NCBI GenBank assembly: GCA_018433765.1
Contig: JAHDQO010000001.1
Location: 62,001 to 126,000, forward strand
DNA: 64,000 bases
Direction: 5' to 3'
From: Tissierellales bacterium
GTDB lineage: Bacteria; Bacillota; Clostridia; Tissierellales; Sedimentibacteraceae
In this document: piece after piece, positions 1 through 64,000 of the stretch
Numbering within the stretch: the stretch's first letter is position 1
How the letters are laid out: each line of letters starts with the position of its first letter
Program-made: the position numbers and the translations under genes
The notes under the pieces: model-generated
Databases searched by the model: none
Told to the model about the DNA's origin: nothing
What the model saw: the letters and a program-made list of their open reading frames with translations, nothing else

Positions 1-1
1 A

Positions 2-229
2 TTAGCGAGGTTATTCCTAGATTTCTATGGAGATTTAACCAAATTAGAGTTACAGATGCTTGTGCCAATACTACAATTAAGGTTTTTGCCAAGAGCACAA
101 TATATTGAAGAACTAGGGAAATCTGATATAAAAAAAATTGATAATGAAATAGCATGGTCTATTAATGCATTTTATGCTATTGAAAATCAAATGACTGAAA
201 TAATTGATCTAATTTATAATTTTTTATAA
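2..229 (+). CDS. C-terminal end of a probable APH-family small-molecule kinase (partial)
   Basis: The frame is open from the left edge of the window to a TAA at 227-229 and gives about 75 residues, so only the C-terminus is visible. The helical stretch LTKLELQMLVPILQLRFL resembles the C-terminal helices of aminoglycoside-phosphotransferase or homoserine-kinase-like proteins, in which a 'LT..E...LP.l...R' pattern is common. No catalytic residue lies inside the visible part, so the family call is an inference. The stop is 12 bases before the next gene, which suggests one transcript. A second APH-like kinase follows at 2206-3135. Any helical C-terminal domain could look similar; certainty is low. 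Confidence 0.4.
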   Translation, partial: LARLFLDFYGDLTKLELQMLVPILQLRFLPRAQYIEELGKSDIKKIDNEIAWSINAFYAIENQMTEIIDLIYNFL

Positions 230-241
230 ATATTAGGAGGT

Positions 242-1426
242 ATGGATATTATTTTTAAATATCCATTAAAAGGTATGCTGGAAATAGAAAATAGATATAT
301 TTTAGATGCTATTAATCGGTTTTCGGGAATTGAAGAAAACCATATAGCAGTAATAGAATTTGAAAAAATGAATTGGGAAAATGTTTTTTCACAAGCAATA
401 AAGCATAGAATATTGCCAATTGTTTATTGTGATATGTTAAAAAATAATTATTTAAAATATATAAATAATAATTGGTATAAAGCTTTGCTTACTATTTACA
501 ATAATTCCATTAACTTAAATAAGCTATTGCTTTGTCAGGCTATTGACTTAAGTAAACAAATATTGAAGAAAAATATTTCTGCTTGCATAATAAAAGGACC
601 AGTGTTGTCAGTTTATCTGTATGAAGGTGAAGGAGTTAGACCATATAGTGATTTAGACATATTAGTTATGAAAAATTTTTTGAATGATATGAAAAGTATT
701 ATTAAAGAACAAAAATATGTACAGGGAAAATATGACAAAAAAGAAAATAAAATAATCGAAGCAACTCGTAGTGAAATTATTCAAAGAGAAATGTTTACTC
801 ATGAAAGTGTTGAATTTCATAAGATTCTTTATTTACCATTTCCGTATGATTCAGTTATTGATTTAAATCATGGAGTATCCTGGAAAGGAAATAAATTTAA
901 TCAAGTACCAGAAGGATTGACTGCAGAAATTCTATTACATGATAGAAAAGAATACAATTATGATAAAAATAACATTATTGGACTTTGTCCAGAAAATATG
1001 TTTATTCATTTATGTTTACATTTATATAGTGAATCTGTACTATTTTGTTGGCAATATAGTTGGTATAAGAATTTTAGTGATATTGAACTAATTAAATATA
1101 TTGATATTGCATTGATTTTACAAAAGAATCTTGATTGGTCACGTATAAACGAAATGGTAGAAGAATATAAAATTCAGATACCTATTAACTATGCTGTTAG
1201 TTTAACTTGTATGATATTCCCACAATTAAAGCAAAATATTAATTTGGAAACATACTTAAAACCACTTAATGAATTAGATTTTTATTTTGACAGAGAAGGG
1301 TTAATGCATAAATGGAATTATTCTTTTCTCGAGAGAATTTTTAATCAAAATTTGAGATTAAAAGATGTAAGGGAGCATACTAATCCAGAAACAATGTTTG
1401 AAAACTTTAGAGGATATAATGGATAA
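242..1426 (+). CDS. Nucleotidyltransferase-family protein (PF14907-like)
   Basis: The protein has up to 394 residues. Residues 117-141 read IKGPVLSVYLYEG...RPYSDLDILV. The 'IKG..L', 'RP.sDlDiLV' pattern, with likely metal-binding D137 and D139, is typical of the uncharacterised nucleotidyltransferase family PF14907 (the fold of DNA polymerase beta). Members transfer a nucleotide in principle, but their substrates are unknown; some occur in peptide natural-product clusters. The start is odd: AGGAGG ends at 240, only one base before the ATG at 242, which is too close for normal initiation. An in-frame ATT at 248 sits at ideal spacing, and the next ATG is at 275. The gene overlaps the following HAD gene by 8 bases, so coupled translation is likely. 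Confidence 0.6.
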   Translation: MDIIFKYPLKGMLEIENRYILDAINRFSGIEENHIAVIEFEKMNWENVFSQAIKHRILPIVYCDMLKNNYLKYINNNWYKALLTIYNNSINLNKLLLCQAIDLSKQILKKNISACIIKGPVLSVYLYEGEGVRPYSDLDILVMKNFLNDMKSIIKEQKYVQGKYDKKENKIIEATRSEIIQREMFTHESVEFHKILYLPFPYDSVIDLNHGVSWKGNKFNQVPEGLTAEILLHDRKEYNYDKNNIIGLCPENMFIHLCLHLYSESVLFCWQYSWYKNFSDIELIKYIDIALILQKNLDWSRINEMVEEYKIQIPINYAVSLTCMIFPQLKQNINLETYLKPLNELDFYFDREGLMHKWNYSFLERIFNQNLRLKDVREHTNPETMFENFRGYNG

Positions 1427-2216
1427 TAAGTTATTTGAAATAGTTTTTACAAATGATATGGCGGTATTTGATTTAGATGGGACAATTCTAGATAAAAAGG
1501 GATTATTAGATAATAATTTTGAAAATTTACTAAAGATTATTAATCTAAAGAAAATTATTGCTACGGGAAGAATTAAGGAGTCACTTATTGAAATCACTGA
1601 CTACAATAAATTAAAAGAGCTATTTGATGAAAAAGTTATATGTTACAATGGTAATGGTATTTTTAATACACAAAATAATGTTCTTTATCCTCTGAATACA
1701 ATAAATAATAATGTTTGGGAGGAAATAAAGTTTGTACAAAATAAGGATAGTTTATTAGTAATTGATTGTGGAGGAAACTTATATGCTAGTAATAGAAAGG
1801 CTGCAATATTATGCAGCCTATATTATGGGATTTCAAGTAAAAAAATCAAAATTGTAGATTTTAAAAATTTTATACCATATAATATTATGTTTATCTTAAT
1901 TGGTACAAAGGAAGAAACTCAAATTTCACTAATAAAAAAAAATAATGAAGTAAACTGTTCTAAAAAAGGTGAAGATATATATATATTTATACCTAATAAT
2001 ACTAATAAAATAAATGGTTTATATTATTTGGTACAATATTATAATATTCTATTGAAAAAAACAATTGCATTTGGAAATGATAATAATGATATAGAAATAT
2101 TATCAAAATGTAATATAGGTATTGCAATGAAAGATAGTTTCAAAGAAGTCTTAAAAGTTGCAGACTTTATTGCTTATAGTGATTCTTTAGAAGGGATAAA
2201 GATATATGATAGATGA
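1419..2216 (+). CDS. HAD-superfamily hydrolase, Cof type
   Basis: This is a 265-residue cytoplasmic phosphatase-like protein. Motif I is FDLDGT with nucleophile D18 and acid D20, motif II is ATGR, motif III is probably K in NKINGLYYL, and motif IV is GNDNNDIEIL, followed by a 'GIAMKDS...V...AD' end. These are the marks of HAD type IIB (Cof/YbiV) sugar-phosphate or cofactor phosphatases. A longer frame begins with TTG at 1398, but ATG 1419 has AGAGGA (1409-1414) at good spacing and gives an 8-base overlap with the upstream gene, so 1419 is preferred. It overlaps the next kinase gene by 11 bases. The substrate is unknown. Confidence 0.75.
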   Translation: MDNKLFEIVFTNDMAVFDLDGTILDKKGLLDNNFENLLKIINLKKIIATGRIKESLIEITDYNKLKELFDEKVICYNGNGIFNTQNNVLYPLNTINNNVWEEIKFVQNKDSLLVIDCGGNLYASNRKAAILCSLYYGISSKKIKIVDFKNFIPYNIMFILIGTKEETQISLIKKNNEVNCSKKGEDIYIFIPNNTNKINGLYYLVQYYNILLKKTIAFGNDNNDIEILSKCNIGIAMKDSFKEVLKVADFIAYSDSLEGIKIYDR

Positions 2217-3135
2217 AAGTAAAATAAAACAATTTCTTAGAACTAAATATATTAAATGTTTGAATGAAGATTCGGGAGGAAGTGTTTACAAATATTTTAG
2301 AAATGGCACTCCTTATTTATTTAAGATTTATAATGAATATTTTAATTATATGAGAGAGGTTACTACAAAACAGATTTTAATTAGGAAAGGTTTTCCAACT
2401 CCAGCTATTATAGATTTTGGAAAATATAATGACAATTACTTTATTATTCAGGATTGGTGGCATGGTACTATGCTATTAGAATTATATAATAGTTTAAGTA
2501 ATTGTATTAAAAAATCGATTATGAATGAAGTTGGAGAAGTACTTGGAAGATTGAATACTTCTGTACAAGAATGCGAATTGGAAAAAACCAATTTATGGAA
2601 ATACATTGATGGAAATATTATTAAATACCAAAATTACTCATGGAAAAACATATATTTGTTTCAAATACCTAAATGGATAAATAAAATCAATTTTAGAGCA
2701 ACTGATCCAAAGGCAAAGATCTTAGATTCATTAAATATAGTAAAGACAAAACTTGAGAATTTAGATGATAATTTACCAATTGCAATTTTGCATAGAGATT
2801 ATGGTTTTAGAAATATTATGATTAAAAACAATCATGTTCTAGGTGTAATTGATTTTGAGTATGCGACTATAGGTGATCCGGTATTTGATTTATCTAAATT
2901 GTTATTCAATGATTTGAATTATGAAAGAGATATAGAGCTAAGTAATATTTTTATTAATTCTTGGAAAAGTAAAGTTAAGAAATTTGACATAAATCGACTT
3001 AAACTCTATATGGCCATACAGGGTGGAGGGGCAATCCAATGGGTTGATAAGCAATCGCCTAAAATACAAAATCTTAATCAAAATTACAGAGAAAAGGGAA
3101 TGAAAATTTTACTGAAAATGGCTAAAGAATTATAA
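2206..3135 (+). CDS. APH-family (phosphotransferase) small-molecule kinase
   Basis: This 309-residue protein has the aminoglycoside phosphotransferase/choline kinase fold. The catalytic loop HRDYGFRN (H196, D198, N203) and the metal-binding DFE at D216, followed by GDPVFDLSKLLF, are intact. The N-terminal lobe carries a probable ATP-contacting K in YLFKIYNEY. Such kinases phosphorylate a hydroxyl on a small molecule; the family is far broader than antibiotic resistance and the substrate cannot be read here. The start ATG at 2206 has AAGGGA upstream at about 8 bases and overlaps the HAD gene, so a kinase and a phosphatase are translationally coupled, which suggests phosphorylated intermediates in one pathway. 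Confidence 0.75.
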   Translation: MIDESKIKQFLRTKYIKCLNEDSGGSVYKYFRNGTPYLFKIYNEYFNYMREVTTKQILIRKGFPTPAIIDFGKYNDNYFIIQDWWHGTMLLELYNSLSNCIKKSIMNEVGEVLGRLNTSVQECELEKTNLWKYIDGNIIKYQNYSWKNIYLFQIPKWINKINFRATDPKAKILDSLNIVKTKLENLDDNLPIAILHRDYGFRNIMIKNNHVLGVIDFEYATIGDPVFDLSKLLFNDLNYERDIELSNIFINSWKSKVKKFDINRLKLYMAIQGGGAIQWVDKQSPKIQNLNQNYREKGMKILLKMAKEL

Positions 3136-3147
3136 GAAGGTGAAGTC

Positions 3148-3912
3148 ATGGATAAAATTACTGTTGATACCCATGTCCATTCTATTACAAGTATTCATGC
3201 ATATAGCACAATTCAGGAATGTGTAAATGCTGCTAAAAAGAAGGGACTTTCAGCTATAGCTATTACAGATCACTTTGGACCACAATTTTGTTGTAAACAT
3301 TTATGGGAATCGTATAGTAGCATTTCAGGACAAAAAGAAATTCCAAACTATATTGATGGAATTAGAGTAATTAATGGTATAGAAATTGATATAGTTGATA
3401 AGGATGGACATTTGGCTTACTATAATGAGACATTTCCATATGCTTATAAAAAAGACAAGACTATTTTAGAAAGAATTTTGGAAAATAAAGAACTTGTCAT
3501 TGCAAGTAGACATGAGTTTGATGAAGAATTTAGCATGGAAGAAAATACAAAAATGTATATCGAAATTCTTAAGAATCCACAAGTAGATATTTTAGGACAT
3601 TGTGATAGAGTACGTAACTTATTTAACATTGATAATGTTCTAGAAACTGCATATAAATATAAAAAGATAATAGAGATTAATGAGATGTCTTTGAATAAAA
3701 GTAAAAAGCAGTATGAATATTGCAAGAAAATTGCTCGACTATGTGCTCAACTAGGATGTTTTATTTCATTGGGTAGTGATTCGCATAATGCATTTCAAAT
3801 AGGAAATTTCATTAGAAGTTATAAATTGTTAAATGAAATAGATTTTCCCGTTAATTTAATTGCTAATTTAAATTTAGAAAGATTTTATAATATAGCTAAT
3901 TTTAAAATATAA
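3148..3912 (+). CDS. PHP-domain metal-dependent phosphoesterase
   Basis: This 254-residue protein begins with the PHP signature: DTHVHS (D7, H9, H11), then AITDHFGP, IEIDIVD, ASRHEFDE, GHCDR, and near the C-terminus SDSHNAFQIG. These residues bind two or three metal ions in the YcdX / histidinol-phosphatase (HisK) type of PHP enzymes, which hydrolyse phosphomonoesters. No histidine-biosynthesis genes are nearby, so histidinol phosphate is unlikely to be the substrate. AGAAGGTGA precedes the ATG, and the gene follows the kinase by 12 bases, so it is part of the same operon. It is the second phosphatase in this set. Confidence 0.75.
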   Translation: MDKITVDTHVHSITSIHAYSTIQECVNAAKKKGLSAIAITDHFGPQFCCKHLWESYSSISGQKEIPNYIDGIRVINGIEIDIVDKDGHLAYYNETFPYAYKKDKTILERILENKELVIASRHEFDEEFSMEENTKMYIEILKNPQVDILGHCDRVRNLFNIDNVLETAYKYKKIIEINEMSLNKSKKQYEYCKKIARLCAQLGCFISLGSDSHNAFQIGNFIRSYKLLNEIDFPVNLIANLNLERFYNIANFKI

Positions 3913-4130
3913 TAATTTAATTAAATCATAATAGTCAATAAGTATTTTAGAATAAATAGTAGTAAAATATTTTATATCTTATCTAACTTTATTTAAAATA
4001 ATATAATAAAGTACTAGAATATGTACTGTTAATATTAATTAGTTAATAAAAATGAAATAATTAACAATTTATTAGTTTTATGTAGTTAATTTGTAATTTT
4101 AATATAAAATTTATTGAAAGGAAATATTTT
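3913..4130 (+). other. AT-rich gap before the ligase gene
   Basis: These 218 bases are almost entirely A and T. I see no coding frame, no strong hairpin followed by T's, and no clear -35/-10 pair. A weak ribosome site (GAAAGGAA) precedes the ATG at 4131. The gap breaks the otherwise overlapping gene set, so the ligase may have its own promoter. Confidence 0.4.
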
Positions 4131-5255
4131 ATGATATTATTATATATTAAGTTAGACAAGCCTTTATGTAAAGAGGTAGAAAGAAAAATAGGCTTTATAT
4201 CACAATATATTATTAATTATACAATAAATAAAGAACAATTAATTTTAAACTTAGAAGAATGTTGTAATAAAGATAAGATTTATGATGAAATTTCAAAATT
4301 AGTTAAGAGTGATACTAATGACAATTCTGAGATAATTTATACTAAAATTTATGATGTGAAATACGTTACTGACAATAATATATTGCAGTCAGGAATTGTG
4401 AAAAAATATGACAAGGGAATGATTTATTTAAATGAAATTGGTTTATTACTTTATAATTTTTTTGATAATTGTTTTAAAGAACTAATATACGATTATAACC
4501 TTAAAATTAGAAAATACCCAACATTATTACCAATAACCACATATAAGGACACAAATTATCTGAGAAGTTCACCACAATATGCAATTCTATGTAAAAGCGT
4601 AATAGAAGATATGGAAAATTATAAAGATAATACTAATATCGAGCATTACAAATTGGCGCCTGCTTTATATGCGTTATCACCATCTGCATGCTTCCATTTA
4701 TATGAAGAACTTAGAAATAAAGAACTTAAGAAAAATACTGTGTTTACATTTCGTCAAAATGTTTTTCGCAATGAAGGTCGATTTAATTGGAACGAAATAA
4801 CACGAATGCGTGATTATAATGTACGTGAAATAGTATTTATAGGTGATTATGAATTTGTAAATTCTGTACGAGAAAATATTCTACATAGGACAAAAAATTT
4901 AGTAGAAAATCTTGGATTGAATTACCAAATTTGTGTAGCATCTGATCCATTTACAATTCCTAAGATGTTGAAATATAAAAAAATACAAATAGCTAATAAA
5001 CTAAAGTATGAAATAAGATTAAATGTAAGTGAGAATGAAAGGGTTGCTTGTGGATCGTTTAATTTGCATGGTTATAATTTTTCTAAATCTTTCAATTTTT
5101 CAGTAGCAGGACAAGATACAGTATCTGGATGTATAGGTTTCGGAATAGAAAGGTGGATAATATGTTTTTTAAAGCAATATGGATGTAATAAAAACAAATG
5201 GCCTAAAAGAGTTAAAGAATATATTTATCCTAAAACTAAAAATATTAATAATTAA
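4131..5255 (+). CDS. Class II aminoacyl-tRNA-synthetase-like amino acid:carrier-protein ligase
   Basis: This 374-residue protein carries a class II synthetase catalytic core without a tRNA-binding domain. Motif 2 is VFRNEGRF (R213), and motif 3 is SGCIGFGIERW (R341). Between them are VREIVFIG and ASDPF, the patterns of amino acid:[carrier protein] ligases, which are related to the atypical zinc-dependent seryl-tRNA synthetases. The three zinc ligands of that group appear conserved: C187 (SPSACFHLY), E215 (RNEG) and C334 (SGC). The known enzymes activate small amino acids with ATP and load them on the phosphopantetheine of a carrier protein. No carrier-protein gene is visible here. Part of the AT-rich island with two phosphatases, kinases and a nucleotidyltransferase. 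Confidence 0.75.
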   Translation: MILLYIKLDKPLCKEVERKIGFISQYIINYTINKEQLILNLEECCNKDKIYDEISKLVKSDTNDNSEIIYTKIYDVKYVTDNNILQSGIVKKYDKGMIYLNEIGLLLYNFFDNCFKELIYDYNLKIRKYPTLLPITTYKDTNYLRSSPQYAILCKSVIEDMENYKDNTNIEHYKLAPALYALSPSACFHLYEELRNKELKKNTVFTFRQNVFRNEGRFNWNEITRMRDYNVREIVFIGDYEFVNSVRENILHRTKNLVENLGLNYQICVASDPFTIPKMLKYKKIQIANKLKYEIRLNVSENERVACGSFNLHGYNFSKSFNFSVAGQDTVSGCIGFGIERWIICFLKQYGCNKNKWPKRVKEYIYPKTKNINN

Positions 5256-5489
5256 CTGTATGTTTATTTCTACCTTAATGATGTATATTATTCTATATTT
5301 TATATTAGAGCTAGTAAGAAATAATTATCATGAAGTAGTTATTAATTTATTTAATAAGAGTACTAATGCTAAAAATTGTAATGTATAATTAACCTTGAGA
5401 TTAATTAGTACATAATGTAAAATATACATAATTAAACTATTAATGAACAATTACTTTTACCTATAGATAATATAAAGGAGTTGAGCAGT

Positions 5490-6866
5490 ATGGAAATTAA
5501 TAACATTTCTTCATATTTAAAATGTATGAAGGAATACACTGAACTTAGAGTTCAAGAAAATAACAACATGAGGATAACACTAGTTAACGGTAATGTTGTT
5601 AGTAATCAAAAGTTTTCAAAAGGCGGAGTAAGTGCAAGAGTAAATATGGGAGGTTATTGGGGTTTTTCTTCAAATCCTGAGGTAAAAGATGAAACTATAA
5701 AATTAGTAATTGATGAAGCCAATCAAAATGCTAAATATCTATTTGACATTAATGAAGAAATACCTTTTAATTTAGATAAGGAGAAAATATCAGAGCATAA
5801 AGATTTTAAAACTAAAAAAGAAAGATGGTCTCAAAATCAAATAATGAATTTCTTAAAAGAGATTGATACATATATATTAAATAAATATCCTAATGTAAGT
5901 AGGAGAATTAATTTAAATAGTATAGATGTTGAGAAAACGTTATTAACATCTAATGGAACAGAAAGTTATCTGTATTGGCCTGGGACATGGCTGATCATTG
6001 AATTAACAGTAAAAAAGGAAAACGTTCCTTATGTACTCTATCAATCTAACGGAGGTCTAGGTAACTTTGAAGATAATTTTGATAAACCAGAAAATCTTTA
6101 TTCTAAAATTGATGAATTATACAAAAAAGTTATAAATAAAAGCGAAGGAGTTTATGCTCAAGCAGGAGAAAAAGAATGTATTTTAGATGCAAACCTTGCA
6201 GGAATCTTGGCTCATGAAGCAATAGGTCATACTTTAGAAGGAGATTTAGTTATAAATGGATCAGTAGGAGGACCGAACTTAAACAAAAAAGTAGCAAGTG
6301 AACTGATCACTTTGATTGATTGTGCTAATACATATAGAGGAGAACCTTGTCCTGTTCCATTATATATTGATGATGAAGGAACTAAAGCAGAAGATGCAGT
6401 GCTTATTGAAAATGGTGTATTGAAGAGTTTTATGAATAACAAAGAAACTGCTAACGTATTAAAGATGGAGTCTACTGGAAATGCAAGAGCATTTGAATAT
6501 AGTGATGAGCCACTTGTTCGTATGAGAAATACTATAATTGTACCTGGAAAAGATAAATTTGAGGATATGATTGCTTCTATAGATGATGGTTACTATTTTG
6601 TAAAATCTGGTAATGGACAAGCCGATTTAACTGGTGAATTTATGTTTGCTATTGTAGAAGGATACGAAATTAAAAATGGTAAAATAGGTAAAGCAATAAA
6701 AGATACAACAATTTCTGGAGTTGCTTTTGATGTACTTAAATCAGTAACTATGATTTCAGATGACATGAAATGGAATTCAAGTGGTATGTGCGGAAAGAAA
6801 CAGAGCATTAATGTTAGTATGGGTGGACCTGCTATTAAATGTAAAATTAACGTAGGAGGTAGATAA
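5490..6866 (+). CDS. tldD: TldD-family metalloprotease, catalytic subunit
   Basis: This 458-residue protein has the TldD zinc motif HEAIGH at residues 242-247, the HExxxH form typical of this family (U62 peptidases), followed by EGD. TldD works as a heterodimer with TldE/PmbA to degrade or trim small unfolded peptides; in enterobacteria the pair matures microcin B17 and degrades CcdA antitoxin. The TTG at 5481 directly abuts AAAGGAG, whereas ATG 5490 lies 9 bases from it, so 5490 is taken as the start. The partner gene begins two bases after the stop codon. The cytoplasmic substrate in this organism is unknown. Confidence 0.88.
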   Translation: MEINNISSYLKCMKEYTELRVQENNNMRITLVNGNVVSNQKFSKGGVSARVNMGGYWGFSSNPEVKDETIKLVIDEANQNAKYLFDINEEIPFNLDKEKISEHKDFKTKKERWSQNQIMNFLKEIDTYILNKYPNVSRRINLNSIDVEKTLLTSNGTESYLYWPGTWLIIELTVKKENVPYVLYQSNGGLGNFEDNFDKPENLYSKIDELYKKVINKSEGVYAQAGEKECILDANLAGILAHEAIGHTLEGDLVINGSVGGPNLNKKVASELITLIDCANTYRGEPCPVPLYIDDEGTKAEDAVLIENGVLKSFMNNKETANVLKMESTGNARAFEYSDEPLVRMRNTIIVPGKDKFEDMIASIDDGYYFVKSGNGQADLTGEFMFAIVEGYEIKNGKIGKAIKDTTISGVAFDVLKSVTMISDDMKWNSSGMCGKKQSINVSMGGPAIKCKINVGGR

Positions 6867-6867
6867 A

Positions 6868-8160
6868 ATGATTCAGAATGAAATCCTTGAATATACAAGA
6901 AAAGTCTTTGAAAAAGAAGGAGCAGATAAGTATCAATGCTCTATAGTAAGAACAAAAAAGCAAGAGTTAACAGTTGATATGGGTATGATGAGAATGCTCC
7001 GAACTACTCTTGATGACAGCTTAAGATTATTGATGATAAAAGAAAATAGGAAGGCACAAATTATTATAAATAAAACAGATAAAAAGTCGATTGATGATGC
7101 AGTGATGACTTTAAATGAACTGCTTCAAACTGCTGAAGTTGATAAAGCATATGATATTTCACCTAAACAAGAGGCTAAAACGTTTAAATTAGGTAAGGAA
7201 GAGGCAGATATAAAAGAATTATGTGATTTTGTTAAGGAATTTACAACTAATTTAAAAGAAAAATATCCTCTAATTAAGTATCAATTTAATTTTTCTTTTG
7301 ATTATAAACAAGAGTTATTCGTTAACAGTAATGGAGTCGAATTTATTGAAAAGAATGGAGCATATAACTTTGACATATTATTTATGGCTAATGATGGTGT
7401 AAAAACCACATCTTTTAATGGTACCGAAGGATCAATGAGAGAACTAAAGGGAAAATTATTAGATTTTGCACTAGTTGAAGATGGATTAAAGCAGTCAATT
7501 AAAGAACTTAATGCAAAGGCATTTGAAGGAAAATTTGTAGGTGATGTGCTTATAATACCAGAATGCTTTGATGATTTGTTAACACAATTAGCACAAGTTA
7601 GCTTAGAAGATAATTCGTTAATATCAAATACTAGTGTTTTTAGAGATAAAATTGGTGAAGAAGTATTTTCACCATTGTTTACATGGTACACAAACCCTGT
7701 TTCAGAAGAAATATGTGATGGAAGTGCAATAACAATAGATGGCTTTGAAACTAAAAATATGTCAATAGTAGAAAATGGAATATTAAAGAATTACATGTTA
7801 ACACAATATGGTGCTAATAAAACTGGACTTAAACGCTCAGAAAGTTATGGAGGCTCATTTGAAGTTGAGGCTGGAGACAAGACCTATGAAGAAATGATAA
7901 AAGGAATCGACAAAGGTATTTTATTATGTAGATTTTCAGGTGGTAGAATATCACCTAGTGGAGATTTTTCCGGTATAGCTAAAAATAGTTTTTATATTGA
8001 AAATGGAAAAATTAAGTATCCTATAACTGAAACAATGATTTCAGCAAATTTTATAGATATGCTAAAAAATATTAAAACTATATCAAAAGAGAGAGTAAAT
8101 TTAGGCTATTCAATAATGCCTTGGGTATTAGCTACTGGAGCAACTATTTCTGGTAAATAA
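6868..8160 (+). CDS. tldE: TldE/PmbA-family protease partner subunit
   Basis: This 430-residue protein is the second half of the TldD/TldE pair. It shares the overall PmbA fold (VEAGDKTYEEMIKGIDKGIL, FSGGRISPSGDFSG near the C-terminus) but has no HExxxH motif, as expected for the non-catalytic subunit that lines the proteolytic chamber. AGGAGG lies inside the end of tldD, about 9 bases before the ATG, so the two are co-translated in equal amounts. A good terminator hairpin follows at 8232-8264, closing a two-gene operon. Confidence 0.85.
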   Translation: MIQNEILEYTRKVFEKEGADKYQCSIVRTKKQELTVDMGMMRMLRTTLDDSLRLLMIKENRKAQIIINKTDKKSIDDAVMTLNELLQTAEVDKAYDISPKQEAKTFKLGKEEADIKELCDFVKEFTTNLKEKYPLIKYQFNFSFDYKQELFVNSNGVEFIEKNGAYNFDILFMANDGVKTTSFNGTEGSMRELKGKLLDFALVEDGLKQSIKELNAKAFEGKFVGDVLIIPECFDDLLTQLAQVSLEDNSLISNTSVFRDKIGEEVFSPLFTWYTNPVSEEICDGSAITIDGFETKNMSIVENGILKNYMLTQYGANKTGLKRSESYGGSFEVEAGDKTYEEMIKGIDKGILLCRFSGGRISPSGDFSGIAKNSFYIENGKIKYPITETMISANFIDMLKNIKTISKERVNLGYSIMPWVLATGATISGK

Positions 8161-8231
8161 AGAAATAGTTAAAGTTGACGAATCTAGTATAATTAATAGA
8201 GTTTAAAATTAGATGATAGAATTTTGCTTGA

Positions 8232-8264
8232 GAGTGCTGTATAATATACAAATATACAGCACTC
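8232..8264 (+). terminator. Terminator after tldD-tldE
   Basis: Perfect 12-bp arms GAGTGCTGTATA (8232-8243) and TATACAGCACTC (8253-8264) with a 9-base loop are followed by ATTTTCTT. The hairpin would lie inside a longer reading of the next gene, which argues against that longer start. Confidence 0.75.
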
Positions 8265-8293
8265 ATTTTCTTATAGTGAATAGGAGAGTCATA

Positions 8294-8734
8294 ATGAAAA
8301 AGATTAGCTTTAATAATTATCTTACTATTATAATAATAATGGTGATTATAGTTACTGTTGGTTATTTTTTAATAAAGGGTATACCTTTATTTGGTGTTCC
8401 CAAAATAGAAGATGTTTCTTATGTAGAAATTTCTGATAATAAATTAAATATTAATGCACGAAAATTTACAGAAATGAAGGACATAGAGAAAGCAGTAAAT
8501 TTAACAAATTTATTATTATACAAGTTGGGAACGCCAGAGGAAAAAGAACCTATAATTGAATTAGTATTTCATTTAAAAGACGGAAATTCTTTTGTTATCA
8601 GTGCAAATGAAAAAACTGTATACAGCAATGGAAAAGCATACAGCCTTAAAGGTGACAATGGAAAAGCTTTTATAAAAATTATAGAGGGAGCATTCTTCTT
8701 TAGTGAATTGGTTGAAAAAGAGAAAGGTAAATAA
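8294..8734 (+). CDS. Small membrane-anchored protein of unknown function
   Basis: The protein has 146 residues. Residues 9-30 form one hydrophobic segment (LTIIIIMVIIVTVGYFLIKGIP), preceded by MKK, so it is probably a type II membrane protein with a soluble domain of about 110 residues outside. That domain contains alternating strands (VYSNGKAYSLKGDNGKAF) but no motif I recognise. An in-frame start at 8213 exists, but it would translate the terminator hairpin of the previous operon and has no ribosome site; ATG 8294 has TAGGAG seven bases upstream. The gene stands alone between two terminators. Confidence 0.6.
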   Translation: MKKISFNNYLTIIIIMVIIVTVGYFLIKGIPLFGVPKIEDVSYVEISDNKLNINARKFTEMKDIEKAVNLTNLLLYKLGTPEEKEPIIELVFHLKDGNSFVISANEKTVYSNGKAYSLKGDNGKAFIKIIEGAFFFSELVEKEKGK

Positions 8735-8744
8735 ATATTTAAAA

Positions 8745-8770
8745 AAGGTGATTAGTTAACTAATCACCTT
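8745..8770. terminator. Bidirectional terminator between convergent genes
   Basis: Perfect palindrome: AAGGTGATTAG, loop TTAA, CTAATCACCTT. It is preceded by A's and followed by AATTTT, so it can end transcripts from both sides. The TAA stop of the minus-strand MutS-like gene (8769-8771) overlaps its right edge. Confidence 0.8.
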
Positions 8771-10502
8771 AATTTTCCCTCATTTTATCGGCTTTTTCTT
8801 TTGCGGCTTGGTATATTTCATTAGGATAGCCGACAAGTTTTAATATTTCTATAGCATTTGAAGTGTTGCTAATTCCTTCATGTATTGTATAATCGAAAAT
8901 AATATCATCTTCTAAAACTTGTTCTTTAAAGTAATACTTATCATAACCTGAAATTTCTTTTGTTATTTCTAAATCATGTGTAGCCACAAATGCTGTGATT
9001 TTTTTCTTTTTAAGGTAATCAAGTATTTCAATTGCAGCAGACGTACGTTCAATTCTATTAGTGCCGCTAAAAATCTCATCAATAAAAGATATAACTTTTA
9101 TTTCATCATCATTAGTATCAATTATACGCTTTATAGCTTTTACTTCTGCTAAATAATAGCTGTCTCCTTCTTCTACATTGTCACTGATATCGATAGATGT
9201 GAAAGGTTTTAATATATCAGCCTGATAATATGAAGAAGGTACTGTAGCTATGGTTTGAGCTAAAACAATATTTGAAGATATAGTTCTTAAAAATGTTGAT
9301 TTACCTGACATATTTGAACCTGTTATGAGTACTCCACGGTTAGTATCCAATGTTATAGAATTTTTAACAGGCTTATCTAGTAATATATAATATGCATCTT
9401 TAATATTTAAAGATTTAGAATCTGAAAAAATGGGTTCACAATATTCTGAGTTATTATTTCTAAATGCAGCAATAGATAATAATGCATCTATTTTCCCAAT
9501 AGTTTCGTAAATATATTTCATATCTTCACGATATTTATCAATATATTTTACAGAATCAAAAAATAATATAGGCTCAATTAGAAATAAAATATTTAAGTAA
9601 TCATAAATAAAATTTAAATCAGTTACTATACCAACATCATTATTACCAAATATGAGTTGGTCAAATTTTTTTCTAATAGGGAGTGTTTTTTTAAAAGCTG
9701 TAGATAGTCTTTTTTTATCTATATCTAATAAATCTATATCACTATTTAATAGAATATTACTGTTAGACATTATTCTACTCATGTATTTCATCGAATCGAT
9801 ATAACCACCAACAAATTCCTTAGTTTTATAATAGTTTCTTATATTAAAGAATATTGAGAAAACAAGCAGTAGTAAACCTAATTTTATATCTAAAAAACAT
9901 ATTAACAAAGATACTGGAGCTGCAAATCTTACTATTTTCATAAATTTTACGAATTTATCATTGAAACTTATGGTTTCAAATAAGAAGTTTGCAGTATTTT
10001 CTCCACCTTGCATACCAGTAGAAAAAAGACAATTTATGATATCTGATTTAAGTTTATTATTAGTCAATATAGCTTTTATAGAATCACTTCTTTTGTTTAA
10101 TTCTTCTTTACTTATAGATATATTTCTAAGAATTTTATATAAAAACTGCTGTCCTGGTATAGTATATGTTGTATCTAATTTTTTAAATATTTCGTCCATA
10201 TTTAAGTCATTCCAAGTTTGATTGTCAATTCGAAAAGTGTCTTTATCATTAGGTAACAATTCTTCTAAAGAGCTGTACACATTAAACTTATATTTTCTTT
10301 TTTTCTTTTTATCCCAATTTTGGATTTCTTCTTCAATAACATGTTTAAACTTTTCTTTTTTATATTTCTTATGACTTAAAATTGCTAATATAACAGCAGC
10401 AGCACTTAAAATATAATAAAATTTGTTTATATTGTAACCTAACACTATAAATATAAAACAAACTATTGCACTAATTGATGTAAATATTCTATATTTTGTC
10501 AT
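8769..10502 (-). CDS. Membrane-associated MutS-like ATPase
   Basis: This 577-residue protein has two N-terminal hydrophobic segments (about residues 8-42) and another hydrophobic pair near residues 190-220 (APVSLLICFLDIKLGLLLLVFSI, shown here in part). The C-terminal third is a MutS-type ATPase: Walker A TGSNMSGKST near residue 390, then ISDNVEEGDSYYLAEVKAI, and Walker B FIDEIFSGTNRIERTSAA, then ATHDLE. It has no mismatch-recognition domain I. It therefore belongs to the short MutS-related membrane proteins of Firmicutes and Bacteroidetes, whose role is not established; mismatch repair should not be assumed. AAAGGATG precedes the ATG (minus strand) at about 7 bases. Confidence 0.8.
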   Translation of the reverse strand: MTKYRIFTSISAIVCFIFIVLGYNINKFYYILSAAAVILAILSHKKYKKEKFKHVIEEEIQNWDKKKKRKYKFNVYSSLEELLPNDKDTFRIDNQTWNDLNMDEIFKKLDTTYTIPGQQFLYKILRNISISKEELNKRSDSIKAILTNNKLKSDIINCLFSTGMQGGENTANFLFETISFNDKFVKFMKIVRFAAPVSLLICFLDIKLGLLLLVFSIFFNIRNYYKTKEFVGGYIDSMKYMSRIMSNSNILLNSDIDLLDIDKKRLSTAFKKTLPIRKKFDQLIFGNNDVGIVTDLNFIYDYLNILFLIEPILFFDSVKYIDKYREDMKYIYETIGKIDALLSIAAFRNNNSEYCEPIFSDSKSLNIKDAYYILLDKPVKNSITLDTNRGVLITGSNMSGKSTFLRTISSNIVLAQTIATVPSSYYQADILKPFTSIDISDNVEEGDSYYLAEVKAIKRIIDTNDDEIKVISFIDEIFSGTNRIERTSAAIEILDYLKKKKITAFVATHDLEITKEISGYDKYYFKEQVLEDDIIFDYTIHEGISNTSNAIEILKLVGYPNEIYQAAKEKADKMREN

Positions 10503-10745
10503 GTGTATTCATCCTTTCTTTTGCAGGTAATAAATCTTTTCTAATTTTATATTTTACTTTTTTGTCTTAATAAATCAGCTTACAAATATTTATTTTATCA
10601 TAATTTATTAATAATTAATAGAAAGTTTAAAAACTGTTTAAATTATTTTTGCAAAATATTAGTAAAACGTTATTTTAAAACAATTTATATATTATTTATT
10701 GGTATCATATAGAAAAATACTCAATTATTTCAAGGAGGAATTAAT
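10503..10745. other. Divergent intergenic region
   Basis: These 243 bases separate the minus-strand MutS-like gene from the plus-strand antiporter operon and should carry promoters for both. The DNA is AT-rich; several TATA-like words are present but no pair with a convincing -35 box stands out. CAAGGAGG lies just before the ATG at 10746. Confidence 0.4.
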
Positions 10746-12170
10746 ATGAATACCAAGCAGAACAAGAAACCGGGACTTATAGGTGTTTTAATAGTGTTCA
10801 TTTACTTAATTGCAGCAATGTCAGTTCAGATTTTTGTATTACATCAAGATTATGTTACACACATTACACTAATTTCAGCAGCAGTTGTAGCCTCAATAGT
10901 TGCATTAATTAATGGATATACTTGGAGAGAAATTCAGGAAGGAATTTTATATGGATGCAACATTGCGATGCTTCCAATGCTCATTCTAATGATGGTAGGA
11001 GTACTTATTGCAACATGGATACCTGCTGGGACAATTCCGACACTTATTTATTATGGACTTAAAATTCTATCACCTTCGGTATTTCTTTTCTCTGTATGTC
11101 TTATTTGTGCAATTGCTTCAATCGCAACAGGAAGCTCATATACGACAGGTGCAACTTTTGGAGTTGCATTTATGGGTATTGGAATAGGGTTAGGAATTCC
11201 AGCACCTATGACAGCTGGTGCCGTAATTTCAGGGTCAATTTTTGGAGACAAAATGTCACCTTTATCAGATTCTACAAACTTAGCAGCAGGTGTTGCAGAG
11301 GCAGATTTGTTTGATCATATTAAAAGTATGATTTATTCTACTGGTCCTGCAATAATTATATCTTTAATTATTTACTTGATTTTAGGAATGAGATTCAAGA
11401 GTTCACAAATTGACCAAACACAAATCAATATTATTCTAGATGGATTAAAAAACAATTACAATATAAATATAGTAACATTTATACCACCAATAATTGTAGT
11501 AATACTTGCAGTAAAAAAAGTAGGTGGTTTAGCAGTTATGGTTACAGCATCAATAGTAGGAGCTTTATTTGCTATGCTATTCCAGGGATATGGATTAGGC
11601 GAAATGCTTTGCTTCATGAATGATGGTTTTACGTCATCAACAGGAGTTGCTGAAATAGATGCACTATTGAGTAGAGGTGGACTGCAAAGTATGATGTGGA
11701 CAGTTTCACTAGGTTTTGTAGCACTTAGCTTTGGAGGATTACTTGAAAAAACAAGGATGCTAGAAGTAATATTAGATAAAATTAAAGCCTTAATAAAATC
11801 AACTGGTGGACTTGTAACTACTCATGTTATTTCAAGTATAATTGTAAACTTATTTTCAGCAAGTCAGTATATGGCGATTGTTCTGGCTGGAAGGTTATTT
11901 GTTCCTGCGTATAAAGAAAAGAAATTATTACCTCAAGTATGTTCAAGAGTTTGTGAAGATTCAGCTACGGTTACTTCACCTCTAGTGCCTTGGGGATTAT
12001 GCGGTGTGTTTTTTACTGGAGTTTTAGGAGTTGCTACTATAGATTATTTACCTTATGTTTATTTATCTTTTACTGCTCCGATTATTTCTATAATCTATGG
12101 TTTTACAGGTAAGTTTATGTTTAAAGAAGGTGATATAAAATCAGTAAAAACGTATAGCACTGCTGAATAA
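10746..12170 (+). CDS. NhaC-type Na+/H+ antiporter family membrane protein
   Basis: This 474-residue integral membrane protein has about 11-12 hydrophobic segments. The family signature region GDKMSPLSDSTNLAAGVAEADLFDH is visible around residues 175-195, followed by a second half with the similar SRVCEDSATVTSPLVPWG, the inverted-repeat architecture of the NhaC / ion transporter superfamily. Members exchange Na+ for H+, sometimes coupled to organic acids (malate-lactate in MleN). A peptidase gene follows after 14 bases, so import of a substrate that is then hydrolysed is possible. The substrate cannot be decided from the sequence. AAGGAGG precedes the ATG. Confidence 0.8.
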   Translation: MNTKQNKKPGLIGVLIVFIYLIAAMSVQIFVLHQDYVTHITLISAAVVASIVALINGYTWREIQEGILYGCNIAMLPMLILMMVGVLIATWIPAGTIPTLIYYGLKILSPSVFLFSVCLICAIASIATGSSYTTGATFGVAFMGIGIGLGIPAPMTAGAVISGSIFGDKMSPLSDSTNLAAGVAEADLFDHIKSMIYSTGPAIIISLIIYLILGMRFKSSQIDQTQINIILDGLKNNYNINIVTFIPPIIVVILAVKKVGGLAVMVTASIVGALFAMLFQGYGLGEMLCFMNDGFTSSTGVAEIDALLSRGGLQSMMWTVSLGFVALSFGGLLEKTRMLEVILDKIKALIKSTGGLVTTHVISSIIVNLFSASQYMAIVLAGRLFVPAYKEKKLLPQVCSRVCEDSATVTSPLVPWGLCGVFFTGVLGVATIDYLPYVYLSFTAPIISIIYGFTGKFMFKEGDIKSVKTYSTAE

Positions 12171-12184
12171 CAGGAGGAGTATTT

Positions 12185-13390
12185 ATGACATGTAATATTG
12201 ATAATATAATCAATAAAAAAAATGTAACAGAATTAGTTAAAGAATTAGTAAGTATATATAGTCCATATTTTGAAGAGAAAGAAATAATGCATTATGTTTA
12301 TAACTGGATGGAAAATAGAAATATTCCGGTTAAATATCATTACTTTGAAGATAATAAAGTTACTAAATATAAAGGAACAAATGTAATAGGAGAATTAAAA
12401 GGCAATAAACCCGGATGCAGAATACTTATAAACGGACATTTAGATACTGTGAAGATATGCGAAGGTTGGAACAAAAATCCTCTAGAAGCATATGAAGAAG
12501 AGGATAAAATATTTGGGTTAGGATCATTAGATATGAAATCTGGTTCTACTGCTGCAATGATTGCTATTGACGCATTTAATAGAACTGTTTCAGATTTTAA
12601 AGGAAGTATTATATATTCCTTTGTTTCTGATGAAGAAGGCCCTTACGGACTTGGAACAAACTATCTTATACACGATGGAATATTAGAAGGAGCTGATGTT
12701 GCAGTTGTACCTGAACCTAGCGCAGGTTTTACAGACAGTAGTTTTCCATGTTTATGTCTTGGAGCAAGAGGAGGGTATTCGTATACAGTTGAATTTACAG
12801 GAAGATCAGCACATGCGGCTAATCCTAAGAAGGGTATATGTGCTATAGAAGACGCATCAAAAGTAATTATTGAATTAAAGAAAGCTAAATTAAAAGAAGA
12901 CCCTTATTTAGGATCAGGTGATATTTGCATAATAAATATATCTGGAGGAGGTGCTGCCTGTTCAGTAGCTGACAAGTCAAGTTTTACTGTTTTTAGGCAT
13001 ATAGTTACAGGAGAAAATAAAGGCACTATTATAAAAGAAGTAGAAGAAGCTGTTAAATCGGCAAATATTAAATCAGAATACAAGGTTATTTTTAGAGAAG
13101 GGCCTACTCCTGAAAGTGATGGATTTCTTCCTTATACTGTAGATATAAATAATACATACACAAAGAAATTTATAGAATCAATAAATAATATAACTAATGA
13201 AGACCCAAGTATTGCATATTTTAGCAGTATAGGAGATTTTAATTACATAGGTTCGAGACTTAAAATACCGACTTTTGTATTTGGACCCGGTGGAAATAAT
13301 TATCATGCTTCTAATGAATATGTATATATTGATGACATAGTGCAGACTAGTAAAATTATATATGATTTTCTTGTAAGAATACTTACATAG
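12185..13390 (+). CDS. M20-family metallopeptidase / deacylase (ArgE/DapE type)
   Basis: This 401-residue protein has the di-zinc M20 motifs: NGHLDT (H85, D87), GLGSLDMKSG with the bridging aspartate, SDEEGPYG (catalytic E150/E151), VVPEPS, and a C-terminal metal histidine in NYHASNEY. A dimerisation domain lies between (ARGGYSYTVEFTGRSAHAANP). M20 enzymes remove acyl groups from amino acids or cleave dipeptides or carbamoyl groups in the cytoplasm. AGGAGGAG precedes the ATG by 6 bases, and the gene follows the antiporter closely, so the two are probably one operon for uptake and hydrolysis of an N-substituted amino acid. It ends in a hairpin at 13390-13414. Confidence 0.82.
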   Translation: MTCNIDNIINKKNVTELVKELVSIYSPYFEEKEIMHYVYNWMENRNIPVKYHYFEDNKVTKYKGTNVIGELKGNKPGCRILINGHLDTVKICEGWNKNPLEAYEEEDKIFGLGSLDMKSGSTAAMIAIDAFNRTVSDFKGSIIYSFVSDEEGPYGLGTNYLIHDGILEGADVAVVPEPSAGFTDSSFPCLCLGARGGYSYTVEFTGRSAHAANPKKGICAIEDASKVIIELKKAKLKEDPYLGSGDICIINISGGGAACSVADKSSFTVFRHIVTGENKGTIIKEVEEAVKSANIKSEYKVIFREGPTPESDGFLPYTVDINNTYTKKFIESINNITNEDPSIAYFSSIGDFNYIGSRLKIPTFVFGPGGNNYHASNEYVYIDDIVQTSKIIYDFLVRILT

Positions 13391-13414
13391 AGAGAGCTTT
13401 TTATAAGCTCTCTC
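13390..13414 (+). terminator. Hairpin terminator after the M20 gene
   Basis: Arms GAGAGAGCTT and AAGCTCTCTC are perfect over 10 bp with a 5-base loop. The T-tract after it is poor (CTATTAG), so termination may be partial. The left arm overlaps the TAG stop. Confidence 0.65.
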
Positions 13415-13759
13415 CTATTAGTATTATTTGCAAAAATTAACTTATAGGAATACAATAATTAAGATAAAAATGTAGAGTGAAAAGTGTAAAGTTATGGAAG
13501 CTTTACTTAAGTAAAGCGATTTAAAATAAAAATGAATTTTTTATGGAGATATTAAGTCGAATGAAGAGCTAAAAACACTAACTTAAGAATTATTATTATT
13601 ATTAGGCGATTGTGAAATGAAAGTTTTAAAATTATTTTACCTCAGAAAATAGTACAAGATTCTTCGACTCACTTTGTTAGCTCAGGATGACGTGTTGTCA
13701 TCATATAGCTTTTAATTCTTAATTTTTATTAAAAATATATTATGTGAAGGAGTGAAAAT
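13415..13759. repeat. Intergenic region with dispersed repeat pieces
   Basis: These 345 bases hold no gene. At 13477-13520 GTGAAAAGTGTAAAGTTATGG with following TTTACT resembles blocks at 36.7, 47.0 and 48.8 kb. At 13603 TAGGCGATTGTGAAAT resembles the hairpin arms at 25.03 kb. At 13655-13692 ACAAGATTCTTCGACT plus GCTCAGGATGAC matches the repeat at 18.22 kb. It looks like a patchwork of repeat remnants. Confidence 0.6.
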
Positions 13760-15334
13760 ATGCAGTGTATAGACTTATTAATTTATGGTGGTAACATAAT
13801 ATCTATGGATAAAAATAACAACATTTACAATTGGTTAGCTATTAGAGATGGATTAATAGTTGATATTGGTAAGGATAAAGAATATGAAAAATATATAAAC
13901 TTATCAAGTGAAAGTTATTGCTTAAACGGTAAAACAATTGTACCCGGTTTTTATGATTGTCATGTACATTTAGTACAAACAGGACTTAATTATCAGGGAG
14001 TTGATTTAAAGAATGTAAAGAGTATAGAGGAACTTTTAGAAATAATATGTCAGACTTCCAAAATTACTCCAAAGGGTGAACTAATAAGAGCATTTCACTT
14101 TGATGTAACAAAGACAAAGGAAAGAAGATTTCCAACAAGACATGAATTAGATATAGCTTCTCCAAACAATCCCGTATGGATAAACAGTATAGAATTTCAT
14201 ACAAGTGCACTAAATTCTTTAGCATTAAACAAAATAAATATACCGTATAATATTGATGGAATTGCAAGAGATGAAAGAAATTTACCGCTTGGATATTTTA
14301 CTGGGAAAGCAAGTGCATTTATAAGAAATAAAATGCTTAATTATATAAATGATGATATGAAAATGAAAGGAGTTCAAAAAGCTATACAAAATGCAGCTTC
14401 TAAAGGTATAACATCAATCAACACAATGGAAGGTGGATTTACTTTTCACGAAAAAGATGTAAATTTCATAATAGACAATAAAGAAACAATCCCAGTTGAT
14501 TTGAAGCTTTATTTTCAAACTTTTGATTTAGAAAAAATTAAGAAATATAATCTTAATTGTATAGGTGGAGATATTTTTATAGATGGTTCGTTTGGGTCAA
14601 GAACTGCTGCAATTTCATCGCAATATAAGGATTTAGAAAATTCAAATGGTAAACTATATTTTAGTCAAAACGAATTAAATTATTTTGTATCTAAAGCTCA
14701 TGAAGATGAATTACAAATTGCTTTACATGCAATAGGTGACAGGGCAATAGGACAAGTATTAAATGCATATGAAAAAGCACAAAATATTTATTACAGGTCA
14801 GATCATAGACATCGAATAGAACATTTTGAGCTAGCTAATAAGGAACAGATAAAGAAAGCTAAAGATTTAGAACTTATAATATCTGTTCAACCAGCGTTTG
14901 AATATTATTGGGGTAATGAGGGAGGTATGTATGAAAAAAGACTTGGTAAAGAAATAGCAGATAAAACCAATAATTTTAGGCATATGATAGATAGCGGGTT
15001 AATACTATGCGGTGGCTCTGATAGTGATGTTACAGATATGAATCCAATATTAGGGATACATTCTGCAGTAAATCATCCAAAAAAAGAGCATTCAATAGAG
15101 GTATTAGAAGCTTTGAAACTATTTACAATAAATGCTGCATATGCTAGTTTTGAAGATAATGTAAAGGGAAGCATAGAATTAAATAAATATGGTGATTTTA
15201 TAGTTTTGGATAAAAACCCATTATCAATACCTAAGGAAGAAATTTACAGTATAAGAATATTAGCTACGTTTAAAGAAGGTAATATTATTTATAAAAATAA
15301 ACAATTTAGATTGTGGGGTGAAGTTATTGGCTAA
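13760..15334 (+). CDS. YtcJ-like metal-dependent amidohydrolase
   Basis: This 524-residue protein of the amidohydrolase superfamily (Amidohydro_3, YtcJ group) starts with DLLIYGGNIISMD and has the metal motif GFYDCHVHL (H68, H70). Later come GGDIFIDGSFGSRTA, ALHAIGDRAIGQ, HRHRIEHFELA and GGSDSDVTDMNP, covering the remaining metal ligands and the catalytic aspartate. The C-terminus GSIELNKYGDFIVLDKNPL closes the composite beta domain. Such enzymes hydrolyse amide or formamide bonds in small molecules; none of the motifs fixes the substrate. GAAGGAGTG precedes the ATG. A regulator gene overlaps its end by 8 bases. Confidence 0.82.
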   Translation: MQCIDLLIYGGNIISMDKNNNIYNWLAIRDGLIVDIGKDKEYEKYINLSSESYCLNGKTIVPGFYDCHVHLVQTGLNYQGVDLKNVKSIEELLEIICQTSKITPKGELIRAFHFDVTKTKERRFPTRHELDIASPNNPVWINSIEFHTSALNSLALNKINIPYNIDGIARDERNLPLGYFTGKASAFIRNKMLNYINDDMKMKGVQKAIQNAASKGITSINTMEGGFTFHEKDVNFIIDNKETIPVDLKLYFQTFDLEKIKKYNLNCIGGDIFIDGSFGSRTAAISSQYKDLENSNGKLYFSQNELNYFVSKAHEDELQIALHAIGDRAIGQVLNAYEKAQNIYYRSDHRHRIEHFELANKEQIKKAKDLELIISVQPAFEYYWGNEGGMYEKRLGKEIADKTNNFRHMIDSGLILCGGSDSDVTDMNPILGIHSAVNHPKKEHSIEVLEALKLFTINAAYASFEDNVKGSIELNKYGDFIVLDKNPLSIPKEEIYSIRILATFKEGNIIYKNKQFRLWGEVIG

Positions 15335-16607
15335 AAGTGAAATAGATATTATTATGCTTGGAAGCCCTAAAATATTGTTTAATAAAAAGCAAATTACTAA
15401 TAGATTAAGTTCTAAATCAATAGGTTTATTGTGTTATTTAGCAGCTAATGAAAATGAAAGCAGAGAAAAACTTGCATATATGTTTTGGGAAGACAGTAAT
15501 GCAGATGCTGCAAAATACAATCTTAGATATAATATTTGGACTATGAATAAATTATTGCGAAGTAGTTTATCAGAGAATCAACTATTAGTTTCTAATAATA
15601 GTAGAATTCATATTAATAAGGAATATGATATTTATTTAGATATAAAAGAAATTGATACTCTTTATTCAAATAAAGAAAGTCATTTATCTATTCACATACT
15701 CAAGAAATTAAAAAGTCTTTTTTTAGGTGAATTTCTAGATGGATTTTATCTAAAAAATTGTTTAAAATTTAATGACTGGGTTTTCTACGAAAGAGAAAAA
15801 TATCAAAAGAAATATATTGATATTTTAAATAAACTATTGAGCATTTATAAAAAGAATAAAGAATATAATAAAGGACTCCAAATTCTTGAAGAGATGATAA
15901 TGCTTAATTCTTTGGATGAGGATTTATATGTTGAATTAATTAAAATTTATTTAGAGTTAGGAGATAGGGTGTCAGCTTTAAAACAATATAACAGATGTAT
16001 TCATATTTTAAGGGAAGAACTTAATATAGCGCCAAAAGAGTCTACGGAGAAACTTCTAAAAATAATAAAAAACACAAAATGTAAAAAAGCTCAATTCCCA
16101 TACTGTAAACATGATAAATCTAACCTAATAAATATTCAATATGAAGAATTACAAAATATAAAAAAAGGTATAAAAAAGCTTGAAGGAAAAAATGTTTTTA
16201 CAAAATGCATACCCTTAGAAAATCTTAATTATAATTATATTACTTCATTAACAGATCAAATTATATCTATCAGTAATAAAAAAGAGTTAGAAAAAGTAGA
16301 TAAGAATATTTGGATAAACCTACAAAGGGTAAGTATTAAAGCAGAAAGATATGCAGAAGATTCTATACAATTGCTTACTGTTGAGACAGAAAGAAATATA
16401 ATATATAATTCATTATTTAGCTTTTTAAAAAAAATATCTACTGAAAAAAGACTAAATATTATTATTGAAAAACTTCATTTTATGGATAAGTATTCTTTTG
16501 ACTTTATAAAATATGTTTTATTTAAAAGAGATGAAATAAACTGTATAATATTTTATACTTGTGATATAAATGATAGCAAATATATTGAATTGAAACAGTA
16601 TTTATAA
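15327..16607 (+). CDS. BTAD/SARP-type transcriptional regulator with truncated ATPase-like tail
   Basis: This protein has 426 residues when started at TTG 15327, which has TGGGGTG six bases upstream; GTG 15318 is the alternative. Residues 1-90 form an OmpR-like winged helix (FWEDSNADAAKYNLRYNIWTM), residues 95-250 a bacterial transcriptional activator domain of TPR helices (LGEFLDGFYLKNC, ILEEMIMLNSLDEDLYVELI). In full-length relatives a STAND/AAA ATPase follows. Here a Walker-B-like stretch remains (LNIIIEKLHFMDKYSFDF) but no Walker A is visible, and the protein stops soon after. It overlaps the amidohydrolase gene by 8 bases and probably controls this catabolic locus. Confidence 0.72.
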   Translation: MAKSEIDIIMLGSPKILFNKKQITNRLSSKSIGLLCYLAANENESREKLAYMFWEDSNADAAKYNLRYNIWTMNKLLRSSLSENQLLVSNNSRIHINKEYDIYLDIKEIDTLYSNKESHLSIHILKKLKSLFLGEFLDGFYLKNCLKFNDWVFYEREKYQKKYIDILNKLLSIYKKNKEYNKGLQILEEMIMLNSLDEDLYVELIKIYLELGDRVSALKQYNRCIHILREELNIAPKESTEKLLKIIKNTKCKKAQFPYCKHDKSNLINIQYEELQNIKKGIKKLEGKNVFTKCIPLENLNYNYITSLTDQIISISNKKELEKVDKNIWINLQRVSIKAERYAEDSIQLLTVETERNIIYNSLFSFLKKISTEKRLNIIIEKLHFMDKYSFDFIKYVLFKRDEINCIIFYTCDINDSKYIELKQYL

Positions 16608-16608
16608 A

Positions 16609-18048
16609 CTACTGTAATTCATAAAGAACATATTTATTTTCATTATATTTTTTCTTAAAATTTTTATTAAGAAATTCAATATAACTTCCGTCATCATCAT
16701 AAATAAAATTATCATAAACAAAAAAGTACTTAGCACCATTATTGATAAAATAAGCCATCTCATCGTTAGTAGTGTTAGGAATATAATCATAATATTTTAT
16801 ATTTGCTCTCCAGCCGTTTCTATTGCTAAGACTGAGTATAGCGGGATCGAATGTCCCTATTACTATTAAATCATCTTTTTTAGTATGTTGATTTAGTATT
16901 TTTGATGATTCTATAATCCAATCAACTTCATTAAAGCTATTTTTTACTAGAATATTTGCATCGAAATAAATAATAGCTGCTAAACAAAAACTGATAATAA
17001 GTCCTTTATTGTGTTTTATCCAAAAATAGCTTATGGTCTTTCCTGATAATATTGCAATGATTGGACTTAATATGATTAGATAGTATTTTAAAAGTATAAC
17101 AGATACTATAAAAATTATTTCTAAAATTATAGCAATAGACCAAAATAGTATAGGACTCTCTTTTTTAATTAAAACACTAAAAAAGCCAATAAAAGCACAT
17201 ATTAAAGGAATTAACCCAAAAGACTCTATCAAGTAATTTTTATAAAAATCTAATGCTTCTTGAGTAAAAATAGCTTTATAAAATTCAGGAAATATATGAT
17301 TTGATGCAAGCAAGCTTACAAATTTGGCTTCAGCAATAGTAGCGGCCCATAAGAAATATATTATATTTGGTACTATGGATATTATTAAAAATAACCACAA
17401 ATCTTTTCTATAAAGAAACTTAAACTTGTATTTAGTAAAACACATAGCAATCATAGCTAATCCTATGAAAACTGCAGGAATTTTCTGAGATATAGCTAAA
17501 GCAGTAAATATACCTGATAACAATAATATCCAGAAATTTTCTTTTTCTAACCAACTAATAAAATAATAAAAAGCACCTGTAAAAAAGAAAAGTAAAGCTG
17601 ATTCAGGCATGATTGCTCTAGAATAATAAAGATTGATTGGAAGTATTCCATAAATGACAATAGTAATCAATGCCTGCTTAAGAGAATATAGTTTTTTTAC
17701 TATTAAGTATATATAGTAAACTGAACCCATAAAAAATAAGGTTGGGACTAATCTAGCTATAAAGTTACTATAGCCAAAGATTTTATACAATATAGCAATA
17801 ATAAAAGTTGTTATTTGCAATTCAAGCTGCACATAATTTGGAGCAGCTCCATCGTAATTAAACTGAGGATAGAAAATATTAAATTTTTTCTCGATAAAAT
17901 TTCTAGCAATAGATTCTGTGTCTGGCTGTCTCCAATATTCACCATATTCAGCAGGAGAATTAGTTATATTTGGTACTCTTAGCAGAAATATAATAAAAAA
18001 AATTATAATAGTAATCCAAATTCTTTTACGCTTTGAATGTCTATACAT
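16609..18048 (-). CDS. GT39-type membrane glycosyltransferase (PMT/ArnT-like)
   Basis: This 479-residue polytopic protein has about 11-12 transmembrane segments. After a basic N-terminus comes the external loop YGEYWRQPDTESIARNFI with an acidic residue typical of GT-C catalytic loops, then QLELQITTFI and SRAIMPESALLFFFTGAF, all common in dolichyl-/undecaprenyl-phosphate sugar transferases. It would transfer a lipid-linked sugar to a surface polymer or protein. A longer frame begins at 18201, but its first 51 codons run through the CACGGA repeat; ATG 18048 has AAGGGTG at 7 bases and is preferred. It ends two bases from the convergent regulator gene, with no terminator between them. Confidence 0.75.
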   Translation of the reverse strand: MYRHSKRKRIWITIIIFFIIFLLRVPNITNSPAEYGEYWRQPDTESIARNFIEKKFNIFYPQFNYDGAAPNYVQLELQITTFIIAILYKIFGYSNFIARLVPTLFFMGSVYYIYLIVKKLYSLKQALITIVIYGILPINLYYSRAIMPESALLFFFTGAFYYFISWLEKENFWILLLSGIFTALAISQKIPAVFIGLAMIAMCFTKYKFKFLYRKDLWLFLIISIVPNIIYFLWAATIAEAKFVSLLASNHIFPEFYKAIFTQEALDFYKNYLIESFGLIPLICAFIGFFSVLIKKESPILFWSIAIILEIIFIVSVILLKYYLIILSPIIAILSGKTISYFWIKHNKGLIISFCLAAIIYFDANILVKNSFNEVDWIIESSKILNQHTKKDDLIVIGTFDPAILSLSNRNGWRANIKYYDYIPNTTNDEMAYFINNGAKYFFVYDNFIYDDDGSYIEFLNKNFKKKYNENKYVLYELQ

Positions 18049-18384
18049 TATGCACACCCTTATAATTAGTTGATATTTATTAACCACGGAAGGACACGGA
18101 AAAACACGGAAAAACACGGAAAAATGCTTGCAAGTACTCATTAAACTAAAAACTAGTAACAATAATGATTTACTCATTCTTTGAAATTTCCAACTAACCA
18201 ACTTTCCAACTCTTTAATTTAACACAAGATCCCTCGACTATGCTCAGGATGACTATATATAAATGATTGATAAGTAACTAGTAATGAGGATTTTCAACTT
18301 TATCGTTACTTTGTTTTAATTGTTTTACATAGTAAAACTACCATTAACTATCAATTATCAATTATTAACTATCAATTGTATTTT
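18049..18384. repeat. Repeat-filled gap between the GT39 gene and the small transporter gene
   Basis: At 18081-18120 a 10-base period is seen: CCACGGA, GGACACGGA and then two AAAACACGGA units. From 18120 to 18190 the sequence matches, in inverse orientation, the right half of the repeat at 27.55-27.67 kb (AAACTAGTAACAAT, TTTACTCATTCTT). At 18222-18253 ACAAGATCCCTCGACTA and GCTCAGGATGAC match 13.66 kb. At 18339-18380 there are TTAACTATCAATTATC words. No gene is seen. Confidence 0.7.
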
Positions 18385-18735
18385 TTATTTGTTTATAAGA
18401 AAAACACCTACAATTATAGCTATTATTCCAATGATTTTATTAGATGTGAATGGTTCATTAAATAGAAATCTTGAAGCTAATACAATAATTATATAACTTA
18501 AGCTTACCATAGGATATACATAGCTTAAACTATTTTTAGTTAAAACTTTTATCCATAAAAGAAAGCTAGTTCCAAATAATATTAATCCACCTACAACGAA
18601 ATAATTTGTTATTAGTGAAACAAATCCTTCTATATTAAATTTTAGGTCGCCAATAGTATTTGCTCCGAATTTCAATAAAATTTGACCAATTGCTCCCATA
18701 AAAATTGAAGTTAATATTAATAATAAATTACTCAT
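18385..18735 (-). CDS. Small DMT/SMR-type transporter (ArnE/ArnF- or EamA-like)
   Basis: This 116-residue protein has four hydrophobic segments (LLLILTSIFMGAIGQILLKF; FVVGGLILFGTSFLLWI; VYPMVSLSYIIIVLASRFLF; IIGIIAIIVGVFLI), with 'GQILLKFGA' and 'SLSYVYPMVSLSYIIIV', the patterns of half-size drug/metabolite transporters such as the ArnE/ArnF flippase subunits. Its start ATG overlaps the stop of the GT2 gene by 4 bases (ATGA), so they are co-translated. Between a lipid-sugar synthase and a GT39 transferase, the most sensible role is flipping an undecaprenyl-phosphate sugar across the membrane. It could act as a homodimer. Multidrug export is less likely. Confidence 0.72.
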   Translation of the reverse strand: MSNLLLILTSIFMGAIGQILLKFGANTIGDLKFNIEGFVSLITNYFVVGGLILFGTSFLLWIKVLTKNSLSYVYPMVSLSYIIIVLASRFLFNEPFTSNKIIGIIAIIVGVFLINK

Positions 18736-19496
18736 ATGTCTTCCCTTATAACAGATTTATTAATAGTGCAAGCTAATCTTAGATAACCAGCAATAGTTTT
18801 TAATGAATTCATTTTGCTTTTTCCTTCCTTCAAATTATATTCTAAAACTAGTGGATATTCACCAACTCTAACACCTAATTTACCTGATTTTGCTAATATC
18901 TCTACCATGCATTCAAATCCACTGGATGTTATCAAATTATCTTTATATGCATATAGTAATTTTTTTATGTATCCTATATTATAAGCTCTATAACCGCAAG
19001 AATAATCATTTGCATTTCTAATTGGAAATACAATTTTACAAAAAATCTTAGCTCCTCTGCTATAAAATTTTCTAATAAAATTCAGTCCAATTTCTTTTCC
19101 ACCGTTGATAAATCTAGAAGCTATAACAATATCTAATTTTTCTTTGTTTAATTTATTTATCATAGGTAATATAATTTTAGGATTATGTGTATTATCTGCA
19201 TCTAATATTACAAGAATATCATTGCTTTCAAATGAATTAACTGTGTATTCAAATAATGTTTTTACTGCACAGCCTAATCCCATATTAGATGTATGATTTT
19301 TATAAGTTATAAAATTATATTTTTGTGAGTAACTTTTTAGTATTGTTTCAGTATTATCTGTGCTTCCGTCATTAATTACAATTACGTATAGAAACTCTCC
19401 TAAGTCTTTTTTTAGTAAAATAATTTTGTCTAGCAGTTTATTTATATTATTTTCTTCATTAAAAGCTGGCAATCCAATTAAAATTTTAGATTTCAT
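18732..19496 (-). CDS. GT2 glycosyltransferase (dolichyl/undecaprenyl-phosphate sugar synthase-like)
   Basis: This 254-residue protein has a GT-A fold: ILIGLPAFNEENNI at the N-terminus, IVINDGSTDNTE, VILDADNTHNP (the DxD-type metal motif) and IASRFINGGKEIG. There is no C-terminal membrane hairpin of the CsbB/GtrB kind, so it resembles DPM1 or ArnC cores and would sit at the inner membrane face, moving a sugar from a nucleotide donor to a polyprenyl phosphate. A longer start at 19532 lacks a ribosome site; ATG 19496 has AAGGGA at 8 bases. It is the first gene of the minus-strand set. Confidence 0.8.
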   Translation of the reverse strand: MKSKILIGLPAFNEENNINKLLDKIILLKKDLGEFLYVIVINDGSTDNTETILKSYSQKYNFITYKNHTSNMGLGCAVKTLFEYTVNSFESNDILVILDADNTHNPKIILPMINKLNKEKLDIVIASRFINGGKEIGLNFIRKFYSRGAKIFCKIVFPIRNANDYSCGYRAYNIGYIKKLLYAYKDNLITSSGFECMVEILAKSGKLGVRVGEYPLVLEYNLKEGKSKMNSLKTIAGYLRLACTINKSVIREDI

Positions 19497-19945
19497 AAAT
19501 AAATCCCTTCCTACTTTATTTATTTTAACCAATTATAGAAACATATATTAATTGTCTACCATTTCAATTAGTTTTAAGATAAAATATATAAAGTTTTAAT
19601 TTTAGAAGTTAGTTATCTTCTTGTAATTAAATTAATTATATTGACAGTTGTAACAGTAATTTTATATCTTAAATAGAACAGTAACTTCTATGAGAGATGG
19701 CTATAATAACCATATGGATGAGTAAAAACAAAAACTTTATTCTAGTACTATTATCTAATATGCACATTTTATTTTTGAAAAGTACCTTTTCTAAAAGATA
19801 TGCGGTTTTTACTTATACAATGCATATCAAAACTATTTGTAATAATGAATCTTTAGTGAGTACTTCTATCATTTTATAAAACAATTATTGACAAAATGCA
19901 GTTCAAGTGATAAAATTACAGTGTCAGTGAAAAAATACACATACA
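19497..19945. other. Divergent intergenic region, two TTGACA promoters on the plus strand
   Basis: These 449 bases lie between the GT2 operon and the XRE-cupin gene. TTGACA at 19641 with TATCTT at 19665 (18-base spacer) and TTGACA at 19888 with TAAAAT at 19911 (17-base spacer) both point right. A 60-codon open frame at 19697-19879 has no ribosome site and an unlikely composition. If the first promoter works, the regulator mRNA has a leader of about 300 bases. Confidence 0.5.
19888..19916 (+). promoter_or_regulatory. Sigma-A type promoter of the XRE-cupin gene
   Basis: TTGACA (19888-19893), exactly 17 bases, then TAAAAT (19911-19916). It is the best housekeeping promoter match noticed in the window. 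Confidence 0.75.
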
Positions 19946-20515
19946 TTGAAATCTAATGAAGGGGTGATAAAAATAGAACAAATAAGTAAAGAAATTAGAA
20001 GATATAGACGTGAAAAAGGTATTACATTGAAAGAATTAAGTGAAAGAACTGAATTGTCTGTTAGCTTTTTATCACAGGTAGAAAGAGGCATTTCATCTAT
20101 GACAATTACTTCATTGAAGAAAATTGCAGATGCATTAGATGTATCTATGAAAGATTTAATAAGTGTTGATGAAAAGCCAAGTTTTGTAAAAAAGAAAGAT
20201 AATCAAATGATGCTAAGAATAGAAAAATCATTTATTAGACATATAAGATTAAGTGGAAAATTTGATAATAGAAAACTTGAAAGTTTTTTATTGACTATGG
20301 AACCTAATTTCTTTGAAGATGAAGAAGTTGCTCATGAAGGTGAAGAATTCCATTATGTTTTAAATGGAACAGCATTGTTTTCTATCAATGGCGAAACTTA
20401 TGAATTAAATGAAGGAGAAACTATTCACTATCCTTCAACATTACCACATAAATTATCTAATCCAGCAAATATAGAATTAAAAATATTAAGTGTAATTACT
20501 CCTACAATTTTTTAA
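19946..20515 (+). CDS. XRE-cupin transcriptional regulator
   Basis: This protein of about 180-189 residues has an N-terminal helix-turn-helix (RYRREKGITLKELSERTELSVSFLSQVERG) and a C-terminal cupin domain (HEGEEFHYVLNGTALFSINGETYELNEGETIHYPSTLPHKL). Such regulators sense a small ligand through the cupin and control adjacent catabolic or transport genes; PuuR and related proteins are examples. The locus downstream (cupin, HyuA, HyuB, NCS1 permease) is the obvious target. The start is uncertain: TTG 19946 has no ribosome site, GTG 19964 lies within GAAGGGGTG, and the codon at ideal distance from that sequence is ATA 19973. A hairpin follows at 20571. Confidence 0.8.
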   Translation: MKSNEGVIKIEQISKEIRRYRREKGITLKELSERTELSVSFLSQVERGISSMTITSLKKIADALDVSMKDLISVDEKPSFVKKKDNQMMLRIEKSFIRHIRLSGKFDNRKLESFLLTMEPNFFEDEEVAHEGEEFHYVLNGTALFSINGETYELNEGETIHYPSTLPHKLSNPANIELKILSVITPTIF

Positions 20516-20570
20516 CATATCTTAATTTACATACAACATTACAAACTTAAAAATAAAAAATAAGGCCTTT

Positions 20571-20621
20571 GGAAATAACTTTTTAGCAGAATACTTATGA
20601 ATTTATAGTTATTTCCTTTTT
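20571..20621 (+). terminator. Terminator after the XRE-cupin gene
   Basis: Arms GGAAATAACT (20571-20580) and AGTTATTTCC (20607-20616) are perfectly complementary with a 26-base loop, followed by TTTTT. The long loop makes it weaker than a standard terminator. Confidence 0.55.
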
Positions 20622-20858
20622 GCTATAACCATAATTAATTATTATTTTAAATTTAGAAACTATACTTTTATTCGAGCTCTGAAATTAATATAAGATCCTT
20701 CGACTTAAAAATAAAGTTGAAGAATCTTGTTTACAATTACAAGCAATTTATTGAAATAGTTTAATAAGTTAAAAATATTATGTTATCACAGGTAATATTA
20801 ATAGTGTTACATTCAATAATTGTCTAAGCTTTTTTTATTAATGAAGGGAGGTGTAATT
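20622..20858. other. Gap before the cupin-hyu operon
   Basis: At 20694-20735 AAGATCCTTCGACTT and AAGTTGAAGAATCTTG form an imperfect inverted repeat that shares the AAGATYCYTCGACT word with 13.66 and 18.22 kb. No clear promoter pair was recognised, although the operon needs one here. No gene. Confidence 0.45.
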
Positions 20859-21197
20859 TTGGAACTGACAAAAAAATCAGAATTAGACATAAATAAATTT
20901 AATGGGTATCAAATGATGGATTCTATTATTAAGGAAAGAGGGGGTCATTTGATAAAAGTTGGGAAGGCTATTATAGAACCGGGTGCGAGAATTCCCGATG
21001 AAGGAAATACTGTACATGATGCTGATGAGTATTCTTATATAATAAAAGGTTCATTGAAATCTGGTACTAATTTTGATACAACAACCATAGAATCTGGAGA
21101 CTTTAGCTTCATACCTGCTGGTGAAAGTCATTGGTGTAAAAATATCCAAGATGAAAATTGTGAATTAATATGGTTTCTGGTAAAAAAACAAAAATAA
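20859..21197 (+). CDS. Small single-domain cupin protein
   Basis: This protein has 112 residues from TTG 20859, which has GAAGGGAGGTG six to seven bases upstream; an earlier in-frame TTG at 20820 has no such site. The cupin motifs are PGARIPDEGNTVHDADEYSYIIKGSL and IESGDFSFIPAGESHWCKN, with two metal-ligand histidines likely (H in TVHDADE, H in SHW). It may be a small isomerase, a ligand-binding protein or an accessory enzyme. Only 22 bases separate it from hyuA, so it is the first gene of the hydantoinase operon and probably serves the same substrate. Its exact reaction is unknown. Confidence 0.7.
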   Translation: MELTKKSELDINKFNGYQMMDSIIKERGGHLIKVGKAIIEPGARIPDEGNTVHDADEYSYIIKGSLKSGTNFDTTTIESGDFSFIPAGESHWCKNIQDENCELIWFLVKKQK

Positions 21198-21219
21198 TAG
21201 AGAGAGGGAGGTCTTGATT

Positions 21220-23262
21220 ATGCGTGTTGCTACAGACATAGGTGGTACTTTTACTGACATAGTGTATATAAATTCTGATGGACAAATAGGAGTAGAAAAG
21301 GCTCATACTACGCCGCCTAATTTTGAAAAGGGAGTTATTGATGTAATTAAAAAGAGTAAAGTGCCAACTGAGTCAATAATAAGCTTAAATCATGGTACAA
21401 CAGTAATAATTAATGCTTTAACAGAAAGAAAAGGTGCAAGAACAGGATTAATTACTACAAAAGGCTTTAGGGATATGCTTGAAATAGCTAGAGGTAACAG
21501 ACCAGATTTATTTAATTTAAGGTATGAAAAACCAAAAGTTTTTGTACCAAGGTACTTACGACTAGAAGTTGAAGAAAGGATGAATTATAAAGGAGAAGTT
21601 GTTAAGCCTTTAAACGAAGAAGATGTTAAGAAATGTATAGAGTACTTTAAAAAAGAAAAAGTTGAAGCGATAGCAGTCGTATATTTACATTCGTATATAA
21701 ATGCAAAACATGAAAGAGAAACTGTAGAATTAGTTAAAAAGTTATGGCCAGAAGTATTTGTAACAGGTTCTTATGAAGTAACTAAAGAATGGCGTGAATA
21801 TGAAAGAACAAGCACAGCAGTATTAAATTCTTTTGTTAAACCTGTAGCTGCTAAATATATTAATAAGCTTTACAATAAATTGGAAGAAATCAATGTAAAA
21901 TGTCCTAAATTTATAATGCAATCAAATGGTGGTACAACTACATTTGAAAAAGCAAAAGAAACTCCTATTAATATGGTAGAATCAGGTCCTGTAGCAGGAA
22001 TATTTGGTTCAGCAATGCTAGGAAAAATCTTAGGAGAAGAGCAGGTTATAGGATTTGATATAGGAGGTACTACTGCTAAGTGTTCATTGATTGATGGTGG
22101 AGAGGTAAAAGTAACTACAGATTATAAAATAGAAAAAACAAATGTATCTGCTGGCTATCCTATAAAAGTACCTGTAGTAGATATTGTTGAAATAGGTAAC
22201 GGTGGTGGTTCTATTGCTTGGATAGATGATGGTGGTTCTTTAAAAGTAGGTCCTCAATCCGCAGGAGCACTTCCAGGACCCGTAGCTTATGGATTAGGCG
22301 GACAAGAACCAACTACTACTGATGCAAATTTATTAGTGGGAAGACTTTCACCAGAAAACTTTGATATGGAAGTTGATATGAATAGTGTAAGGAGAGCTGT
22401 TGAAGAAAAAATAGCTAAGCCTTTTAATATAAGTGTTGAAGAAGCAGCTTTAGGAATAATCAGAATAGCAAATTCAAATATGTTAAATGCACTCAAATTA
22501 ATATCAGTTAGAAAAGGCTATGACCCAAGAGACTTTGCCTTAGTTGCTTTTGGAGGCGGTGGACCAATGCATGCAGCTGCATTAGCAAAAGAACTTGGAA
22601 TAAAAAAAGTAATAATACCTGTAGCAGCATCAGTATTTTCAGCTTGGGGAATGTTGATGACTGATTTAAGGCAAGATGATATTCAAACTTTTAATATTAG
22701 GGTAGATAAGATTGACTATGAAAAAATCAATAATGAGTGGCATAAAATGGAACAAGCAGCTTTAGAAGAATACAAAGAAAAAGGTATAGATGTTGAAAAT
22801 GTTGTATTTGTTAGAAATATGGATATGAGATATTGGGGGCAAGAGCATACAGTTAAAGTTCAGATACCTAACGAGACGATATCTAAAAGTAACATTAGTA
22901 ATGTTGTAGAAAAATTTCATGCTGAGCATGATAAAAATTATTCATTTAGAATGGATGACAGCTTAACTGAAATAGTAAATTTACATTTAACAGCCTTTGG
23001 AAAAGTTGAAAAAACTAGCTTAAAAGAAATTGAAAATAAATCTAGTACTATGGAAGAAGCACTTAAGGAAGTAAGAAAAGTAATATTCGAAAATAGCGGA
23101 GCTATAGATACAAAAATTTATTATAGAGAAAAACTTTCTCCAAATATAAAGATAGAAGGACCAGCTGTTATTGAAGAAGTAACAACATCTACAATTGTAT
23201 ATCCAAATATGACTGTAGAAGTAGATAAATACGGTAATCTAATAATAAGTACGGGGGTGTAA
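21220..23262 (+). CDS. hyuA: Hydantoinase/oxoprolinase family A subunit (HyuA)
   Basis: This 680-residue protein has an N-terminal ATPase of the actin-like type (RVATDIGGTFTDIVYIN, residues 2-18), LNHGTTVIINALTERKG, a second phosphate loop FDIGGTTAKCSLIDGG, and ELGIKKVIIPVAASVFSAWG near residue 470. This is the A subunit of ATP-dependent N-methylhydantoinase, 5-oxoprolinase or acetone/acetophenone carboxylase-type enzymes. With HyuB it opens a cyclic amide (or carboxylates a ketone) at the cost of ATP. ATG 21220 has GGGAGG at 8 bases; TTG 21214 is less likely. HyuB begins three bases after its stop. Which cyclic amide is used cannot be read. Confidence 0.87.
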   Translation: MRVATDIGGTFTDIVYINSDGQIGVEKAHTTPPNFEKGVIDVIKKSKVPTESIISLNHGTTVIINALTERKGARTGLITTKGFRDMLEIARGNRPDLFNLRYEKPKVFVPRYLRLEVEERMNYKGEVVKPLNEEDVKKCIEYFKKEKVEAIAVVYLHSYINAKHERETVELVKKLWPEVFVTGSYEVTKEWREYERTSTAVLNSFVKPVAAKYINKLYNKLEEINVKCPKFIMQSNGGTTTFEKAKETPINMVESGPVAGIFGSAMLGKILGEEQVIGFDIGGTTAKCSLIDGGEVKVTTDYKIEKTNVSAGYPIKVPVVDIVEIGNGGGSIAWIDDGGSLKVGPQSAGALPGPVAYGLGGQEPTTTDANLLVGRLSPENFDMEVDMNSVRRAVEEKIAKPFNISVEEAALGIIRIANSNMLNALKLISVRKGYDPRDFALVAFGGGGPMHAAALAKELGIKKVIIPVAASVFSAWGMLMTDLRQDDIQTFNIRVDKIDYEKINNEWHKMEQAALEEYKEKGIDVENVVFVRNMDMRYWGQEHTVKVQIPNETISKSNISNVVEKFHAEHDKNYSFRMDDSLTEIVNLHLTAFGKVEKTSLKEIENKSSTMEEALKEVRKVIFENSGAIDTKIYYREKLSPNIKIEGPAVIEEVTTSTIVYPNMTVEVDKYGNLIISTGV

Positions 23263-23265
23263 GAT

Positions 23266-25005
23266 ATGGTAGTGAAAGGTAATGTAGATCAGTTTACATT
23301 AGATATAATAAAAGATTCTCTTTATGCCATAGGTGAAGAAATGTTTATTTCTGTAGCTAGAACATCAAAAAGTCCTGTTATATACGAGGTGTTAGACTTT
23401 GCATCAGCGTTAACAGATGCAAAAGGAAATTTACTTACTCAAGGTAATGGAGTAACAGGATTTATAGGTCTGCTTAGTTCTATGGTTAAAGAAACAATAA
23501 ATAAATTTGTAGAAAAAGAAAATTTATTTCCTGGTGATATAATCATAATTAATGATCCATATGGTGGCGGAGGTTCTCACCTTTCAGATGTAGGATTAGT
23601 AATGCCTATATTTTATGAGGGTGAATTAGTAGCATTTGCTGCCAATAAAGCTCACTGGACTGAAGTCGGCGGAAAAGATCCCGGTTCATGGACAGTAGAT
23701 TCAACTGAAATATATCAAGAAGGTCTTCAATTTCCATGTGTTAAATTAGCTGATAAAGGTGTTATGAATGAATCATTATTAGGAGTTATAAGAGCGAACG
23801 TAAGATTTCCTGATTTGTCAATTGGAGATATGTGGGCTCAAGTAGCTGGATTAAAAACAGGTGAAAAAAGATTTTGTGAAATATGTGATAAATATAGTAA
23901 AGAGACAGTACTAATTGCAATAAAAAGATTACTAAAAATGAGTGAAGAAATTTCTAAAAATGAAGTAAAAAAACTTCCAAATGGTGTATACGAAGCAGTT
24001 GATTATATTGATGATGATGGAGTAGGCAATGGACCTTTTAAAGTGCAGGTTAAAGTAACTATAACAGATGACGAATTTATATGTGACTTTAGAGGGAGTC
24101 ATATGCAAGTGCCTGGGCCTGTTAATGTTACTTATTCTGGGCTAGTATCAGCTGTTAGAACTATATTCTTGGCAGCTACGAATCCTTCACAAGATGTAAA
24201 CGATGGTGTATTTAAGCCATTAAGAATTATAGTTGACAAGAAATCAATTTTTAGTGCAGAAAGACCAGCTGCCGTTTCAACGTACTGGGAAACCATGATT
24301 TATGGTGAAGACCTGATATGGAAAGCATTAGCACCTATATTACCAGATAGATTAACAGCAGGACATTTATTATCTGTATGTGGTTTTGTATTTGCAGGTA
24401 CACACCCTCATACAAACGAGCCTTATATAGCTGTTGGACCTTCTCTTGGTGGATGGGGAGCTGGATATGGTAAAGACGGTGAAAATGCACAATTCTGTAT
24501 AGGAGATGGAGAAACTTATAATATACCTGTAGAAGTAATTGAAACAAGATATGGTTTATTTGTTGATGAATACAGTTTAAGAGCGGATGGAGCAGGAGCT
24601 GGAGAATATAGAGGTGGCTCTGGAGTAGTTAGAACATACAGAGCTCTTAATGATGGTAATTCATTTACTGGAACTTTCGGAAGATTTAAATTTTTACCTT
24701 GGGGAATGGTAGAAGGAAAAGAAGGTTCAAGAAATATGTTTGAGATAATAAAATCTGATGGTTCTATAGATGGACCTTATGGAAAATATGCAAGATATCG
24801 ACTTAATGCTGGAGATGCTGTTAAAATGTCTACTGCGTCAGGTGGAGGATATGGTAATCCACTAAAAAGACCTGTTGAAAAAGTTATCTTAGATGTAAAA
24901 AATGAATTTATTTCTATAGAACAAGCAAAAAATGACTATGGTGTAATTATAGACTCAGATACTTTTGAAGTGATAAGTATTAGTGAAGAAAGAAAAAATA
25001 TATAA
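23266..25005 (+). CDS. hyuB: Hydantoinase/oxoprolinase family B subunit (HyuB)
   Basis: This 579-residue protein contains the B-subunit patterns NDPYGGGGSHLSDVGLVMP, AANKAHWTEVGGKDPGSW, PGPVNVTYSGLVSAVRTIF, and a glycine-rich C-terminal part (GAGEYRGGSGVVRTY, ASGGGYGNP). It binds metal and carries part of the active site that A and B form together. The length is normal for the family. GTAAG with GGGGGTG precedes its ATG. No gamma subunit is present, which argues for a hydantoinase or oxoprolinase rather than an acetone carboxylase. An imperfect hairpin lies downstream at 25031-25087 before the permease gene. Confidence 0.87.
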   Translation: MVVKGNVDQFTLDIIKDSLYAIGEEMFISVARTSKSPVIYEVLDFASALTDAKGNLLTQGNGVTGFIGLLSSMVKETINKFVEKENLFPGDIIIINDPYGGGGSHLSDVGLVMPIFYEGELVAFAANKAHWTEVGGKDPGSWTVDSTEIYQEGLQFPCVKLADKGVMNESLLGVIRANVRFPDLSIGDMWAQVAGLKTGEKRFCEICDKYSKETVLIAIKRLLKMSEEISKNEVKKLPNGVYEAVDYIDDDGVGNGPFKVQVKVTITDDEFICDFRGSHMQVPGPVNVTYSGLVSAVRTIFLAATNPSQDVNDGVFKPLRIIVDKKSIFSAERPAAVSTYWETMIYGEDLIWKALAPILPDRLTAGHLLSVCGFVFAGTHPHTNEPYIAVGPSLGGWGAGYGKDGENAQFCIGDGETYNIPVEVIETRYGLFVDEYSLRADGAGAGEYRGGSGVVRTYRALNDGNSFTGTFGRFKFLPWGMVEGKEGSRNMFEIIKSDGSIDGPYGKYARYRLNAGDAVKMSTASGGGYGNPLKRPVEKVILDVKNEFISIEQAKNDYGVIIDSDTFEVISISEERKNI

Positions 25006-25030
25006 TAATTTAGTTCATTTATATTATTTT

Positions 25031-25087
25031 TAGACGATTCTGAGATAGTTATTTAAAATTTAAACAACTATACTTTAGAATCGCCTA
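25031..25087 (+). repeat. Imperfect inverted repeat between hyuB and the permease gene
   Basis: TAGACGATTCTGAGATAGTT (25031-25050) can pair with the sequence at 25066-25087, which ends in AGAATCGCCTA. There is no T-tract, so it may be an mRNA-stabilising or partly terminating hairpin. The word TAGGCGATTNTRA recurs at 13603. Confidence 0.5.
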
Positions 25088-25166
25088 TTAATATAAAAAT
25101 AAATAGACAGCTGTAAATTTAACAATTATTTTTTACTATGTCTATGAATTAAGAGGAGGGAAAAAA

Positions 25167-26495
25167 ATGAAAGAAAAATTAGCTAATACAGAAAAGACTA
25201 AAATTGTTGATGAACCATTGAAATCTGTACCATTAGAACAAAGGCAGCATTGGATTACGCCTGCAATGATCTTTGGAGGACTTGAGTTTTGTATACCTGT
25301 ATTAATGGTTGGTTCAATGCTTGTTGGATCTTTTGGAGTTAATAAACTATTTCCAATACTATTTGTAGCATTTGTTTGTATACAATGGGCAGGTAATGCA
25401 CTTAATGGATATATGGGTGCTAAGACAGGGCGTCCATCGTCAGTACTTGCAAGATCAAGCTTTGGAACTACACAATCAAGATTTATAATTGCTGTTGTAA
25501 TATTTGTAGTAAGTTTAGGATGGTGGGCTGTTCAAACAGCTGTGGCAGGTAATGCACTTTGTGCAATGTTGGGTATTGACTATGCTAACAACTGGGGAAC
25601 ATGGGCTATTATAACTATTGTAGTTGGTTTAGTATTTGCTATACCTTCAATAATTGGTTATGCATCTATGAAGTGGACAGATTATGTAGCTGTTCCTGCC
25701 GGATTACTATTATGCATAGTTGGAATATATCTGGCATTCAAAAACTTCGGATGGGAAGCGATAAAGAATTTTCAGCCACAAGGGAGTACTATGACTTTTT
25801 TAGCAGCTGTAAGCTTAATTTTAAGTTTAAATGTATCACAGTGGGTGATTGCAGCTGATTATACTAGATATGCAAAACCAAAAATAAAAGACAATATTCT
25901 TATTCCATTAGGTATTATAGCTATAGGATTTCCACTTATATATGTAGGAGCTATAATGGCTATAGGGCAGGGAACTGCAGATATAGTTGCAGTAATGGTT
26001 GCTTTAGGATTTCCAGTATGGGGTTTTATAGTATTATGGCTTTCTACTTGGACAAGTCAATTAGTAAATAACTATACAATGGGATTATCATTTTCAAATT
26101 TATTAAATGTTTCATCAAGTAAAGGAAGATCAATACTTACATTAGTAGGTACTGGCATTGCAATAGTAGTTGCTTTATCCGGAATTTTAGATCATTTTAT
26201 GGATTTCTTGTATCTTACTGCACTATGCTATCCAGCGATGGCAGGAATAATGTTTGTTGATTTCTTTATTAGGAAACAAGAATGGCAAGATAATGAAGGG
26301 TGGAATTGGATGGCAACAATTGCTTTGATTGCTGGAATAATAGTTGGATACATAACAACATATGTAAATCCAATGGGATTACCTGCTGTACAAAACTTAG
26401 CAGTTGCAGGATTAACCTATTATATAGCAATGAGAATAAAGGCAAGTGTTGCACCAGATAATTTTACACCTAAAAATTTTTTAAAGCAAGAGTAA
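25167..26495 (+). CDS. NCS1-family permease (cytosine/purine/hydantoin type)
   Basis: This 442-residue protein has about 12 hydrophobic segments and the NCS1 patterns: PVLMVGSMLVGSFGVNKLF near the start, GRPSSVLARSSFGTTQSRF, VVSLGWWAVQTAVAGNALC, and VSQWVIAADYTRYAKPK around residue 230. The family imports cytosine, purines, allantoin or hydantoins with Na+ or H+ (CodB, Mhp1). Following hyuAB, uptake of a hydantoin-like ring compound is the natural guess. AGAGGAGGG precedes the ATG. The gene ends in the strong hairpin at 26511-26555. Confidence 0.85.
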   Translation: MKEKLANTEKTKIVDEPLKSVPLEQRQHWITPAMIFGGLEFCIPVLMVGSMLVGSFGVNKLFPILFVAFVCIQWAGNALNGYMGAKTGRPSSVLARSSFGTTQSRFIIAVVIFVVSLGWWAVQTAVAGNALCAMLGIDYANNWGTWAIITIVVGLVFAIPSIIGYASMKWTDYVAVPAGLLLCIVGIYLAFKNFGWEAIKNFQPQGSTMTFLAAVSLILSLNVSQWVIAADYTRYAKPKIKDNILIPLGIIAIGFPLIYVGAIMAIGQGTADIVAVMVALGFPVWGFIVLWLSTWTSQLVNNYTMGLSFSNLLNVSSSKGRSILTLVGTGIAIVVALSGILDHFMDFLYLTALCYPAMAGIMFVDFFIRKQEWQDNEGWNWMATIALIAGIIVGYITTYVNPMGLPAVQNLAVAGLTYYIAMRIKASVAPDNFTPKNFLKQE

Positions 26496-26510
26496 TTATA
26501 AAGTAAAAGC

Positions 26511-26555
26511 AAAGCCTGTTATTCTGTTGATTTTGTCAACAAGATGACAGGCTTT
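26511..26555 (+). terminator. Terminator after the NCS1 permease gene, related to the 56.3-kb element
   Basis: AAAGCCTGT...TGTTGA, loop TTTTG, TCAACA...ACAGGCTTT, followed by ATTTATT. The right arm GTCAACAAGATGACAGGCTT is identical to 56324-56343, the left part of the structured element after coaX, so the two share an origin. Confidence 0.75.
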
Positions 26556-26678
26556 ATTTATTATTTTATTAAAATATATATTATATGTTTTTAATATTGT
26601 TTTTTGGTAAAAATAAATATAATAGAAAACAATTTTTCATTAATTAGAGTATTTAGGTTGAAAAAGGAGAAATATAAA

Positions 26679-27287
26679 TTGAAAAGAATATATATACAGC
26701 TTAAAGATGAATGCTTTGCTAAAACAGGTGATAAAATAGCTGTTAAGGACTTAGCTGTACTGATAGTGCAAGGAATAGATAAAGATAAAGTTATGAATTT
26801 AAAAGTATTAGATGTTCCAAAAGATAAACAGTATGAAGTAGTATCAATTTTGACAGTTATTGAAGAGATAAAAAAAATATATCCAGATGTTGATATTTTT
26901 CCTTTGTCAAATTCTGAAATACTAATAAAAATCTCAGAAGATAGACAAAAAAATAAATTATTTGAATTTTTAAAAATGTTACTAGTTTGTATTATTATAT
27001 TTATAGGTGCTGCATTTGCCTTAATGAATTTTCATGAAGATGTTAATATGGCTGATGTTCAGGCAAGAATTTATAAAATTATAACAGGAATTGAAAATGA
27101 AAGGCCTTTGATTATGCAAATACCATATTCATTAGGTATTGGTTTAGGAGTTGCAGTGTTTTTTAACCATATCTCAGTAAATAAATACAAAAAAGAACCT
27201 AGTCCTATGGATATAGAAATAGATTCATATAAGAAAAACATATATGACTACATTCTTCAAAATGAAAAAAATACTGAAGAAAAATGA
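26679..27287 (+). CDS. spoVAA: Stage V sporulation protein AA
   Basis: This 202-residue protein starts at TTG 26679 with AAGGAGA at 9 bases; the frame is open further upstream without a ribosome site. The C-terminal half has two membrane segments around the family motif NFHEDVNM, then IYKIITG, ERPLIMQIPYSLGIGLG and FFNHIS, which match SpoVAA closely (the B. subtilis protein has about 206 residues). SpoVA proteins form the inner-membrane channel that moves dipicolinic acid into the forespore and out at germination. The expected next gene, spoVAB, lies 424 bases away behind a repeat block. No spoVAC-spoVAD-spoVAE genes are in the window. Confidence 0.87.
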   Translation: MKRIYIQLKDECFAKTGDKIAVKDLAVLIVQGIDKDKVMNLKVLDVPKDKQYEVVSILTVIEEIKKIYPDVDIFPLSNSEILIKISEDRQKNKLFEFLKMLLVCIIIFIGAAFALMNFHEDVNMADVQARIYKIITGIENERPLIMQIPYSLGIGLGVAVFFNHISVNKYKKEPSPMDIEIDSYKKNIYDYILQNEKNTEEK

Positions 27288-27296
27288 ATTAATTGC

Positions 27297-27411
27297 AAAG
27301 CAATTAAAACGAGAAACGAGAAAGTAGGAATGAGTAACAAGGTGGCTTTACTAACGTAAAGCAATTAAAACGAGAAACGAGAAAGTAGGAATGAGTAACA
27401 AGGTGGCTTTA
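27297..27411 (+). repeat. Perfect 54-nt tandem duplication between spoVAA and spoVAB
   Basis: 27297-27350 and 27358-27411 are identical over 54 bases (from AAAGCAATTAAAACG to GGTGGCTTTA), with a 7-base linker CTAACGT (period 61). Related sequence occurs at 48.7 kb and, inverted, at 56.19-56.24 kb. Two units only and no spacer diversity, so it is not a CRISPR array. Confidence 0.85.
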
Positions 27412-27417
27412 AGCTTA

Positions 27418-27564
27418 TGAATGGAGAAATGTGAAATGAGAATGGAGAATTAAAGGATAGTTTTTTATGAATAAAAACTTTTGAATTTTACTTAAATTAA
27501 TAAATTTTCTTTTAGAAAATTTACACCATGTTCCTCATTACTAGTTACTTATCACTTGTTTTAC
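27418..27564 (+). repeat. Dispersed repeat, plus-strand copy of a long inverted pair
   Basis: About 145 bases match the reverse complement of 36108-36253 with roughly nine to ten differences by eye. It starts ATGAATGGAGAAATG and ends with CTCATTACTAGTTACTTATCACTTGTT. A shortened copy lies at 41814-41870. The two long copies face each other across 8.5 kb. Confidence 0.85.
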
Positions 27565-27700
27565 CAAAACGATTTACGAAGAATGAGTAAATTACATTGT
27601 TACTAGTTTTTAGTTTTGCAAGTAATTGCAAACATATTTCAGTGTTTTCTGTGTCCTTCCGTGGTTAATTAAATATCAACTGTATTTCTATATTATTTTG
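27565..27700 (+). repeat. Continuation of the dispersed repeat, matching 18.08-18.19 kb
   Basis: AATGAGTAAATTACATTGTTACTAGTTTTTAGTTTTGC-type sequence followed by AGTGTTTTCTGTGTCC, TTCCGTGGTTAAT is the inverse of 18081-18190. The CCGTGG end also appears at 36.09 and 41.86 kb. Confidence 0.7.
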
Positions 27701-27711
27701 GGGGTGTGATT

Positions 27712-28119
27712 ATGAAAATTATTGCTGCTTTTTTTGGATTATGTGAGGGTTTTGTAGTTGGAGGTGCTCTTGTAGCTTTTATAATTGTATTAGATATAGT
27801 ATCAAGACTAGCACAAGTAACTAGTACCGAAGATAAAACAAAAATATATGAAGTAACAATTATTGCTTCAGTAGTTTTAATTTCTTTAGCATATTTTTTT
27901 GATTTTAGATTAGGTTTTTCAAATATAATCACTATAGTTATTGGTGTAATAATGGGATTGTTTATTGGAATGCTGAGTTCTGCTCTTGCAGAAGTAACAA
28001 ATGTCATACCAATCATCGTAGATAGATTTTGTTTAAGAAAATATACAAAATATATATTATTTTCTCTGTTGACTGGGAAAGTAGCTGGTGCTCTATTTTA
28101 TTGGATTTTTCTTAACTAG
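27712..28119 (+). CDS. spoVAB: Stage V sporulation protein AB
   Basis: This 135-residue membrane protein has four to five hydrophobic segments. GLCEGFVVGGALVAFIIVLDIVSRLAQVT at the N-terminus and GLFIGMLSSALAEVTNVIPIIVDRF in the second half match SpoVAB (about 140 residues in B. subtilis). It acts with SpoVAA and other SpoVA proteins in dipicolinate movement across the forespore membrane. ATG 27712 has GGGGGTG at 6 bases; GTG 27706 lies within that sequence. It is separated from spoVAA by a repeat block, and it ends one base before the stop of the convergent gerA operon, with no terminator between. Confidence 0.85.
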   Translation: MKIIAAFFGLCEGFVVGGALVAFIIVLDIVSRLAQVTSTEDKTKIYEVTIIASVVLISLAYFFDFRLGFSNIITIVIGVIMGLFIGMLSSALAEVTNVIPIIVDRFCLRKYTKYILFSLLTGKVAGALFYWIFLN

Positions 28120-29214
28120 TTAAATTTTATTTGCTTTGGTACGATTTTTAAACTTTGCTATTAAATAGATAATAATAGGTATTAGTACTTGTATAACAGC
28201 ATATATAGGGCTTTCGGGGACTAATATACTTTTGAATTCTATACTGTTTGACCAAAGAGTTTGAGCTAATATTAAGATCATAATAGAGATAGAAACAGTA
28301 TATATTATTTTATTCTTAATTTGCTTAATGGATAAAGCTATTTGTGTAGCACAATATAAATAAACTGATAATTTTAAAAATATTGAACTAATCCATACAA
28401 TTAGTATTATTGTATCCATTCTTTGAAGAATATTTTCTGTGCTCACATATTTTGCTAAAGATATAAAAGGAAAAGTTAATAATTCAGTTGTACAGCCAAA
28501 TATAGATATGATCGTAGTTGTAATAACTAAAATAATGATGACAATAATAATTACAGAATTTATAATAGATTTTGTTATATTCTCTATATCATTAACTTTA
28601 GATGATAGTATTAATAAAATTAACAATTGACCACCCCAAATACTTAATCCATAAGTACCTTCAATAATAGAAGATGGTTTTTGAGATAATAATGGTAGTA
28701 ATGTATTAAGTTCTATTGAGGGAATTGAAATAATAACTATTAGAGAGATTGTAATTATAAATACAATAAATATAAATTCTCCTACTCTTCCTAAAACTTC
28801 AATATCCTTATATACTACATAAATGCATGGTATTAAAATACCAACTGAAAAAAACAATGTTGGAGTTTCGTAATAGATAGTTTCATTCAAGAAAAACCCA
28901 AATTCACGCAAAACTGAAGAAGTAGTATGTAGGAAAAAAGTTAGATAAATAATTCCTAATAAAATTCCTATCTTATTACCTAATACACTTTTACATATAT
29001 CAATAAAATTTTTACCTGGATACATTTTAACTAATTTAGTAAAAAATAATGAGTATAATATCATAGCTATACCTATAATTAGTATAGAAATCCAATAATC
29101 TTGTTTAGCTTTTTTATATATTGAGGCTGCAAGAAATAACATACTTGTAGAAGGTATTATAGTTATTAAAATTAAACATAATTGGTTTAAAGATATTTTA
29201 CCATTATTAATCAT
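28120..29214 (-). CDS. GerAB-type spore germination permease (second copy)
   Basis: This 364-residue protein has about ten membrane segments of the APC superfamily. It begins GKISLNQLCLILITIIPSTSMLFLA, with the family patterns YPGKNFIDICKSVLGN, FFLNETIYYETPTLFFSVGILIPC and a C-terminal basic tail. GerAB-family proteins are the receptor subunits that bind nutrient germinants in the spore inner membrane. It is the last gene of the operon, 13 bases after the GerC gene. It is clearly related to the GerAB protein at 30365-31465 (the same SWFFS-like loop and start motif), so the operon has two B subunits. Confidence 0.87.
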   Translation of the reverse strand: MINNGKISLNQLCLILITIIPSTSMLFLAASIYKKAKQDYWISILIIGIAMILYSLFFTKLVKMYPGKNFIDICKSVLGNKIGILLGIIYLTFFLHTTSSVLREFGFFLNETIYYETPTLFFSVGILIPCIYVVYKDIEVLGRVGEFIFIVFIITISLIVIISIPSIELNTLLPLLSQKPSSIIEGTYGLSIWGGQLLILLILSSKVNDIENITKSIINSVIIIVIIILVITTTIISIFGCTTELLTFPFISLAKYVSTENILQRMDTIILIVWISSIFLKLSVYLYCATQIALSIKQIKNKIIYTVSISIMILILAQTLWSNSIEFKSILVPESPIYAVIQVLIPIIIYLIAKFKNRTKANKI

Positions 29215-29227
29215 TTTATCACCTTAT

Positions 29228-30361
29228 TTATGATTTTAGTCCAGTTTTATAAATATTTGTATTTACATTTATATTTACTTTTAGTTCAGGAAAAATGCTT
29301 TTCCAATCTTCTTCTATTTGTTTCCATCTCTTTGGATCTTTTTTATAAATTATAGATGAAAATCCTATAAAATCAGTATCTATATTTTTAGATTTTTTTA
29401 TTGTTGATTCAATTTCTTTTTTAATTACTTCTGATGAATACTTCTCTAGTGATTCTATATAGTCTAGTGATATATAACTGGTGAAATTTTCAATATCTCC
29501 TAAACTTGAATCAACATTTACTGTTATATTTATAATAGGAATATTATTTTCAAAATTAACATCAATTTTTGTCTTGCTTTGAATTATTTCAATTCCATGT
29601 TTTACACCATCCATTTCTACATTTACAATACCGCTTTTAACTTTGCCATTAATCCAAAGGTAACCTCTTGTTTGGATCTTATCTATCCAGTCAATAAGCT
29701 TAAAATCTTTAATGACTGCTGTACCATCTAACTTCAAACTTTTATTTATATTATCAATTGTGATTGCAGGAATTAGTGCAGTACCATTAAGGTCTATAAC
29801 ATGCTGACCAAGATGCAGTAAATCAACAGCATATACATAAGAAGTATTCTTGTAAGATTCTAATAAATCACTTATTCCAAAAGCAGTATTAGATTCAAAT
29901 GGAACTTTAGATTTCAAGATTTCTTCAGCTGAAGTTTTTGAAACTAATACCCACATTCTAAACCTAATTTCATGATCTCTTGATAGGTAATCTAAAACTT
30001 GATCAATACCTTGTTTTGCACAGTCTGACCCTAAGATTATAACTTCACAGTGAGACCACATCCCTTTTCTTCCTGACACTAGAGAAAAATTTCTAGCAGC
30101 ATCAAAAATATTTTTACCGGAAGTAAATATAGTATCTTTTATTTTTGTTTCAGATCCGCTTTTAATTCCTTCTTCTCCAGCGGTAATTTCTTCAGAAATT
30201 ACTGTTTGCAGTGTTAAGTGTATCTCATCTTCATTTCTATCAATACCTACTCCACTTATGATTGATTTCTCACTTAAATCTGTTTTGTTCCAGCATCCGC
30301 ATAAACATATAGGTATAATAAGCAAAATAGAAATACAAAGTTTTATTTTAATAGTATGCAT
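29228..30361 (-). CDS. gerAC: Ger(x)C family spore germination lipoprotein
   Basis: This 377-residue protein has a lipoprotein signal (IPICLCGCWNKTDL, lipid-bearing C23 after LCG), then the family start SEKSIISGVGIDRNEDEIHLTLQTV, SGRKGMWSHCEVIILG, and a C-terminal domain ending SIIYKKDPKRWKQIEEDWKSIFPEL. GerC subunits anchor the GerA-type receptor complex on the outer side of the spore inner membrane. The ATG has AAAGGAAA upstream, inside the end of the first gerAB gene; only three bases separate the two genes. Confidence 0.9.
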   Translation of the reverse strand: MHTIKIKLCISILLIIPICLCGCWNKTDLSEKSIISGVGIDRNEDEIHLTLQTVISEEITAGEEGIKSGSETKIKDTIFTSGKNIFDAARNFSLVSGRKGMWSHCEVIILGSDCAKQGIDQVLDYLSRDHEIRFRMWVLVSKTSAEEILKSKVPFESNTAFGISDLLESYKNTSYVYAVDLLHLGQHVIDLNGTALIPAITIDNINKSLKLDGTAVIKDFKLIDWIDKIQTRGYLWINGKVKSGIVNVEMDGVKHGIEIIQSKTKIDVNFENNIPIINITVNVDSSLGDIENFTSYISLDYIESLEKYSSEVIKKEIESTIKKSKNIDTDFIGFSSIIYKKDPKRWKQIEEDWKSIFPELKVNINVNTNIYKTGLKS

Positions 30362-30364
30362 ATA

Positions 30365-31465
30365 TTATTTCCTTTCCTTGTTTTTTTTGAAAAATCTTTT
30401 TTTCAATTTTGCTACGATAAAAAGCATAATAGGCAAGCCTATTTGTATAATAGTGTATACAATCGAATATTGAGTTAATATTTTTTCTTTTAAAATTATG
30501 CCGCTATCCCATATAGTTTCAGATAAAACTAAAGTAAATATTCCTATGGGTATAATGAAATTTTTCATCTTAACTTTATATAAACTTGCAGCAGATTGTA
30601 CACTGCAGTAAAAGAAAATTGAAAATTTAAAAAATAATGCACTTACCCACATTATTAATATAAAAGTATCAATTCTAATGTTTCTTCCTATGCTTACATA
30701 TTGAGTTAAAGAAAGAAATGGATAAGTTAAAAATTCTGTAGTAGAACCAAAAACTGCAACAAGACACATAGATATAGGTATGATTAATAAAGCCATGATA
30801 ATTATTGAAAAGATAACAGATCTAGTTAATTTTTCTTTTTTTTCTATAAAACATGCAAACATTAGTATAATAATAAATTCTCCAACCCAAACAATTAACC
30901 TTAATGACCCTTCAAATATAGACATAGGACTGTTGGCTAATATAGGAGTAAGTTTGCTCATGTCTGTATCAAAAAAAGAAAAGAATAATATGAAAAGTAA
31001 TGAAATACAAAAAACTCCTATAACAAATTGACCAATTCTTGCTATTGATTCTATGCCTGTGTATAAAATATAAATGCAGGGAATTAAGATAAATAGTGAA
31101 AAAAACCAAGTAGGTGTTTCATAATAAAGTGATCCATTTAAAAAGTCACTAAATTCTCTTATAAGAACTGCATTTATATGTATAAAAAAACCTAAAAATA
31201 TAAAACCTATGAATTTACCTAGAATTAATCCTAATACTGATTCTGATATTTGTATTAAATTCTTTTTTTCGTACATTTTAGCTAGTTTAGTTAAAATAAT
31301 AGAAAAAGATATGCAATATACAGCAACAAGAGATAAAGAAATCCACATGTCCTGCTTTGCATTCTCATATACATCTGATAAAACAAACAATAAGCTAGTT
31401 GAAGGGATAGCTACTATCAGTATAATATTAAACTGAGTCATAGAAATTTTACCATTATTTTTCAT
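30365..31465 (-). CDS. gerAB: GerAB-type spore germination permease (first copy)
   Basis: This 366-residue protein has about ten membrane segments. GKISMTQFNIILIVAIPSTSLLFVLS at the start, YEKKNLIQISESVLGLILG, EFSDFLNGSLYYETPTWFFSLFILIPC and a basic C-terminus (KLKKRFFKKNKERK) are GerAB features. The start overlaps the end of gerAA by 11 bases, so the A and B subunits are translationally coupled. With the second B gene downstream, the operon could build two different receptors on the same A and C subunits, or one heteromeric receptor. Confidence 0.88.
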   Translation of the reverse strand: MKNNGKISMTQFNIILIVAIPSTSLLFVLSDVYENAKQDMWISLSLVAVYCISFSIILTKLAKMYEKKNLIQISESVLGLILGKFIGFIFLGFFIHINAVLIREFSDFLNGSLYYETPTWFFSLFILIPCIYILYTGIESIARIGQFVIGVFCISLLFILFFSFFDTDMSKLTPILANSPMSIFEGSLRLIVWVGEFIIILMFACFIEKKEKLTRSVIFSIIIMALLIIPISMCLVAVFGSTTEFLTYPFLSLTQYVSIGRNIRIDTFILIMWVSALFFKFSIFFYCSVQSAASLYKVKMKNFIIPIGIFTLVLSETIWDSGIILKEKILTQYSIVYTIIQIGLPIMLFIVAKLKKRFFKKNKERK

Positions 31466-33029
31466 CTTTATCGCCCGCTTGTTTAGTGTCCTGATTATTA
31501 CTTTGTACTTTTTTTGAAAAATTAATAGACTTTGGTTTGTAGTTCATTCTCCATAAAGGATATTTAATAAAAACATCCTTTAAGTCATTTGGTATAGTAG
31601 GTGCTATTGGTGCAAGATAAGGAACTCCAAAAGAGGTAGAAGAAGTCAGTTTAATTAAAATCATAATACTACCTATAAGTACACCAAATAATCCTGATAA
31701 GCTAGCTAAAATAGCTAAAGCAAATTTAGATACTAAAACTAATGTATCTTGCGGCATAACTATGAAACCGCATATACCAGATAAAGCTGTAACCATTACA
31801 GTAGGGTTACTAACAATACCTGCTTTAACAGCTGCTTCACCTAGAATTAAACCTCCTACAATACTTACAGCCATACCTATATGCTTAGGCATACGTATCC
31901 CTGCTTCTTTTAACACTTCAAAAAATACTAACATTAGCAGCATTTCACTTGTTGGCTTAAATGGTATTCCTTGTCTGCTTGCTGCAATAGTTATTATTAA
32001 TTGTGTGGGAAGTATTTCTAAATGATATGTTAAAGCAGCTATATAAATTGCTGGAAGGAAAATGCTTAATAATAATGCTATTATTCTTATCCATCTAATA
32101 ATGGTTCCTCTCCAAGGCTTGTTATAGTAATCTTCACTTGATTGTAAACTTTCTACAAATAGATGGGGAGCAGTTAAAACAAATGGTGTACCGTCAGTTA
32201 ATATTGCTATTCTTCCTTCAAACATTTTTGCAGCAGCAACATCTGGTTTTTCTGTATTACCTATTAATGGAAGTATAGTAGTTTTACTACCTACTAGTAA
32301 TTGTTCAATATATCCTGATTCTAATATATAATCTATATTAATGCTTTCAATTTTTTTTCTCATTTCTATTACTAGGTCATTGCTCACAACATCTTTTATA
32401 TAAGCAATACAAACATCAGTTTTAGATATACTTCCTACTGTAAAATTTTCAAATATTAGATTTGGAGATTTTATTTTTCTTCTTAAAAGAGCCGTATTAA
32501 ATCTTATACTTTCTACAAATCCTTCTCTTGGTCCTCTAACTACTGATTCACTAGGAGGTTCATCTACATTTCTACTTTTCCAGCCTCTAGTGTTGATTTG
32601 AAAAGCACAGTTAGAAGTGTTTATCAGTAATACAGATTCTCCTGATAATATAGCATCAATTATTTGGGATATAGTATTTATTTTCTTAATTTCTGATACT
32701 GTTAATAAATGATTAGAAACATAATCTGTAATATTTTCATTTTCATAATTTATGTCTGGATTAGTAGATTGCATTAATTGCAATAAAGCATTTTCATTTA
32801 GGATTCTAGGTTCTATAAGTCCATCTATATAAATAACTACAGCATTTTCATTAAAAGGCTGAAGAACAAATTTTCTAAAAACTACATCGCAGCTACTGTT
32901 TAATATATTTTTAATTTTTACAACATTTTGTTCAAGATTTTTAGTTATAAAATCATCTATTTTATTAGAATTGTTAATTTTTCTTTTATTATTATCTTTT
33001 TTAAATAAATTATAAAAAAATGGTTTCAA
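31455..33029 (-). CDS. gerAA: GerA-family spore germination protein (A subunit)
   Basis: This 524-residue protein has a soluble N-terminal domain (residues 1-280, with FQINTRGWKSRNVDEPPSE, VVRGPREGFVESIR) and about five to six membrane segments after residue 290 (RGTIIRWIRIIALLLSIFLPA in part), then LVFFEVLKEAGIRMPKHIG and VGGLILGEAAV. These are the marks of GerAA/SpoVAF proteins, now understood as nutrient-gated channel subunits of the spore inner membrane. The TTG start at 33029 has AGGAGG at 7 bases. It is the first gene of the four-gene operon; forespore (sigma-G) transcription is expected, but I could not fix a promoter. Confidence 0.92.
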   Translation of the reverse strand: MKPFFYNLFKKDNNKRKINNSNKIDDFITKNLEQNVVKIKNILNSSCDVVFRKFVLQPFNENAVVIYIDGLIEPRILNENALLQLMQSTNPDINYENENITDYVSNHLLTVSEIKKINTISQIIDAILSGESVLLINTSNCAFQINTRGWKSRNVDEPPSESVVRGPREGFVESIRFNTALLRRKIKSPNLIFENFTVGSISKTDVCIAYIKDVVSNDLVIEMRKKIESINIDYILESGYIEQLLVGSKTTILPLIGNTEKPDVAAAKMFEGRIAILTDGTPFVLTAPHLFVESLQSSEDYYNKPWRGTIIRWIRIIALLLSIFLPAIYIAALTYHLEILPTQLIITIAASRQGIPFKPTSEMLLMLVFFEVLKEAGIRMPKHIGMAVSIVGGLILGEAAVKAGIVSNPTVMVTALSGICGFIVMPQDTLVLVSKFALAILASLSGLFGVLIGSIMILIKLTSSTSFGVPYLAPIAPTIPNDLKDVFIKYPLWRMNYKPKSINFSKKVQSNNQDTKQAGDKDEK

Positions 33030-33313
33030 AACAAAACCTCCTAAAAAATATAGTTGATAGTTAATGATGGTTTACTCATTTTTCGCAAATCAACTATCAA
33101 CTGCTTTTTAATTATAATTTCTTAATATTTAGTATTTATCTAGTATTGTAAATAAATTCATTTATAAAGATGTTATTAATAGTATTAAATAGTAAAATTA
33201 GTAAAAAATATTTTTAATGTATGGTATGTTATTATATAATAGAATTTATATATCTAAAAAAAATGAACATTTTATCTATCTAAATACTCTTACATATGTA
33301 AGGAGGTTTTGAC
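33030..33313. other. Divergent region between gerAA and the sigma factor gene
   Basis: These 284 bases include AGTTGATAGTT (33052-33062) and AACTATCAACT (33092-33102), a perfect 11-bp inverted repeat followed by a T-rich run, whose loop TTTACTCATT also occurs in the 18.15-kb and 56.15-kb repeats. TATAAT at 33235-33240 may be a -10 box for the sigma factor gene, but its -35 partner is weak. Confidence 0.5.
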
Positions 33314-33832
33314 TTGAATGATTTACTTGTAAAAAGAGCTAAAAAAGGTGATAAAGAAGCTTTATTGAATTTAATCATGTTTCAAAAAGATCAGTATTAT
33401 AAATTAGCATATGTTTATCTAAATAATAAAGAAGATTCTTTAGATGCTCTAGAAGATATGATAGTAATATTATATGAAAAAATTAAGACTTTAAAAAAAA
33501 TAGAATTTTTTTATAGTTGGAGTAAAAGTATATTAGTGAATATATGTAGAAAAAAACTAAAAGAAAGAAAAAAAATTATATTTACTGATGAGCAGTTGCT
33601 AGAAAATGAAACAATCTCTGAAGAATCAATTGAAGATAAGTTAGCTATAGAATTTTGCATAAACAATCTCAGTTTAGCTCAGCAGGAGACAATTAAACTC
33701 AAATATTATATTGATATGGATTATTCTACAATTGCTAGTATGCTTAATATACCTATAGGTACTGTTAAATCTAGACTTTCGATATCACTTAAGAAATTAA
33801 AAGAGTGTTTGGAGGGGAAAAGTAATGAATAA
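33314..33832 (+). CDS. ECF-type (sigma-70 family) RNA polymerase sigma factor
   Basis: This 172-residue protein has region 2 (residues 10-75: KKGDKEALLNLIMFQKDQYYKLAYVYLNN, then DALEDMIVILYEKI) and region 4 (LSLAQQETIKLKYYIDMDYSTIASMLNIPIGTVKSRLSISLKKLK), joined by a short linker, as in extracytoplasmic-function sigma factors. The TTG start at 33314 has AAGGAGG at 7 bases. The following gene overlaps by 8 bases and encodes a membrane protein of the anti-sigma type, so the pair should sense a surface signal. It is transcribed away from the gerA operon. The regulon is unknown. Confidence 0.85.
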   Translation: MNDLLVKRAKKGDKEALLNLIMFQKDQYYKLAYVYLNNKEDSLDALEDMIVILYEKIKTLKKIEFFYSWSKSILVNICRKKLKERKKIIFTDEQLLENETISEESIEDKLAIEFCINNLSLAQQETIKLKYYIDMDYSTIASMLNIPIGTVKSRLSISLKKLKECLEGKSNE

Positions 33833-35123
33833 TATAGAAGATATTTTATCTGAAAAAGGTAAAGATTTAAAAAAAACAAAAGCTCCTGATGAGATGGAGA
33901 CAAGGTTAAGAAATGCACTAAGTGCAAAGAAAACAATAAAAAGAAATAATAATTATAAAAGGATAGCTTCTATTGCTGTAACACTTTTTCTAGTGTTTTC
34001 AATCCTTAATTTTGATACACTAGCTTATATAGGTAAAAGATTTCTTGGGTATGATGAAATATTAAGAAATGATATAGAAAAATTAAATGAATTAGGAGAA
34101 GGACAGACAATAGCAAAAACTCAAGAAATTACTAATAACTTATCAATACATTTAGATGGGGTTATGCTTGATGATACTCAATTATTAGTTTTTTATAGAG
34201 TAGAAAAAAAAGATGGAAAAATAGATGAGATTTATATTAATCCACCATCTATAAATAGTTTATTTGACAGATGCTATCACCAACATTCAACAGGGAAAGT
34301 AAATGAAGATAAAACAGAAATATCATATGTAGCTTCATATGAAACACCAGGTTTATTTAGTAAAAATTTCAATTTTAAAGGTACAGTCCAGTATCAAAAT
34401 AAAAACTATGAATTTGACATAGAATTTAAGCTTGATAGAAATAAGGCTGTTGGTAAAACTGTAAAAATAGATATAAATAAAAAAATAAATATAGACAGTA
34501 CAAATGTAGTAATTAAAAAATTGATTATATCTCCAACTCAAACTATTATTGAAGGTAATTTAGAAACTAAATCTGATAGAAACAGCATGCACAGTGAAAG
34601 AGTACAGCCAGATATAGATATTAAATTAATTACTGATGGTAATAAAGTTATTAATTATAGTGGTAAAAATATTTCTTCATCAATAAGAGGTACTAAATTT
34701 AGTTGTGAATATGAATCTTTGCCTAAAAATATAGAGTCCCTTGAAATGATAATAGAAAAAGTTAAAGTTTATAATAAAATAAATGAAGAAGTATCGGTAC
34801 ATGATAACTATAATACTATAATAGATGGACAATATTTTGAGATTTTAGATGTTTCAACAAAAGAAAATAAAACATTTATTACAGTAAAATCAGAAGAAAG
34901 TACTCAGTTTATAAACGTATCACTTTTTGCAGAAAATACTGAACTGGAATTTGATAAAACTATAGTTGAAGATTATGAAAAAGTAGTTGAAGGAAAAGAA
35001 GTCAAAATATATTATATTAGGACATTTGTATTTAATGGAAATGGAAATAATTTAAAAATGAATATTGAAAGTATATATCATAATAAAAATGTTAATGAAA
35101 AAATTAAATTATTAGAAAAATAA
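33825..35123 (+). CDS. DUF4179-type membrane protein, probable anti-sigma factor
   Basis: This 432-residue protein has a cytoplasmic N-terminus of about 45 residues (KAPDEMETRLRNAL), one membrane segment (RIASIAVTLFLVFSILNF, about 46-63) and a large external domain of beta strands: YIGKRFLGYDEI and LSIHLDGVMLDDTQLLVFYRVE are typical of DUF4179 proteins, which are encoded next to ECF sigma factors in Firmicutes. The start lies 8 bases inside the sigma gene and shares its GGAGGGG ribosome site. It most likely holds the sigma factor inactive until an envelope signal is received. No zinc HxxxCxxC anti-sigma motif is present. A terminator follows. Confidence 0.78.
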   Translation: MNNIEDILSEKGKDLKKTKAPDEMETRLRNALSAKKTIKRNNNYKRIASIAVTLFLVFSILNFDTLAYIGKRFLGYDEILRNDIEKLNELGEGQTIAKTQEITNNLSIHLDGVMLDDTQLLVFYRVEKKDGKIDEIYINPPSINSLFDRCYHQHSTGKVNEDKTEISYVASYETPGLFSKNFNFKGTVQYQNKNYEFDIEFKLDRNKAVGKTVKIDINKKINIDSTNVVIKKLIISPTQTIIEGNLETKSDRNSMHSERVQPDIDIKLITDGNKVINYSGKNISSSIRGTKFSCEYESLPKNIESLEMIIEKVKVYNKINEEVSVHDNYNTIIDGQYFEILDVSTKENKTFITVKSEESTQFINVSLFAENTELEFDKTIVEDYEKVVEGKEVKIYYIRTFVFNGNGNNLKMNIESIYHNKNVNEKIKLLEK

Positions 35124-35129
35124 AAAATA

Positions 35130-35164
35130 AAATCGTTTCTCAAATATAGAGAAACGATTTTTTT
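35130..35164. terminator. Bidirectional terminator
   Basis: AAATCGTTTCTC, 7-base loop, GAGAAACGATTT, then TTTT; A's precede the left arm, so it also serves the convergent YitT-family gene, whose stop lies at 35163. Confidence 0.85.
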
Positions 35165-36047
35165 AATCATCTTCATCAACTAATTTTCCAAACTTCGGTC
35201 CATTCCCCCATGCAGACACTATAGGTAAAACCTCCATAAAAGCTAATGGATCTTCGCTGGCAACATGTCTTTTTAGAAGCATGGAGTCTCTTGGAGTACA
35301 TATGCAGATAATTTTTTTCTTGACTTCTTTTGTATATGCTCCAGTAATATTATAAATACTAGCTCCTCTTTTTAATTCATTAATTATAAAATCTGTTATA
35401 TTATCAGTTTTACTGCTGATGATTTCTACTCTAACTAATTTTGATCCGAAACCAAATATGACTGTATCTATTACTTTTATAGTTATTACATGATTTATTA
35501 GTGAGTATAAAGCTATAGTTCTATCGAATACAAAAACAGAAGAAGCTATTATTACAAGGTCTATAACTAATAAAATCTGACTTAAACTTATAAAAGGAAA
35601 TAATTTTCTTTTTATTATTTTAGCTACAGTATCAGTACCGCCAGAAGAAAATCCTCTTTTTAAGAGTAATCCAACACCAAAACCATTCATTACAGCGGTA
35701 TATATTGAAGCTAGAAGTATATCATTTTGTATAAAATAAAAATTTAAGCTATCAAAAAATATTAATATTGAAGGAAGTAATATTGATATAAGAACAATTT
35801 TTAAAGCTTCCCTTTTACCTAATAATATCCTAGTACTAATAAGAATTAAAATGGCTAATGAATAGTATATATATGAATATTTTATATTAATTAGTTTTTC
35901 AAGAATTATTGAAATACCAGTAATTCCACCTGTAACTAAACCATTTGGTTTAAGGATAGAAGTTATAGCAAAAGCTGAAAGTGAGCATCCTAATATAACA
36001 AAAATACAATCCCAAAATAATTTATGTAATTTTTCATTTCTAGTCAA
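35163..36047 (-). CDS. YitT-family membrane protein (DUF161/DUF2179)
   Basis: This 294-residue protein has five to six N-terminal membrane segments (LFWDCIFVILGCSLSAFAI, LKPNGLVTGGITGISIILEK, GLLLKRGFSSGGTDTVAKII) and a cytoplasmic C-terminal DUF2179 domain (GASIYNITGAYTKEVKKKIICICTPRD, DEDD-type acidic end). The family is common in Firmicutes with several paralogues per genome; no molecular function is established. It is a single gene, followed by the shared terminator, and its upstream side is occupied by the minus copy of the long inverted repeat. Confidence 0.85.
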   Translation of the reverse strand: MTRNEKLHKLFWDCIFVILGCSLSAFAITSILKPNGLVTGGITGISIILEKLINIKYSYIYYSLAILILISTRILLGKREALKIVLISILLPSILIFFDSLNFYFIQNDILLASIYTAVMNGFGVGLLLKRGFSSGGTDTVAKIIKRKLFPFISLSQILLVIDLVIIASSVFVFDRTIALYSLINHVITIKVIDTVIFGFGSKLVRVEIISSKTDNITDFIINELKRGASIYNITGAYTKEVKKKIICICTPRDSMLLKRHVASEDPLAFMEVLPIVSAWGNGPKFGKLVDEDD

Positions 36048-36081
36048 TTAATTTACCTCTTTTCTTTATAAAAAAATATAG

Positions 36082-36253
36082 CCACGGAAGAACACGGAAT
36101 TGTCTTCCGAAACGAGTGATAAGTAACTAGTAATGAGGAACAAGGTGTAAATTTTCTATGGAAAATTTATTAATTTAAATAAAATTAAAAGTTTTTATTT
36201 ATAAAAAACTATCCTTTAATTCTCCATTCTCATTTCTCATTTCTCCATTCATA
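36082..36253 (-). repeat. Dispersed repeat, minus-strand copy of the long inverted pair
   Basis: 36108-36253 is the near-exact reverse complement of 27418-27564 (about 94% by eye). 36082-36100 CCACGGAAGAACACGGAA continues as the counterpart of the CCGTGG end at 27.66 kb. Between 36260 and 36302 TTAACTATTAAC words follow. Confidence 0.85.
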
Positions 36254-36302
36254 AAAATAAAGCTACCGTAACTTTTCACTATTAACTATTAACTTTAAAC
36301 TA

Positions 36303-36587
36303 TTAACTTTTCTCTATCTTACTTCCATCATCAATTAAATCTATCTCAAGTTTGTCAAAATCAACATCATCTATAAAATCGTCAGCAAAAAACGTTGCCC
36401 TTTTAAATTTATTAAATTCTTTAGTGTGTTTTTCAAGCCACATAGGTATACTTAAATCAAGTTTATAGCAGATTTTTTCAAAGCATTCTTTTCTTTTTAT
36501 ATCTATAGATGCATCTTTTTCAGTCGAAACATCTAAGCTTTCTATTATATGATCTTTTTTTATTATCTTACCCCAAAGTCTATACAT
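36303..36587 (-). CDS. Small conserved protein of unknown function
   Basis: This 94-residue protein starts MYRLWGKIIKKDHIIESLDV and is rich in charged residues, with an acidic C-terminal part (DDFIDDVDFDKLEIDLIDD). I recall short Clostridia proteins beginning RLWGKI(I)K as a conserved family without assigned function, but I cannot verify this here. It has no signal peptide or membrane segment, so it is cytoplasmic. GGAGG lies 7 bases before the ATG (minus strand). It stands alone between two repeat-rich gaps; the upstream gap holds the promoter of the alpha-2-macroglobulin gene on the other strand. Confidence 0.6.
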   Translation of the reverse strand: MYRLWGKIIKKDHIIESLDVSTEKDASIDIKRKECFEKICYKLDLSIPMWLEKHTKEFNKFKRATFFADDFIDDVDFDKLEIDLIDDGSKIEKS

Positions 36588-36927
36588 TAATATACCTCCA
36601 CATATTTTAAGATAAAAGTTAATAGTTAAAAGTTAATAGTTTTGGTTGTAATTTTCTTTAAAAAAATTACTTTTTTTGATGTTCTATGTAGTAAAATTTC
36701 CATAACTTTTATCTTTATACTTTTCACTTTACACTTATTATTGTACACTCATTTAACATTAAAAATATAGGGTTGTCAACCTTAATTTTATTAATATTTA
36801 ATTAAAAACATAACTCTACATCTTATTTATAAAAATATGGTATAATATAAGATATTTTATGTAACTAGTAAAAAATTACTATAACAATAATTTACTAATT
36901 AATTAATATAAATATTGGAGGTACAAA
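36588..36927. other. Divergent region with repeat words and an extended -10 promoter
   Basis: 36610-36640 has two TTAATAGTTAAAAG units. 36690-36740, read on the minus strand, is GTGAAAAGTATAAAG... GTTATGGAAATTTTACT, the block also seen at 13.48, 47.0 and 48.8 kb. The part from 36750 on is unique AT-rich DNA with the promoter at 36838. Confidence 0.55.
36838..36846 (+). promoter_or_regulatory. Extended -10 promoter upstream of the alpha-2-macroglobulin gene
   Basis: TGGTATAAT is a TG-N extended -10 box with a consensus TATAAT. No good -35 box lies 16-18 bases upstream, which fits the extended -10 class. It would give a leader of about 75 bases. Confidence 0.55.
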
Positions 36928-39900
36928 ATGTTAAAAAGAATAGGAATTATTATGCTGTGTATTTTATTGGCACTTTCTGGATGCAGTAAAAAAAATAATG
37001 ATGTTCCAGAAAAGATAGAACCTGAAGAACAGCCAATTGAATATCAACCAACAAGTGCAGACTCAAGTCCAAAAGATTCATATACTTTGACTGCTGAGAG
37101 TGCAGATTCTAGGGGTATTGATATTAATACATCTTTTAAATTACATACTGAAAATGAAAAAGAAAAAGAATTTATTGAACAAAACTTAAGAATACTACCA
37201 GAGCAAGAATTTAAAGTTGAAGAAGTTTCAAAAAAGGAATTTAACATTATTCCATTAACATCACTTAAAAACAACGCAGTATACAAAGTTGAAATGGAAT
37301 TACCAAATTCGAGCAAAAACTATTCATGGGCATTTCAAACAAAGAAACAATTTGAAATAACAGGCACACTACCCTCAAATGATAGTATGTATGTTCCATT
37401 AGATAGTGGTATAGAAATATATTTTACATATGATAATGTTGAAAAAATTGATGAGTATTTTGAAATAGAGCCTAAGGTAGAAGGAAAATTTGTATATGAT
37501 AGAAATACAGCAGTATTTGTACCTGATAAACTTTATGAAAACACAACATATACAGTAAAGATAAAAGAAGGTTTAGGTGTAAAAAATAGTGCATTAAAAA
37601 TGGACGAAGGATATACATTTTCTTTTACTACAATAGAAGAAGATCAGTATTTCTTCTTTAATTCTAAGGGTATAATATATAATTTTACTGAAGAACAAAG
37701 CCCTGTTATTTCTGTGGGGTTGTCTAAAGAATTAGCTAATGAAGAATTTGATATAAATATATATAAATATAATTCTGCGGATGAAATGTTAAAGGATATA
37801 GAAGAATATGAGAAAACTCACAGTTTTGAGCTATATAAAGAAGGAATACCATCAAATTTAAGTAAAGTTCAGTCATTTAATCAAACACCTATTGAAATAA
37901 AGAAAGGATATTCTAGCTTCTATATTTTCACAATACCTGAAAAGATAGAAAAAGGACATTATTTAGTAGAATATATTAATAAAGATAAAAAATATTATCA
38001 TTATATACAAATAAATAATTTATTAGTGTACAATGCAGGTTTTGATAAAGAACAAATAACATGTGTATCAGATAGTAGAACTAATGTACCTATTGTAAAT
38101 GCAAACGTTCAAGTAGAAGACAGTGAAATTGTTAAAACAAATGGTGATGGCATTGCTGTGACAAACTATGTTGAAGAGAAAAATATATATTATTATAACC
38201 ATTGTCAGAATTTTACGGTTGAGGCAGAAGGATATGAAAAATTTATAGGCAGAAGTCCAAGCGATATATATTATGGCTATTATGGATTTGAAAATGTTAA
38301 AGATTCACAAGAATATTGGAAATATATGTATACGGATAGATCGAAATATCTTCCTGACGACACTATAAACATATGGGGTTATATTAATCCTAAAACAGGA
38401 GAACCTCCTAAAAATCTTAAGCTGCACCTTATATCAGACGGATGGGGGAAACATGAAATAGATGTGAAAGAAGTCAAATTGTCAAGCATAGGCACTTTTG
38501 AAGGAAGTTTTTCTTTTGAAGGACTTACACCTGGATCTTATTATATATGTTTAAGAAGTGGAGAAAATGATATAATTTGTTCACAAATGGATGTATGCGA
38601 ATATACTAAACCGTTATATAAACTTAGTGGTGGATTTAATAAAGAATATATATCTTTAGGAGAAAGTATAAAATTTAATGTAGAGTGTAACTTTTTTGAT
38701 GGTACACCGGTTTCGAGTATTGATTTAGGTCTTAATTATTATTCTTATAGAATAGAAAATAGCTCAGAATTTAATAAAACTAATAAAGACGGCAAGAGTG
38801 AAATAGTAGTAACTCCAGAAACAAGTGATACGTCGTGGTACCCTATAAATATAAATTGCGAAATATATAATAAAAATGCTGAAGATCAGGAAGTTCGAAT
38901 AATTGATAATTTTACTTTATTACCTAAAGATAAAATGATAGAGATAGAAATGCATGAAGAAAGTGAAGATCAATATGCTGAAATACTTTTTCATGAGCTT
39001 GATTCAAGTAAGTATAATAAAAATAAAGATTTCCAATACAAAGATATGAGAGGTGTGCCTTTAGATGAAACACTTCATTTGAAAATCACAGAAGAATATT
39101 ATGTTAAGACTCTTAACAATGAGTATTACGATTATATAAACAAAGTTAATAAAAAAATATACGATTATGAACAACGCTCTAGGATTATAAGGGACGAAGA
39201 TATTAATACAGTAAATGGGAGATTTATATTAGACTGCAATAGCATGAAGAATTCCAACAGCAACTATGAAATAGAAGTTTCATATAAAGAAAATGAAAAT
39301 AAAATTGTAGAACATGAACATTATAGATACTCATATAGAGGAAGTACTAGTAGCGATAAAGAAGATTTTTATTCGTTAGAAATAGAAGAGGATATAGAAA
39401 AAGAACGAAAATTAAAAACTGATGAGACATACAACTATTATTTAGCATGTAATGATTATAAAGTAGAAAGTACACAAAATGATAGATTATTAGTTCTAAC
39501 AATGCAAAAAGGTCTCTTGGATTATGAAATTTTAGAAGATACTCAAGGAGTATTTAAGTTTGAAGAAAAACATATACCTGATGTATATCTAAAAGGTATA
39601 TATATAAATGATGGTAAGCTAATAATAGCTGAACATTATGAACATGTTATATATGACTATTCTGAAAGAAACATTAATTTTAAGGTTGAGACAGATAAAG
39701 AAGATTATAAGCCCGGTGATGAAGTAACGCTTAATATAGAAGCTAAAGACAATGATGGGAATCCATGTATAGCAGATATTAATGTGAGTGTAGTTGATGA
39801 AGCATTTTTTGCAATGTATAACTCAGAAGCAAATCCATTAAAGAGTATATATGCTCATAAGTATATAACAGGAATGCTATATGAGTTTACTTCTTACGAA

Positions 39901-41814
39901 GATATAGGTCTGGATTATAGAGGTATGGCAGAAAAAGGCGGTGGTGGTGATAATTATGTTGTAAGATATGATTTTAAAGATAACGCATTGTTCAAATCTC
40001 TAAAAACTAATTTAAATGGCAAAGCAACAGTGAAATTTAAGTTACCTGATAATTTAACTTCATGGAGAATAACCTATCAAGGTGTAAGTGATAAAATGTA
40101 CGCAGGTTCAGGTAAAATTAATATTAATACAAAACTTCCGTTCTTTGTAGATACTATATTAGGTAAAACGTATATAACTAAAGATAACCCATGCATAACA
40201 ATACGAACTTTTGGTGAACAGGTAAATAAAGATGATGAAATTTCTTATGTCATTGAATCAGTACATGAAGGTAACGTAAATAAGAAAACTATAGGACAAA
40301 AAGGGAAAGCAGGAGAGTATACAAATATAAAGCTGGGAAAACTTCAAAAAGGTAAATACAAGGTAACTGTATACGCATCCAATGAGCAGTATAAAGATGC
40401 AGTAGAGCAGGAATTTGAAGTTGTTGATTCAACAGTATACTTTTCTCATAAAAAATATTATAAAGTATCAAATAACATGAAGTTTAGTAAAGTGTATTCA
40501 AATGCAGAAGTGATTTTTTTCAACGAGAGCGACTCGAGATTTTTTGAATGCTTAAATGATTTAATATATGGTTATGGTTATAGATTAGATCAATTACTTG
40601 CAGATGAAATAGCTTATAATTATTTGGTGGAAAACTTTGATTATGAAAATTATACAACAAAAAAACAATCATACAAAGATTATCAAATGAACGATGGAGG
40701 TATAGGAATTTTAAAATATGCTTCATCTGATGCGGAATTTAGTGCTAAAATTGCTAGTTTAACACATGATGAATTCAATAACGAAAAACTCAAGAACTAT
40801 TTTATGAGCATTTTAGAAGATCACGATTCGGACTCAATAAGTGTAGCAGCAGCATATTGGGGATTGAGTACTTACAATGAACCTTTATTACTAAATATAT
40901 ATGAATTATTAGAAACAACAGAGCTTGGATATAAAGAAAAACTATACCTTGCATTAGCTTTGGCTGAATATGGAGATATAGATGGAGCTGAAAAGATATT
41001 TAGAGAAAATAATTTTATTAAACATATTACAGATACAGCTTTTGTAGATTATGATGAAGATGAAACAAATAATCTTGAGGCAACTGCTTTATCAGCTGTA
41101 CTAGCTTTGAAACTTCAAGATTATGAAATAGGTGATAAGTTATTTAATTATATTGCAGAAAAAGATTCAGATTATATTCTCACAAATATTGAAAAATTAA
41201 TATATATATTAAATAGAAACATAATGGAGACTGAACAAATTAAAGCTCTTAAAGGAGAATTAACAGTTAAAATAGGAGGAGAAACGAAGAAAATAGAATT
41301 AAACTATACTAAACCTGAGAGTGTTTATGTTACCGCAAAAGAACTTCAAAATATAAAGATAAGCAATGTAAAAAGTGATATAGGCTGTTATGTTAAAGCA
41401 TTAGGCGGAGTAAATGATTTAAAAGAAAGCAAAACAGAATTATACACTATTGAGAAAAAATATAAAGTTAAAGAAGAGTATAAAACAACATTTAAACAAT
41501 CTGATTTGGTTGAGGTTATTGTTTTTCCACACTTTACTGAAGATGCAGATACAGGTTATTATCAAATTACAGATTTTGTACCTGCAGGTTTTAGATATGT
41601 AAGAGGAAAGGAATCACATGTATCAATTCCTATTGAACAATCAGGACAAAAATTAGTGTTTAGATATAATCATAGCAAAGATACATATAAAGCTATAACA
41701 TACTATATTCAAGCAGTACAACCGGGAACATATACATCAGACCATACAGTAATTAAACGATTCATAGGTACTGATTTAAACTATACAGAACAGGAAGAAT
41801 TGGTAATTAATTGA
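36928..41814 (+). CDS. Giant alpha-2-macroglobulin-like lipoprotein without thioester motif
   Basis: This 1628-residue protein has a lipoprotein signal (LLALSGCSKK, C19). Residues 100-235 contain Ig-like 'Big' domains (YVPLDSGIEIYFTYDNVEK, PDKLYENTTYTVKI), followed by macroglobulin domains (LTPGSYYICLRSGEN, YKPGDEVTLNIEAKDNDG), and from about 1070 a C-terminal half typical of bacterial alpha-2-macroglobulins (NLTSWRITYQGVSDKMYAG, helical alpha-alpha barrel, final receptor-like domain). Family members trap attacking proteases by a GCxEQ thioester. Here the equivalent place reads GYGYRLDQ (1215-1222), so cysteine is lost and covalent trapping is unlikely. It would sit on the outer membrane face. 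A MEMO-like lipoprotein follows. Confidence 0.78.
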   Translation: MLKRIGIIMLCILLALSGCSKKNNDVPEKIEPEEQPIEYQPTSADSSPKDSYTLTAESADSRGIDINTSFKLHTENEKEKEFIEQNLRILPEQEFKVEEVSKKEFNIIPLTSLKNNAVYKVEMELPNSSKNYSWAFQTKKQFEITGTLPSNDSMYVPLDSGIEIYFTYDNVEKIDEYFEIEPKVEGKFVYDRNTAVFVPDKLYENTTYTVKIKEGLGVKNSALKMDEGYTFSFTTIEEDQYFFFNSKGIIYNFTEEQSPVISVGLSKELANEEFDINIYKYNSADEMLKDIEEYEKTHSFELYKEGIPSNLSKVQSFNQTPIEIKKGYSSFYIFTIPEKIEKGHYLVEYINKDKKYYHYIQINNLLVYNAGFDKEQITCVSDSRTNVPIVNANVQVEDSEIVKTNGDGIAVTNYVEEKNIYYYNHCQNFTVEAEGYEKFIGRSPSDIYYGYYGFENVKDSQEYWKYMYTDRSKYLPDDTINIWGYINPKTGEPPKNLKLHLISDGWGKHEIDVKEVKLSSIGTFEGSFSFEGLTPGSYYICLRSGENDIICSQMDVCEYTKPLYKLSGGFNKEYISLGESIKFNVECNFFDGTPVSSIDLGLNYYSYRIENSSEFNKTNKDGKSEIVVTPETSDTSWYPININCEIYNKNAEDQEVRIIDNFTLLPKDKMIEIEMHEESEDQYAEILFHELDSSKYNKNKDFQYKDMRGVPLDETLHLKITEEYYVKTLNNEYYDYINKVNKKIYDYEQRSRIIRDEDINTVNGRFILDCNSMKNSNSNYEIEVSYKENENKIVEHEHYRYSYRGSTSSDKEDFYSLEIEEDIEKERKLKTDETYNYYLACNDYKVESTQNDRLLVLTMQKGLLDYEILEDTQGVFKFEEKHIPDVYLKGIYINDGKLIIAEHYEHVIYDYSERNINFKVETDKEDYKPGDEVTLNIEAKDNDGNPCIADINVSVVDEAFFAMYNSEANPLKSIYAHKYITGMLYEFTSYEDIGLDYRGMAEKGGGGDNYVVRYDFKDNALFKSLKTNLNGKATVKFKLPDNLTSWRITYQGVSDKMYAGSGKININTKLPFFVDTILGKTYITKDNPCITIRTFGEQVNKDDEISYVIESVHEGNVNKKTIGQKGKAGEYTNIKLGKLQKGKYKVTVYASNEQYKDAVEQEFEVVDSTVYFSHKKYYKVSNNMKFSKVYSNAEVIFFNESDSRFFECLNDLIYGYGYRLDQLLADEIAYNYLVENFDYENYTTKKQSYKDYQMNDGGIGILKYASSDAEFSAKIASLTHDEFNNEKLKNYFMSILEDHDSDSISVAAAYWGLSTYNEPLLLNIYELLETTELGYKEKLYLALALAEYGDIDGAEKIFRENNFIKHITDTAFVDYDEDETNNLEATALSAVLALKLQDYEIGDKLFNYIAEKDSDYILTNIEKLIYILNRNIMETEQIKALKGELTVKIGGETKKIELNYTKPESVYVTAKELQNIKISNVKSDIGCYVKALGGVNDLKESKTELYTIEKKYKVKEEYKTTFKQSDLVEVIVFPHFTEDADTGYYQITDFVPAGFRYVRGKESHVSIPIEQSGQKLVFRYNHSKDTYKAITYYIQAVQPGTYTSDHTVIKRFIGTDLNYTEQEELVIN

Positions 41815-41870
41815 ATGGAGAAATGAGAATGGAGAATTAAGGGATAGTTTTCCGTGTTCTTCCGTGGTCA
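41814..41870 (+). repeat. Short copy of the dispersed repeat
   Basis: GAATGGAGAAATGAGAATGG, then GAGAATTAAGGGATAGTTTTC and CGTGTTCTTCCGTGG: the two ends of the 27.4-27.67 kb repeat joined with the middle part missing. It fills the gap between the alpha-2-macroglobulin and MEMO-like genes; the stop codon of the former overlaps its first bases. Confidence 0.75.
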
Positions 41871-41884
41871 ATTAGAGGAGTTTT

Positions 41885-42766
41885 ATGAAAAAGATTAAAT
41901 TTTATATAATTAGCCTGATAGTCATTTTATTACTATCAGGCTGTAATAGTGTTATTGAAGATGAGAAGACGATTAATTATATTAAAAACAAATCTTCTCT
42001 TGAATGTATTTATTTTAGTGAAGAAGATTTTGTTAATATAAAGCAGTTCGAAACTAAGCATAAAATAGACGGAGAAATAAAAGGAGGAATAATACCTCAT
42101 CATCTCCTAGCTAAAGATATAATTCATGAATTTTTTAGAACTGTACAATCAAATAAATATGATTTAATAGTATTAATAGGCCCTGACCATAAGAGCAAAG
42201 ATGGGAAAAGAGTATTAACAACCTTAAAAGACTGGCAGACTCCATTTGGAGTACTTGAGACAGATAAAGAGATAACTAAAGATCTTATAAATAAAAATAT
42301 ACTAACTAAAGAAGACGATAAAATGGAAAAAGAACATTCAGTTGCGTCATTAGTTTCTTTTGTGAAATATTATTTTCCAGATTGCAAGGTTGTTTCTGCT
42401 GCATTATCATGTTACCTAGACATGAAAGATATCAAAGTTTTATCTGATAGTATTTATGAAGAAATAAAAGACAGGAGAGTTTTGATAATTGCATCAGTTG
42501 ATTTTTCACATTATTTATCATATGAAGAAGCTAATAAAAAAGATAAGATAACTAAACAAGCATTATTAGATAGGGATATAAGAAAAATATATTCTTTTAC
42601 TAATGATAATATGGATTCACCAGAAACTATTATTACACTACTTAATATTATGAAAGAACTGAAATTTAATAAAGAAACGATTTTACGAAATTTAAATTCA
42701 TTTGATATAGTTAAAAAAAGCAATGAAGGAACAACCAGTTATTTTAGTGTTGTTTATTATAAATAG
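41885..42766 (+). CDS. MEMO1 / AmmeMemoRadiSam protein B-like lipoprotein
   Basis: This 293-residue protein has a lipobox (ILLLSGCNS, C20) and the MEMO1 fold motifs: GGIIPHHLLAKDII, LIGPDHKSKDG, a conserved EHSVASLVSFVKYYFP, and VDFSHYLSYEEANKKD. The histidines in IPHH, GPDH, EHS and DFSH match the putative metal site of the MEMO / class III extradiol dioxygenase-like fold. Its partners in the AmmeMemoRadiSam system (AMMECR1 domain and a radical SAM protein) are not in the window, and export by a lipoprotein signal is unusual for a cytoplasmic-type enzyme. GAGGAG precedes the ATG, and a strong terminator follows. Confidence 0.77.
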   Translation: MKKIKFYIISLIVILLLSGCNSVIEDEKTINYIKNKSSLECIYFSEEDFVNIKQFETKHKIDGEIKGGIIPHHLLAKDIIHEFFRTVQSNKYDLIVLIGPDHKSKDGKRVLTTLKDWQTPFGVLETDKEITKDLINKNILTKEDDKMEKEHSVASLVSFVKYYFPDCKVVSAALSCYLDMKDIKVLSDSIYEEIKDRRVLIIASVDFSHYLSYEEANKKDKITKQALLDRDIRKIYSFTNDNMDSPETIITLLNIMKELKFNKETILRNLNSFDIVKKSNEGTTSYFSVVYYK

Positions 42767-42794
42767 CCAGCTAACTTTAATTAGCTGGCTATTT
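42761..42794. terminator. Bidirectional terminator
   Basis: AAATAGCCAGCTAA, loop CTTTAA, TTAGCTGGCTATTT: a perfect 14-bp stem overlapping the TAG stop of the MEMO-like gene and serving the convergent DUF6612-like gene as well. Confidence 0.85.
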
Positions 42795-42805
42795 ATATAA
42801 TTTAG

Positions 42806-43762
42806 TTAAACTCCGTACGGCATTTCCATTTCTTTAGCGTCAAGTGCTTCTTGAGGTATTTCAAAATCTTCACAATTATTTATATTATCGTAATATACTT
42901 CTGTTTTACCTTTCATGCTGCCAAAAGTATTGCTGATTTCATTTTTTACTTCTTCTGTTAATGATTCATCTTCCATTAAAACACTTTTTATTCCTTCGAA
43001 CATAGGCTGCATATCAGCAGATAATTTAATCATACTGTAGTCTTCTTTTGAAAACCAAATTTCATATACAACATTTTCTAAAGAAGCAATAAGTTTATTC
43101 ATTAATTCCTCTTGGTTGCCATCAGGTAAAAATGTTTCATTTAAACCATATTGATTAAGTAATTCTGTCATATATTCAGAATTCAGTTTATATTGAGCTT
43201 TATAAGCTTCAACACCATCAACTGTTTCTTCGCCTATAATTTCGCCACTCTTATAAAATTTTTCATATTCTTTTATATAATCAAGACCTTGTAATTGCTG
43301 ATTAGCCAGTTCAGGATTATCAATTACTGATTTAAACCATTCACCCATACTGTATTGATATATTATATATTTACCATCTTCAGCTACCATATATTGTTCC
43401 ATAGTTTGTTTTTCTGGAACAAATGCATCTTCATTTGCATTTTCATCTTCAAGGCTATAATTAATTTCTATATTTGTTTTAGATTTCAATGGTTCTACAA
43501 ATATTATACTATTAGAATCCATATGAACATTAATAGCAACATTTTCACCAGTTTCCATATTAGGCATAAACATTGTCATGTCCATTAATTGTTTCATTTC
43601 TAAATTTTCAACTTTACTATATAGTTCAGATGATTTTTGTATAAGCTCCATAGCTTCAGGATATATATCCTCTAGTTCTTCTGTTTTAGCATCATTTTGA
43701 CATCCACATGCTATTATAAATAAACCAATTATTATTGACAATAGCATAAGTTTCTTTTTCAT
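42806..43762 (-). CDS. DUF6612-like lipoprotein
   Basis: This 318-residue protein has a lipoprotein signal (GLFIIACGCQND; C in ACGC or the next cysteine) and an extracellular domain with MELIQKSSELYSKVENLEMKQLMDM, NIEINYSLEDENANED and VYEIWFSKEDYSMIKLSADMQP. This 'substrate lipoprotein' pattern, a helix followed by a beta half-barrel reminiscent of LolA/LppX folds, is what Firmicute DUF6612 proteins show. The function is not known; carrying a hydrophobic molecule is a guess from the fold. It is a single gene with GGAGG upstream on the minus strand. Confidence 0.65.
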   Translation of the reverse strand: MKKKLMLLSIIIGLFIIACGCQNDAKTEELEDIYPEAMELIQKSSELYSKVENLEMKQLMDMTMFMPNMETGENVAINVHMDSNSIIFVEPLKSKTNIEINYSLEDENANEDAFVPEKQTMEQYMVAEDGKYIIYQYSMGEWFKSVIDNPELANQQLQGLDYIKEYEKFYKSGEIIGEETVDGVEAYKAQYKLNSEYMTELLNQYGLNETFLPDGNQEELMNKLIASLENVVYEIWFSKEDYSMIKLSADMQPMFEGIKSVLMEDESLTEEVKNEISNTFGSMKGKTEVYYDNINNCEDFEIPQEALDAKEMEMPYGV

Positions 43763-43980
43763 TTTTTTGTATCCTCCAATAAATTTTTATGTTTAACATC
43801 TCTATATAATCTAACAAATTATATCTAATTATGCAATAGACAATTTAAAATTGTATAAATAATAATAGAGTAAAATAATAGTATTTATAGAATGTTTTAT
43901 GTACAAGGAATTGCTGTGTATTATACAGCTTATTTTTAGATTTCAATTAAAAAATGTTACAGAAAACGTTTCTAAAGTAC

Positions 43981-44009
43981 TTGAAGTTTAACCCATTTTA
44001 ATATAAAAT
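43981..44009 (+). promoter_or_regulatory. Promoter of the EF-G-like gene
   Basis: TTGAAG (43981-43986), 17 bases, TAAAAT (44004-44009). The start codon lies about 35 bases further on. Confidence 0.6.
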
Positions 44010-44051
44010 ATACTAAAAGTTAAATGCAGAAATAAGTTAGGAGGAAAGTAG

Positions 44052-46112
44052 ATGAAAGCTTACAGCACAGACGAAATAAGAAATGTGGCATTAGTTGGGC
44101 ATGGTGGCTGTGGTAAGACAACACTTGCGGAAGCACTACTATTCACAACAAAAGCCATATCAAGAATAGGTAAAGTTGAAGACGGTAATACAGTTTCAGA
44201 TTTTGATAAAGAAGAAAAGGATAGACAATTTTCAATCGGAACATCAATAATTCCTATAGAATTTAATAATTCAAAATTAAATTTTTTAGATACGCCTGGA
44301 TATTTTGATTTTGTTGGAGAGGTGTTTGGCGCACTTGAAGTAGCAAGTGGAGCTATTGTTACGGTTGATGCAAATGCTGGTGTAGAGGTTGGGACTGAAA
44401 AGGCTTGGAAATATACCGAGCAGAGAAACATACCTAGAGTAATTTTTGTAAATAAACTAGACAAGGAAAACGTTAAATTCGATAAAGTTCTTTCAGAATT
44501 AAAAGAAAAGCTTGGCAAGAAAGTAGTTCCATTTGCAGTACCAATAGGCGAATCTGAAAATTTTAAGGGGTTTGTTGATATAGTAACGTTAAAAGGGTAC
44601 ATATTTAATGGAAAAGAATGCGTTGAAGGAGAAGCACCTGAAGATGCACTTACAAAAGCACAAGAATTAAGAGAAACACTAATGGAATCAGTTGCAGAAA
44701 CTGATGAAGAACTTCTTGAAAAATTCTTTGAAGGAGAAGAATTTACTACAGAAGAAATACATAATGGTTTACGGAAAGCTGTTATGGAAGGAGAACTTGT
44801 TCCAGTTGTAGTTGGTTCAGCAGTAAGTACTATAGGCGTTAAAGAACTGATGAAAATGGTTATAGAATATCTTCCAAGTGCAGCAGATTTAGGAGAAATA
44901 AAAGGAACAAATAATGAAAAAGAAGAAACTAGAAAAGTTAATGCTTCTGATCCTTTCTCAGCATTTGTTTTTAAAACAATTGTTGACCCGTTTGTTGGTA
45001 AAATATCAGTATTTAAAGTGTTATCAGGTTCTATAAAAAAAGATATGGAAATATATAATACTAAAAAGGACGAAACAGAAAAGGTCGGTCAAATTTTTTA
45101 TTTAAGAGGCAAAGAACAAGTAGAAGCATCAGAAATAAAAGCTGGTGATATTGGAGCAACGGCTAAACTGCAATACTTTAAAACAGGCGATACTATGTCT
45201 CTAAAATCTAATCCTATAGAATATCCTCAAATTAAATATCCTAAGCCATGCTTATTTATGTGTGTTGAACCTAAATCAAAAGATGATGAAGAAAAAATAG
45301 GGACTGCATTGCACAGATTAACAGATGAAGATCCAACATTTGTAGTTGAAAGAAATAGAGAAACTAAGCAGCAGTTAATCGGTGGTCAAGGTAATATGCA
45401 GTTAACTGTTATAACCAATAAAATGAGAAATGTATTCAAAGTTGAAGTTGATTTATCAACTCCAAAAATAGCATTTAGAGAAACAATAAAAGGAAAATCA
45501 GATGTACAAGGAAAGCATAAGAAACAATCAGGTGGTGCTGGACAATATGGTGATGTTCATATAAAATTTGAGCCGTCAGACAAAGATTTCGAATTTGATG
45601 AAGAAATTTTTGGAGGTTCAGTTCCTAAGCAGTATATACCTGCTGTAGAAAAAGGATTAAGAGAATGTCTTGATAAAGGAGTACTTGCAGGATATAAGGT
45701 TGTTAATGTAAGAGCTATATTATATGATGGTTCATATCACTCAGTTGATTCAAGTGAGATGGCATTTAAAGTAGCTGCATCTTTAGCATTTAAAAAAGGT
45801 ATAAAAGCAGCTAAACCAGTTATTCTTGAACCAATTATGAAAGTAGAAATAAATATCCCTGATGATTATATGGGTGATATTATGGGTGACATGAACAAAA
45901 GAAGAGGTAGAATTCTTGGAATGGAACAGCAGTCAGATGGTACTCAAATAGTTAAGGCTGAAGCTCCTCAAGCAGAAATGTTTAACTATGCTATAGATTT
46001 AAAATCTATGACTCAAGCAAGAGGAAGTTTTGAAATGGAATTCTTAAGATATGATGAATTACCATCAAACCTAGCTGAAAAAGTTATAGCCGAAGCAAAC
46101 GCAGAAGAATAA
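44052..46112 (+). CDS. Elongation factor G-like GTPase (EF-G paralogue)
   Basis: This 686-residue translational GTPase has G1 GHGGCGKTT (near residue 17), the effector region with RQFSIGTSIIPIEF, G3 DTPGYFDF, G4 NKLDKEN, then domain II (DPFVGKISVFKVLSGSI), domain IV (GGAGQYGDVHIKFEP, AVEKGLRECLDKGVLAGYKV) and domain V. In EF-G proper, G1 is usually GH(I/V)DAGKTT and G2 has RGITI; here G1 has GGCGKTT and the switch I RGIT is missing, which points to the second EF-G-like group seen beside the main fusA in many Clostridia. Its role (ribosome recycling, stress) is not established. No rps or tuf genes are nearby. Confidence 0.85.
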   Translation: MKAYSTDEIRNVALVGHGGCGKTTLAEALLFTTKAISRIGKVEDGNTVSDFDKEEKDRQFSIGTSIIPIEFNNSKLNFLDTPGYFDFVGEVFGALEVASGAIVTVDANAGVEVGTEKAWKYTEQRNIPRVIFVNKLDKENVKFDKVLSELKEKLGKKVVPFAVPIGESENFKGFVDIVTLKGYIFNGKECVEGEAPEDALTKAQELRETLMESVAETDEELLEKFFEGEEFTTEEIHNGLRKAVMEGELVPVVVGSAVSTIGVKELMKMVIEYLPSAADLGEIKGTNNEKEETRKVNASDPFSAFVFKTIVDPFVGKISVFKVLSGSIKKDMEIYNTKKDETEKVGQIFYLRGKEQVEASEIKAGDIGATAKLQYFKTGDTMSLKSNPIEYPQIKYPKPCLFMCVEPKSKDDEEKIGTALHRLTDEDPTFVVERNRETKQQLIGGQGNMQLTVITNKMRNVFKVEVDLSTPKIAFRETIKGKSDVQGKHKKQSGGAGQYGDVHIKFEPSDKDFEFDEEIFGGSVPKQYIPAVEKGLRECLDKGVLAGYKVVNVRAILYDGSYHSVDSSEMAFKVAASLAFKKGIKAAKPVILEPIMKVEINIPDDYMGDIMGDMNKRRGRILGMEQQSDGTQIVKAEAPQAEMFNYAIDLKSMTQARGSFEMEFLRYDELPSNLAEKVIAEANAEE

Positions 46113-46150
46113 TTATTAAATTCAAAATGCAAAATTAAAAAAAATAATTA

Positions 46151-46176
46151 AAAGCCGCAAAGTTGCGGCTTTTTTC
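46151..46176 (+). terminator. Terminator after the EF-G-like gene
   Basis: AAAGCCGC, loop AAAGTT, GCGGCTTT, followed by TTTT. Confidence 0.85.
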
Positions 46177-46179
46177 CAT

Positions 46180-46260
46180 TAATTCTCAATTCTCAATTCT
46201 CAATTCTCATTTCTCATTTCTCTTTTCTCATTTCTCACTTCTCATTTCTCAATTTTTTTT
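46180..46260 (+). repeat. TTCTCA-type pyrimidine minisatellite
   Basis: Roughly twelve imperfect units of (A/T)(A/T)TTCTCA in tandem, ending in TTTTTTTTCTT. One strand is almost pure pyrimidine apart from single A's. The same words occur inside the long inverted repeats (36.22-36.25 kb). Confidence 0.8.
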
Positions 46261-46450
46261 CTTATAATATTTTATATAATTTAGTAAAAAATAAAAACAG
46301 TTCATTTATTTTTTCTTTTTATTCAAATTAAACTAAGTAGTAAATAAAAGATAAATTAAGGAAATTTAAGAAAAATTAAGAAAAAGAATAATGTTTACAT
46401 ATAAATTAAAATAACGTCTCTAAAATTAAAAATATGGTAATAAATAACAG

Positions 46451-46478
46451 TTGCACATATAAAATCAAGTGATATAAT
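46451..46478 (+). promoter_or_regulatory. Promoter of the ctsR operon
   Basis: TTGCAC (46451-46456), 16 bases, TATAAT (46473-46478). The CtsR operator starts 13 bases after the -10 box, covering the expected transcription start. Confidence 0.7.
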
Positions 46479-46490
46479 TAAAGTCAGGAA

Positions 46491-46520
46491 AGGTCAAAGT
46501 CAAAGGCAAAGAAAGTCAAA
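46491..46520 (+). promoter_or_regulatory. ctsR: CtsR operator (heptad direct repeats)
   Basis: The CtsR consensus is two RGTCAAA heptads three bases apart. AGGCAAA-GAA-AGTCAAA (46504-46520) fits with one mismatch, and two more heptads (GGTCAAA at 46492, AGTCAAA at 46498) lie directly upstream. The operator runs up to the AGAGGTG ribosome site of ctsR, so binding should block both start and elongation of transcription, giving autoregulation. Confidence 0.8.
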
Positions 46521-46531
46521 GAGGTGATTCT

Positions 46532-46996
46532 ATGGCGAAACTTAGTGACATAATAGAAGGATTTATAAAAGAAATGATAGAAGATGCAGAAGATAATATG
46601 ATAGAAATTCAAAGGAATTTATTAGCACATCAATTTGACTGTGCTCCATCGCAAATTAATTATGTACTTACAACTAGATTTAATAATGACAGAGGATATA
46701 TTATAGAAAGCAGAAGAGGTGGAGGTGGGTATGTAAAGATATACAAAATACCTATTTCGAAAAATAATCATATTGAAAATATATTAAATAAAAGTATAGG
46801 AGAAAGCATAACAAAATCTAAAGCATATGATTTACTAGATACTTTCTACGAAAATGGAATGATTAATGAGAGAGAGCAAAACATAATAAAAAGAGCTTTA
46901 AGTGATAGAGCATTAGCCAAAATATACTACGATGACAGAAACAAATTACGAGCGGATATTTTTAAAGAAATACTGCTAGTACTACTAAATGAATAA
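46532..46996 (+). CDS. ctsR: Heat-shock repressor CtsR
   Basis: This 154-residue protein starts AKLSDIIEGFIKEMIEDAE, has the winged-helix part (LAHQFDCAPSQINYVLTTRFNNDRGYIIESRRGGGGYVKI) with the glycine-rich thermosensing wing, and a C-terminal dimerisation and McsB-interaction part. CtsR represses clp genes and is inactivated at high temperature, then removed by McsB and ClpC. The operator in front of the gene and the order ctsR-mcsA-mcsB-clpC are standard for Firmicutes. Unusually, 178 bases of repeat DNA separate it from mcsA. Confidence 0.95.
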   Translation: MAKLSDIIEGFIKEMIEDAEDNMIEIQRNLLAHQFDCAPSQINYVLTTRFNNDRGYIIESRRGGGGYVKIYKIPISKNNHIENILNKSIGESITKSKAYDLLDTFYENGMINEREQNIIKRALSDRALAKIYYDDRNKLRADIFKEILLVLLNE

Positions 46997-47174
46997 ATTT
47001 TTAAAGATAAAAACTAAAAGTTAAAAGTGAAAAGTTATGGAACGTTTGCTCATAACTTCGCAAACTTTATTTTAATAAAAATTAATAGAAAAGAAATTTT
47101 AAAATTAAAATTTCAACATTTAATTATTAATTATCAACTATCAATTATAAATTTTTAAAAAGGGAGGGTTTATT
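46997..47174 (+). repeat. Dispersed repeat block between ctsR and mcsA
   Basis: 47005-47117 (AAAACTAAAAGT... GAAAAGTTATGG... TTTGCTCATAACTTC) is clearly homologous to 48781-48884 before clpC. TTATCAACTATCAATTAT words follow, then AGGGAGGG as the ribosome site of mcsA. Confidence 0.75.
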
Positions 47175-47657
47175 ATGTTATGTAATGAATGTGGTAAAAA
47201 TAAAGCAACAGTTCATGTAACAAAAATTATAAATGGACAAAAAACAGAAACACACTTGTGTGAAGAATGTGCAAAAAAATATTCTACTTTCAATCCTAGT
47301 TTTTCAATGGAAAGTTTCTTTGCAGGATTATTAAATGATGCATTTGGAACAGATATGTTAGAAGGTATAGGATGTAATTCATGTGGTATGACATATGATG
47401 AGTTTACACATTTAGGCAAATTTGGATGTAGTGAATGTTATGACAGTTTTAAAAACAGGTTAATGCCTGTAATTAAAAATATACAAGGTTATGATACTCA
47501 CACAGGAAAAGTTCCTAAAAAAACAGGAGGAAAGATTAAAATAAAAAGAGATATAGAAAATTTAAGACATGAATTAAAATCGGCTGTTGAAAAAGAAGAA
47601 TACGAGAATGCAGCTAAATTAAGAGACAAAATACGAGAAATGGAAAAAGAATTATAA
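47175..47657 (+). CDS. mcsA: McsA, zinc-finger activator of McsB
   Basis: This 160-residue protein has two CxxC zinc fingers (CNECGKNKATVHVTKI...CEECAKKY and CNSCGMTYDEF...CSECYDSF) and a C-terminal UVR motif (ENLRHELKSAVEKEEYENAAKLRDKIREMEKEL, given in part) that binds ClpC. McsA stimulates the arginine kinase McsB and adapts it to the ClpCP protease. The length is slightly short compared with the usual 180 residues. GGGAGGG precedes the ATG; mcsB starts 11 bases after the stop, so they are made together. Confidence 0.93.
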   Translation: MLCNECGKNKATVHVTKIINGQKTETHLCEECAKKYSTFNPSFSMESFFAGLLNDAFGTDMLEGIGCNSCGMTYDEFTHLGKFGCSECYDSFKNRLMPVIKNIQGYDTHTGKVPKKTGGKIKIKRDIENLRHELKSAVEKEEYENAAKLRDKIREMEKEL

Positions 47658-47668
47658 GAGGTGCTAGT

Positions 47669-48700
47669 ATGCTAAAATGGTTAGATAATTCAGGCAAAGA
47701 AAGAGATATAGTAATAAGCAGTAGAATTAGATTAGCTAGAAATTTAAAAAATTATAAATTTCCTACAAAATTAAAAAAAGAAGAGGCACAAAAAATACTA
47801 GAAGATGTTAAGAACTCTATGATCAATGGCAAATCTAATGTTACAGAAGATTATACGTTTTTCAAAATGAAGGATATTCCAGTAATTGAAAGGAATGTCC
47901 TTATTGAAAAACATTTAATAAGTCCAGCTTTAACAGAAAAAACTGAAACAGGCGGAGTAATATTAAGTAATGATGAAAAAGTATCAATATTAATAAACGA
48001 AGAAGACCATGTAAGAATACAAAAACTTGGTTCTGGATTATGCCTAGATAAATGTTGGGAGAGTAGTTCTAACATAGATGATGTATTAGAACAAAATCTA
48101 AATTATGCATTTGATGAAAGAATAGGATATATAACTTCTTGTCCTACTAATATTGGTACAGGAATGCGAGCTTCCGTTATGATGCATTTACCTGCTTTAA
48201 GCTTAACAAATCAAGCAGAAAAAATACTTTTAGCTGCATCACAGCTTGGAGTAGCTGTTAGAGGAGTTTATGGTGAAGGAACTAAGTCGATGGGCAATTT
48301 ATATCAGATATCTAATCAAGGAACGTTAGGGCTTTCAGAAGAAAAAATAATAGATAAAATAAATAAAATAACAATGCAGATTGTAGAAAAAGAAAGGTCT
48401 ATAAGAGAAAGTTTAATGACAAATCAAAAAATAGCATTAGAAGATAAAGTTTTAAGATCTTATGGAATATTAAACAGTGCAAAAGTTATAAGCACACAAG
48501 AAGCAATGAAACTCATATCTAATGTAAAATTAGGAATAGAACTAGGCATTATTGAAGGTATAAATAGTAATGAATTAGATATTCTAATAACAGAAATACA
48601 ACCATATAGTATTCAATATATAACAAGAGAAGAACTAGCACAAAAAGCTAGAGATATAAAAAGAGCAGAAATTATAAAAAACAAACTAAGCAATAAATAA
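47669..48700 (+). CDS. mcsB: McsB, protein arginine kinase
   Basis: This 343-residue phosphagen-kinase-type protein has SSRIRLARNLKNYKFP at the N-terminus (ATP site arginines), INEEDHVRIQ, GYITSCPTNIGTGMRASVMMH with the reactive cysteine, and RGVYGEGTKSMGNLYQISNQGTLG. It phosphorylates arginine residues of CtsR and misfolded proteins to mark them for ClpCP. Length and motifs are complete. AGAGGTG precedes the ATG. A 281-base repeat-bearing gap separates it from clpC. Confidence 0.95.
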   Translation: MLKWLDNSGKERDIVISSRIRLARNLKNYKFPTKLKKEEAQKILEDVKNSMINGKSNVTEDYTFFKMKDIPVIERNVLIEKHLISPALTEKTETGGVILSNDEKVSILINEEDHVRIQKLGSGLCLDKCWESSSNIDDVLEQNLNYAFDERIGYITSCPTNIGTGMRASVMMHLPALSLTNQAEKILLAASQLGVAVRGVYGEGTKSMGNLYQISNQGTLGLSEEKIIDKINKITMQIVEKERSIRESLMTNQKIALEDKVLRSYGILNSAKVISTQEAMKLISNVKLGIELGIIEGINSNELDILITEIQPYSIQYITREELAQKARDIKRAEIIKNKLSNK

Positions 48701-48981
48701 ACGAGTAACGATTAAGTAGAAACTAGTAACATGGTGGTTTTACTAATGTAAAGCTTTATCAATTGAGTAACGATTAAGTAGATAAAAACTAAAAGTGAAA
48801 AGTTTAGAGTTATGGTAATTTTGCTCATAACTTCACAAAATTAATATTATGATAAAAGAAAGAAATTTAAAATTCAAATTTCAACCACAACTTTTATCTT
48901 TTAACTTTTCACTTTTATCTTAAATACTATTATCAACTATCAATTATCAACTATCAACTGTTAAAAAGGGAGGTATTATAT
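48701..48981 (+). repeat. Dispersed repeat block between mcsB and clpC
   Basis: Two GAGTAACGATTAAGTAG units (48703 and 48765 region) with ACATGGTGGTTTTACTAATG between resemble the 54-nt unit at 27.3 kb. 48781-48884 matches 47005-47117. Then ACTATCAATTATCAACTATC words lead to AAAGGGAGG of clpC. No second CtsR operator is seen here. Confidence 0.75.
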
Positions 48982-51414
48982 ATGTTTATGAATGAGTTTA
49001 GTGAAGCGGCTAAGAATGTTATTGTCTTAGCTCAAGAGGAAGCAAAAAAATTAAATCATGCAGTAATTGGCACTGAACATATATTGTTAGGACTAATTTT
49101 GGAAGAAGAAGGGTTAGCAGGTCAAGTACTTAGAAATAGAATAGATGCTGATACTGTAAGACAGAGAATCATAGAAATTATAGGAGAAGGTGAGCAAGCA
49201 CCTGATTATATAACTATAAGTCCAAGAAGCAAAACAGTAATAGAACTTGCAAGGATGTATGCAAGACAGATGGGACTTACTTATATAGGTACTGAGCATT
49301 TACTATTAGGTCTAATAAAAGAAGGCGAAGGCGTTGCAGCTATGATAATGCAAGCTCAAGGTATTAGTTCTGACCAAGTTACAAATGAATTAGTACAATT
49401 ATTGAATCAAGGACAGACTGAAAATACATCAGGACATATGAATAAAAAAGCAAGTAAATCAACAAAAACTTTAGAAAAATACGGTAGAGATCTAAACGAA
49501 CTTGCAAAAGCAGGTAAACTTGACCCTGTAATTGGAAGAGAAGAAGTAATACAAAGAGTTATACAAGTTTTAAGCAGACGAACAAAAAACAATCCTTGTT
49601 TGATAGGTGAACCGGGTGTAGGTAAAACAGCCATAGCAGAAGGATTAGCACAAGAAATAATTAATGGTACTGTACCTGAAATATTAAAGGATAAGAGAGT
49701 TATAACCTTAGATTTGGCAGGAATGGTAGCAGGAGCTAAATATAGAGGCGAATTCGAAGAAAGACTAAAGACTGTTATGGATGAAATAATTGCAGCAGGT
49801 AATATCATCTTATTTATTGATGAAATGCATACAATAATTGGTGCAGGAGCTGCTGAAGGTGCAATAGATGCTTCAAATATACTTAAACCTGTTTTAGCTA
49901 GAGGAGAATTACATGCAATAGGTGCAACCACAATAGATGAGTATAAAAAACATATAGAAAGAGATGCTGCACTTGAAAGAAGATTTCAACCTGTACTAGT
50001 AGAAGAGCCTACTGTAGAAGATACAATTAAAATATTAAAAGGACTTAGAGATAAATATGAAGCTCATCATAAAATAATTATAACTGATGAAGCAATAGAG
50101 GCAGCTGCAAAATTATCTCACAGATATATAACAGACAGGTTTCTGCCTGATAAAGCTATAGATTTGATTGATGAAGCTGCATCAAAATCAAGGATTAAGA
50201 CAGTTACGGCACCAACAAACCTAAAAGAAATTGAAGATAAAATAAAAGGAATTCAACAAGAAAAACAAGAATCAATAAATTCACAAAATTATGAAAAAGC
50301 AGCGGAATTAAGAGATAAAGAAAAACAGCTTATCAGTGAATTAAATAGTAAAAAAGAAGAATGGAAAAATAAAACTAACTCAAAAGAAAGTCAAATAGGA
50401 TATGAAGATATAGCTCAAGTTATTGCACAATGGACTGGAATTCCAGTTAAGAAAATTCAAAACGATGAGTCAGAGCGACTGTTAAATATGGAAGATATAC
50501 TTCATAAAAGAGTTATAGGACAGCATCCAGCTGTTGAAGCTGTATCAAAAGCTATAAGAAGAGCAAGAGTAGGATTAAAAGACCCTAAAAAACCTATAGG
50601 TTCATTCATATTTTTAGGTCCTACAGGAGTAGGAAAAACAGAATTATCAAAAGCTTTAGCAGAAGCTATGTTTGGTGATGAAGATGCAATAATTAGGATA
50701 GATATGTCAGAATATATGGAGAAACATTCTGTTTCAAAACTTGTGGGTTCACCTCCAGGATATGTTGGATTTGATGAAGGAGGTCAATTAACTGAAAAAG
50801 TAAGAAGAAAGCCATATTCAGTTATACTGTTTGATGAAATAGAAAAAGCACATCCAGATGTATTTAATATATTGCTTCAATTACTTGATGATGGTAGATT
50901 GACAGATTCAAAAGGAAGAACAGTTGACTTTAAAAATACAGTAGTAATAATGACTTCAAATGTTGGTGCAAGTACTATAAAAAGACAGAAAACATTAGGT
51001 TTTACAAAAGACAGTTCAAATTCAGAAAAAAATGAATACGAAAAAATGAAAGAAAATGTAATAGGTGAACTTAAAAAAATGTTTAGGCCTGAATTTTTAA
51101 ACAGAGTTGATGAAATCATAGTATTTCATTCTTTAAACAAAGATCATATTAAAGAAATAGTTTCACTTATGATTAATGGACTACAAAAAAGACTTAAGGA
51201 ATTAGGTATAAGCATAGAAGTAAAAGAAGATGCAAAAGAATTACTAGCAGAAGAAGGATTTGACCCAGTTTATGGAGCTAGACCTCTCCAAAGAGCAATA
51301 AGAAAGAAAATAGAAGATAAACTTTCTGAAGAACTGCTTAAAGGTACAATTAAAAAATCTGATAATATAGTTATAACAGCAAAAGATAAAGATTTAATAT
51401 TTACAACAGCATAA
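48982..51414 (+). CDS. clpC: ClpC, AAA+ unfoldase of the ClpCP protease
   Basis: This 810-residue protein has an N-terminal double Clp repeat (residues 1-145), a first ATPase domain ([12 protein letters not shown] at about 209), a coiled M-domain with the UVR pattern ([15 protein letters not shown]), a second ATPase domain ([18 protein letters not shown] at 546) and a C-terminal D2-small domain ([13 protein letters not shown]). ClpC unfolds proteins brought by McsA/McsB for degradation by ClpP. GGGAGGT lies about 9 bases before ATG 48982; ATG 48988 is possible too. A strong terminator follows, closing the operon. Confidence 0.96.
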
Positions 51415-51425
51415 ATCTAGTTTAC

Positions 51426-51448
51426 GCCAGCGCAAAGCTGGCTTTTTT
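51426..51448 (+). terminator. Terminator of the ctsR-clpC operon
   Basis: GCCAGC, loop GCAAA, GCTGGC, TTTTTT. Confidence 0.9.
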
Positions 51449-51488
51449 ATTAAATGTAAATATATTGTTAATATAATGAAAAAATATA

Positions 51489-51527
51489 TTAATTTACTTT
51501 TAACATATACTTAACCTAAATTTGTTT
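51489..51527 (+). promoter_or_regulatory. Pho-box-like direct repeats before the alkaline phosphatase gene
   Basis: TTAATT (51489), TTAACA (51500), TTAACC (51511) and TTGTTT (51522) follow each other with an exact 11-base period. Firmicute PhoP boxes are TT(A/T/C)ACA repeats with this period. TATATT at 51537-51542 may be the -10 box. Confidence 0.65.
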
Positions 51528-51581
51528 TATTTAGTTTATATTTAAGCTAGATAATAAATTTTTTAGGAAGGAGTATTTTTT

Positions 51582-53045
51582 ATGTTAAACAAAAAAAGAA
51601 TTTTAGCACTAAGTATGGTTTTTGTTTTGCTGTTTGGGACATTAGCTGCTTCGGGGGATGCACAAACTATACAACAAACTTCACAAATGCCTAAATATGT
51701 TTTCTATTTTATAGGTGATGGATTAGGTGCTTCTCAAAGACAGCTTGCAGAATATTATTTAAGACAAACTACTGGAGACAATTCAGTAAAATTGACTATG
51801 AACACTTTTCCCATAGCAGGTATTAATACTACATATTCTAATGATACTCTTGTAACAGACTCAGCTGCAGCAGGAACTGCTTTAGCAACTGGAATCAAAA
51901 CAAATAATGGAATAATTTCACAAACTTCAGATGGAAAAAATGTTAAAACATTAGTTGAATGTGCTGAACAAGCAGGAATGGCTACTGGTCTAGTTACTAC
52001 TACAAGGATAACCCACGCAACTCCAGCAGTATTTGCATCACATAATATAAGTAGAAATGACGAAAATGCAATTGCTGTAGATTATCTTGATAGTGGCGTT
52101 GATTTTTTTGCTGGCGGTGGATTGAGAAATTTTTTACCACAAGGATGGAAAGATGCTCAAACTGATGCAGCAGGAAATACTATTAAATCAAAAAGAAAAG
52201 ATGATAGAAATTTGTTAAATGAATTTTCAGAGTCAGGTTATAATATATTTTATGGTATGAATGGTGCGCAAAATTTTAAGAAATATACTCCTAAAGAAGG
52301 AGATAAAGCATTTGCAGTATTTACATATTCGCATAACCCTTACGAAATTGATAGAGTAAATCAAAATTATGAGGTTCCATCATTAGCTCAAATGACTGAA
52401 AAAGCCATACAGCTATTATCAAAAGATGCAGATGGTTTTTTCTTGATGGTTGAAGGTGGTAGAATCGACCATGCGTGTCATATCAATGATGCAGCAGGAT
52501 CTATTCAAGATACAATAGCATTTGATGATGCAATAAAAGAAGCATATGAATTTTATTTAACTAATCCTAATGAAACTCTTATAGTTGTAGTAGGTGATCA
52601 CGAAACTGGAGGTATGGGACTTGGATTTGCTACTAACTATTTTCTTGACTTAAATCAATTAGAAAATGTAAAAGTAAGTGCTGAAGACCAAATGTCAGGC
52701 AAATATAAAGGAGATAGAGAAGAATTTTTATCATATCTTGAACAAAATTGTGGTCTTGTGAATATAACAGCAGATGAATTAACTGCACTTAATAAAGCTA
52801 TGGATTTGGTAGATGCAGAAACCATTAGACCTGAAAATGGATATAAGTATGACGAAGCAGCTTTGGCAGCTGAATACGTAATAGCTGAAAGAGTTAACAT
52901 ACAATGGACAACATATGCACATACTGGTACAGCCATACCAATGTCAGCTGTTGGAGTAGGAGCTGAGAATTTTGGAGGTTTTAAAGATAATACAGATATT
53001 GCAAAAACTATGGCAGAATTAATGGAATTTAAACTGTCTAATTAG
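51582..53045 (+). CDS. phoA: Secreted alkaline phosphatase
   Basis: This 487-residue protein has an N-terminal signal peptide (KKRILALSMVFVLLFGTLAASG) and then the family motifs YFIGDGLGASQRQ (metal aspartate), VTDSAAAGTALATG with phosphorylated S94, RITHATPAVFASH, MVEGGRIDHACHINDAAG and VVGDHETGGMG, and H in TYAHTG. It hydrolyses phosphomonoesters outside the cell to release phosphate, with zinc and magnesium. A Pho-box-like repeat lies upstream, which suggests induction by phosphate starvation. GAAGGAGT precedes the ATG, and a terminator follows. It is a single-gene unit. Confidence 0.92.
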   Translation: MLNKKRILALSMVFVLLFGTLAASGDAQTIQQTSQMPKYVFYFIGDGLGASQRQLAEYYLRQTTGDNSVKLTMNTFPIAGINTTYSNDTLVTDSAAAGTALATGIKTNNGIISQTSDGKNVKTLVECAEQAGMATGLVTTTRITHATPAVFASHNISRNDENAIAVDYLDSGVDFFAGGGLRNFLPQGWKDAQTDAAGNTIKSKRKDDRNLLNEFSESGYNIFYGMNGAQNFKKYTPKEGDKAFAVFTYSHNPYEIDRVNQNYEVPSLAQMTEKAIQLLSKDADGFFLMVEGGRIDHACHINDAAGSIQDTIAFDDAIKEAYEFYLTNPNETLIVVVGDHETGGMGLGFATNYFLDLNQLENVKVSAEDQMSGKYKGDREEFLSYLEQNCGLVNITADELTALNKAMDLVDAETIRPENGYKYDEAALAAEYVIAERVNIQWTTYAHTGTAIPMSAVGVGAENFGGFKDNTDIAKTMAELMEFKLSN

Positions 53046-53068
53046 TATAAACAATCATATCCAATAAA

Positions 53069-53094
53069 GAGCCCAATAAAGGGCTCATTTTTTT
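53069..53094 (+). terminator. Terminator after alkaline phosphatase
   Basis: GAGCCC, loop AATAAA, GGGCTC, then ATTTTTTT. Confidence 0.88.
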
Positions 53095-53129
53095 AAAAAT
53101 GCTATGTAATATGAAAGGATAGATGTTAA

Positions 53130-54299
53130 TTGAAAGGTTTTAAAACAATAATAGTTTATACGACTCTTATAATTGCATTAATTGTCTTATTTGTATTAAC
53201 AAATACAATGAATAGAAATATAAATATTGAAAAACAAAATGTTAAAGAAGTTATAGCAACTGTTTTAAATGTTGATAATTCACATATTGTTAACGGAGGT
53301 ATTGCCAATATTGGTTCGCAGGAATTAATAATAAGAATTGAATCTGGAAAGTTTAAGAATATTGAAGTTAGTGCCACAAACTTACTTCTTGGTAAATTAG
53401 ATATGGATAATTATTTTGTAAAAGGTGACAAAATAACAGCTATTATTCTATTAAGTGAAGACGATGAAAAAATTATAAGCGCTAAAGCAACAGATTTATA
53501 CCGACAAAATACATTACTAGTAATGACAATACTATTCTTTATCTGTTTATTGGTTTATGCTAAAACTATAGGATTAAAAGCGCTTTTTTCTTTTGTAGCT
53601 AGTCTATTTATTCTGTGGAATTTTTTAGTCAAATGGCTTTTAGAAGGGAAAAATCCAATATTAGTTTCATGTTTTGTTTTAATGATGCTTACAGCAATTA
53701 TTATATTTTCTATAGCAGGTTTATCTAAAAAAGGAGTATCAGCATTTATAGGAACTATATGTGGTTTATTAGTTACAATAATATTAACCGTGTTCTTCGG
53801 GGACAAACTAGGTCTATGGGGTATGACGCAGGCATATTCTGAAACTTTACTTTTTAGTGGAAATATGAATCTAAATATGAAAGATATATTTTATGCTGCA
53901 ATAATAATTGGAGCTTCTGGTGCTGCTATGGATATAGCTATGGATGTCTCAGCTTCTATGGAAGAAATTAAGATAAAAAAACCTGATATAACTAGAAAAG
54001 AGCTCTTGAAATCCGGATTTAATGTTGGCAGAGCTGTAATTGGTACTATGACAACTACTTTATTATTAGCATATTCAGGAGGTTATTTAACATTGTTAAT
54101 GCTATTCATGACTAAAGATTCAAGTTTTATGCGTATATTAAATTTAAAGATAGTATCAGCAGAGATAATGAGAACTCTTATAGGAAGTATAGGATTAGTG
54201 TTAGTTGCTCCTATTACTGCTTTCATAGCATCATATATTTATACTGAAAAACCAGCAGATAAGATGGTTCAAATTGTTGATAAAGTTAACAACAATTAA
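53130..54299 (+). CDS. YibE/F-family membrane protein
   Basis: This 389-residue protein has one N-terminal membrane segment, a soluble domain of about 110 residues outside, and about seven C-terminal segments. The family stretch AAIIIGASGAAMDIAMDVSASMEEI and FNVGRAVIGTMTTTLLLAYSGG is well conserved. No biochemical role is established; co-occurrence with transporters has been noted in Firmicutes. The TTG start at 53130 has AAAGGAT about 10 bases upstream. It is transcribed towards the ABC exporter, and a terminator follows. Confidence 0.8.
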   Translation: MKGFKTIIVYTTLIIALIVLFVLTNTMNRNINIEKQNVKEVIATVLNVDNSHIVNGGIANIGSQELIIRIESGKFKNIEVSATNLLLGKLDMDNYFVKGDKITAIILLSEDDEKIISAKATDLYRQNTLLVMTILFFICLLVYAKTIGLKALFSFVASLFILWNFLVKWLLEGKNPILVSCFVLMMLTAIIIFSIAGLSKKGVSAFIGTICGLLVTIILTVFFGDKLGLWGMTQAYSETLLFSGNMNLNMKDIFYAAIIIGASGAAMDIAMDVSASMEEIKIKKPDITRKELLKSGFNVGRAVIGTMTTTLLLAYSGGYLTLLMLFMTKDSSFMRILNLKIVSAEIMRTLIGSIGLVLVAPITAFIASYIYTEKPADKMVQIVDKVNNN

Positions 54300-54320
54300 A
54301 TCTAGGTTGTCAATAGCTTA

Positions 54321-54348
54321 AGCCGGCTTATTTGCCGGCTCGGTATTT
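54321..54348 (+). terminator. Terminator after the YibE/F gene
   Basis: AGCCGGC, loop TTATTT, GCCGGCT, then CGGTATTTTC. Just before it, TTGTCAATAGCTTAAGCC (54308-54325) resembles the right end of the 56.3-kb element (TTTGTCAATAGCCTAAAGCC). Confidence 0.75.
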
Positions 54349-54357
54349 TCTATTAAA

Positions 54358-56091
54358 CTATTCGAGATGTTTAAATTGTGATTTATATAGGTCAGCATAA
54401 ATTCCACTTTTTTTAAGCAAATCTTCATGTGTGCCACGCTCTTGAATACCTTTATCAGTTAGAACTATAATTTCATCAGCATTTTTTATTGTAGATAATC
54501 TATGTGCTATGACTAAAGTAGTTCTTCCTTTTGATAATTTTTCAAGAGATTCTTGGATCATAATTTCTGTAGCATTGTCAAGAGCTGATGTTGCTTCATC
54601 AAGAATCAGAATAGGTGGATTTTTAAGAAATACTCTAGCTATTGATATTCTCTGCTTTTGACCGCCTGAAAGTTTTATACCTCTTTCTCCAATATAAGTA
54701 TCATAGCCATCTGGTAGTGACATTATGAAATCATGAATACTAGCGTTTTTAGCAGCTTCAATCATTTTTTCTTCAGATGCTTCTATATTTCCGTACATTA
54801 TATTATCTCGTATTGTACCTGTAAATAAGAACACATTCTGCTGTACTAAACCAATATTCTTTCTTAATGTCTTAATTGTTACATTTTTTATGTTTTCTCC
54901 ATCAATAGTTATCATACCATTGTCGACATCGTAAAATCTTGGTATTAAGTGGCATAATGTAGTTTTACCTCCACCTGATGGTCCTACTAAAGCAAGGGTT
55001 TTGCCAGCTTTAACGGTCATATTTATATTTTGAAGAATTTTAGATTCTTTATTATCACTATAAGAAAAAGTAACATTATTTATATTAATATTTCCTTTTA
55101 TGTTTTTTAAATCTTTAGCATTCTCAACATCTTTAATTTGAGGCTGAATATCCATTATTTCTGTAAATCTTTCAAATCCAGACATTCCATTTTGATATTG
55201 CTCTGCAAAATTTGTTAGTCTCCTTATGGGTTCCATAAATAGATTAATATATAAAAGATAAGCAACAAGTTCTCCATAATTTATATAATCTTTATAAACA
55301 AAATATCCGCCAACAGTTATTGTAAGTACATTCAATAAGTTCATATAAAGTTTGATTCCGGTAAAGAATTCAGCCATAGATTTATAAGCTCCAACTTTTG
55401 CATATCTAAACATTATATTTCCTTCACCAAATTTTTCAATTTCATATTCTTCATTTGTAAATGATTTTGCTACCCTTACTCCAGATAAACTGTTTTCAAT
55501 TTTAGCATTAACAACTGCTATTTTTTCTCTTACATTTCTAAATTTGTTACGCATACTTATGCTTTTCTTTATACCAAATAAAAGCATAAAAGGTATAGTA
55601 GCAAAAACTATAAGAGTTAATCTCCATTCATAACTTAATAAAATAAAGAATGAACCTAGTAACATTATGAGGGAAAGAAATAGATCTTCTGGGCCGTGAT
55701 GAGCAAGTTCTGCAATTAAGTTTAAATCGTTAACTAACCGAGACATAAGCTTACCTGTATGTCTATTATCATAAAAACTAACATCCATGATTTGCAAATG
55801 TTCAAAAAGTTTTTTTCTCATATCATACTCTATACGAACACCTACTATATGACCCCAGTAGTTAACAATGTAGTTAAATACTGCTCTTATACAATATAAA
55901 ATAATCATTATTATTGCTGCATTAATGATTGCTTTCAGGTTTTTATCAGGTATATAGATATTTATTATGTCTTTTGAAAAAATAGGATAAGCTAAATCAA
56001 GCGAAGCAATACCAAAAGCACAAGCCATATCAAGAATAAATAATTTCATATGAGGCTTATAATAAGTTGAAAATCTTTTAATTAAGTTCAT
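54358..56091 (-). CDS. ABC exporter, fused permease and ATPase half-transporter
   Basis: This 577-residue protein has six N-terminal membrane segments (residues 15-290; DVSFYDNRHTGKLMSRLVNDLN coupling region) and a C-terminal ATPase: Walker A VGPSGGGKTT near residue 370, Q-loop LVQQNVFLFTG, signature LSGGQKQRISIARVF, Walker B ILILDEATSALD and H-loop VIAHRLSTI. It is of the LmrA/MsbA/BmrA type and works as a homodimer or with a partner; only one half-transporter gene is present, so a homodimer is likely. Substrates of the group are lipids, drugs or peptides. It is a single minus-strand gene. Confidence 0.9.
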   Translation of the reverse strand: MNLIKRFSTYYKPHMKLFILDMACAFGIASLDLAYPIFSKDIINIYIPDKNLKAIINAAIIMIILYCIRAVFNYIVNYWGHIVGVRIEYDMRKKLFEHLQIMDVSFYDNRHTGKLMSRLVNDLNLIAELAHHGPEDLFLSLIMLLGSFFILLSYEWRLTLIVFATIPFMLLFGIKKSISMRNKFRNVREKIAVVNAKIENSLSGVRVAKSFTNEEYEIEKFGEGNIMFRYAKVGAYKSMAEFFTGIKLYMNLLNVLTITVGGYFVYKDYINYGELVAYLLYINLFMEPIRRLTNFAEQYQNGMSGFERFTEIMDIQPQIKDVENAKDLKNIKGNININNVTFSYSDNKESKILQNINMTVKAGKTLALVGPSGGGKTTLCHLIPRFYDVDNGMITIDGENIKNVTIKTLRKNIGLVQQNVFLFTGTIRDNIMYGNIEASEEKMIEAAKNASIHDFIMSLPDGYDTYIGERGIKLSGGQKQRISIARVFLKNPPILILDEATSALDNATEIMIQESLEKLSKGRTTLVIAHRLSTIKNADEIIVLTDKGIQERGTHEDLLKKSGIYADLYKSQFKHLE

Positions 56092-56289
56092 GAAAAACCC
56101 CCTTATATTATAGTTTATAGTTTATAGTTGATAATTAAATGAAGATTTACTCATTTTCCTTTTCTTTTTGTTTTGCATAAGCAAAACTACCTTGTTATTC
56201 GTTATTCATTTTTTTCGTTTCTCGTTTAAATTTGCAGAGTAAATTTATATAAAATTATATTACAAAAATTTATAAAGTCAAGAAAAAAA
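56092..56289 (-). repeat. Dispersed repeat words upstream of the ABC exporter gene
   Basis: 56106-56135 has TATAGTTTATAGTT units. 56150-56240, read on the minus strand, contains AAACGAGAAACGA and GAATAACAAGGTAGTTTTGC, the block of the 54-nt tandem unit at 27.3 kb. Confidence 0.65.
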
Positions 56290-56480
56290 AGCCTACATTG
56301 GTAGGCTTCAGATTGTTGACAAAGTCAACAAGATGACAGGCTTTTGAGAAACTTGAAGTTCGAGGCGTGCCGAAAACGAGTAAGCGGAGCGTATATAAAA
56401 ATACGTGATCATTCTCGATTGAGGCAACAACGATGAAATTGGGGTTTGTCAATAGCCTAAAGCCTACATTGTTAGGCTTT
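56290..56480. repeat. Structured, IR-ended element between direct repeats (MITE-like)
   Basis: Outer ends are near-identical direct repeats, each itself a hairpin: AAGCCTACATTGGTAGGCTT (56290-56309) and AAGCCTACATTGTTAGGCTT (56460-56479). Inside, GGCTTCAGATTGTTGACAAA (56304-56323) pairs with TTTGTCAATAGCCTAAAGCC (56445-56464) at 18 of 20 positions counting G-T pairs. The centre is more GC-rich than the surroundings (GTTCGAGGCGTGCCG, AAGCGGAGCGTAT, ATACGTGATC) and can fold further (CGTAT with ATACG). No reading frame of note. It lies at the 3' end of coaX and may also act as its terminator. Confidence 0.7.
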
Positions 56481-57247
56481 TAGCAATTTTTCTCGTATAT
56501 TAATTTAAGACCTTTTAATGTTAAAAGTGTATCATACTTGTCTATTACATTTGTTTCTGGCATTATAATGCTTCCAAGTCCGCCAGTTGCTACGACTTTC
56601 ATATTTTGGTCGTTTAGTTCGTCTTTAATTTTTTTAACTATATATTCTACTTGACCAATATATCCATATATTAATCCTGCTTGCATGCTTGAAACAGTAT
56701 TCCTTGCTAAAATTGATGGTGGTTTCTTAATTGCTATGTTTGGAAGTTTTGCTGCTTTAGTCCACAGTGCATCAGCACTTATTTGTATCCCCGGTGATGT
56801 TACTGCTGCAATAAACTCTCCTTTTTCATTAACAACATCATATGTAGTTGCAGTTCCGAAATCAATTACAATTACAGGGCCGCCATATAATTCATATGCT
56901 GCAACAGCATCGCATATTCGATCAGCTCCAACTTCTTTAGGATTTTCAGCCTTAAGAGAGATACCTGTTTTAATTCCCGGACCTACTATAAGAGGCTTTG
57001 TGTTAAAATATTTTATCATAGCATTTGTAAAAGAATGCATAACATTAGGAACAACTGAAGATATAATAATATTTTCAAATTTGTCTGTATCAAGATTATT
57101 ATATTTTAATAAATGATGAATAAATATACCATATTCATCTGAAGTACGTTCATTCTTTGTAAGCATTCTCCAATTACCTATAAGGTAATCACCTTCAAAA
57201 ACACCTATAACTATATTTGTATTTCCAATATCTATTACTAGAACCAT
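56480..57247 (-). CDS. coaX: Type III pantothenate kinase
   Basis: This 255-residue protein has the acetate-kinase/actin-like fold: [19 protein letters not shown] at the N-terminus (phosphate 1 motif), [66 protein letters not shown], given here in part (phosphate 2 and adenosine parts), and ATGGLGSII. It phosphorylates pantothenate, the first step of coenzyme A synthesis. The gene follows an ECF transporter substrate-binding gene by 18 bases, so uptake and phosphorylation are coupled. The downstream side carries the structured element. Confidence 0.93.
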
Positions 57248-57265
57248 AGGATATAAAACTCCTTT

Positions 57266-57859
57266 TTATTTATTATGTTTATAAACGTAAATTTTATTAT
57301 ATGCAATTACAGCAGGTAAAGTTAATATAGCAGCTACTACACATTCTAGAATCGCACTTGTTGTGATTATAAAAATTAAAATTGTTTTAAAAGATGCTCC
57401 CATTAAATCAACTAAATCCTTAGCATATATAAAATAAAGCATTGTCATTACCAGTGTTGTATTAGTAATAGCACCAAAAGCTCCGCCTAAAATTATTGCT
57501 ATTTTATTACCTATAGCTTTTTTGCTTAATTTATTTATTAGGTAATAAATGTAGTATGCAACTATCCCGATAAATATTCTAGGCAGTATAGAAATCAATG
57601 GATTAATAAAAAATGCGTCAAACGGGGATAGTGGTGCTAAAATTGCTCTTAACATTGTTGTTGTACCTGCAAAAAAACCCATTAATGCACCAGCTTTAGG
57701 CCCTTGTGTTATGCCTGTTACTATAGTTGGAATAAAAATTAATAATGCCATACTTGCTGATATTGTTGGTATTGCAGTTATAGCTACAAAAACAATTGTT
57801 AATGCTAGCATAACTCCTAAAAAAGTGAGTTTGCGTGTGTTTTTAAAAACCTTATTCAT
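57266..57859 (-). CDS. ECF transporter S component, probably for pantothenate
   Basis: This 197-residue membrane protein has about six segments. KLTFLGVMLALTIVFVAITAIP at the start, then PTIVTGITQGPKAGALMGFFAG, LSPFDAFFINPLISILPRIFIG and LGGAFGAITNTTLVMTM are the patterns of energy-coupling-factor S components, with the helix I motif that docks to the EcfT subunit. The ligand is not visible in the sequence, but coaX follows directly, so pantothenate (PanT-like) is the best inference. The shared EcfA/EcfA'/EcfT module must be elsewhere. AAGGAGGAAA precedes the ATG (minus strand). Confidence 0.8.
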   Translation of the reverse strand: MNKVFKNTRKLTFLGVMLALTIVFVAITAIPTISASMALLIFIPTIVTGITQGPKAGALMGFFAGTTTMLRAILAPLSPFDAFFINPLISILPRIFIGIVAYYIYYLINKLSKKAIGNKIAIILGGAFGAITNTTLVMTMLYFIYAKDLVDLMGASFKTILIFIITTSAILECVVAAILTLPAVIAYNKIYVYKHNK

Positions 57860-58352
57860 TATTTTTTTTCCTCCTTGTTCTCGTTCTATTTTTTTAGATA
57901 CAAGACAAATTCATTCATTATTATAGCAACAAGAAAATAATTATTCAAGAGAAAATAATTCTTATATATTAAGAAAATATAATTTATTTGATTATTTTGT
58001 ATTCGAGGAATAAAATAGGAATATATTTAATAATATTTTTTTTAAAAGGTAGAAAAAAAAAATAAGTGTGTTATAATGATGTTGTAATAATTATTAAGCA
58101 GCTTAAAATTATACTTTAATTAAATATAACATATTAGTCTTACGACATTGTAGAGCTTAGCTATAGACATAATTGGATATATAAAAGACTAATGTAAATT
58201 TTGATAGTAGTATTTCTAATTATTGTGATTAGGTTTATCATTTACAATTGTGTTAAAAAATTAACAAAATTTAAATTTCTATGCTCTCTAAACTTTATAA
58301 TAAAAGTTTAAAGTTATAAAATTACAAAATTATCAAAAAGGAGGAACAGAAC
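57860..58352. promoter_or_regulatory. Divergent control region before bcd
   Basis: These 493 bases hold no gene. 58133-58141 ATTAGTCTT and 58185-58193 AAGACTAAT form a 9-bp inverted repeat with a 43-base loop. A Rex-like operator lies at 58250-58267, TATAAT at 58296-58301, and AAGGAGGAA just before the ATG of bcd. The -35 partner of the TATAAT is weak. Confidence 0.5.
58250..58267. promoter_or_regulatory. Rex-like redox operator before bcd
   Basis: GTGTTAA-AAAA-TTAACAA matches the Rex consensus TTGTTAA-N4-TTAACAA with one change. Rex releases DNA when NADH is high, so the butyryl-CoA genes would be induced under reducing conditions. Confidence 0.75.
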
Positions 58353-59489
58353 ATGGATTTTTCAATTAAAAAGGAGCACGAAATGCTAAGACAACTCTAC
58401 AGAGAGTTTGTAGAGAATGAAGTAAGACCTATTGCAGCAGATATAGACGAAGAAGAAAGATTCCCTGCTGAAACAGTTAAGAAGCTTCAAAAATATGGTA
58501 TGATGGGCATTCCGATTCCTAAAGAATATGGCGGAGAAGGAGGGGACATCCTAGCTTATGTAATGCTAGTAGAAGAGTTATCAAAAGCATGTGCCACTAC
58601 AGGGGTAGTAGTTTCGGCGCATACATCATTGTGTTGTTCTCCTATTTATGAATTTGGTACAGAAGAACAAAAACAAAAGTACTTAAAACCATTGGCAAGT
58701 GGAAAATTAATAGGAGCATTTGGATTAACTGAGCCAAATGCAGGAACTGACGCCGCTGGACAGCAAACTAAAGCTGTTCTAGATGGTGATTACTATGTGT
58801 TAAATGGTTCAAAAATATTTATTACAAATGCTTCAGCAGCAGATGTATTTATAGTTATGGCAATGACAGATAAATCTAAAGGAACAAGAGGTATTTCTGC
58901 ATTTATAGTAGAAAAAGGTTTTGAAGGATTTAGAATAGGTAAAAAAGAATTAAAAATGGGCATAAGAGGTTCAGCAACTTGTGAGTTAATATTTGAAAAT
59001 TGTAAAGTTCCAAAAGAAAATCTAATAGGCAGAGAAGGAAAAGGTTTTGGCTTAGCAATGAAAACTCTTGATGGAGGTAGAATAGGTATTGCAGCACAGG
59101 CTCTTGGTATTGCACAAGGTGCAATTGATGAAACAGTAAAATACGTTAAAGAAAGAAAACAATTTGGACGACCTATAGCTAAGTTCCAAAATACTCAATT
59201 TACATTAGCAGACATGCAGACAAGAACAGATGCATCAAGATTACTTGTATATAGAGCAGCATGCAAAAAAGATAACAAATTACCATATAGTTACGATGCA
59301 GCTATGGCAAAACTATATGCTGCTGAAACTGCAATGTGGGTTACAAATAGAGCCGTTCAACTACATGGAGGTTATGGATATACAAGAGAATATCCTTTAG
59401 AAAGAATGATGAGAGACGCAAAAATAACTGAGATATATGAAGGAACTTCTGAAGTTCAAAGAATGGTTATATCAGCACACATGTTATAG
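58353..59489 (+). CDS. bcd: Butyryl-CoA dehydrogenase / acyl-CoA dehydrogenase
   Basis: This 378-residue flavoprotein has the three acyl-CoA dehydrogenase parts: helical N-terminus, beta domain (LTEPNAGTDAAGQQT, ITNASAADVFIVMA) and C-terminal helices with RKQFGRPIAKFQNTQF, VQLHGGYGYTREYPLERMMRDAKI, given in part, and the catalytic glutamate E363 in IYEGTSEVQ. With etfB and etfA directly downstream, it is the Bcd of a Bcd/EtfAB complex that reduces crotonyl-CoA to butyryl-CoA, by electron bifurcation with NADH and ferredoxin in known Clostridia. AAGGAGGAA precedes the ATG. Confidence 0.92.
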   Translation: MDFSIKKEHEMLRQLYREFVENEVRPIAADIDEEERFPAETVKKLQKYGMMGIPIPKEYGGEGGDILAYVMLVEELSKACATTGVVVSAHTSLCCSPIYEFGTEEQKQKYLKPLASGKLIGAFGLTEPNAGTDAAGQQTKAVLDGDYYVLNGSKIFITNASAADVFIVMAMTDKSKGTRGISAFIVEKGFEGFRIGKKELKMGIRGSATCELIFENCKVPKENLIGREGKGFGLAMKTLDGGRIGIAAQALGIAQGAIDETVKYVKERKQFGRPIAKFQNTQFTLADMQTRTDASRLLVYRAACKKDNKLPYSYDAAMAKLYAAETAMWVTNRAVQLHGGYGYTREYPLERMMRDAKITEIYEGTSEVQRMVISAHML

Positions 59490-59501
59490 GAGGTATAAAA
59501 A

Positions 59502-60284
59502 ATGAAAATAATAGTTTGTATAAAACAGGTTCCTGATACAACAGAAGTAAAATTAGATCCTAAAACAGGAACTCTTATAAGAGAAGGAGTTCCAAGCATA
59601 ATTAATCCTGATGATAAAAGCGGTCTTGAAGCAGCATTAAAATTAAAAGATGAATATAATGCTCATGTAACAGCATTAACTATGGGACCACCACAAGCAG
59701 ACGTTGCTCTTAGAGAAGCTTTAGCAATGGGAGCAGATGATGCAGTTTTATTAACTGATAGAGCGTTTGCAGGTGCAGATACTTGGGCAACATCATTGAC
59801 ATTAGCAAAAGCTTTAGAAAAAATGGAATATGACTTGATAATTACTGGAAGACAAGCAATAGATGGTGATACAGCTCAAGTTGGACCAGAAATAGCAGAG
59901 CATCTTGGACTGCCTCATATAAGCTATGTTGAAGGTCTAGAGAAAGAAGATAATAATCTTATAGTAAAAAGAAAATTTGAAGATGAATATCATAAAATAA
60001 GAATTAAAATGCCTTGCTTAATAACAGCATTAACAGAATTAAATGAACCTAGATACATGAATGTTGCAGGTGTTTATGATGCTTATAAAAAAGAAATTAA
60101 AATCATGACTTTTGATGATTTAGATATAGATAAGGAAGAAATAGGACTTAAAGGTTCACCTACAAGAGTTAAAAAATCGTTTACAAAGGGTGCGAAAGCA
60201 GCTGGAAAATTATATACAGATCTTGATGCAAATGAAGCTGCAAAATTAATTGTAGAAAAATTGAAAGAGAAATTTATTATATAG
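59502..60284 (+). CDS. etfB: Electron transfer flavoprotein beta subunit
   Basis: This 260-residue protein starts MKIIVCIKQVPDTTEVKLD, followed by INPDDKSGLEAALKLKDEYNAHVTALTMGPPQAD (in part), and has the signature region DLIITGRQAIDGDTAQVGPEIAEHLGLP (in part), where the extra FAD binds in bifurcating ETFs. It pairs with EtfA and passes electrons to Bcd. It follows bcd by 12 bases with AGGAGG before its ATG. Confidence 0.94.
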   Translation: MKIIVCIKQVPDTTEVKLDPKTGTLIREGVPSIINPDDKSGLEAALKLKDEYNAHVTALTMGPPQADVALREALAMGADDAVLLTDRAFAGADTWATSLTLAKALEKMEYDLIITGRQAIDGDTAQVGPEIAEHLGLPHISYVEGLEKEDNNLIVKRKFEDEYHKIRIKMPCLITALTELNEPRYMNVAGVYDAYKKEIKIMTFDDLDIDKEEIGLKGSPTRVKKSFTKGAKAAGKLYTDLDANEAAKLIVEKLKEKFII

Positions 60285-60302
60285 CATGCAGGAGGTATTA
60301 AA

Positions 60303-61316
60303 GTGAGTAAAGATTACAAAGGTGTATTTGTATATGTAGAGCAAAGAGATAGAAAAGTGCAAAATGTTTCGCTTGAACTTATTGGAAAAGCTAAAGAACT
60401 TGCTGAAACATTAAAAGAAGAAGTTACTGCTGTTGTATTAGGATACAAAATACAAGAACAATTAAATAAACTTCTGCAGTATGGTGCAGATAATGTAATA
60501 TATGTTGAAAATGAAAAACTTGATATATATATGACAGAACCTTATACAAAAGCATTGGTAAAAGTCATTAAAACTAAAAAGCCTGAAATGATGTTATATG
60601 GAGCAACAGCTATAGGTAGAGATTTAGCTCCAAGAATCGCTTGTAGAATGAAAACAGGACTTACTGCCGATTGTACAGGACTTGATATCAATGAAGAAAA
60701 CAATAACTTAATGATGACAAGACCTGCGTTTGGTGGAAATATAATGGCAACTATTGAGTGTCCAGACCATAGACCTCAAATGGCTACTGTACGACCAGGA
60801 GTTATGAAAAAAGCAGAGTTTGATGAAAACAGAACTGGAAACATAGAAAAGATGGATGTAGAAATAACTAAAGAAGATATGACATATGAAATAATTGAAG
60901 TAGTTAAAGAGAAAAAAGAAAAAATGGATATTCAAGAAGCTGTAGTTCTTGTATCAGGCGGAAGAGGAGTTGGAAAACCTGAAAAATTTGAATTATTGAA
61001 AAATGTTGCTGATGAACTTGGCGGTATGGTTTCTGCTTCTAGAGCTGTTATTGATTCAGGATGGAAAGCTAAAGATTATCAAGTAGGACAAACTGGAAAA
61101 ACAGTTAGACCAGATTTATATGTAGCATGCGGTATATCTGGAGCAATTCAGCATCTTGCAGGAATGGAAGAATCAGAATTTATAGTTGCTATAAACAAAG
61201 ATGAAACAGCGCCTATATTTGAAGTAGCTGATGTAGGAGTAGTTGGTGACTTAAATAAAGTATTACCTTTGTTAGCAGAAGAGATAAAAAAAGCAAAACT
61301 AGAAAAATATAATTAA
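60303..61316 (+). CDS. etfA: Electron transfer flavoprotein alpha subunit
   Basis: This 337-residue protein has the N-terminal domain (VFVYVEQRDRKVQNVSLELI) and the C-terminal FAD-binding domain (VVLVSGGRGVGKPEKFELL, SRAVIDSGWKAKDYQVGQTGKTV in part, CGISGAIQHLAGMEESEFIV, AINKDETAPIFEVADVGVVGD in part). The start is GTG with AGGAGGT at about 8 bases. With EtfB it forms the electron-bifurcating partner of Bcd. The downstream hairpin at 61328 separates it from crt. Confidence 0.95.
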   Translation: MSKDYKGVFVYVEQRDRKVQNVSLELIGKAKELAETLKEEVTAVVLGYKIQEQLNKLLQYGADNVIYVENEKLDIYMTEPYTKALVKVIKTKKPEMMLYGATAIGRDLAPRIACRMKTGLTADCTGLDINEENNNLMMTRPAFGGNIMATIECPDHRPQMATVRPGVMKKAEFDENRTGNIEKMDVEITKEDMTYEIIEVVKEKKEKMDIQEAVVLVSGGRGVGKPEKFELLKNVADELGGMVSASRAVIDSGWKAKDYQVGQTGKTVRPDLYVACGISGAIQHLAGMEESEFIVAINKDETAPIFEVADVGVVGDLNKVLPLLAEEIKKAKLEKYN

Positions 61317-61327
61317 GAATAAATAAT

Positions 61328-61363
61328 CATTAGCCTCATACATATAAGTGAATGAGGCTAATG
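61328..61363 (+). terminator. Hairpin between etfA and crt
   Basis: CATTAGCCTCAT (61328-61339) and ATGAGGCTAATG (61352-61363), perfect 12 bp, 12-base loop. No T-tract follows, so it may set the mRNA end or allow partial read-through rather than stop all transcripts. Confidence 0.65.
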
Positions 61364-61420
61364 GTAATGAATCTAAAATTTAAAATAAAAATAAAAATAA
61401 TGTAATTAAAGAGGTGTGAT

Positions 61421-62191
61421 ATGTATAATTTTATTAATTTTAATGTAACAAATAATATAGCAGTTGCAAAAATTAATAGACCTAAAGCTTTGAATGCATT
61501 AAATACTGAAGTTTTAAAAGAGTTGGGGCAAGTTGTTAATGATGTAAAGTCAAATAAAGATGTGAAAGTATTCATCATAACTGGAGAAGGAAGAGCATTT
61601 GTAGCAGGTGCTGATATTGCTGAAATGAAAGAGATGACAGCAGTAGAAGGTAAAGAATTTTCAAGGCTTGGAAATAAAGTATTTAGAACAATAGAAACAC
61701 TAGACATTCCTGTAATTGCTGCTGTAAATGGTTTTGCGTTAGGCGGAGGATGCGAGCTTGCTATGTGTTGTGATATTCGTATTGCAAGTGAAAAAGCAAA
61801 ATTTGGACAGCCTGAAGTAGGACTAGGAATAACACCGGGATTTGGTGGAACACAAAGATTATCTAGACTAGTAGGAAGTGCAAAAGCTAAAGAACTTATT
61901 TTTACAGCAGATGTAATAAAAGCAGACGAAGCTGCGAAAATAGGTCTTGTAAACAAAGTAGTAAAACCAGAAGAATTAGAGAAATCAACTTTTGAATTGG
62001 CTGAGAAAATTGCAAGCAAAGGTAGAACTGCTATTAAACATTCAAAAGAGTCCATAAACAAAGGTATTGAAACTGATATTGAAACTGCAATATCTATAGA
62101 AGAAAATCTTTTTGGATTATGTTTTTCAACTGAAGATCAAAAAGAAGGAATGGGAGCTTTTTTAGAGAAAAGAACACCTAATTTCAAGTAA
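61421..62191 (+). CDS. crt: Crotonase (3-hydroxybutyryl-CoA dehydratase / enoyl-CoA hydratase)
   Basis: This 256-residue protein has the crotonase fold: VAKINRPKALNALNTEVL, the oxyanion-hole parts GRAFVAGADIAEM and AVNGFALGGGCELAMCCDI, the catalytic glutamate in FGQPEVGLGITPGFGGTQRL (second glutamate replaced by glycine as in some relatives; not certain), and ASKGRTAIKHSKESIN at the C-terminus. It removes water from 3-hydroxybutyryl-CoA to give crotonyl-CoA, the substrate of Bcd. GAGGTG precedes the ATG. It lies after etfA rather than first, unlike the common crt-bcd-etfBA-hbd order. Confidence 0.92.
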   Translation: MYNFINFNVTNNIAVAKINRPKALNALNTEVLKELGQVVNDVKSNKDVKVFIITGEGRAFVAGADIAEMKEMTAVEGKEFSRLGNKVFRTIETLDIPVIAAVNGFALGGGCELAMCCDIRIASEKAKFGQPEVGLGITPGFGGTQRLSRLVGSAKAKELIFTADVIKADEAAKIGLVNKVVKPEELEKSTFELAEKIASKGRTAIKHSKESINKGIETDIETAISIEENLFGLCFSTEDQKEGMGAFLEKRTPNFK

Positions 62192-62204
62192 GTAAAGTTG
62201 AAAA

Positions 62205-62237
62205 TTAAAAGTAAGGGTTAATACCTTTTACTTTTAA
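62205..62237 (+). terminator. Hairpin between crt and hbd
   Basis: TTAAAAGTAAGGG, loop TTAATA, CCTTTTACTTTTAA, with one bulged base. The right arm is T-rich, so partial termination or mRNA processing is possible. Confidence 0.5.
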
Positions 62238-62263
62238 ATAATTATATAATAAGGAGGTACAAA

Positions 62264-63103
62264 ATGAAAGTATTTATTCTAGGAGCTGGAACTATGGGTT
62301 CTGGTATAGCTCAAGTATTTATTACAAAAGGTCACGAAGTAATATTGCGAGATATTAAAGAAGAATTCGTTGCAAAAGGTTCTGCAATGATTAAGAAAAA
62401 TTTAGGAAGACTTGTTAAAAAAGAAAGAATTACTGAAGATGATGCAGCTGCTATAATGGATAGACTAACTACTACAACAGAAATGAAATTAGCTAAAGAT
62501 GCAGACTTAGTAATTGAAGCTGCTGTAGAAAATATGGCAATAAAAAAAGATATTTTCAAAGAATTAGATGAAATATGTAAGAAAGACACAATTTTAGCAA
62601 CAAACACTTCATCTTTATCAATAACAGAAGTTGCTAATGTAACAACTAGACCAGATAAAGTAATAGGTATGCATTTCTTTAATCCAGCACCTGTTATGGG
62701 TCTTGTAGAAGTTATTAGAGGCTTTGTTACCTCAGACGAAACTTGTAAGAAAGTTATAGATATAGCAAAAGAATTAGGAAAAACTCCTGTAGAAGTAAAA
62801 GAAGCTCCAGGATTTGTTGTAAATAGAATATTAGTTCCAATGATAAATGAAGCTGTAGGTATATTAGCAGATGATGTTGCTGCAGCAGAAGATATAGATC
62901 AAGCTATGAAATTAGGTGCAAACCATCCTATAGGACCATTGGCTTTAGGAGATTTGATTGGTTTAGACGTATGCCTTGCAATTATGGAAGTTTTGTATAA
63001 TGAATATGGTGATACAAAATATAGACCTCATCCATTGTTAAGAAAGATGGTAAGAGCGGGCAAATTGGGAAGAAAAACAAAAGAAGGTTTCTACAAATAT
63101 TAA
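62264..63103 (+). CDS. hbd: 3-hydroxybutyryl-CoA dehydrogenase
   Basis: This 279-residue protein has the NAD(P)-binding [13 protein letters not shown] at residue 7, [27 protein letters not shown] with the substrate serine, [16 protein letters not shown] with the catalytic histidine, [18 protein letters not shown] and [18 protein letters not shown]. It reduces acetoacetyl-CoA to 3-hydroxybutyryl-CoA. AAGGAGG precedes the ATG. The length and motifs are those of Clostridium Hbd. A terminator follows at 63125. Confidence 0.95.
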
Positions 63104-63124
63104 TATTTAATTAGTATAAAACGA

Positions 63125-63155
63125 AAAGAAATCCTTAAATATTAAGGGTTTCTTT
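63125..63155 (+). terminator. Terminator after hbd
   Basis: AAAGAAATCCTTAA, 3-base loop, TTAAGGGTTTCTTT (one G-T pair): 14-bp stem whose right arm is itself T-rich. Confidence 0.75.
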
Positions 63156-63209
63156 GTCATTTACTATAACGAGCATATTAAATATGTTAATAAAACTTAA
63201 AAAACAATT

Positions 63210-63227
63210 TGTTAAAATTTTAACATT
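63210..63227. promoter_or_regulatory. Rex-like redox operator before the thiolase gene
   Basis: TTGTTAA-AATT-TTAACAT matches the consensus TTGTTAA-N4-TTAACAA at 13 of 14 fixed positions. It overlaps the -35 box, so binding would block the promoter. A further half-site TTGTTAA lies at 63233-63239, between the -35 and -10 boxes. Confidence 0.8.
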
Positions 63228-63250
63228 CTTTTTGTTAATTGTAGTATAAT
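63221..63250 (+). promoter_or_regulatory. Promoter of the thiolase gene
   Basis: TTAACA (63221-63226), 18 bases, TATAAT (63245-63250). The terminator upstream makes this the start of a separate unit. Confidence 0.7.
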
Positions 63251-63332
63251 AATAAGGTAGTAAAAGATATGCATTAAAGATAAAGCATTAAAATTAACTA
63301 AAAAAATATATAGATATAAGGAGGTTTTAATT

Positions 63333-64000
63333 ATGAGAGATGTAGTAATTGTTTCAGCTGTAAGAACACCAGTTGGATCTTTTGGGGGTAAGTTATCTTC
63401 AGTATCAGCAGTTGATTTAGGTATTGCTGCAGCAAAAGAAGCAATGAAAAGAGCAGGTGTTAAGCCTGAACAGGTTCAAGAAGTTATTATGGGTAATGTT
63501 TTAGGTGCTGGTATTGGACAAAATGTTACTAGACAAGTATCTGTAGGATCAGGCATACCTGTTGAAGTTCCTTCTATGACTATTAATAAAGTATGCGGTT
63601 CAGGTTTAAGAAGTGTTAGTATAGCTTATCAATTCATTCAAAATGGCGATGCAGATATTATTCTTTGCGGTGGTACTGAAAGTATGAGCAATGCTCCTTA
63701 CTATGTTCCTAAAGCTAGATGGGGACAAAGAATGGGAGATGGTAAGCTAATTGATGGCATGGTGTATGATGGATTATATGATATCTTTAACAAATATCAT
63801 ATGGGAATTACTGCTGAAAATATAGCTGAACAGTGGAAAATTTCAAGAGAAGATCAAGATGCATTTTCTGCAGTAAGTCAAAACAGAGCAGAAGCTGCTC
63901 AAAAGTCAGGAAGATTTAAAGATGAAATAATTCCTGTTGAAATTCCTCAAAGAAAAGGAGATCCTATAGTTGTAGATACTGACGAATTTCCTAGACATGG
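63333..64000 (+). CDS. thlA: Acetyl-CoA acetyltransferase (thiolase), partial
   Basis: The first 222 residues are visible; the frame runs off the right edge of the window. It starts [20 protein letters not shown], has the nucleophile C88 in [17 protein letters not shown], then [20 protein letters not shown] and [22 protein letters not shown]. It condenses two acetyl-CoA to acetoacetyl-CoA, the first step of the pathway that hbd, crt and bcd continue. ATG 63333 has AAGGAGG at 8 bases. It has its own promoter with a Rex-like operator. Confidence 0.94.

What the first reader, a model, noticed from the sequence alone, without database searches (positions are those of the whole stretch)
2..5255. 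Orphan amino acid:carrier-protein ligase in a kinase/phosphatase/nucleotidyltransferase island
Seen: a class II synthetase core with no tRNA-binding part, motifs RNEG and GFGIERW, and three candidate zinc ligands (C187, E215, C334), next to a PF14907-like nucleotidyltransferase, a HAD and a PHP phosphatase and one or two APH-type kinases with overlapping starts. Known: related enzymes load small amino acids on carrier proteins. Inference: a pathway making an aminoacylated or nucleotide-activated, phosphorylated small molecule or modified peptide. The carrier protein is absent here and may lie left of the window or elsewhere. This combination is the best candidate for an undescribed biosynthetic system in the window.
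Basis: partly seen in the sequence, partly recalled or inferred. Interest (0 to 1): 0.62.

Follow-up and report, generated by a model that had tools for sequence, protein, structure and literature searches.

The report
tRNA-synthetase-like ligase ending an NRPS cluster
The odd enzyme is a tRNA-synthetase-derived ligase that charges a small carrier protein, and it is the last gene of a 29-kb peptide-antibiotic gene cluster lying mostly left of the window, where it may supply the amino acid for an assembly-line module that cannot pick its own; what such ligases are for is an open question.

Summary
The ligase (4131-5255) best matches the glycine:carrier-protein ligase of Bradyrhizobium by sequence and fold, not a true SerRS or HisZ. 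The third zinc ligand is probably E233, not E215. The island is the tail of a larger cluster, C13:38435-67255 (ending at window 5255), all on one strand: LoaP antiterminator with its UUCG hairpin, PPTase, TEII, NRPS1 (C-A[Asn]-T-E), a ClbP/ZmaM-like D-Asn prodrug peptidase fused to an ABC exporter, NRPS2 (C-A[Ser]-T-C-A[aromatic]-T-C-T-TE, last module without an A domain), ACP, myo-inositol-phosphate-synthase-like (MIPS), archaeal-type MAT, HPr-kinase-like, APH, PF14907, HAD, APH, PHP, ligase. MIPS+MAT recur as a cassette in a Bacilli genome and two plasmids, without ligase or ACP. Ten actinobacterial-type relatives place the ligase before a C-domain protein lacking an A domain. Best reading: the ligase charges the ACP, and/or the A-less module, in trans for a short prodrug peptide carrying phospho-cyclitol-type decoration. 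TldD/TldE are backbone. Product and aminoacyl acceptor are inferred.

The parts
1..229 (+). 3' end of APH-type kinase 1 (gene is C13:61231-62229; the rest lies left of the window). Left-flank members of the cluster (LoaP to HPrK-like) are listed with contig coordinates in the full report.
   Evidence: PF01636 3.5e-18 for the whole protein
242..1426 (+). PF14907 'nucleotidyltransferase' (NT5; PsmN-like class)
   Evidence: E 3.5e-30
1431..2216 (+). Cof-type HAD-IIB phosphatase
   Evidence: PF08282 8.5e-31
2206..3135 (+). APH-type kinase 2
   Evidence: PF01636 3.1e-19
3148..3912 (+). PHP phosphatase, YcdX-like
   Evidence: PF02811 1.4e-14; 1m65 2.6e-30
4131..5255 (+). amino acid:carrier-protein ligase (aaRS-derived); Zn ligands C187, E233 (probable), C334

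Best explanation
The ligase is a class II aaRS-derived amino acid:carrier-protein ligase and the last gene of a LoaP-type NRPS cluster (C13:38435-67255). Proposed mechanism: (1) NRPS1 starts an N-acylated chain with D-Asn (A code plus E domain shown; acyl starter inferred). (2) NRPS2 adds Ser, then an aromatic residue. (3) Its last module is C-T-TE without an A domain; the ligase activates a small amino acid with ATP and charges the separate ACP and/or that T domain, so the C domain adds a fourth unit in trans. (4) The HPrK-like kinase and the PF14907 protein phosphorylate and cap the peptide, plausibly at Ser, with a cyclitol phosphate made by the MIPS-like enzyme; archaeal-type MAT, APH kinases and HAD/PHP phosphatases serve the side chemistry or self-protection. 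(5) The peptidase-exporter removes acyl-D-Asn on export. Shown: genes, domains, codes, carrier, fold. Inferred: steps 3 to 5, and that all genes act together.
For: Ligase identity and fold. ACP in the same run of genes; in close relatives an ACP gene is adjacent in most loci, and in L041 ACP and ligase read as one ORF. LoaP with a UUCG hairpin in the leader, as in LoaP-controlled antibiotic operons (PMC12691694). No terminator-like site from the end of NRPS2 through the ligase on the + strand. A-less C-T-TE module with full-length C, T and TE. In 12 more distant relatives a C-domain protein lies just downstream of the ligase, in 10 of them without an A domain in the same frame; three tested are T-C-AT. 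D-Asn code plus ClbP-like peptidase-exporter. HPrK plus PF14907: PsmK phosphorylates Ser and PsmN installs hexose on it in pseudomycoidin (PMC9266682); PF14907 lies near ligases in several genera. The genome has two normal MetK besides the archaeal-type MAT, so that enzyme is dedicated.
Against: ACP and ligase flank an eight-gene block and are set off by gaps of 475, 135 and 218 nt, so they might form a second unit. The MIPS-aMAT cassette occurs elsewhere without NRPS, ACP or ligase. Close ligase relatives mostly use BtrH-like acyltransferases rather than C domains; none lies in this cluster. No methyltransferase or other obvious SAM user is seen. The terminator scan has little power in 26% GC DNA. 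No orthologous whole cluster was found.
Confidence: 0.5

Rival explanations
1. Two neighbouring systems: an ordinary prodrug NRPS cluster, and a separate ACP-to-ligase operon in which the charged ACP delivers an amino acid to a cyclitol or sugar phosphate, as proposed in general for this ligase family (aminoacylation of a cell-surface sugar derivative).
For: 475-nt gap before the ACP; the MIPS/aMAT/HPrK/APH set exists without NRPS in Parageobacillus and a Bacilli genome; close ligase relatives sit with ACP, BtrH-like acyltransferase and ABC-2 exporter without NRPS C domains; note in proof of PMC2922099.
Against: The A-less last NRPS module would stay unexplained; no BtrH-like transferase is near (the only one in the genome is on another contig); no terminator-like site before the ACP.
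Confidence: 0.3
2. The MIPS/archaeal-MAT cassette makes a carbocyclic (aristeromycin-like) nucleoside or nucleotide, with kinases and phosphatases tuning its phosphorylation; the ligase aminoacylates it.
For: The MIPS is 38% identical to the Ari2-type five-membered-cyclitol-phosphate synthase 6k96 and shares its TPEL motif; sister cassettes carry NDK-like proteins, NUDIX, SDRs, SurE and nucleotide-kinase-like genes.
Against: The own clade is equally close to Ino1 (38%) and the tree does not settle it; no NDK-like gene was found in this genome and no nucleobase genes were seen in the cluster.
Confidence: 0.15
3. The ligase is a diverged or resistant SerRS kept for translation or self-protection, not a carrier-protein ligase.
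For: The SerRS model also matches (1.1e-28) and 3w3s is the first fold hit by E-value.
Against: End-to-end fold match only to carrier-protein ligases, no recognisable tRNA-binding domain, carrier in the same run of genes, ACP-ligase single ORF in a relative.
Confidence: 0.03

Closest known systems
Amino acid:[carrier protein] ligases (Bll0957 type, Bradyrhizobium; PDB 3mey, 4h2s)
   Same: Catalytic core, Cys/Glu/Cys zinc site, small dedicated carrier protein
   Different: Only about 22% identical in the structural alignment; keeps an extra N-terminal domain; sits at the end of an NRPS cluster with an A-less module
N-acyl-D-Asn prodrug NRPS pathways (zwittermicin ZmaM, edeine, colibactin ClbP)
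   Same: A domain with Asn code plus E domain, ClbP-like membrane peptidase, here fused to an ABC exporter
   Different: Short NRPS with an A-less last module, followed by a cyclitol/kinase block and an aaRS-type ligase
Pseudomycoidin/paeninodin tailoring pair (PsmK HPrK-like, PsmN annotated nucleotidyltransferase)
   Same: HPrK-like kinase and nucleotidyltransferase-type protein encoded together
   Different: Those act on ribosomal lasso peptides; no lasso precursor or cyclase was seen here; that PsmN is PF14907 is from memory
Aristeromycin Ari2 and Ino1 (MIPS family)
   Same: Same enzyme family, 38% identity to each
   Different: Own clade, beside archaeal-type MAT in all four members seen; product unknown
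LoaP-controlled antibiotic operons (difficidin, macrolactin)
   Same: LoaP gene beside the cluster, UUCG hairpin in the leader
   Different: NRPS rather than PKS; control not tested

Membership tests
Amino acid:carrier-protein ligase | Class II aaRS core most like Bll0957, without a tRNA-binding domain | tested here: met
   a ~100-aa N-terminal domain of unknown role remains
Amino acid:carrier-protein ligase | Zinc site Cys-Glu-Cys | tested here: met
   C187, E233, C334 invariant in 20 relatives and aligned with Bll0957; ligand identities in Bll0957 from memory; metal not tested
Amino acid:carrier-protein ligase | Cognate carrier protein nearby | tested here: met
   ACP at C13:57287-57541; nearby rather than adjacent
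Amino acid:carrier-protein ligase | Charges a carrier protein with a small amino acid, not tRNA | not testable with these tools
   needs enzyme assay
N-acyl-D-Asn prodrug NRPS | First module with Asn code and epimerisation domain | tested here: met
   DLTKIGEVGK; second HHxxxDG domain after T has the E-type motif RTVGWFT
N-acyl-D-Asn prodrug NRPS | ClbP/ZmaM-type membrane peptidase | tested here: met
   E 4.3e-72 to ClbP, match covering its membrane part too
N-acyl-D-Asn prodrug NRPS | Starter C domain adding a fatty acid | not tested
   An N-terminal C domain is present; its subtype was not examined
LoaP-controlled operon | LoaP gene and UNCG leader hairpin | tested here: met
LoaP-controlled operon | LoaP-dependent expression | not testable with these tools
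   needs transcription assays
Aristeromycin-type carbocyclic pathway | MIPS member of the Ari2 type | tested here: inconclusive
   38% to both Ari2 and Ino1; own clade, unresolved tree
Seryl-tRNA synthetase | tRNA-binding domain and end-to-end SerRS fold | tested here: not met
BtrH-type aminoacyl transfer system | BtrH-like transferase near ACP and ligase | tested here: not met
   only copy is on contig C33, unlinked

The most novel reading that the evidence does not exclude
A hybrid assembly line in which a tRNA-synthetase descendant replaces the adenylation domain of an A-less NRPS module, joined to a horizontally moving cyclitol/archaeal-MAT cassette that puts a phosphorylated cyclitol (or carbocyclic nucleotide) on the peptide; the product class and the chemistry of the MIPS/archaeal-MAT cassette are undescribed.
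Probability: 0.25. Interest if true: 0.8.

Novelty: new variant of a known kind. Interest (0 to 1): 0.6.

Why it matters
[quoted passage not shown] This cluster, with the actinobacterial ligase/T-C-AT pairs, gives a direct and testable role: charging carriers for condensation domains that have no adenylation partner. The MIPS/archaeal-MAT cassette, found in Clostridia, Bacilli and on two plasmids (one conjugative), looks like a separate biosynthetic module whose product is unknown.

Tried and rejected
Ligase homologues in the 26 other genomes of the own family: none; in the class 5 of 390 others. Whole-cluster orthologues among 80 ligase loci from 84,980 species genomes: none with MIPS or MAT by tblastn, and 17 of those genomes, searched whole, have no archaeal-type MAT. 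The only BtrH-like protein of the genome is unlinked. TldD/TldE (5490-8160) rejected as cluster members: orthologous pairs stand in relatives without the cluster. NDK-like gene sought in the own genome: none. MIPS tree did not separate inositol from five-ring synthases. PF14907 protein has no solved relative by sequence. Literature on MIPS plus archaeal-type MAT clusters: nothing found. Leader folding as a whole is not unusual (z -1.07); only the UUCG element is. In L018 a ligase lies next to a MIPS of another branch, among transposases; not relied on.
Full report
Observation. The 2-229 ORF is the tail of a 332-aa APH kinase whose gene begins left of the window. The ligase's best curated model is 'amino acid--[acyl-carrier-protein] ligase' (2.4e-35; the archaeal-type SerRS model follows at 1.1e-28; neither reaches its equivalog cut-off). 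Its best solved relatives are the Bradyrhizobium Gly:CP ligases, then archaeal SerRS. An AlphaFold model built with 20 sequences (pLDDT 88.9) matches those ligases over their whole length (target TM 0.83, rmsd 2.9 A) and SerRS only over the core (target TM about 0.5, rmsd 9.5 A), although one SerRS chain has the best E-value. C187 and C334 are right; the third zinc ligand is probably E233 (aligned with residue 176 of Bll0957, ligand identity from memory) and not E215, the motif-2 Glu. All four residues are invariant in 20 sequences.

The carrier protein. The window is C13:62001-126000 of its assembly. Reading left, an 84-aa ORF at C13:57287-57541 has a phosphopantetheine site (LDYDSMQI; PF00550, 4.3e-5, over the cut-off). 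Between it and the window lie a myo-inositol-phosphate-synthase-like enzyme (MIPS), an archaeal-type methionine adenosyltransferase (aMAT) and an HPr-kinase-like protein. The genome has two ordinary MetK genes, and none of 390 other genomes of the class has the archaeal type.

Left-flank members, contig C13 coordinates, all + strand (window position = C13 position minus 62000): LoaP 38435-38941; UUCG leader hairpin core 38978-38985; PPTase 39108-39800; type II thioesterase-like 39788-40540; NRPS1 40527-45017; peptidase-ABC exporter 45071-48151; NRPS2 48148-56811; ACP 57287-57541; MIPS-like 57677-58759; aMAT 58965-60176; HPrK-like 60245-61234; APH kinase 1 61231-62229. Then the window genes follow to the ligase at C13:66131-67255.

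The cluster. LoaP (205.7 bits, cut-off 125) is followed by a leader with a GC-UUCG-GC hairpin (once in 20 kb, 0.03 expected) and a stem followed by a T-run, the layout described for LoaP-controlled antibiotic operons (PMC12691694). Then come a PPTase, a TEII, NRPS1 (C-A-T-E), a class-C-beta-lactamase-like peptidase fused to a cyclic-peptide exporter, and NRPS2. Read against GrsA, the A codes are DLTKIGEVGK, DVWHFSLIDK and DASTLAAICK, i.e. Asn, Ser and an aromatic residue (assignment from general knowledge of codes). The peptidase is closest to ClbP, including its membrane part. D-Asn plus such a peptidase is the acyl-D-Asn prodrug scheme of zwittermicin and edeine (PMC9889270). The last NRPS2 module is a complete C domain followed directly by a T domain and a thioesterase, with no A domain. 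No terminator-like site was found on the + strand from the end of NRPS2 to the ligase. TldD/TldE after the ligase are backbone genes, since orthologous pairs stand in relatives without the cluster.

Comparative evidence on the ligase. A scan of 84,980 species genomes kept the 80 best of 263 confirmed relatives (best identity 47%), and none had MIPS or archaeal-type MAT nearby. The closest 21 loci carry the ligase usually with an ACP, and often with ABC-2 exporters and BtrH-like acyltransferases; the PF14907 family lies within about 2 kb upstream in six distinct loci plus a near-duplicate. In L041 ACP and ligase form one ORF. In the more distant loci, 12 have a C-domain protein just downstream of the ligase, 10 of them with no A domain in the same frame; three examined are T-C-AT proteins. 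Ligases of this family therefore repeatedly stand where an A domain is missing. This supports, but does not prove, the same role here.

Comparative evidence on the cassette. MIPS and archaeal-type MAT stand together in a Bacilli genome (54% and 57% identical), on a Parageobacillus caldoxylosilyticus conjugative plasmid (55% and 51%) and on a Paraburkholderia plasmid (46% and 40%). HPrK-like, APH, HAD or PHP genes recur in some of them; none has the ligase, ACP or NRPS in the stretches read. These three also carry SDR, NUDIX and NDK-like genes. The MIPS clade is 37-45% identical to both Ino1 and the Ari2-type enzyme, so its product is open. The cassette is thus a module of its own that was combined here with an NRPS and a ligase.

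Mechanism. Most likely the ligase charges ACP or the A-less T domain in trans and the terminal C domain adds that amino acid to acyl-D-Asn-Ser-aromatic. HPrK-like and PF14907 proteins then phosphorylate and cap the peptide, by analogy with PsmK and PsmN (PMC9266682), with a cyclitol phosphate as the candidate cap. The exporter-peptidase removes acyl-D-Asn. Genes, domains, codes, carrier and fold are shown; the acceptor, the amino acid, the cap and the joint action are inferred. The main rival is that the NRPS and the ACP-to-ligase block are neighbours with separate products. An earlier view of this ligase family proposed aminoacylation of a cell-surface sugar derivative (PMC2922099).

Verdict. 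A real, richer system than reported: a new variant of known kinds (prodrug NRPS; aaRS-derived carrier ligase), with an undescribed cyclitol/archaeal-MAT module. No paper on that combination was found in the library searched, which does not hold most subscription journals.

Noticed in passing
L109:5355-20189 (NZ_CP040554.1, Parageobacillus caldoxylosilyticus conjugative plasmid): MIPS + archaeal-type MAT cassette with PqqD, HAD, split DegT, SDR, HPrK-like, NDK-like, SurE, APH, NUDIX and MFS genes; interrupted by an IS256 element.
   Followed up: partly
L110:7594-14105 (Paraburkholderia sp. PGU19 plasmid) and L138:1550-8971 (G700): Same MIPS + archaeal-type MAT pair with SDRs, NDK-like, NUDIX and phosphatases; unannotated in the Paraburkholderia plasmid table.
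   Followed up: partly
L111, L142 (Streptomyces plasmids), L141 (Candidatus Megaera plasmid): Archaeal-type MAT next to IolE-like isomerase, Gfo/Idh oxidoreductase, NUDIX and kinase genes; looks like a more distant branch of the same chemistry.
   Followed up: no
L053, L056, L062, L068, L073, L076, L080, L091: Actinobacterial carrier-protein ligases directly before C-domain proteins without an A domain (three tested are T-C-AT); probably an NRPS/PKS loading device worth its own study.
   Followed up: partly
L138:2802-3833, L109:16841-17845, L110:12659-13522: An NDK-like protein family with a conserved NxxHxS motif and no Pfam match; weak NDK hits in the PDB (E 0.01).
   Followed up: partly
L006:15010-15172 (C13:57010-57172, left of the window): The 475-nt gap before the ACP holds a short open stretch without a start codon that reads like a protein remnant (...LSPQSITNNYSIKYSVRVGRCVVLCKGL...).
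   Followed up: no
window 5490-8160: TldD/TldE pair, one of several copies in this genome; orthologous pairs in relatives lack the cluster.
   Followed up: yes
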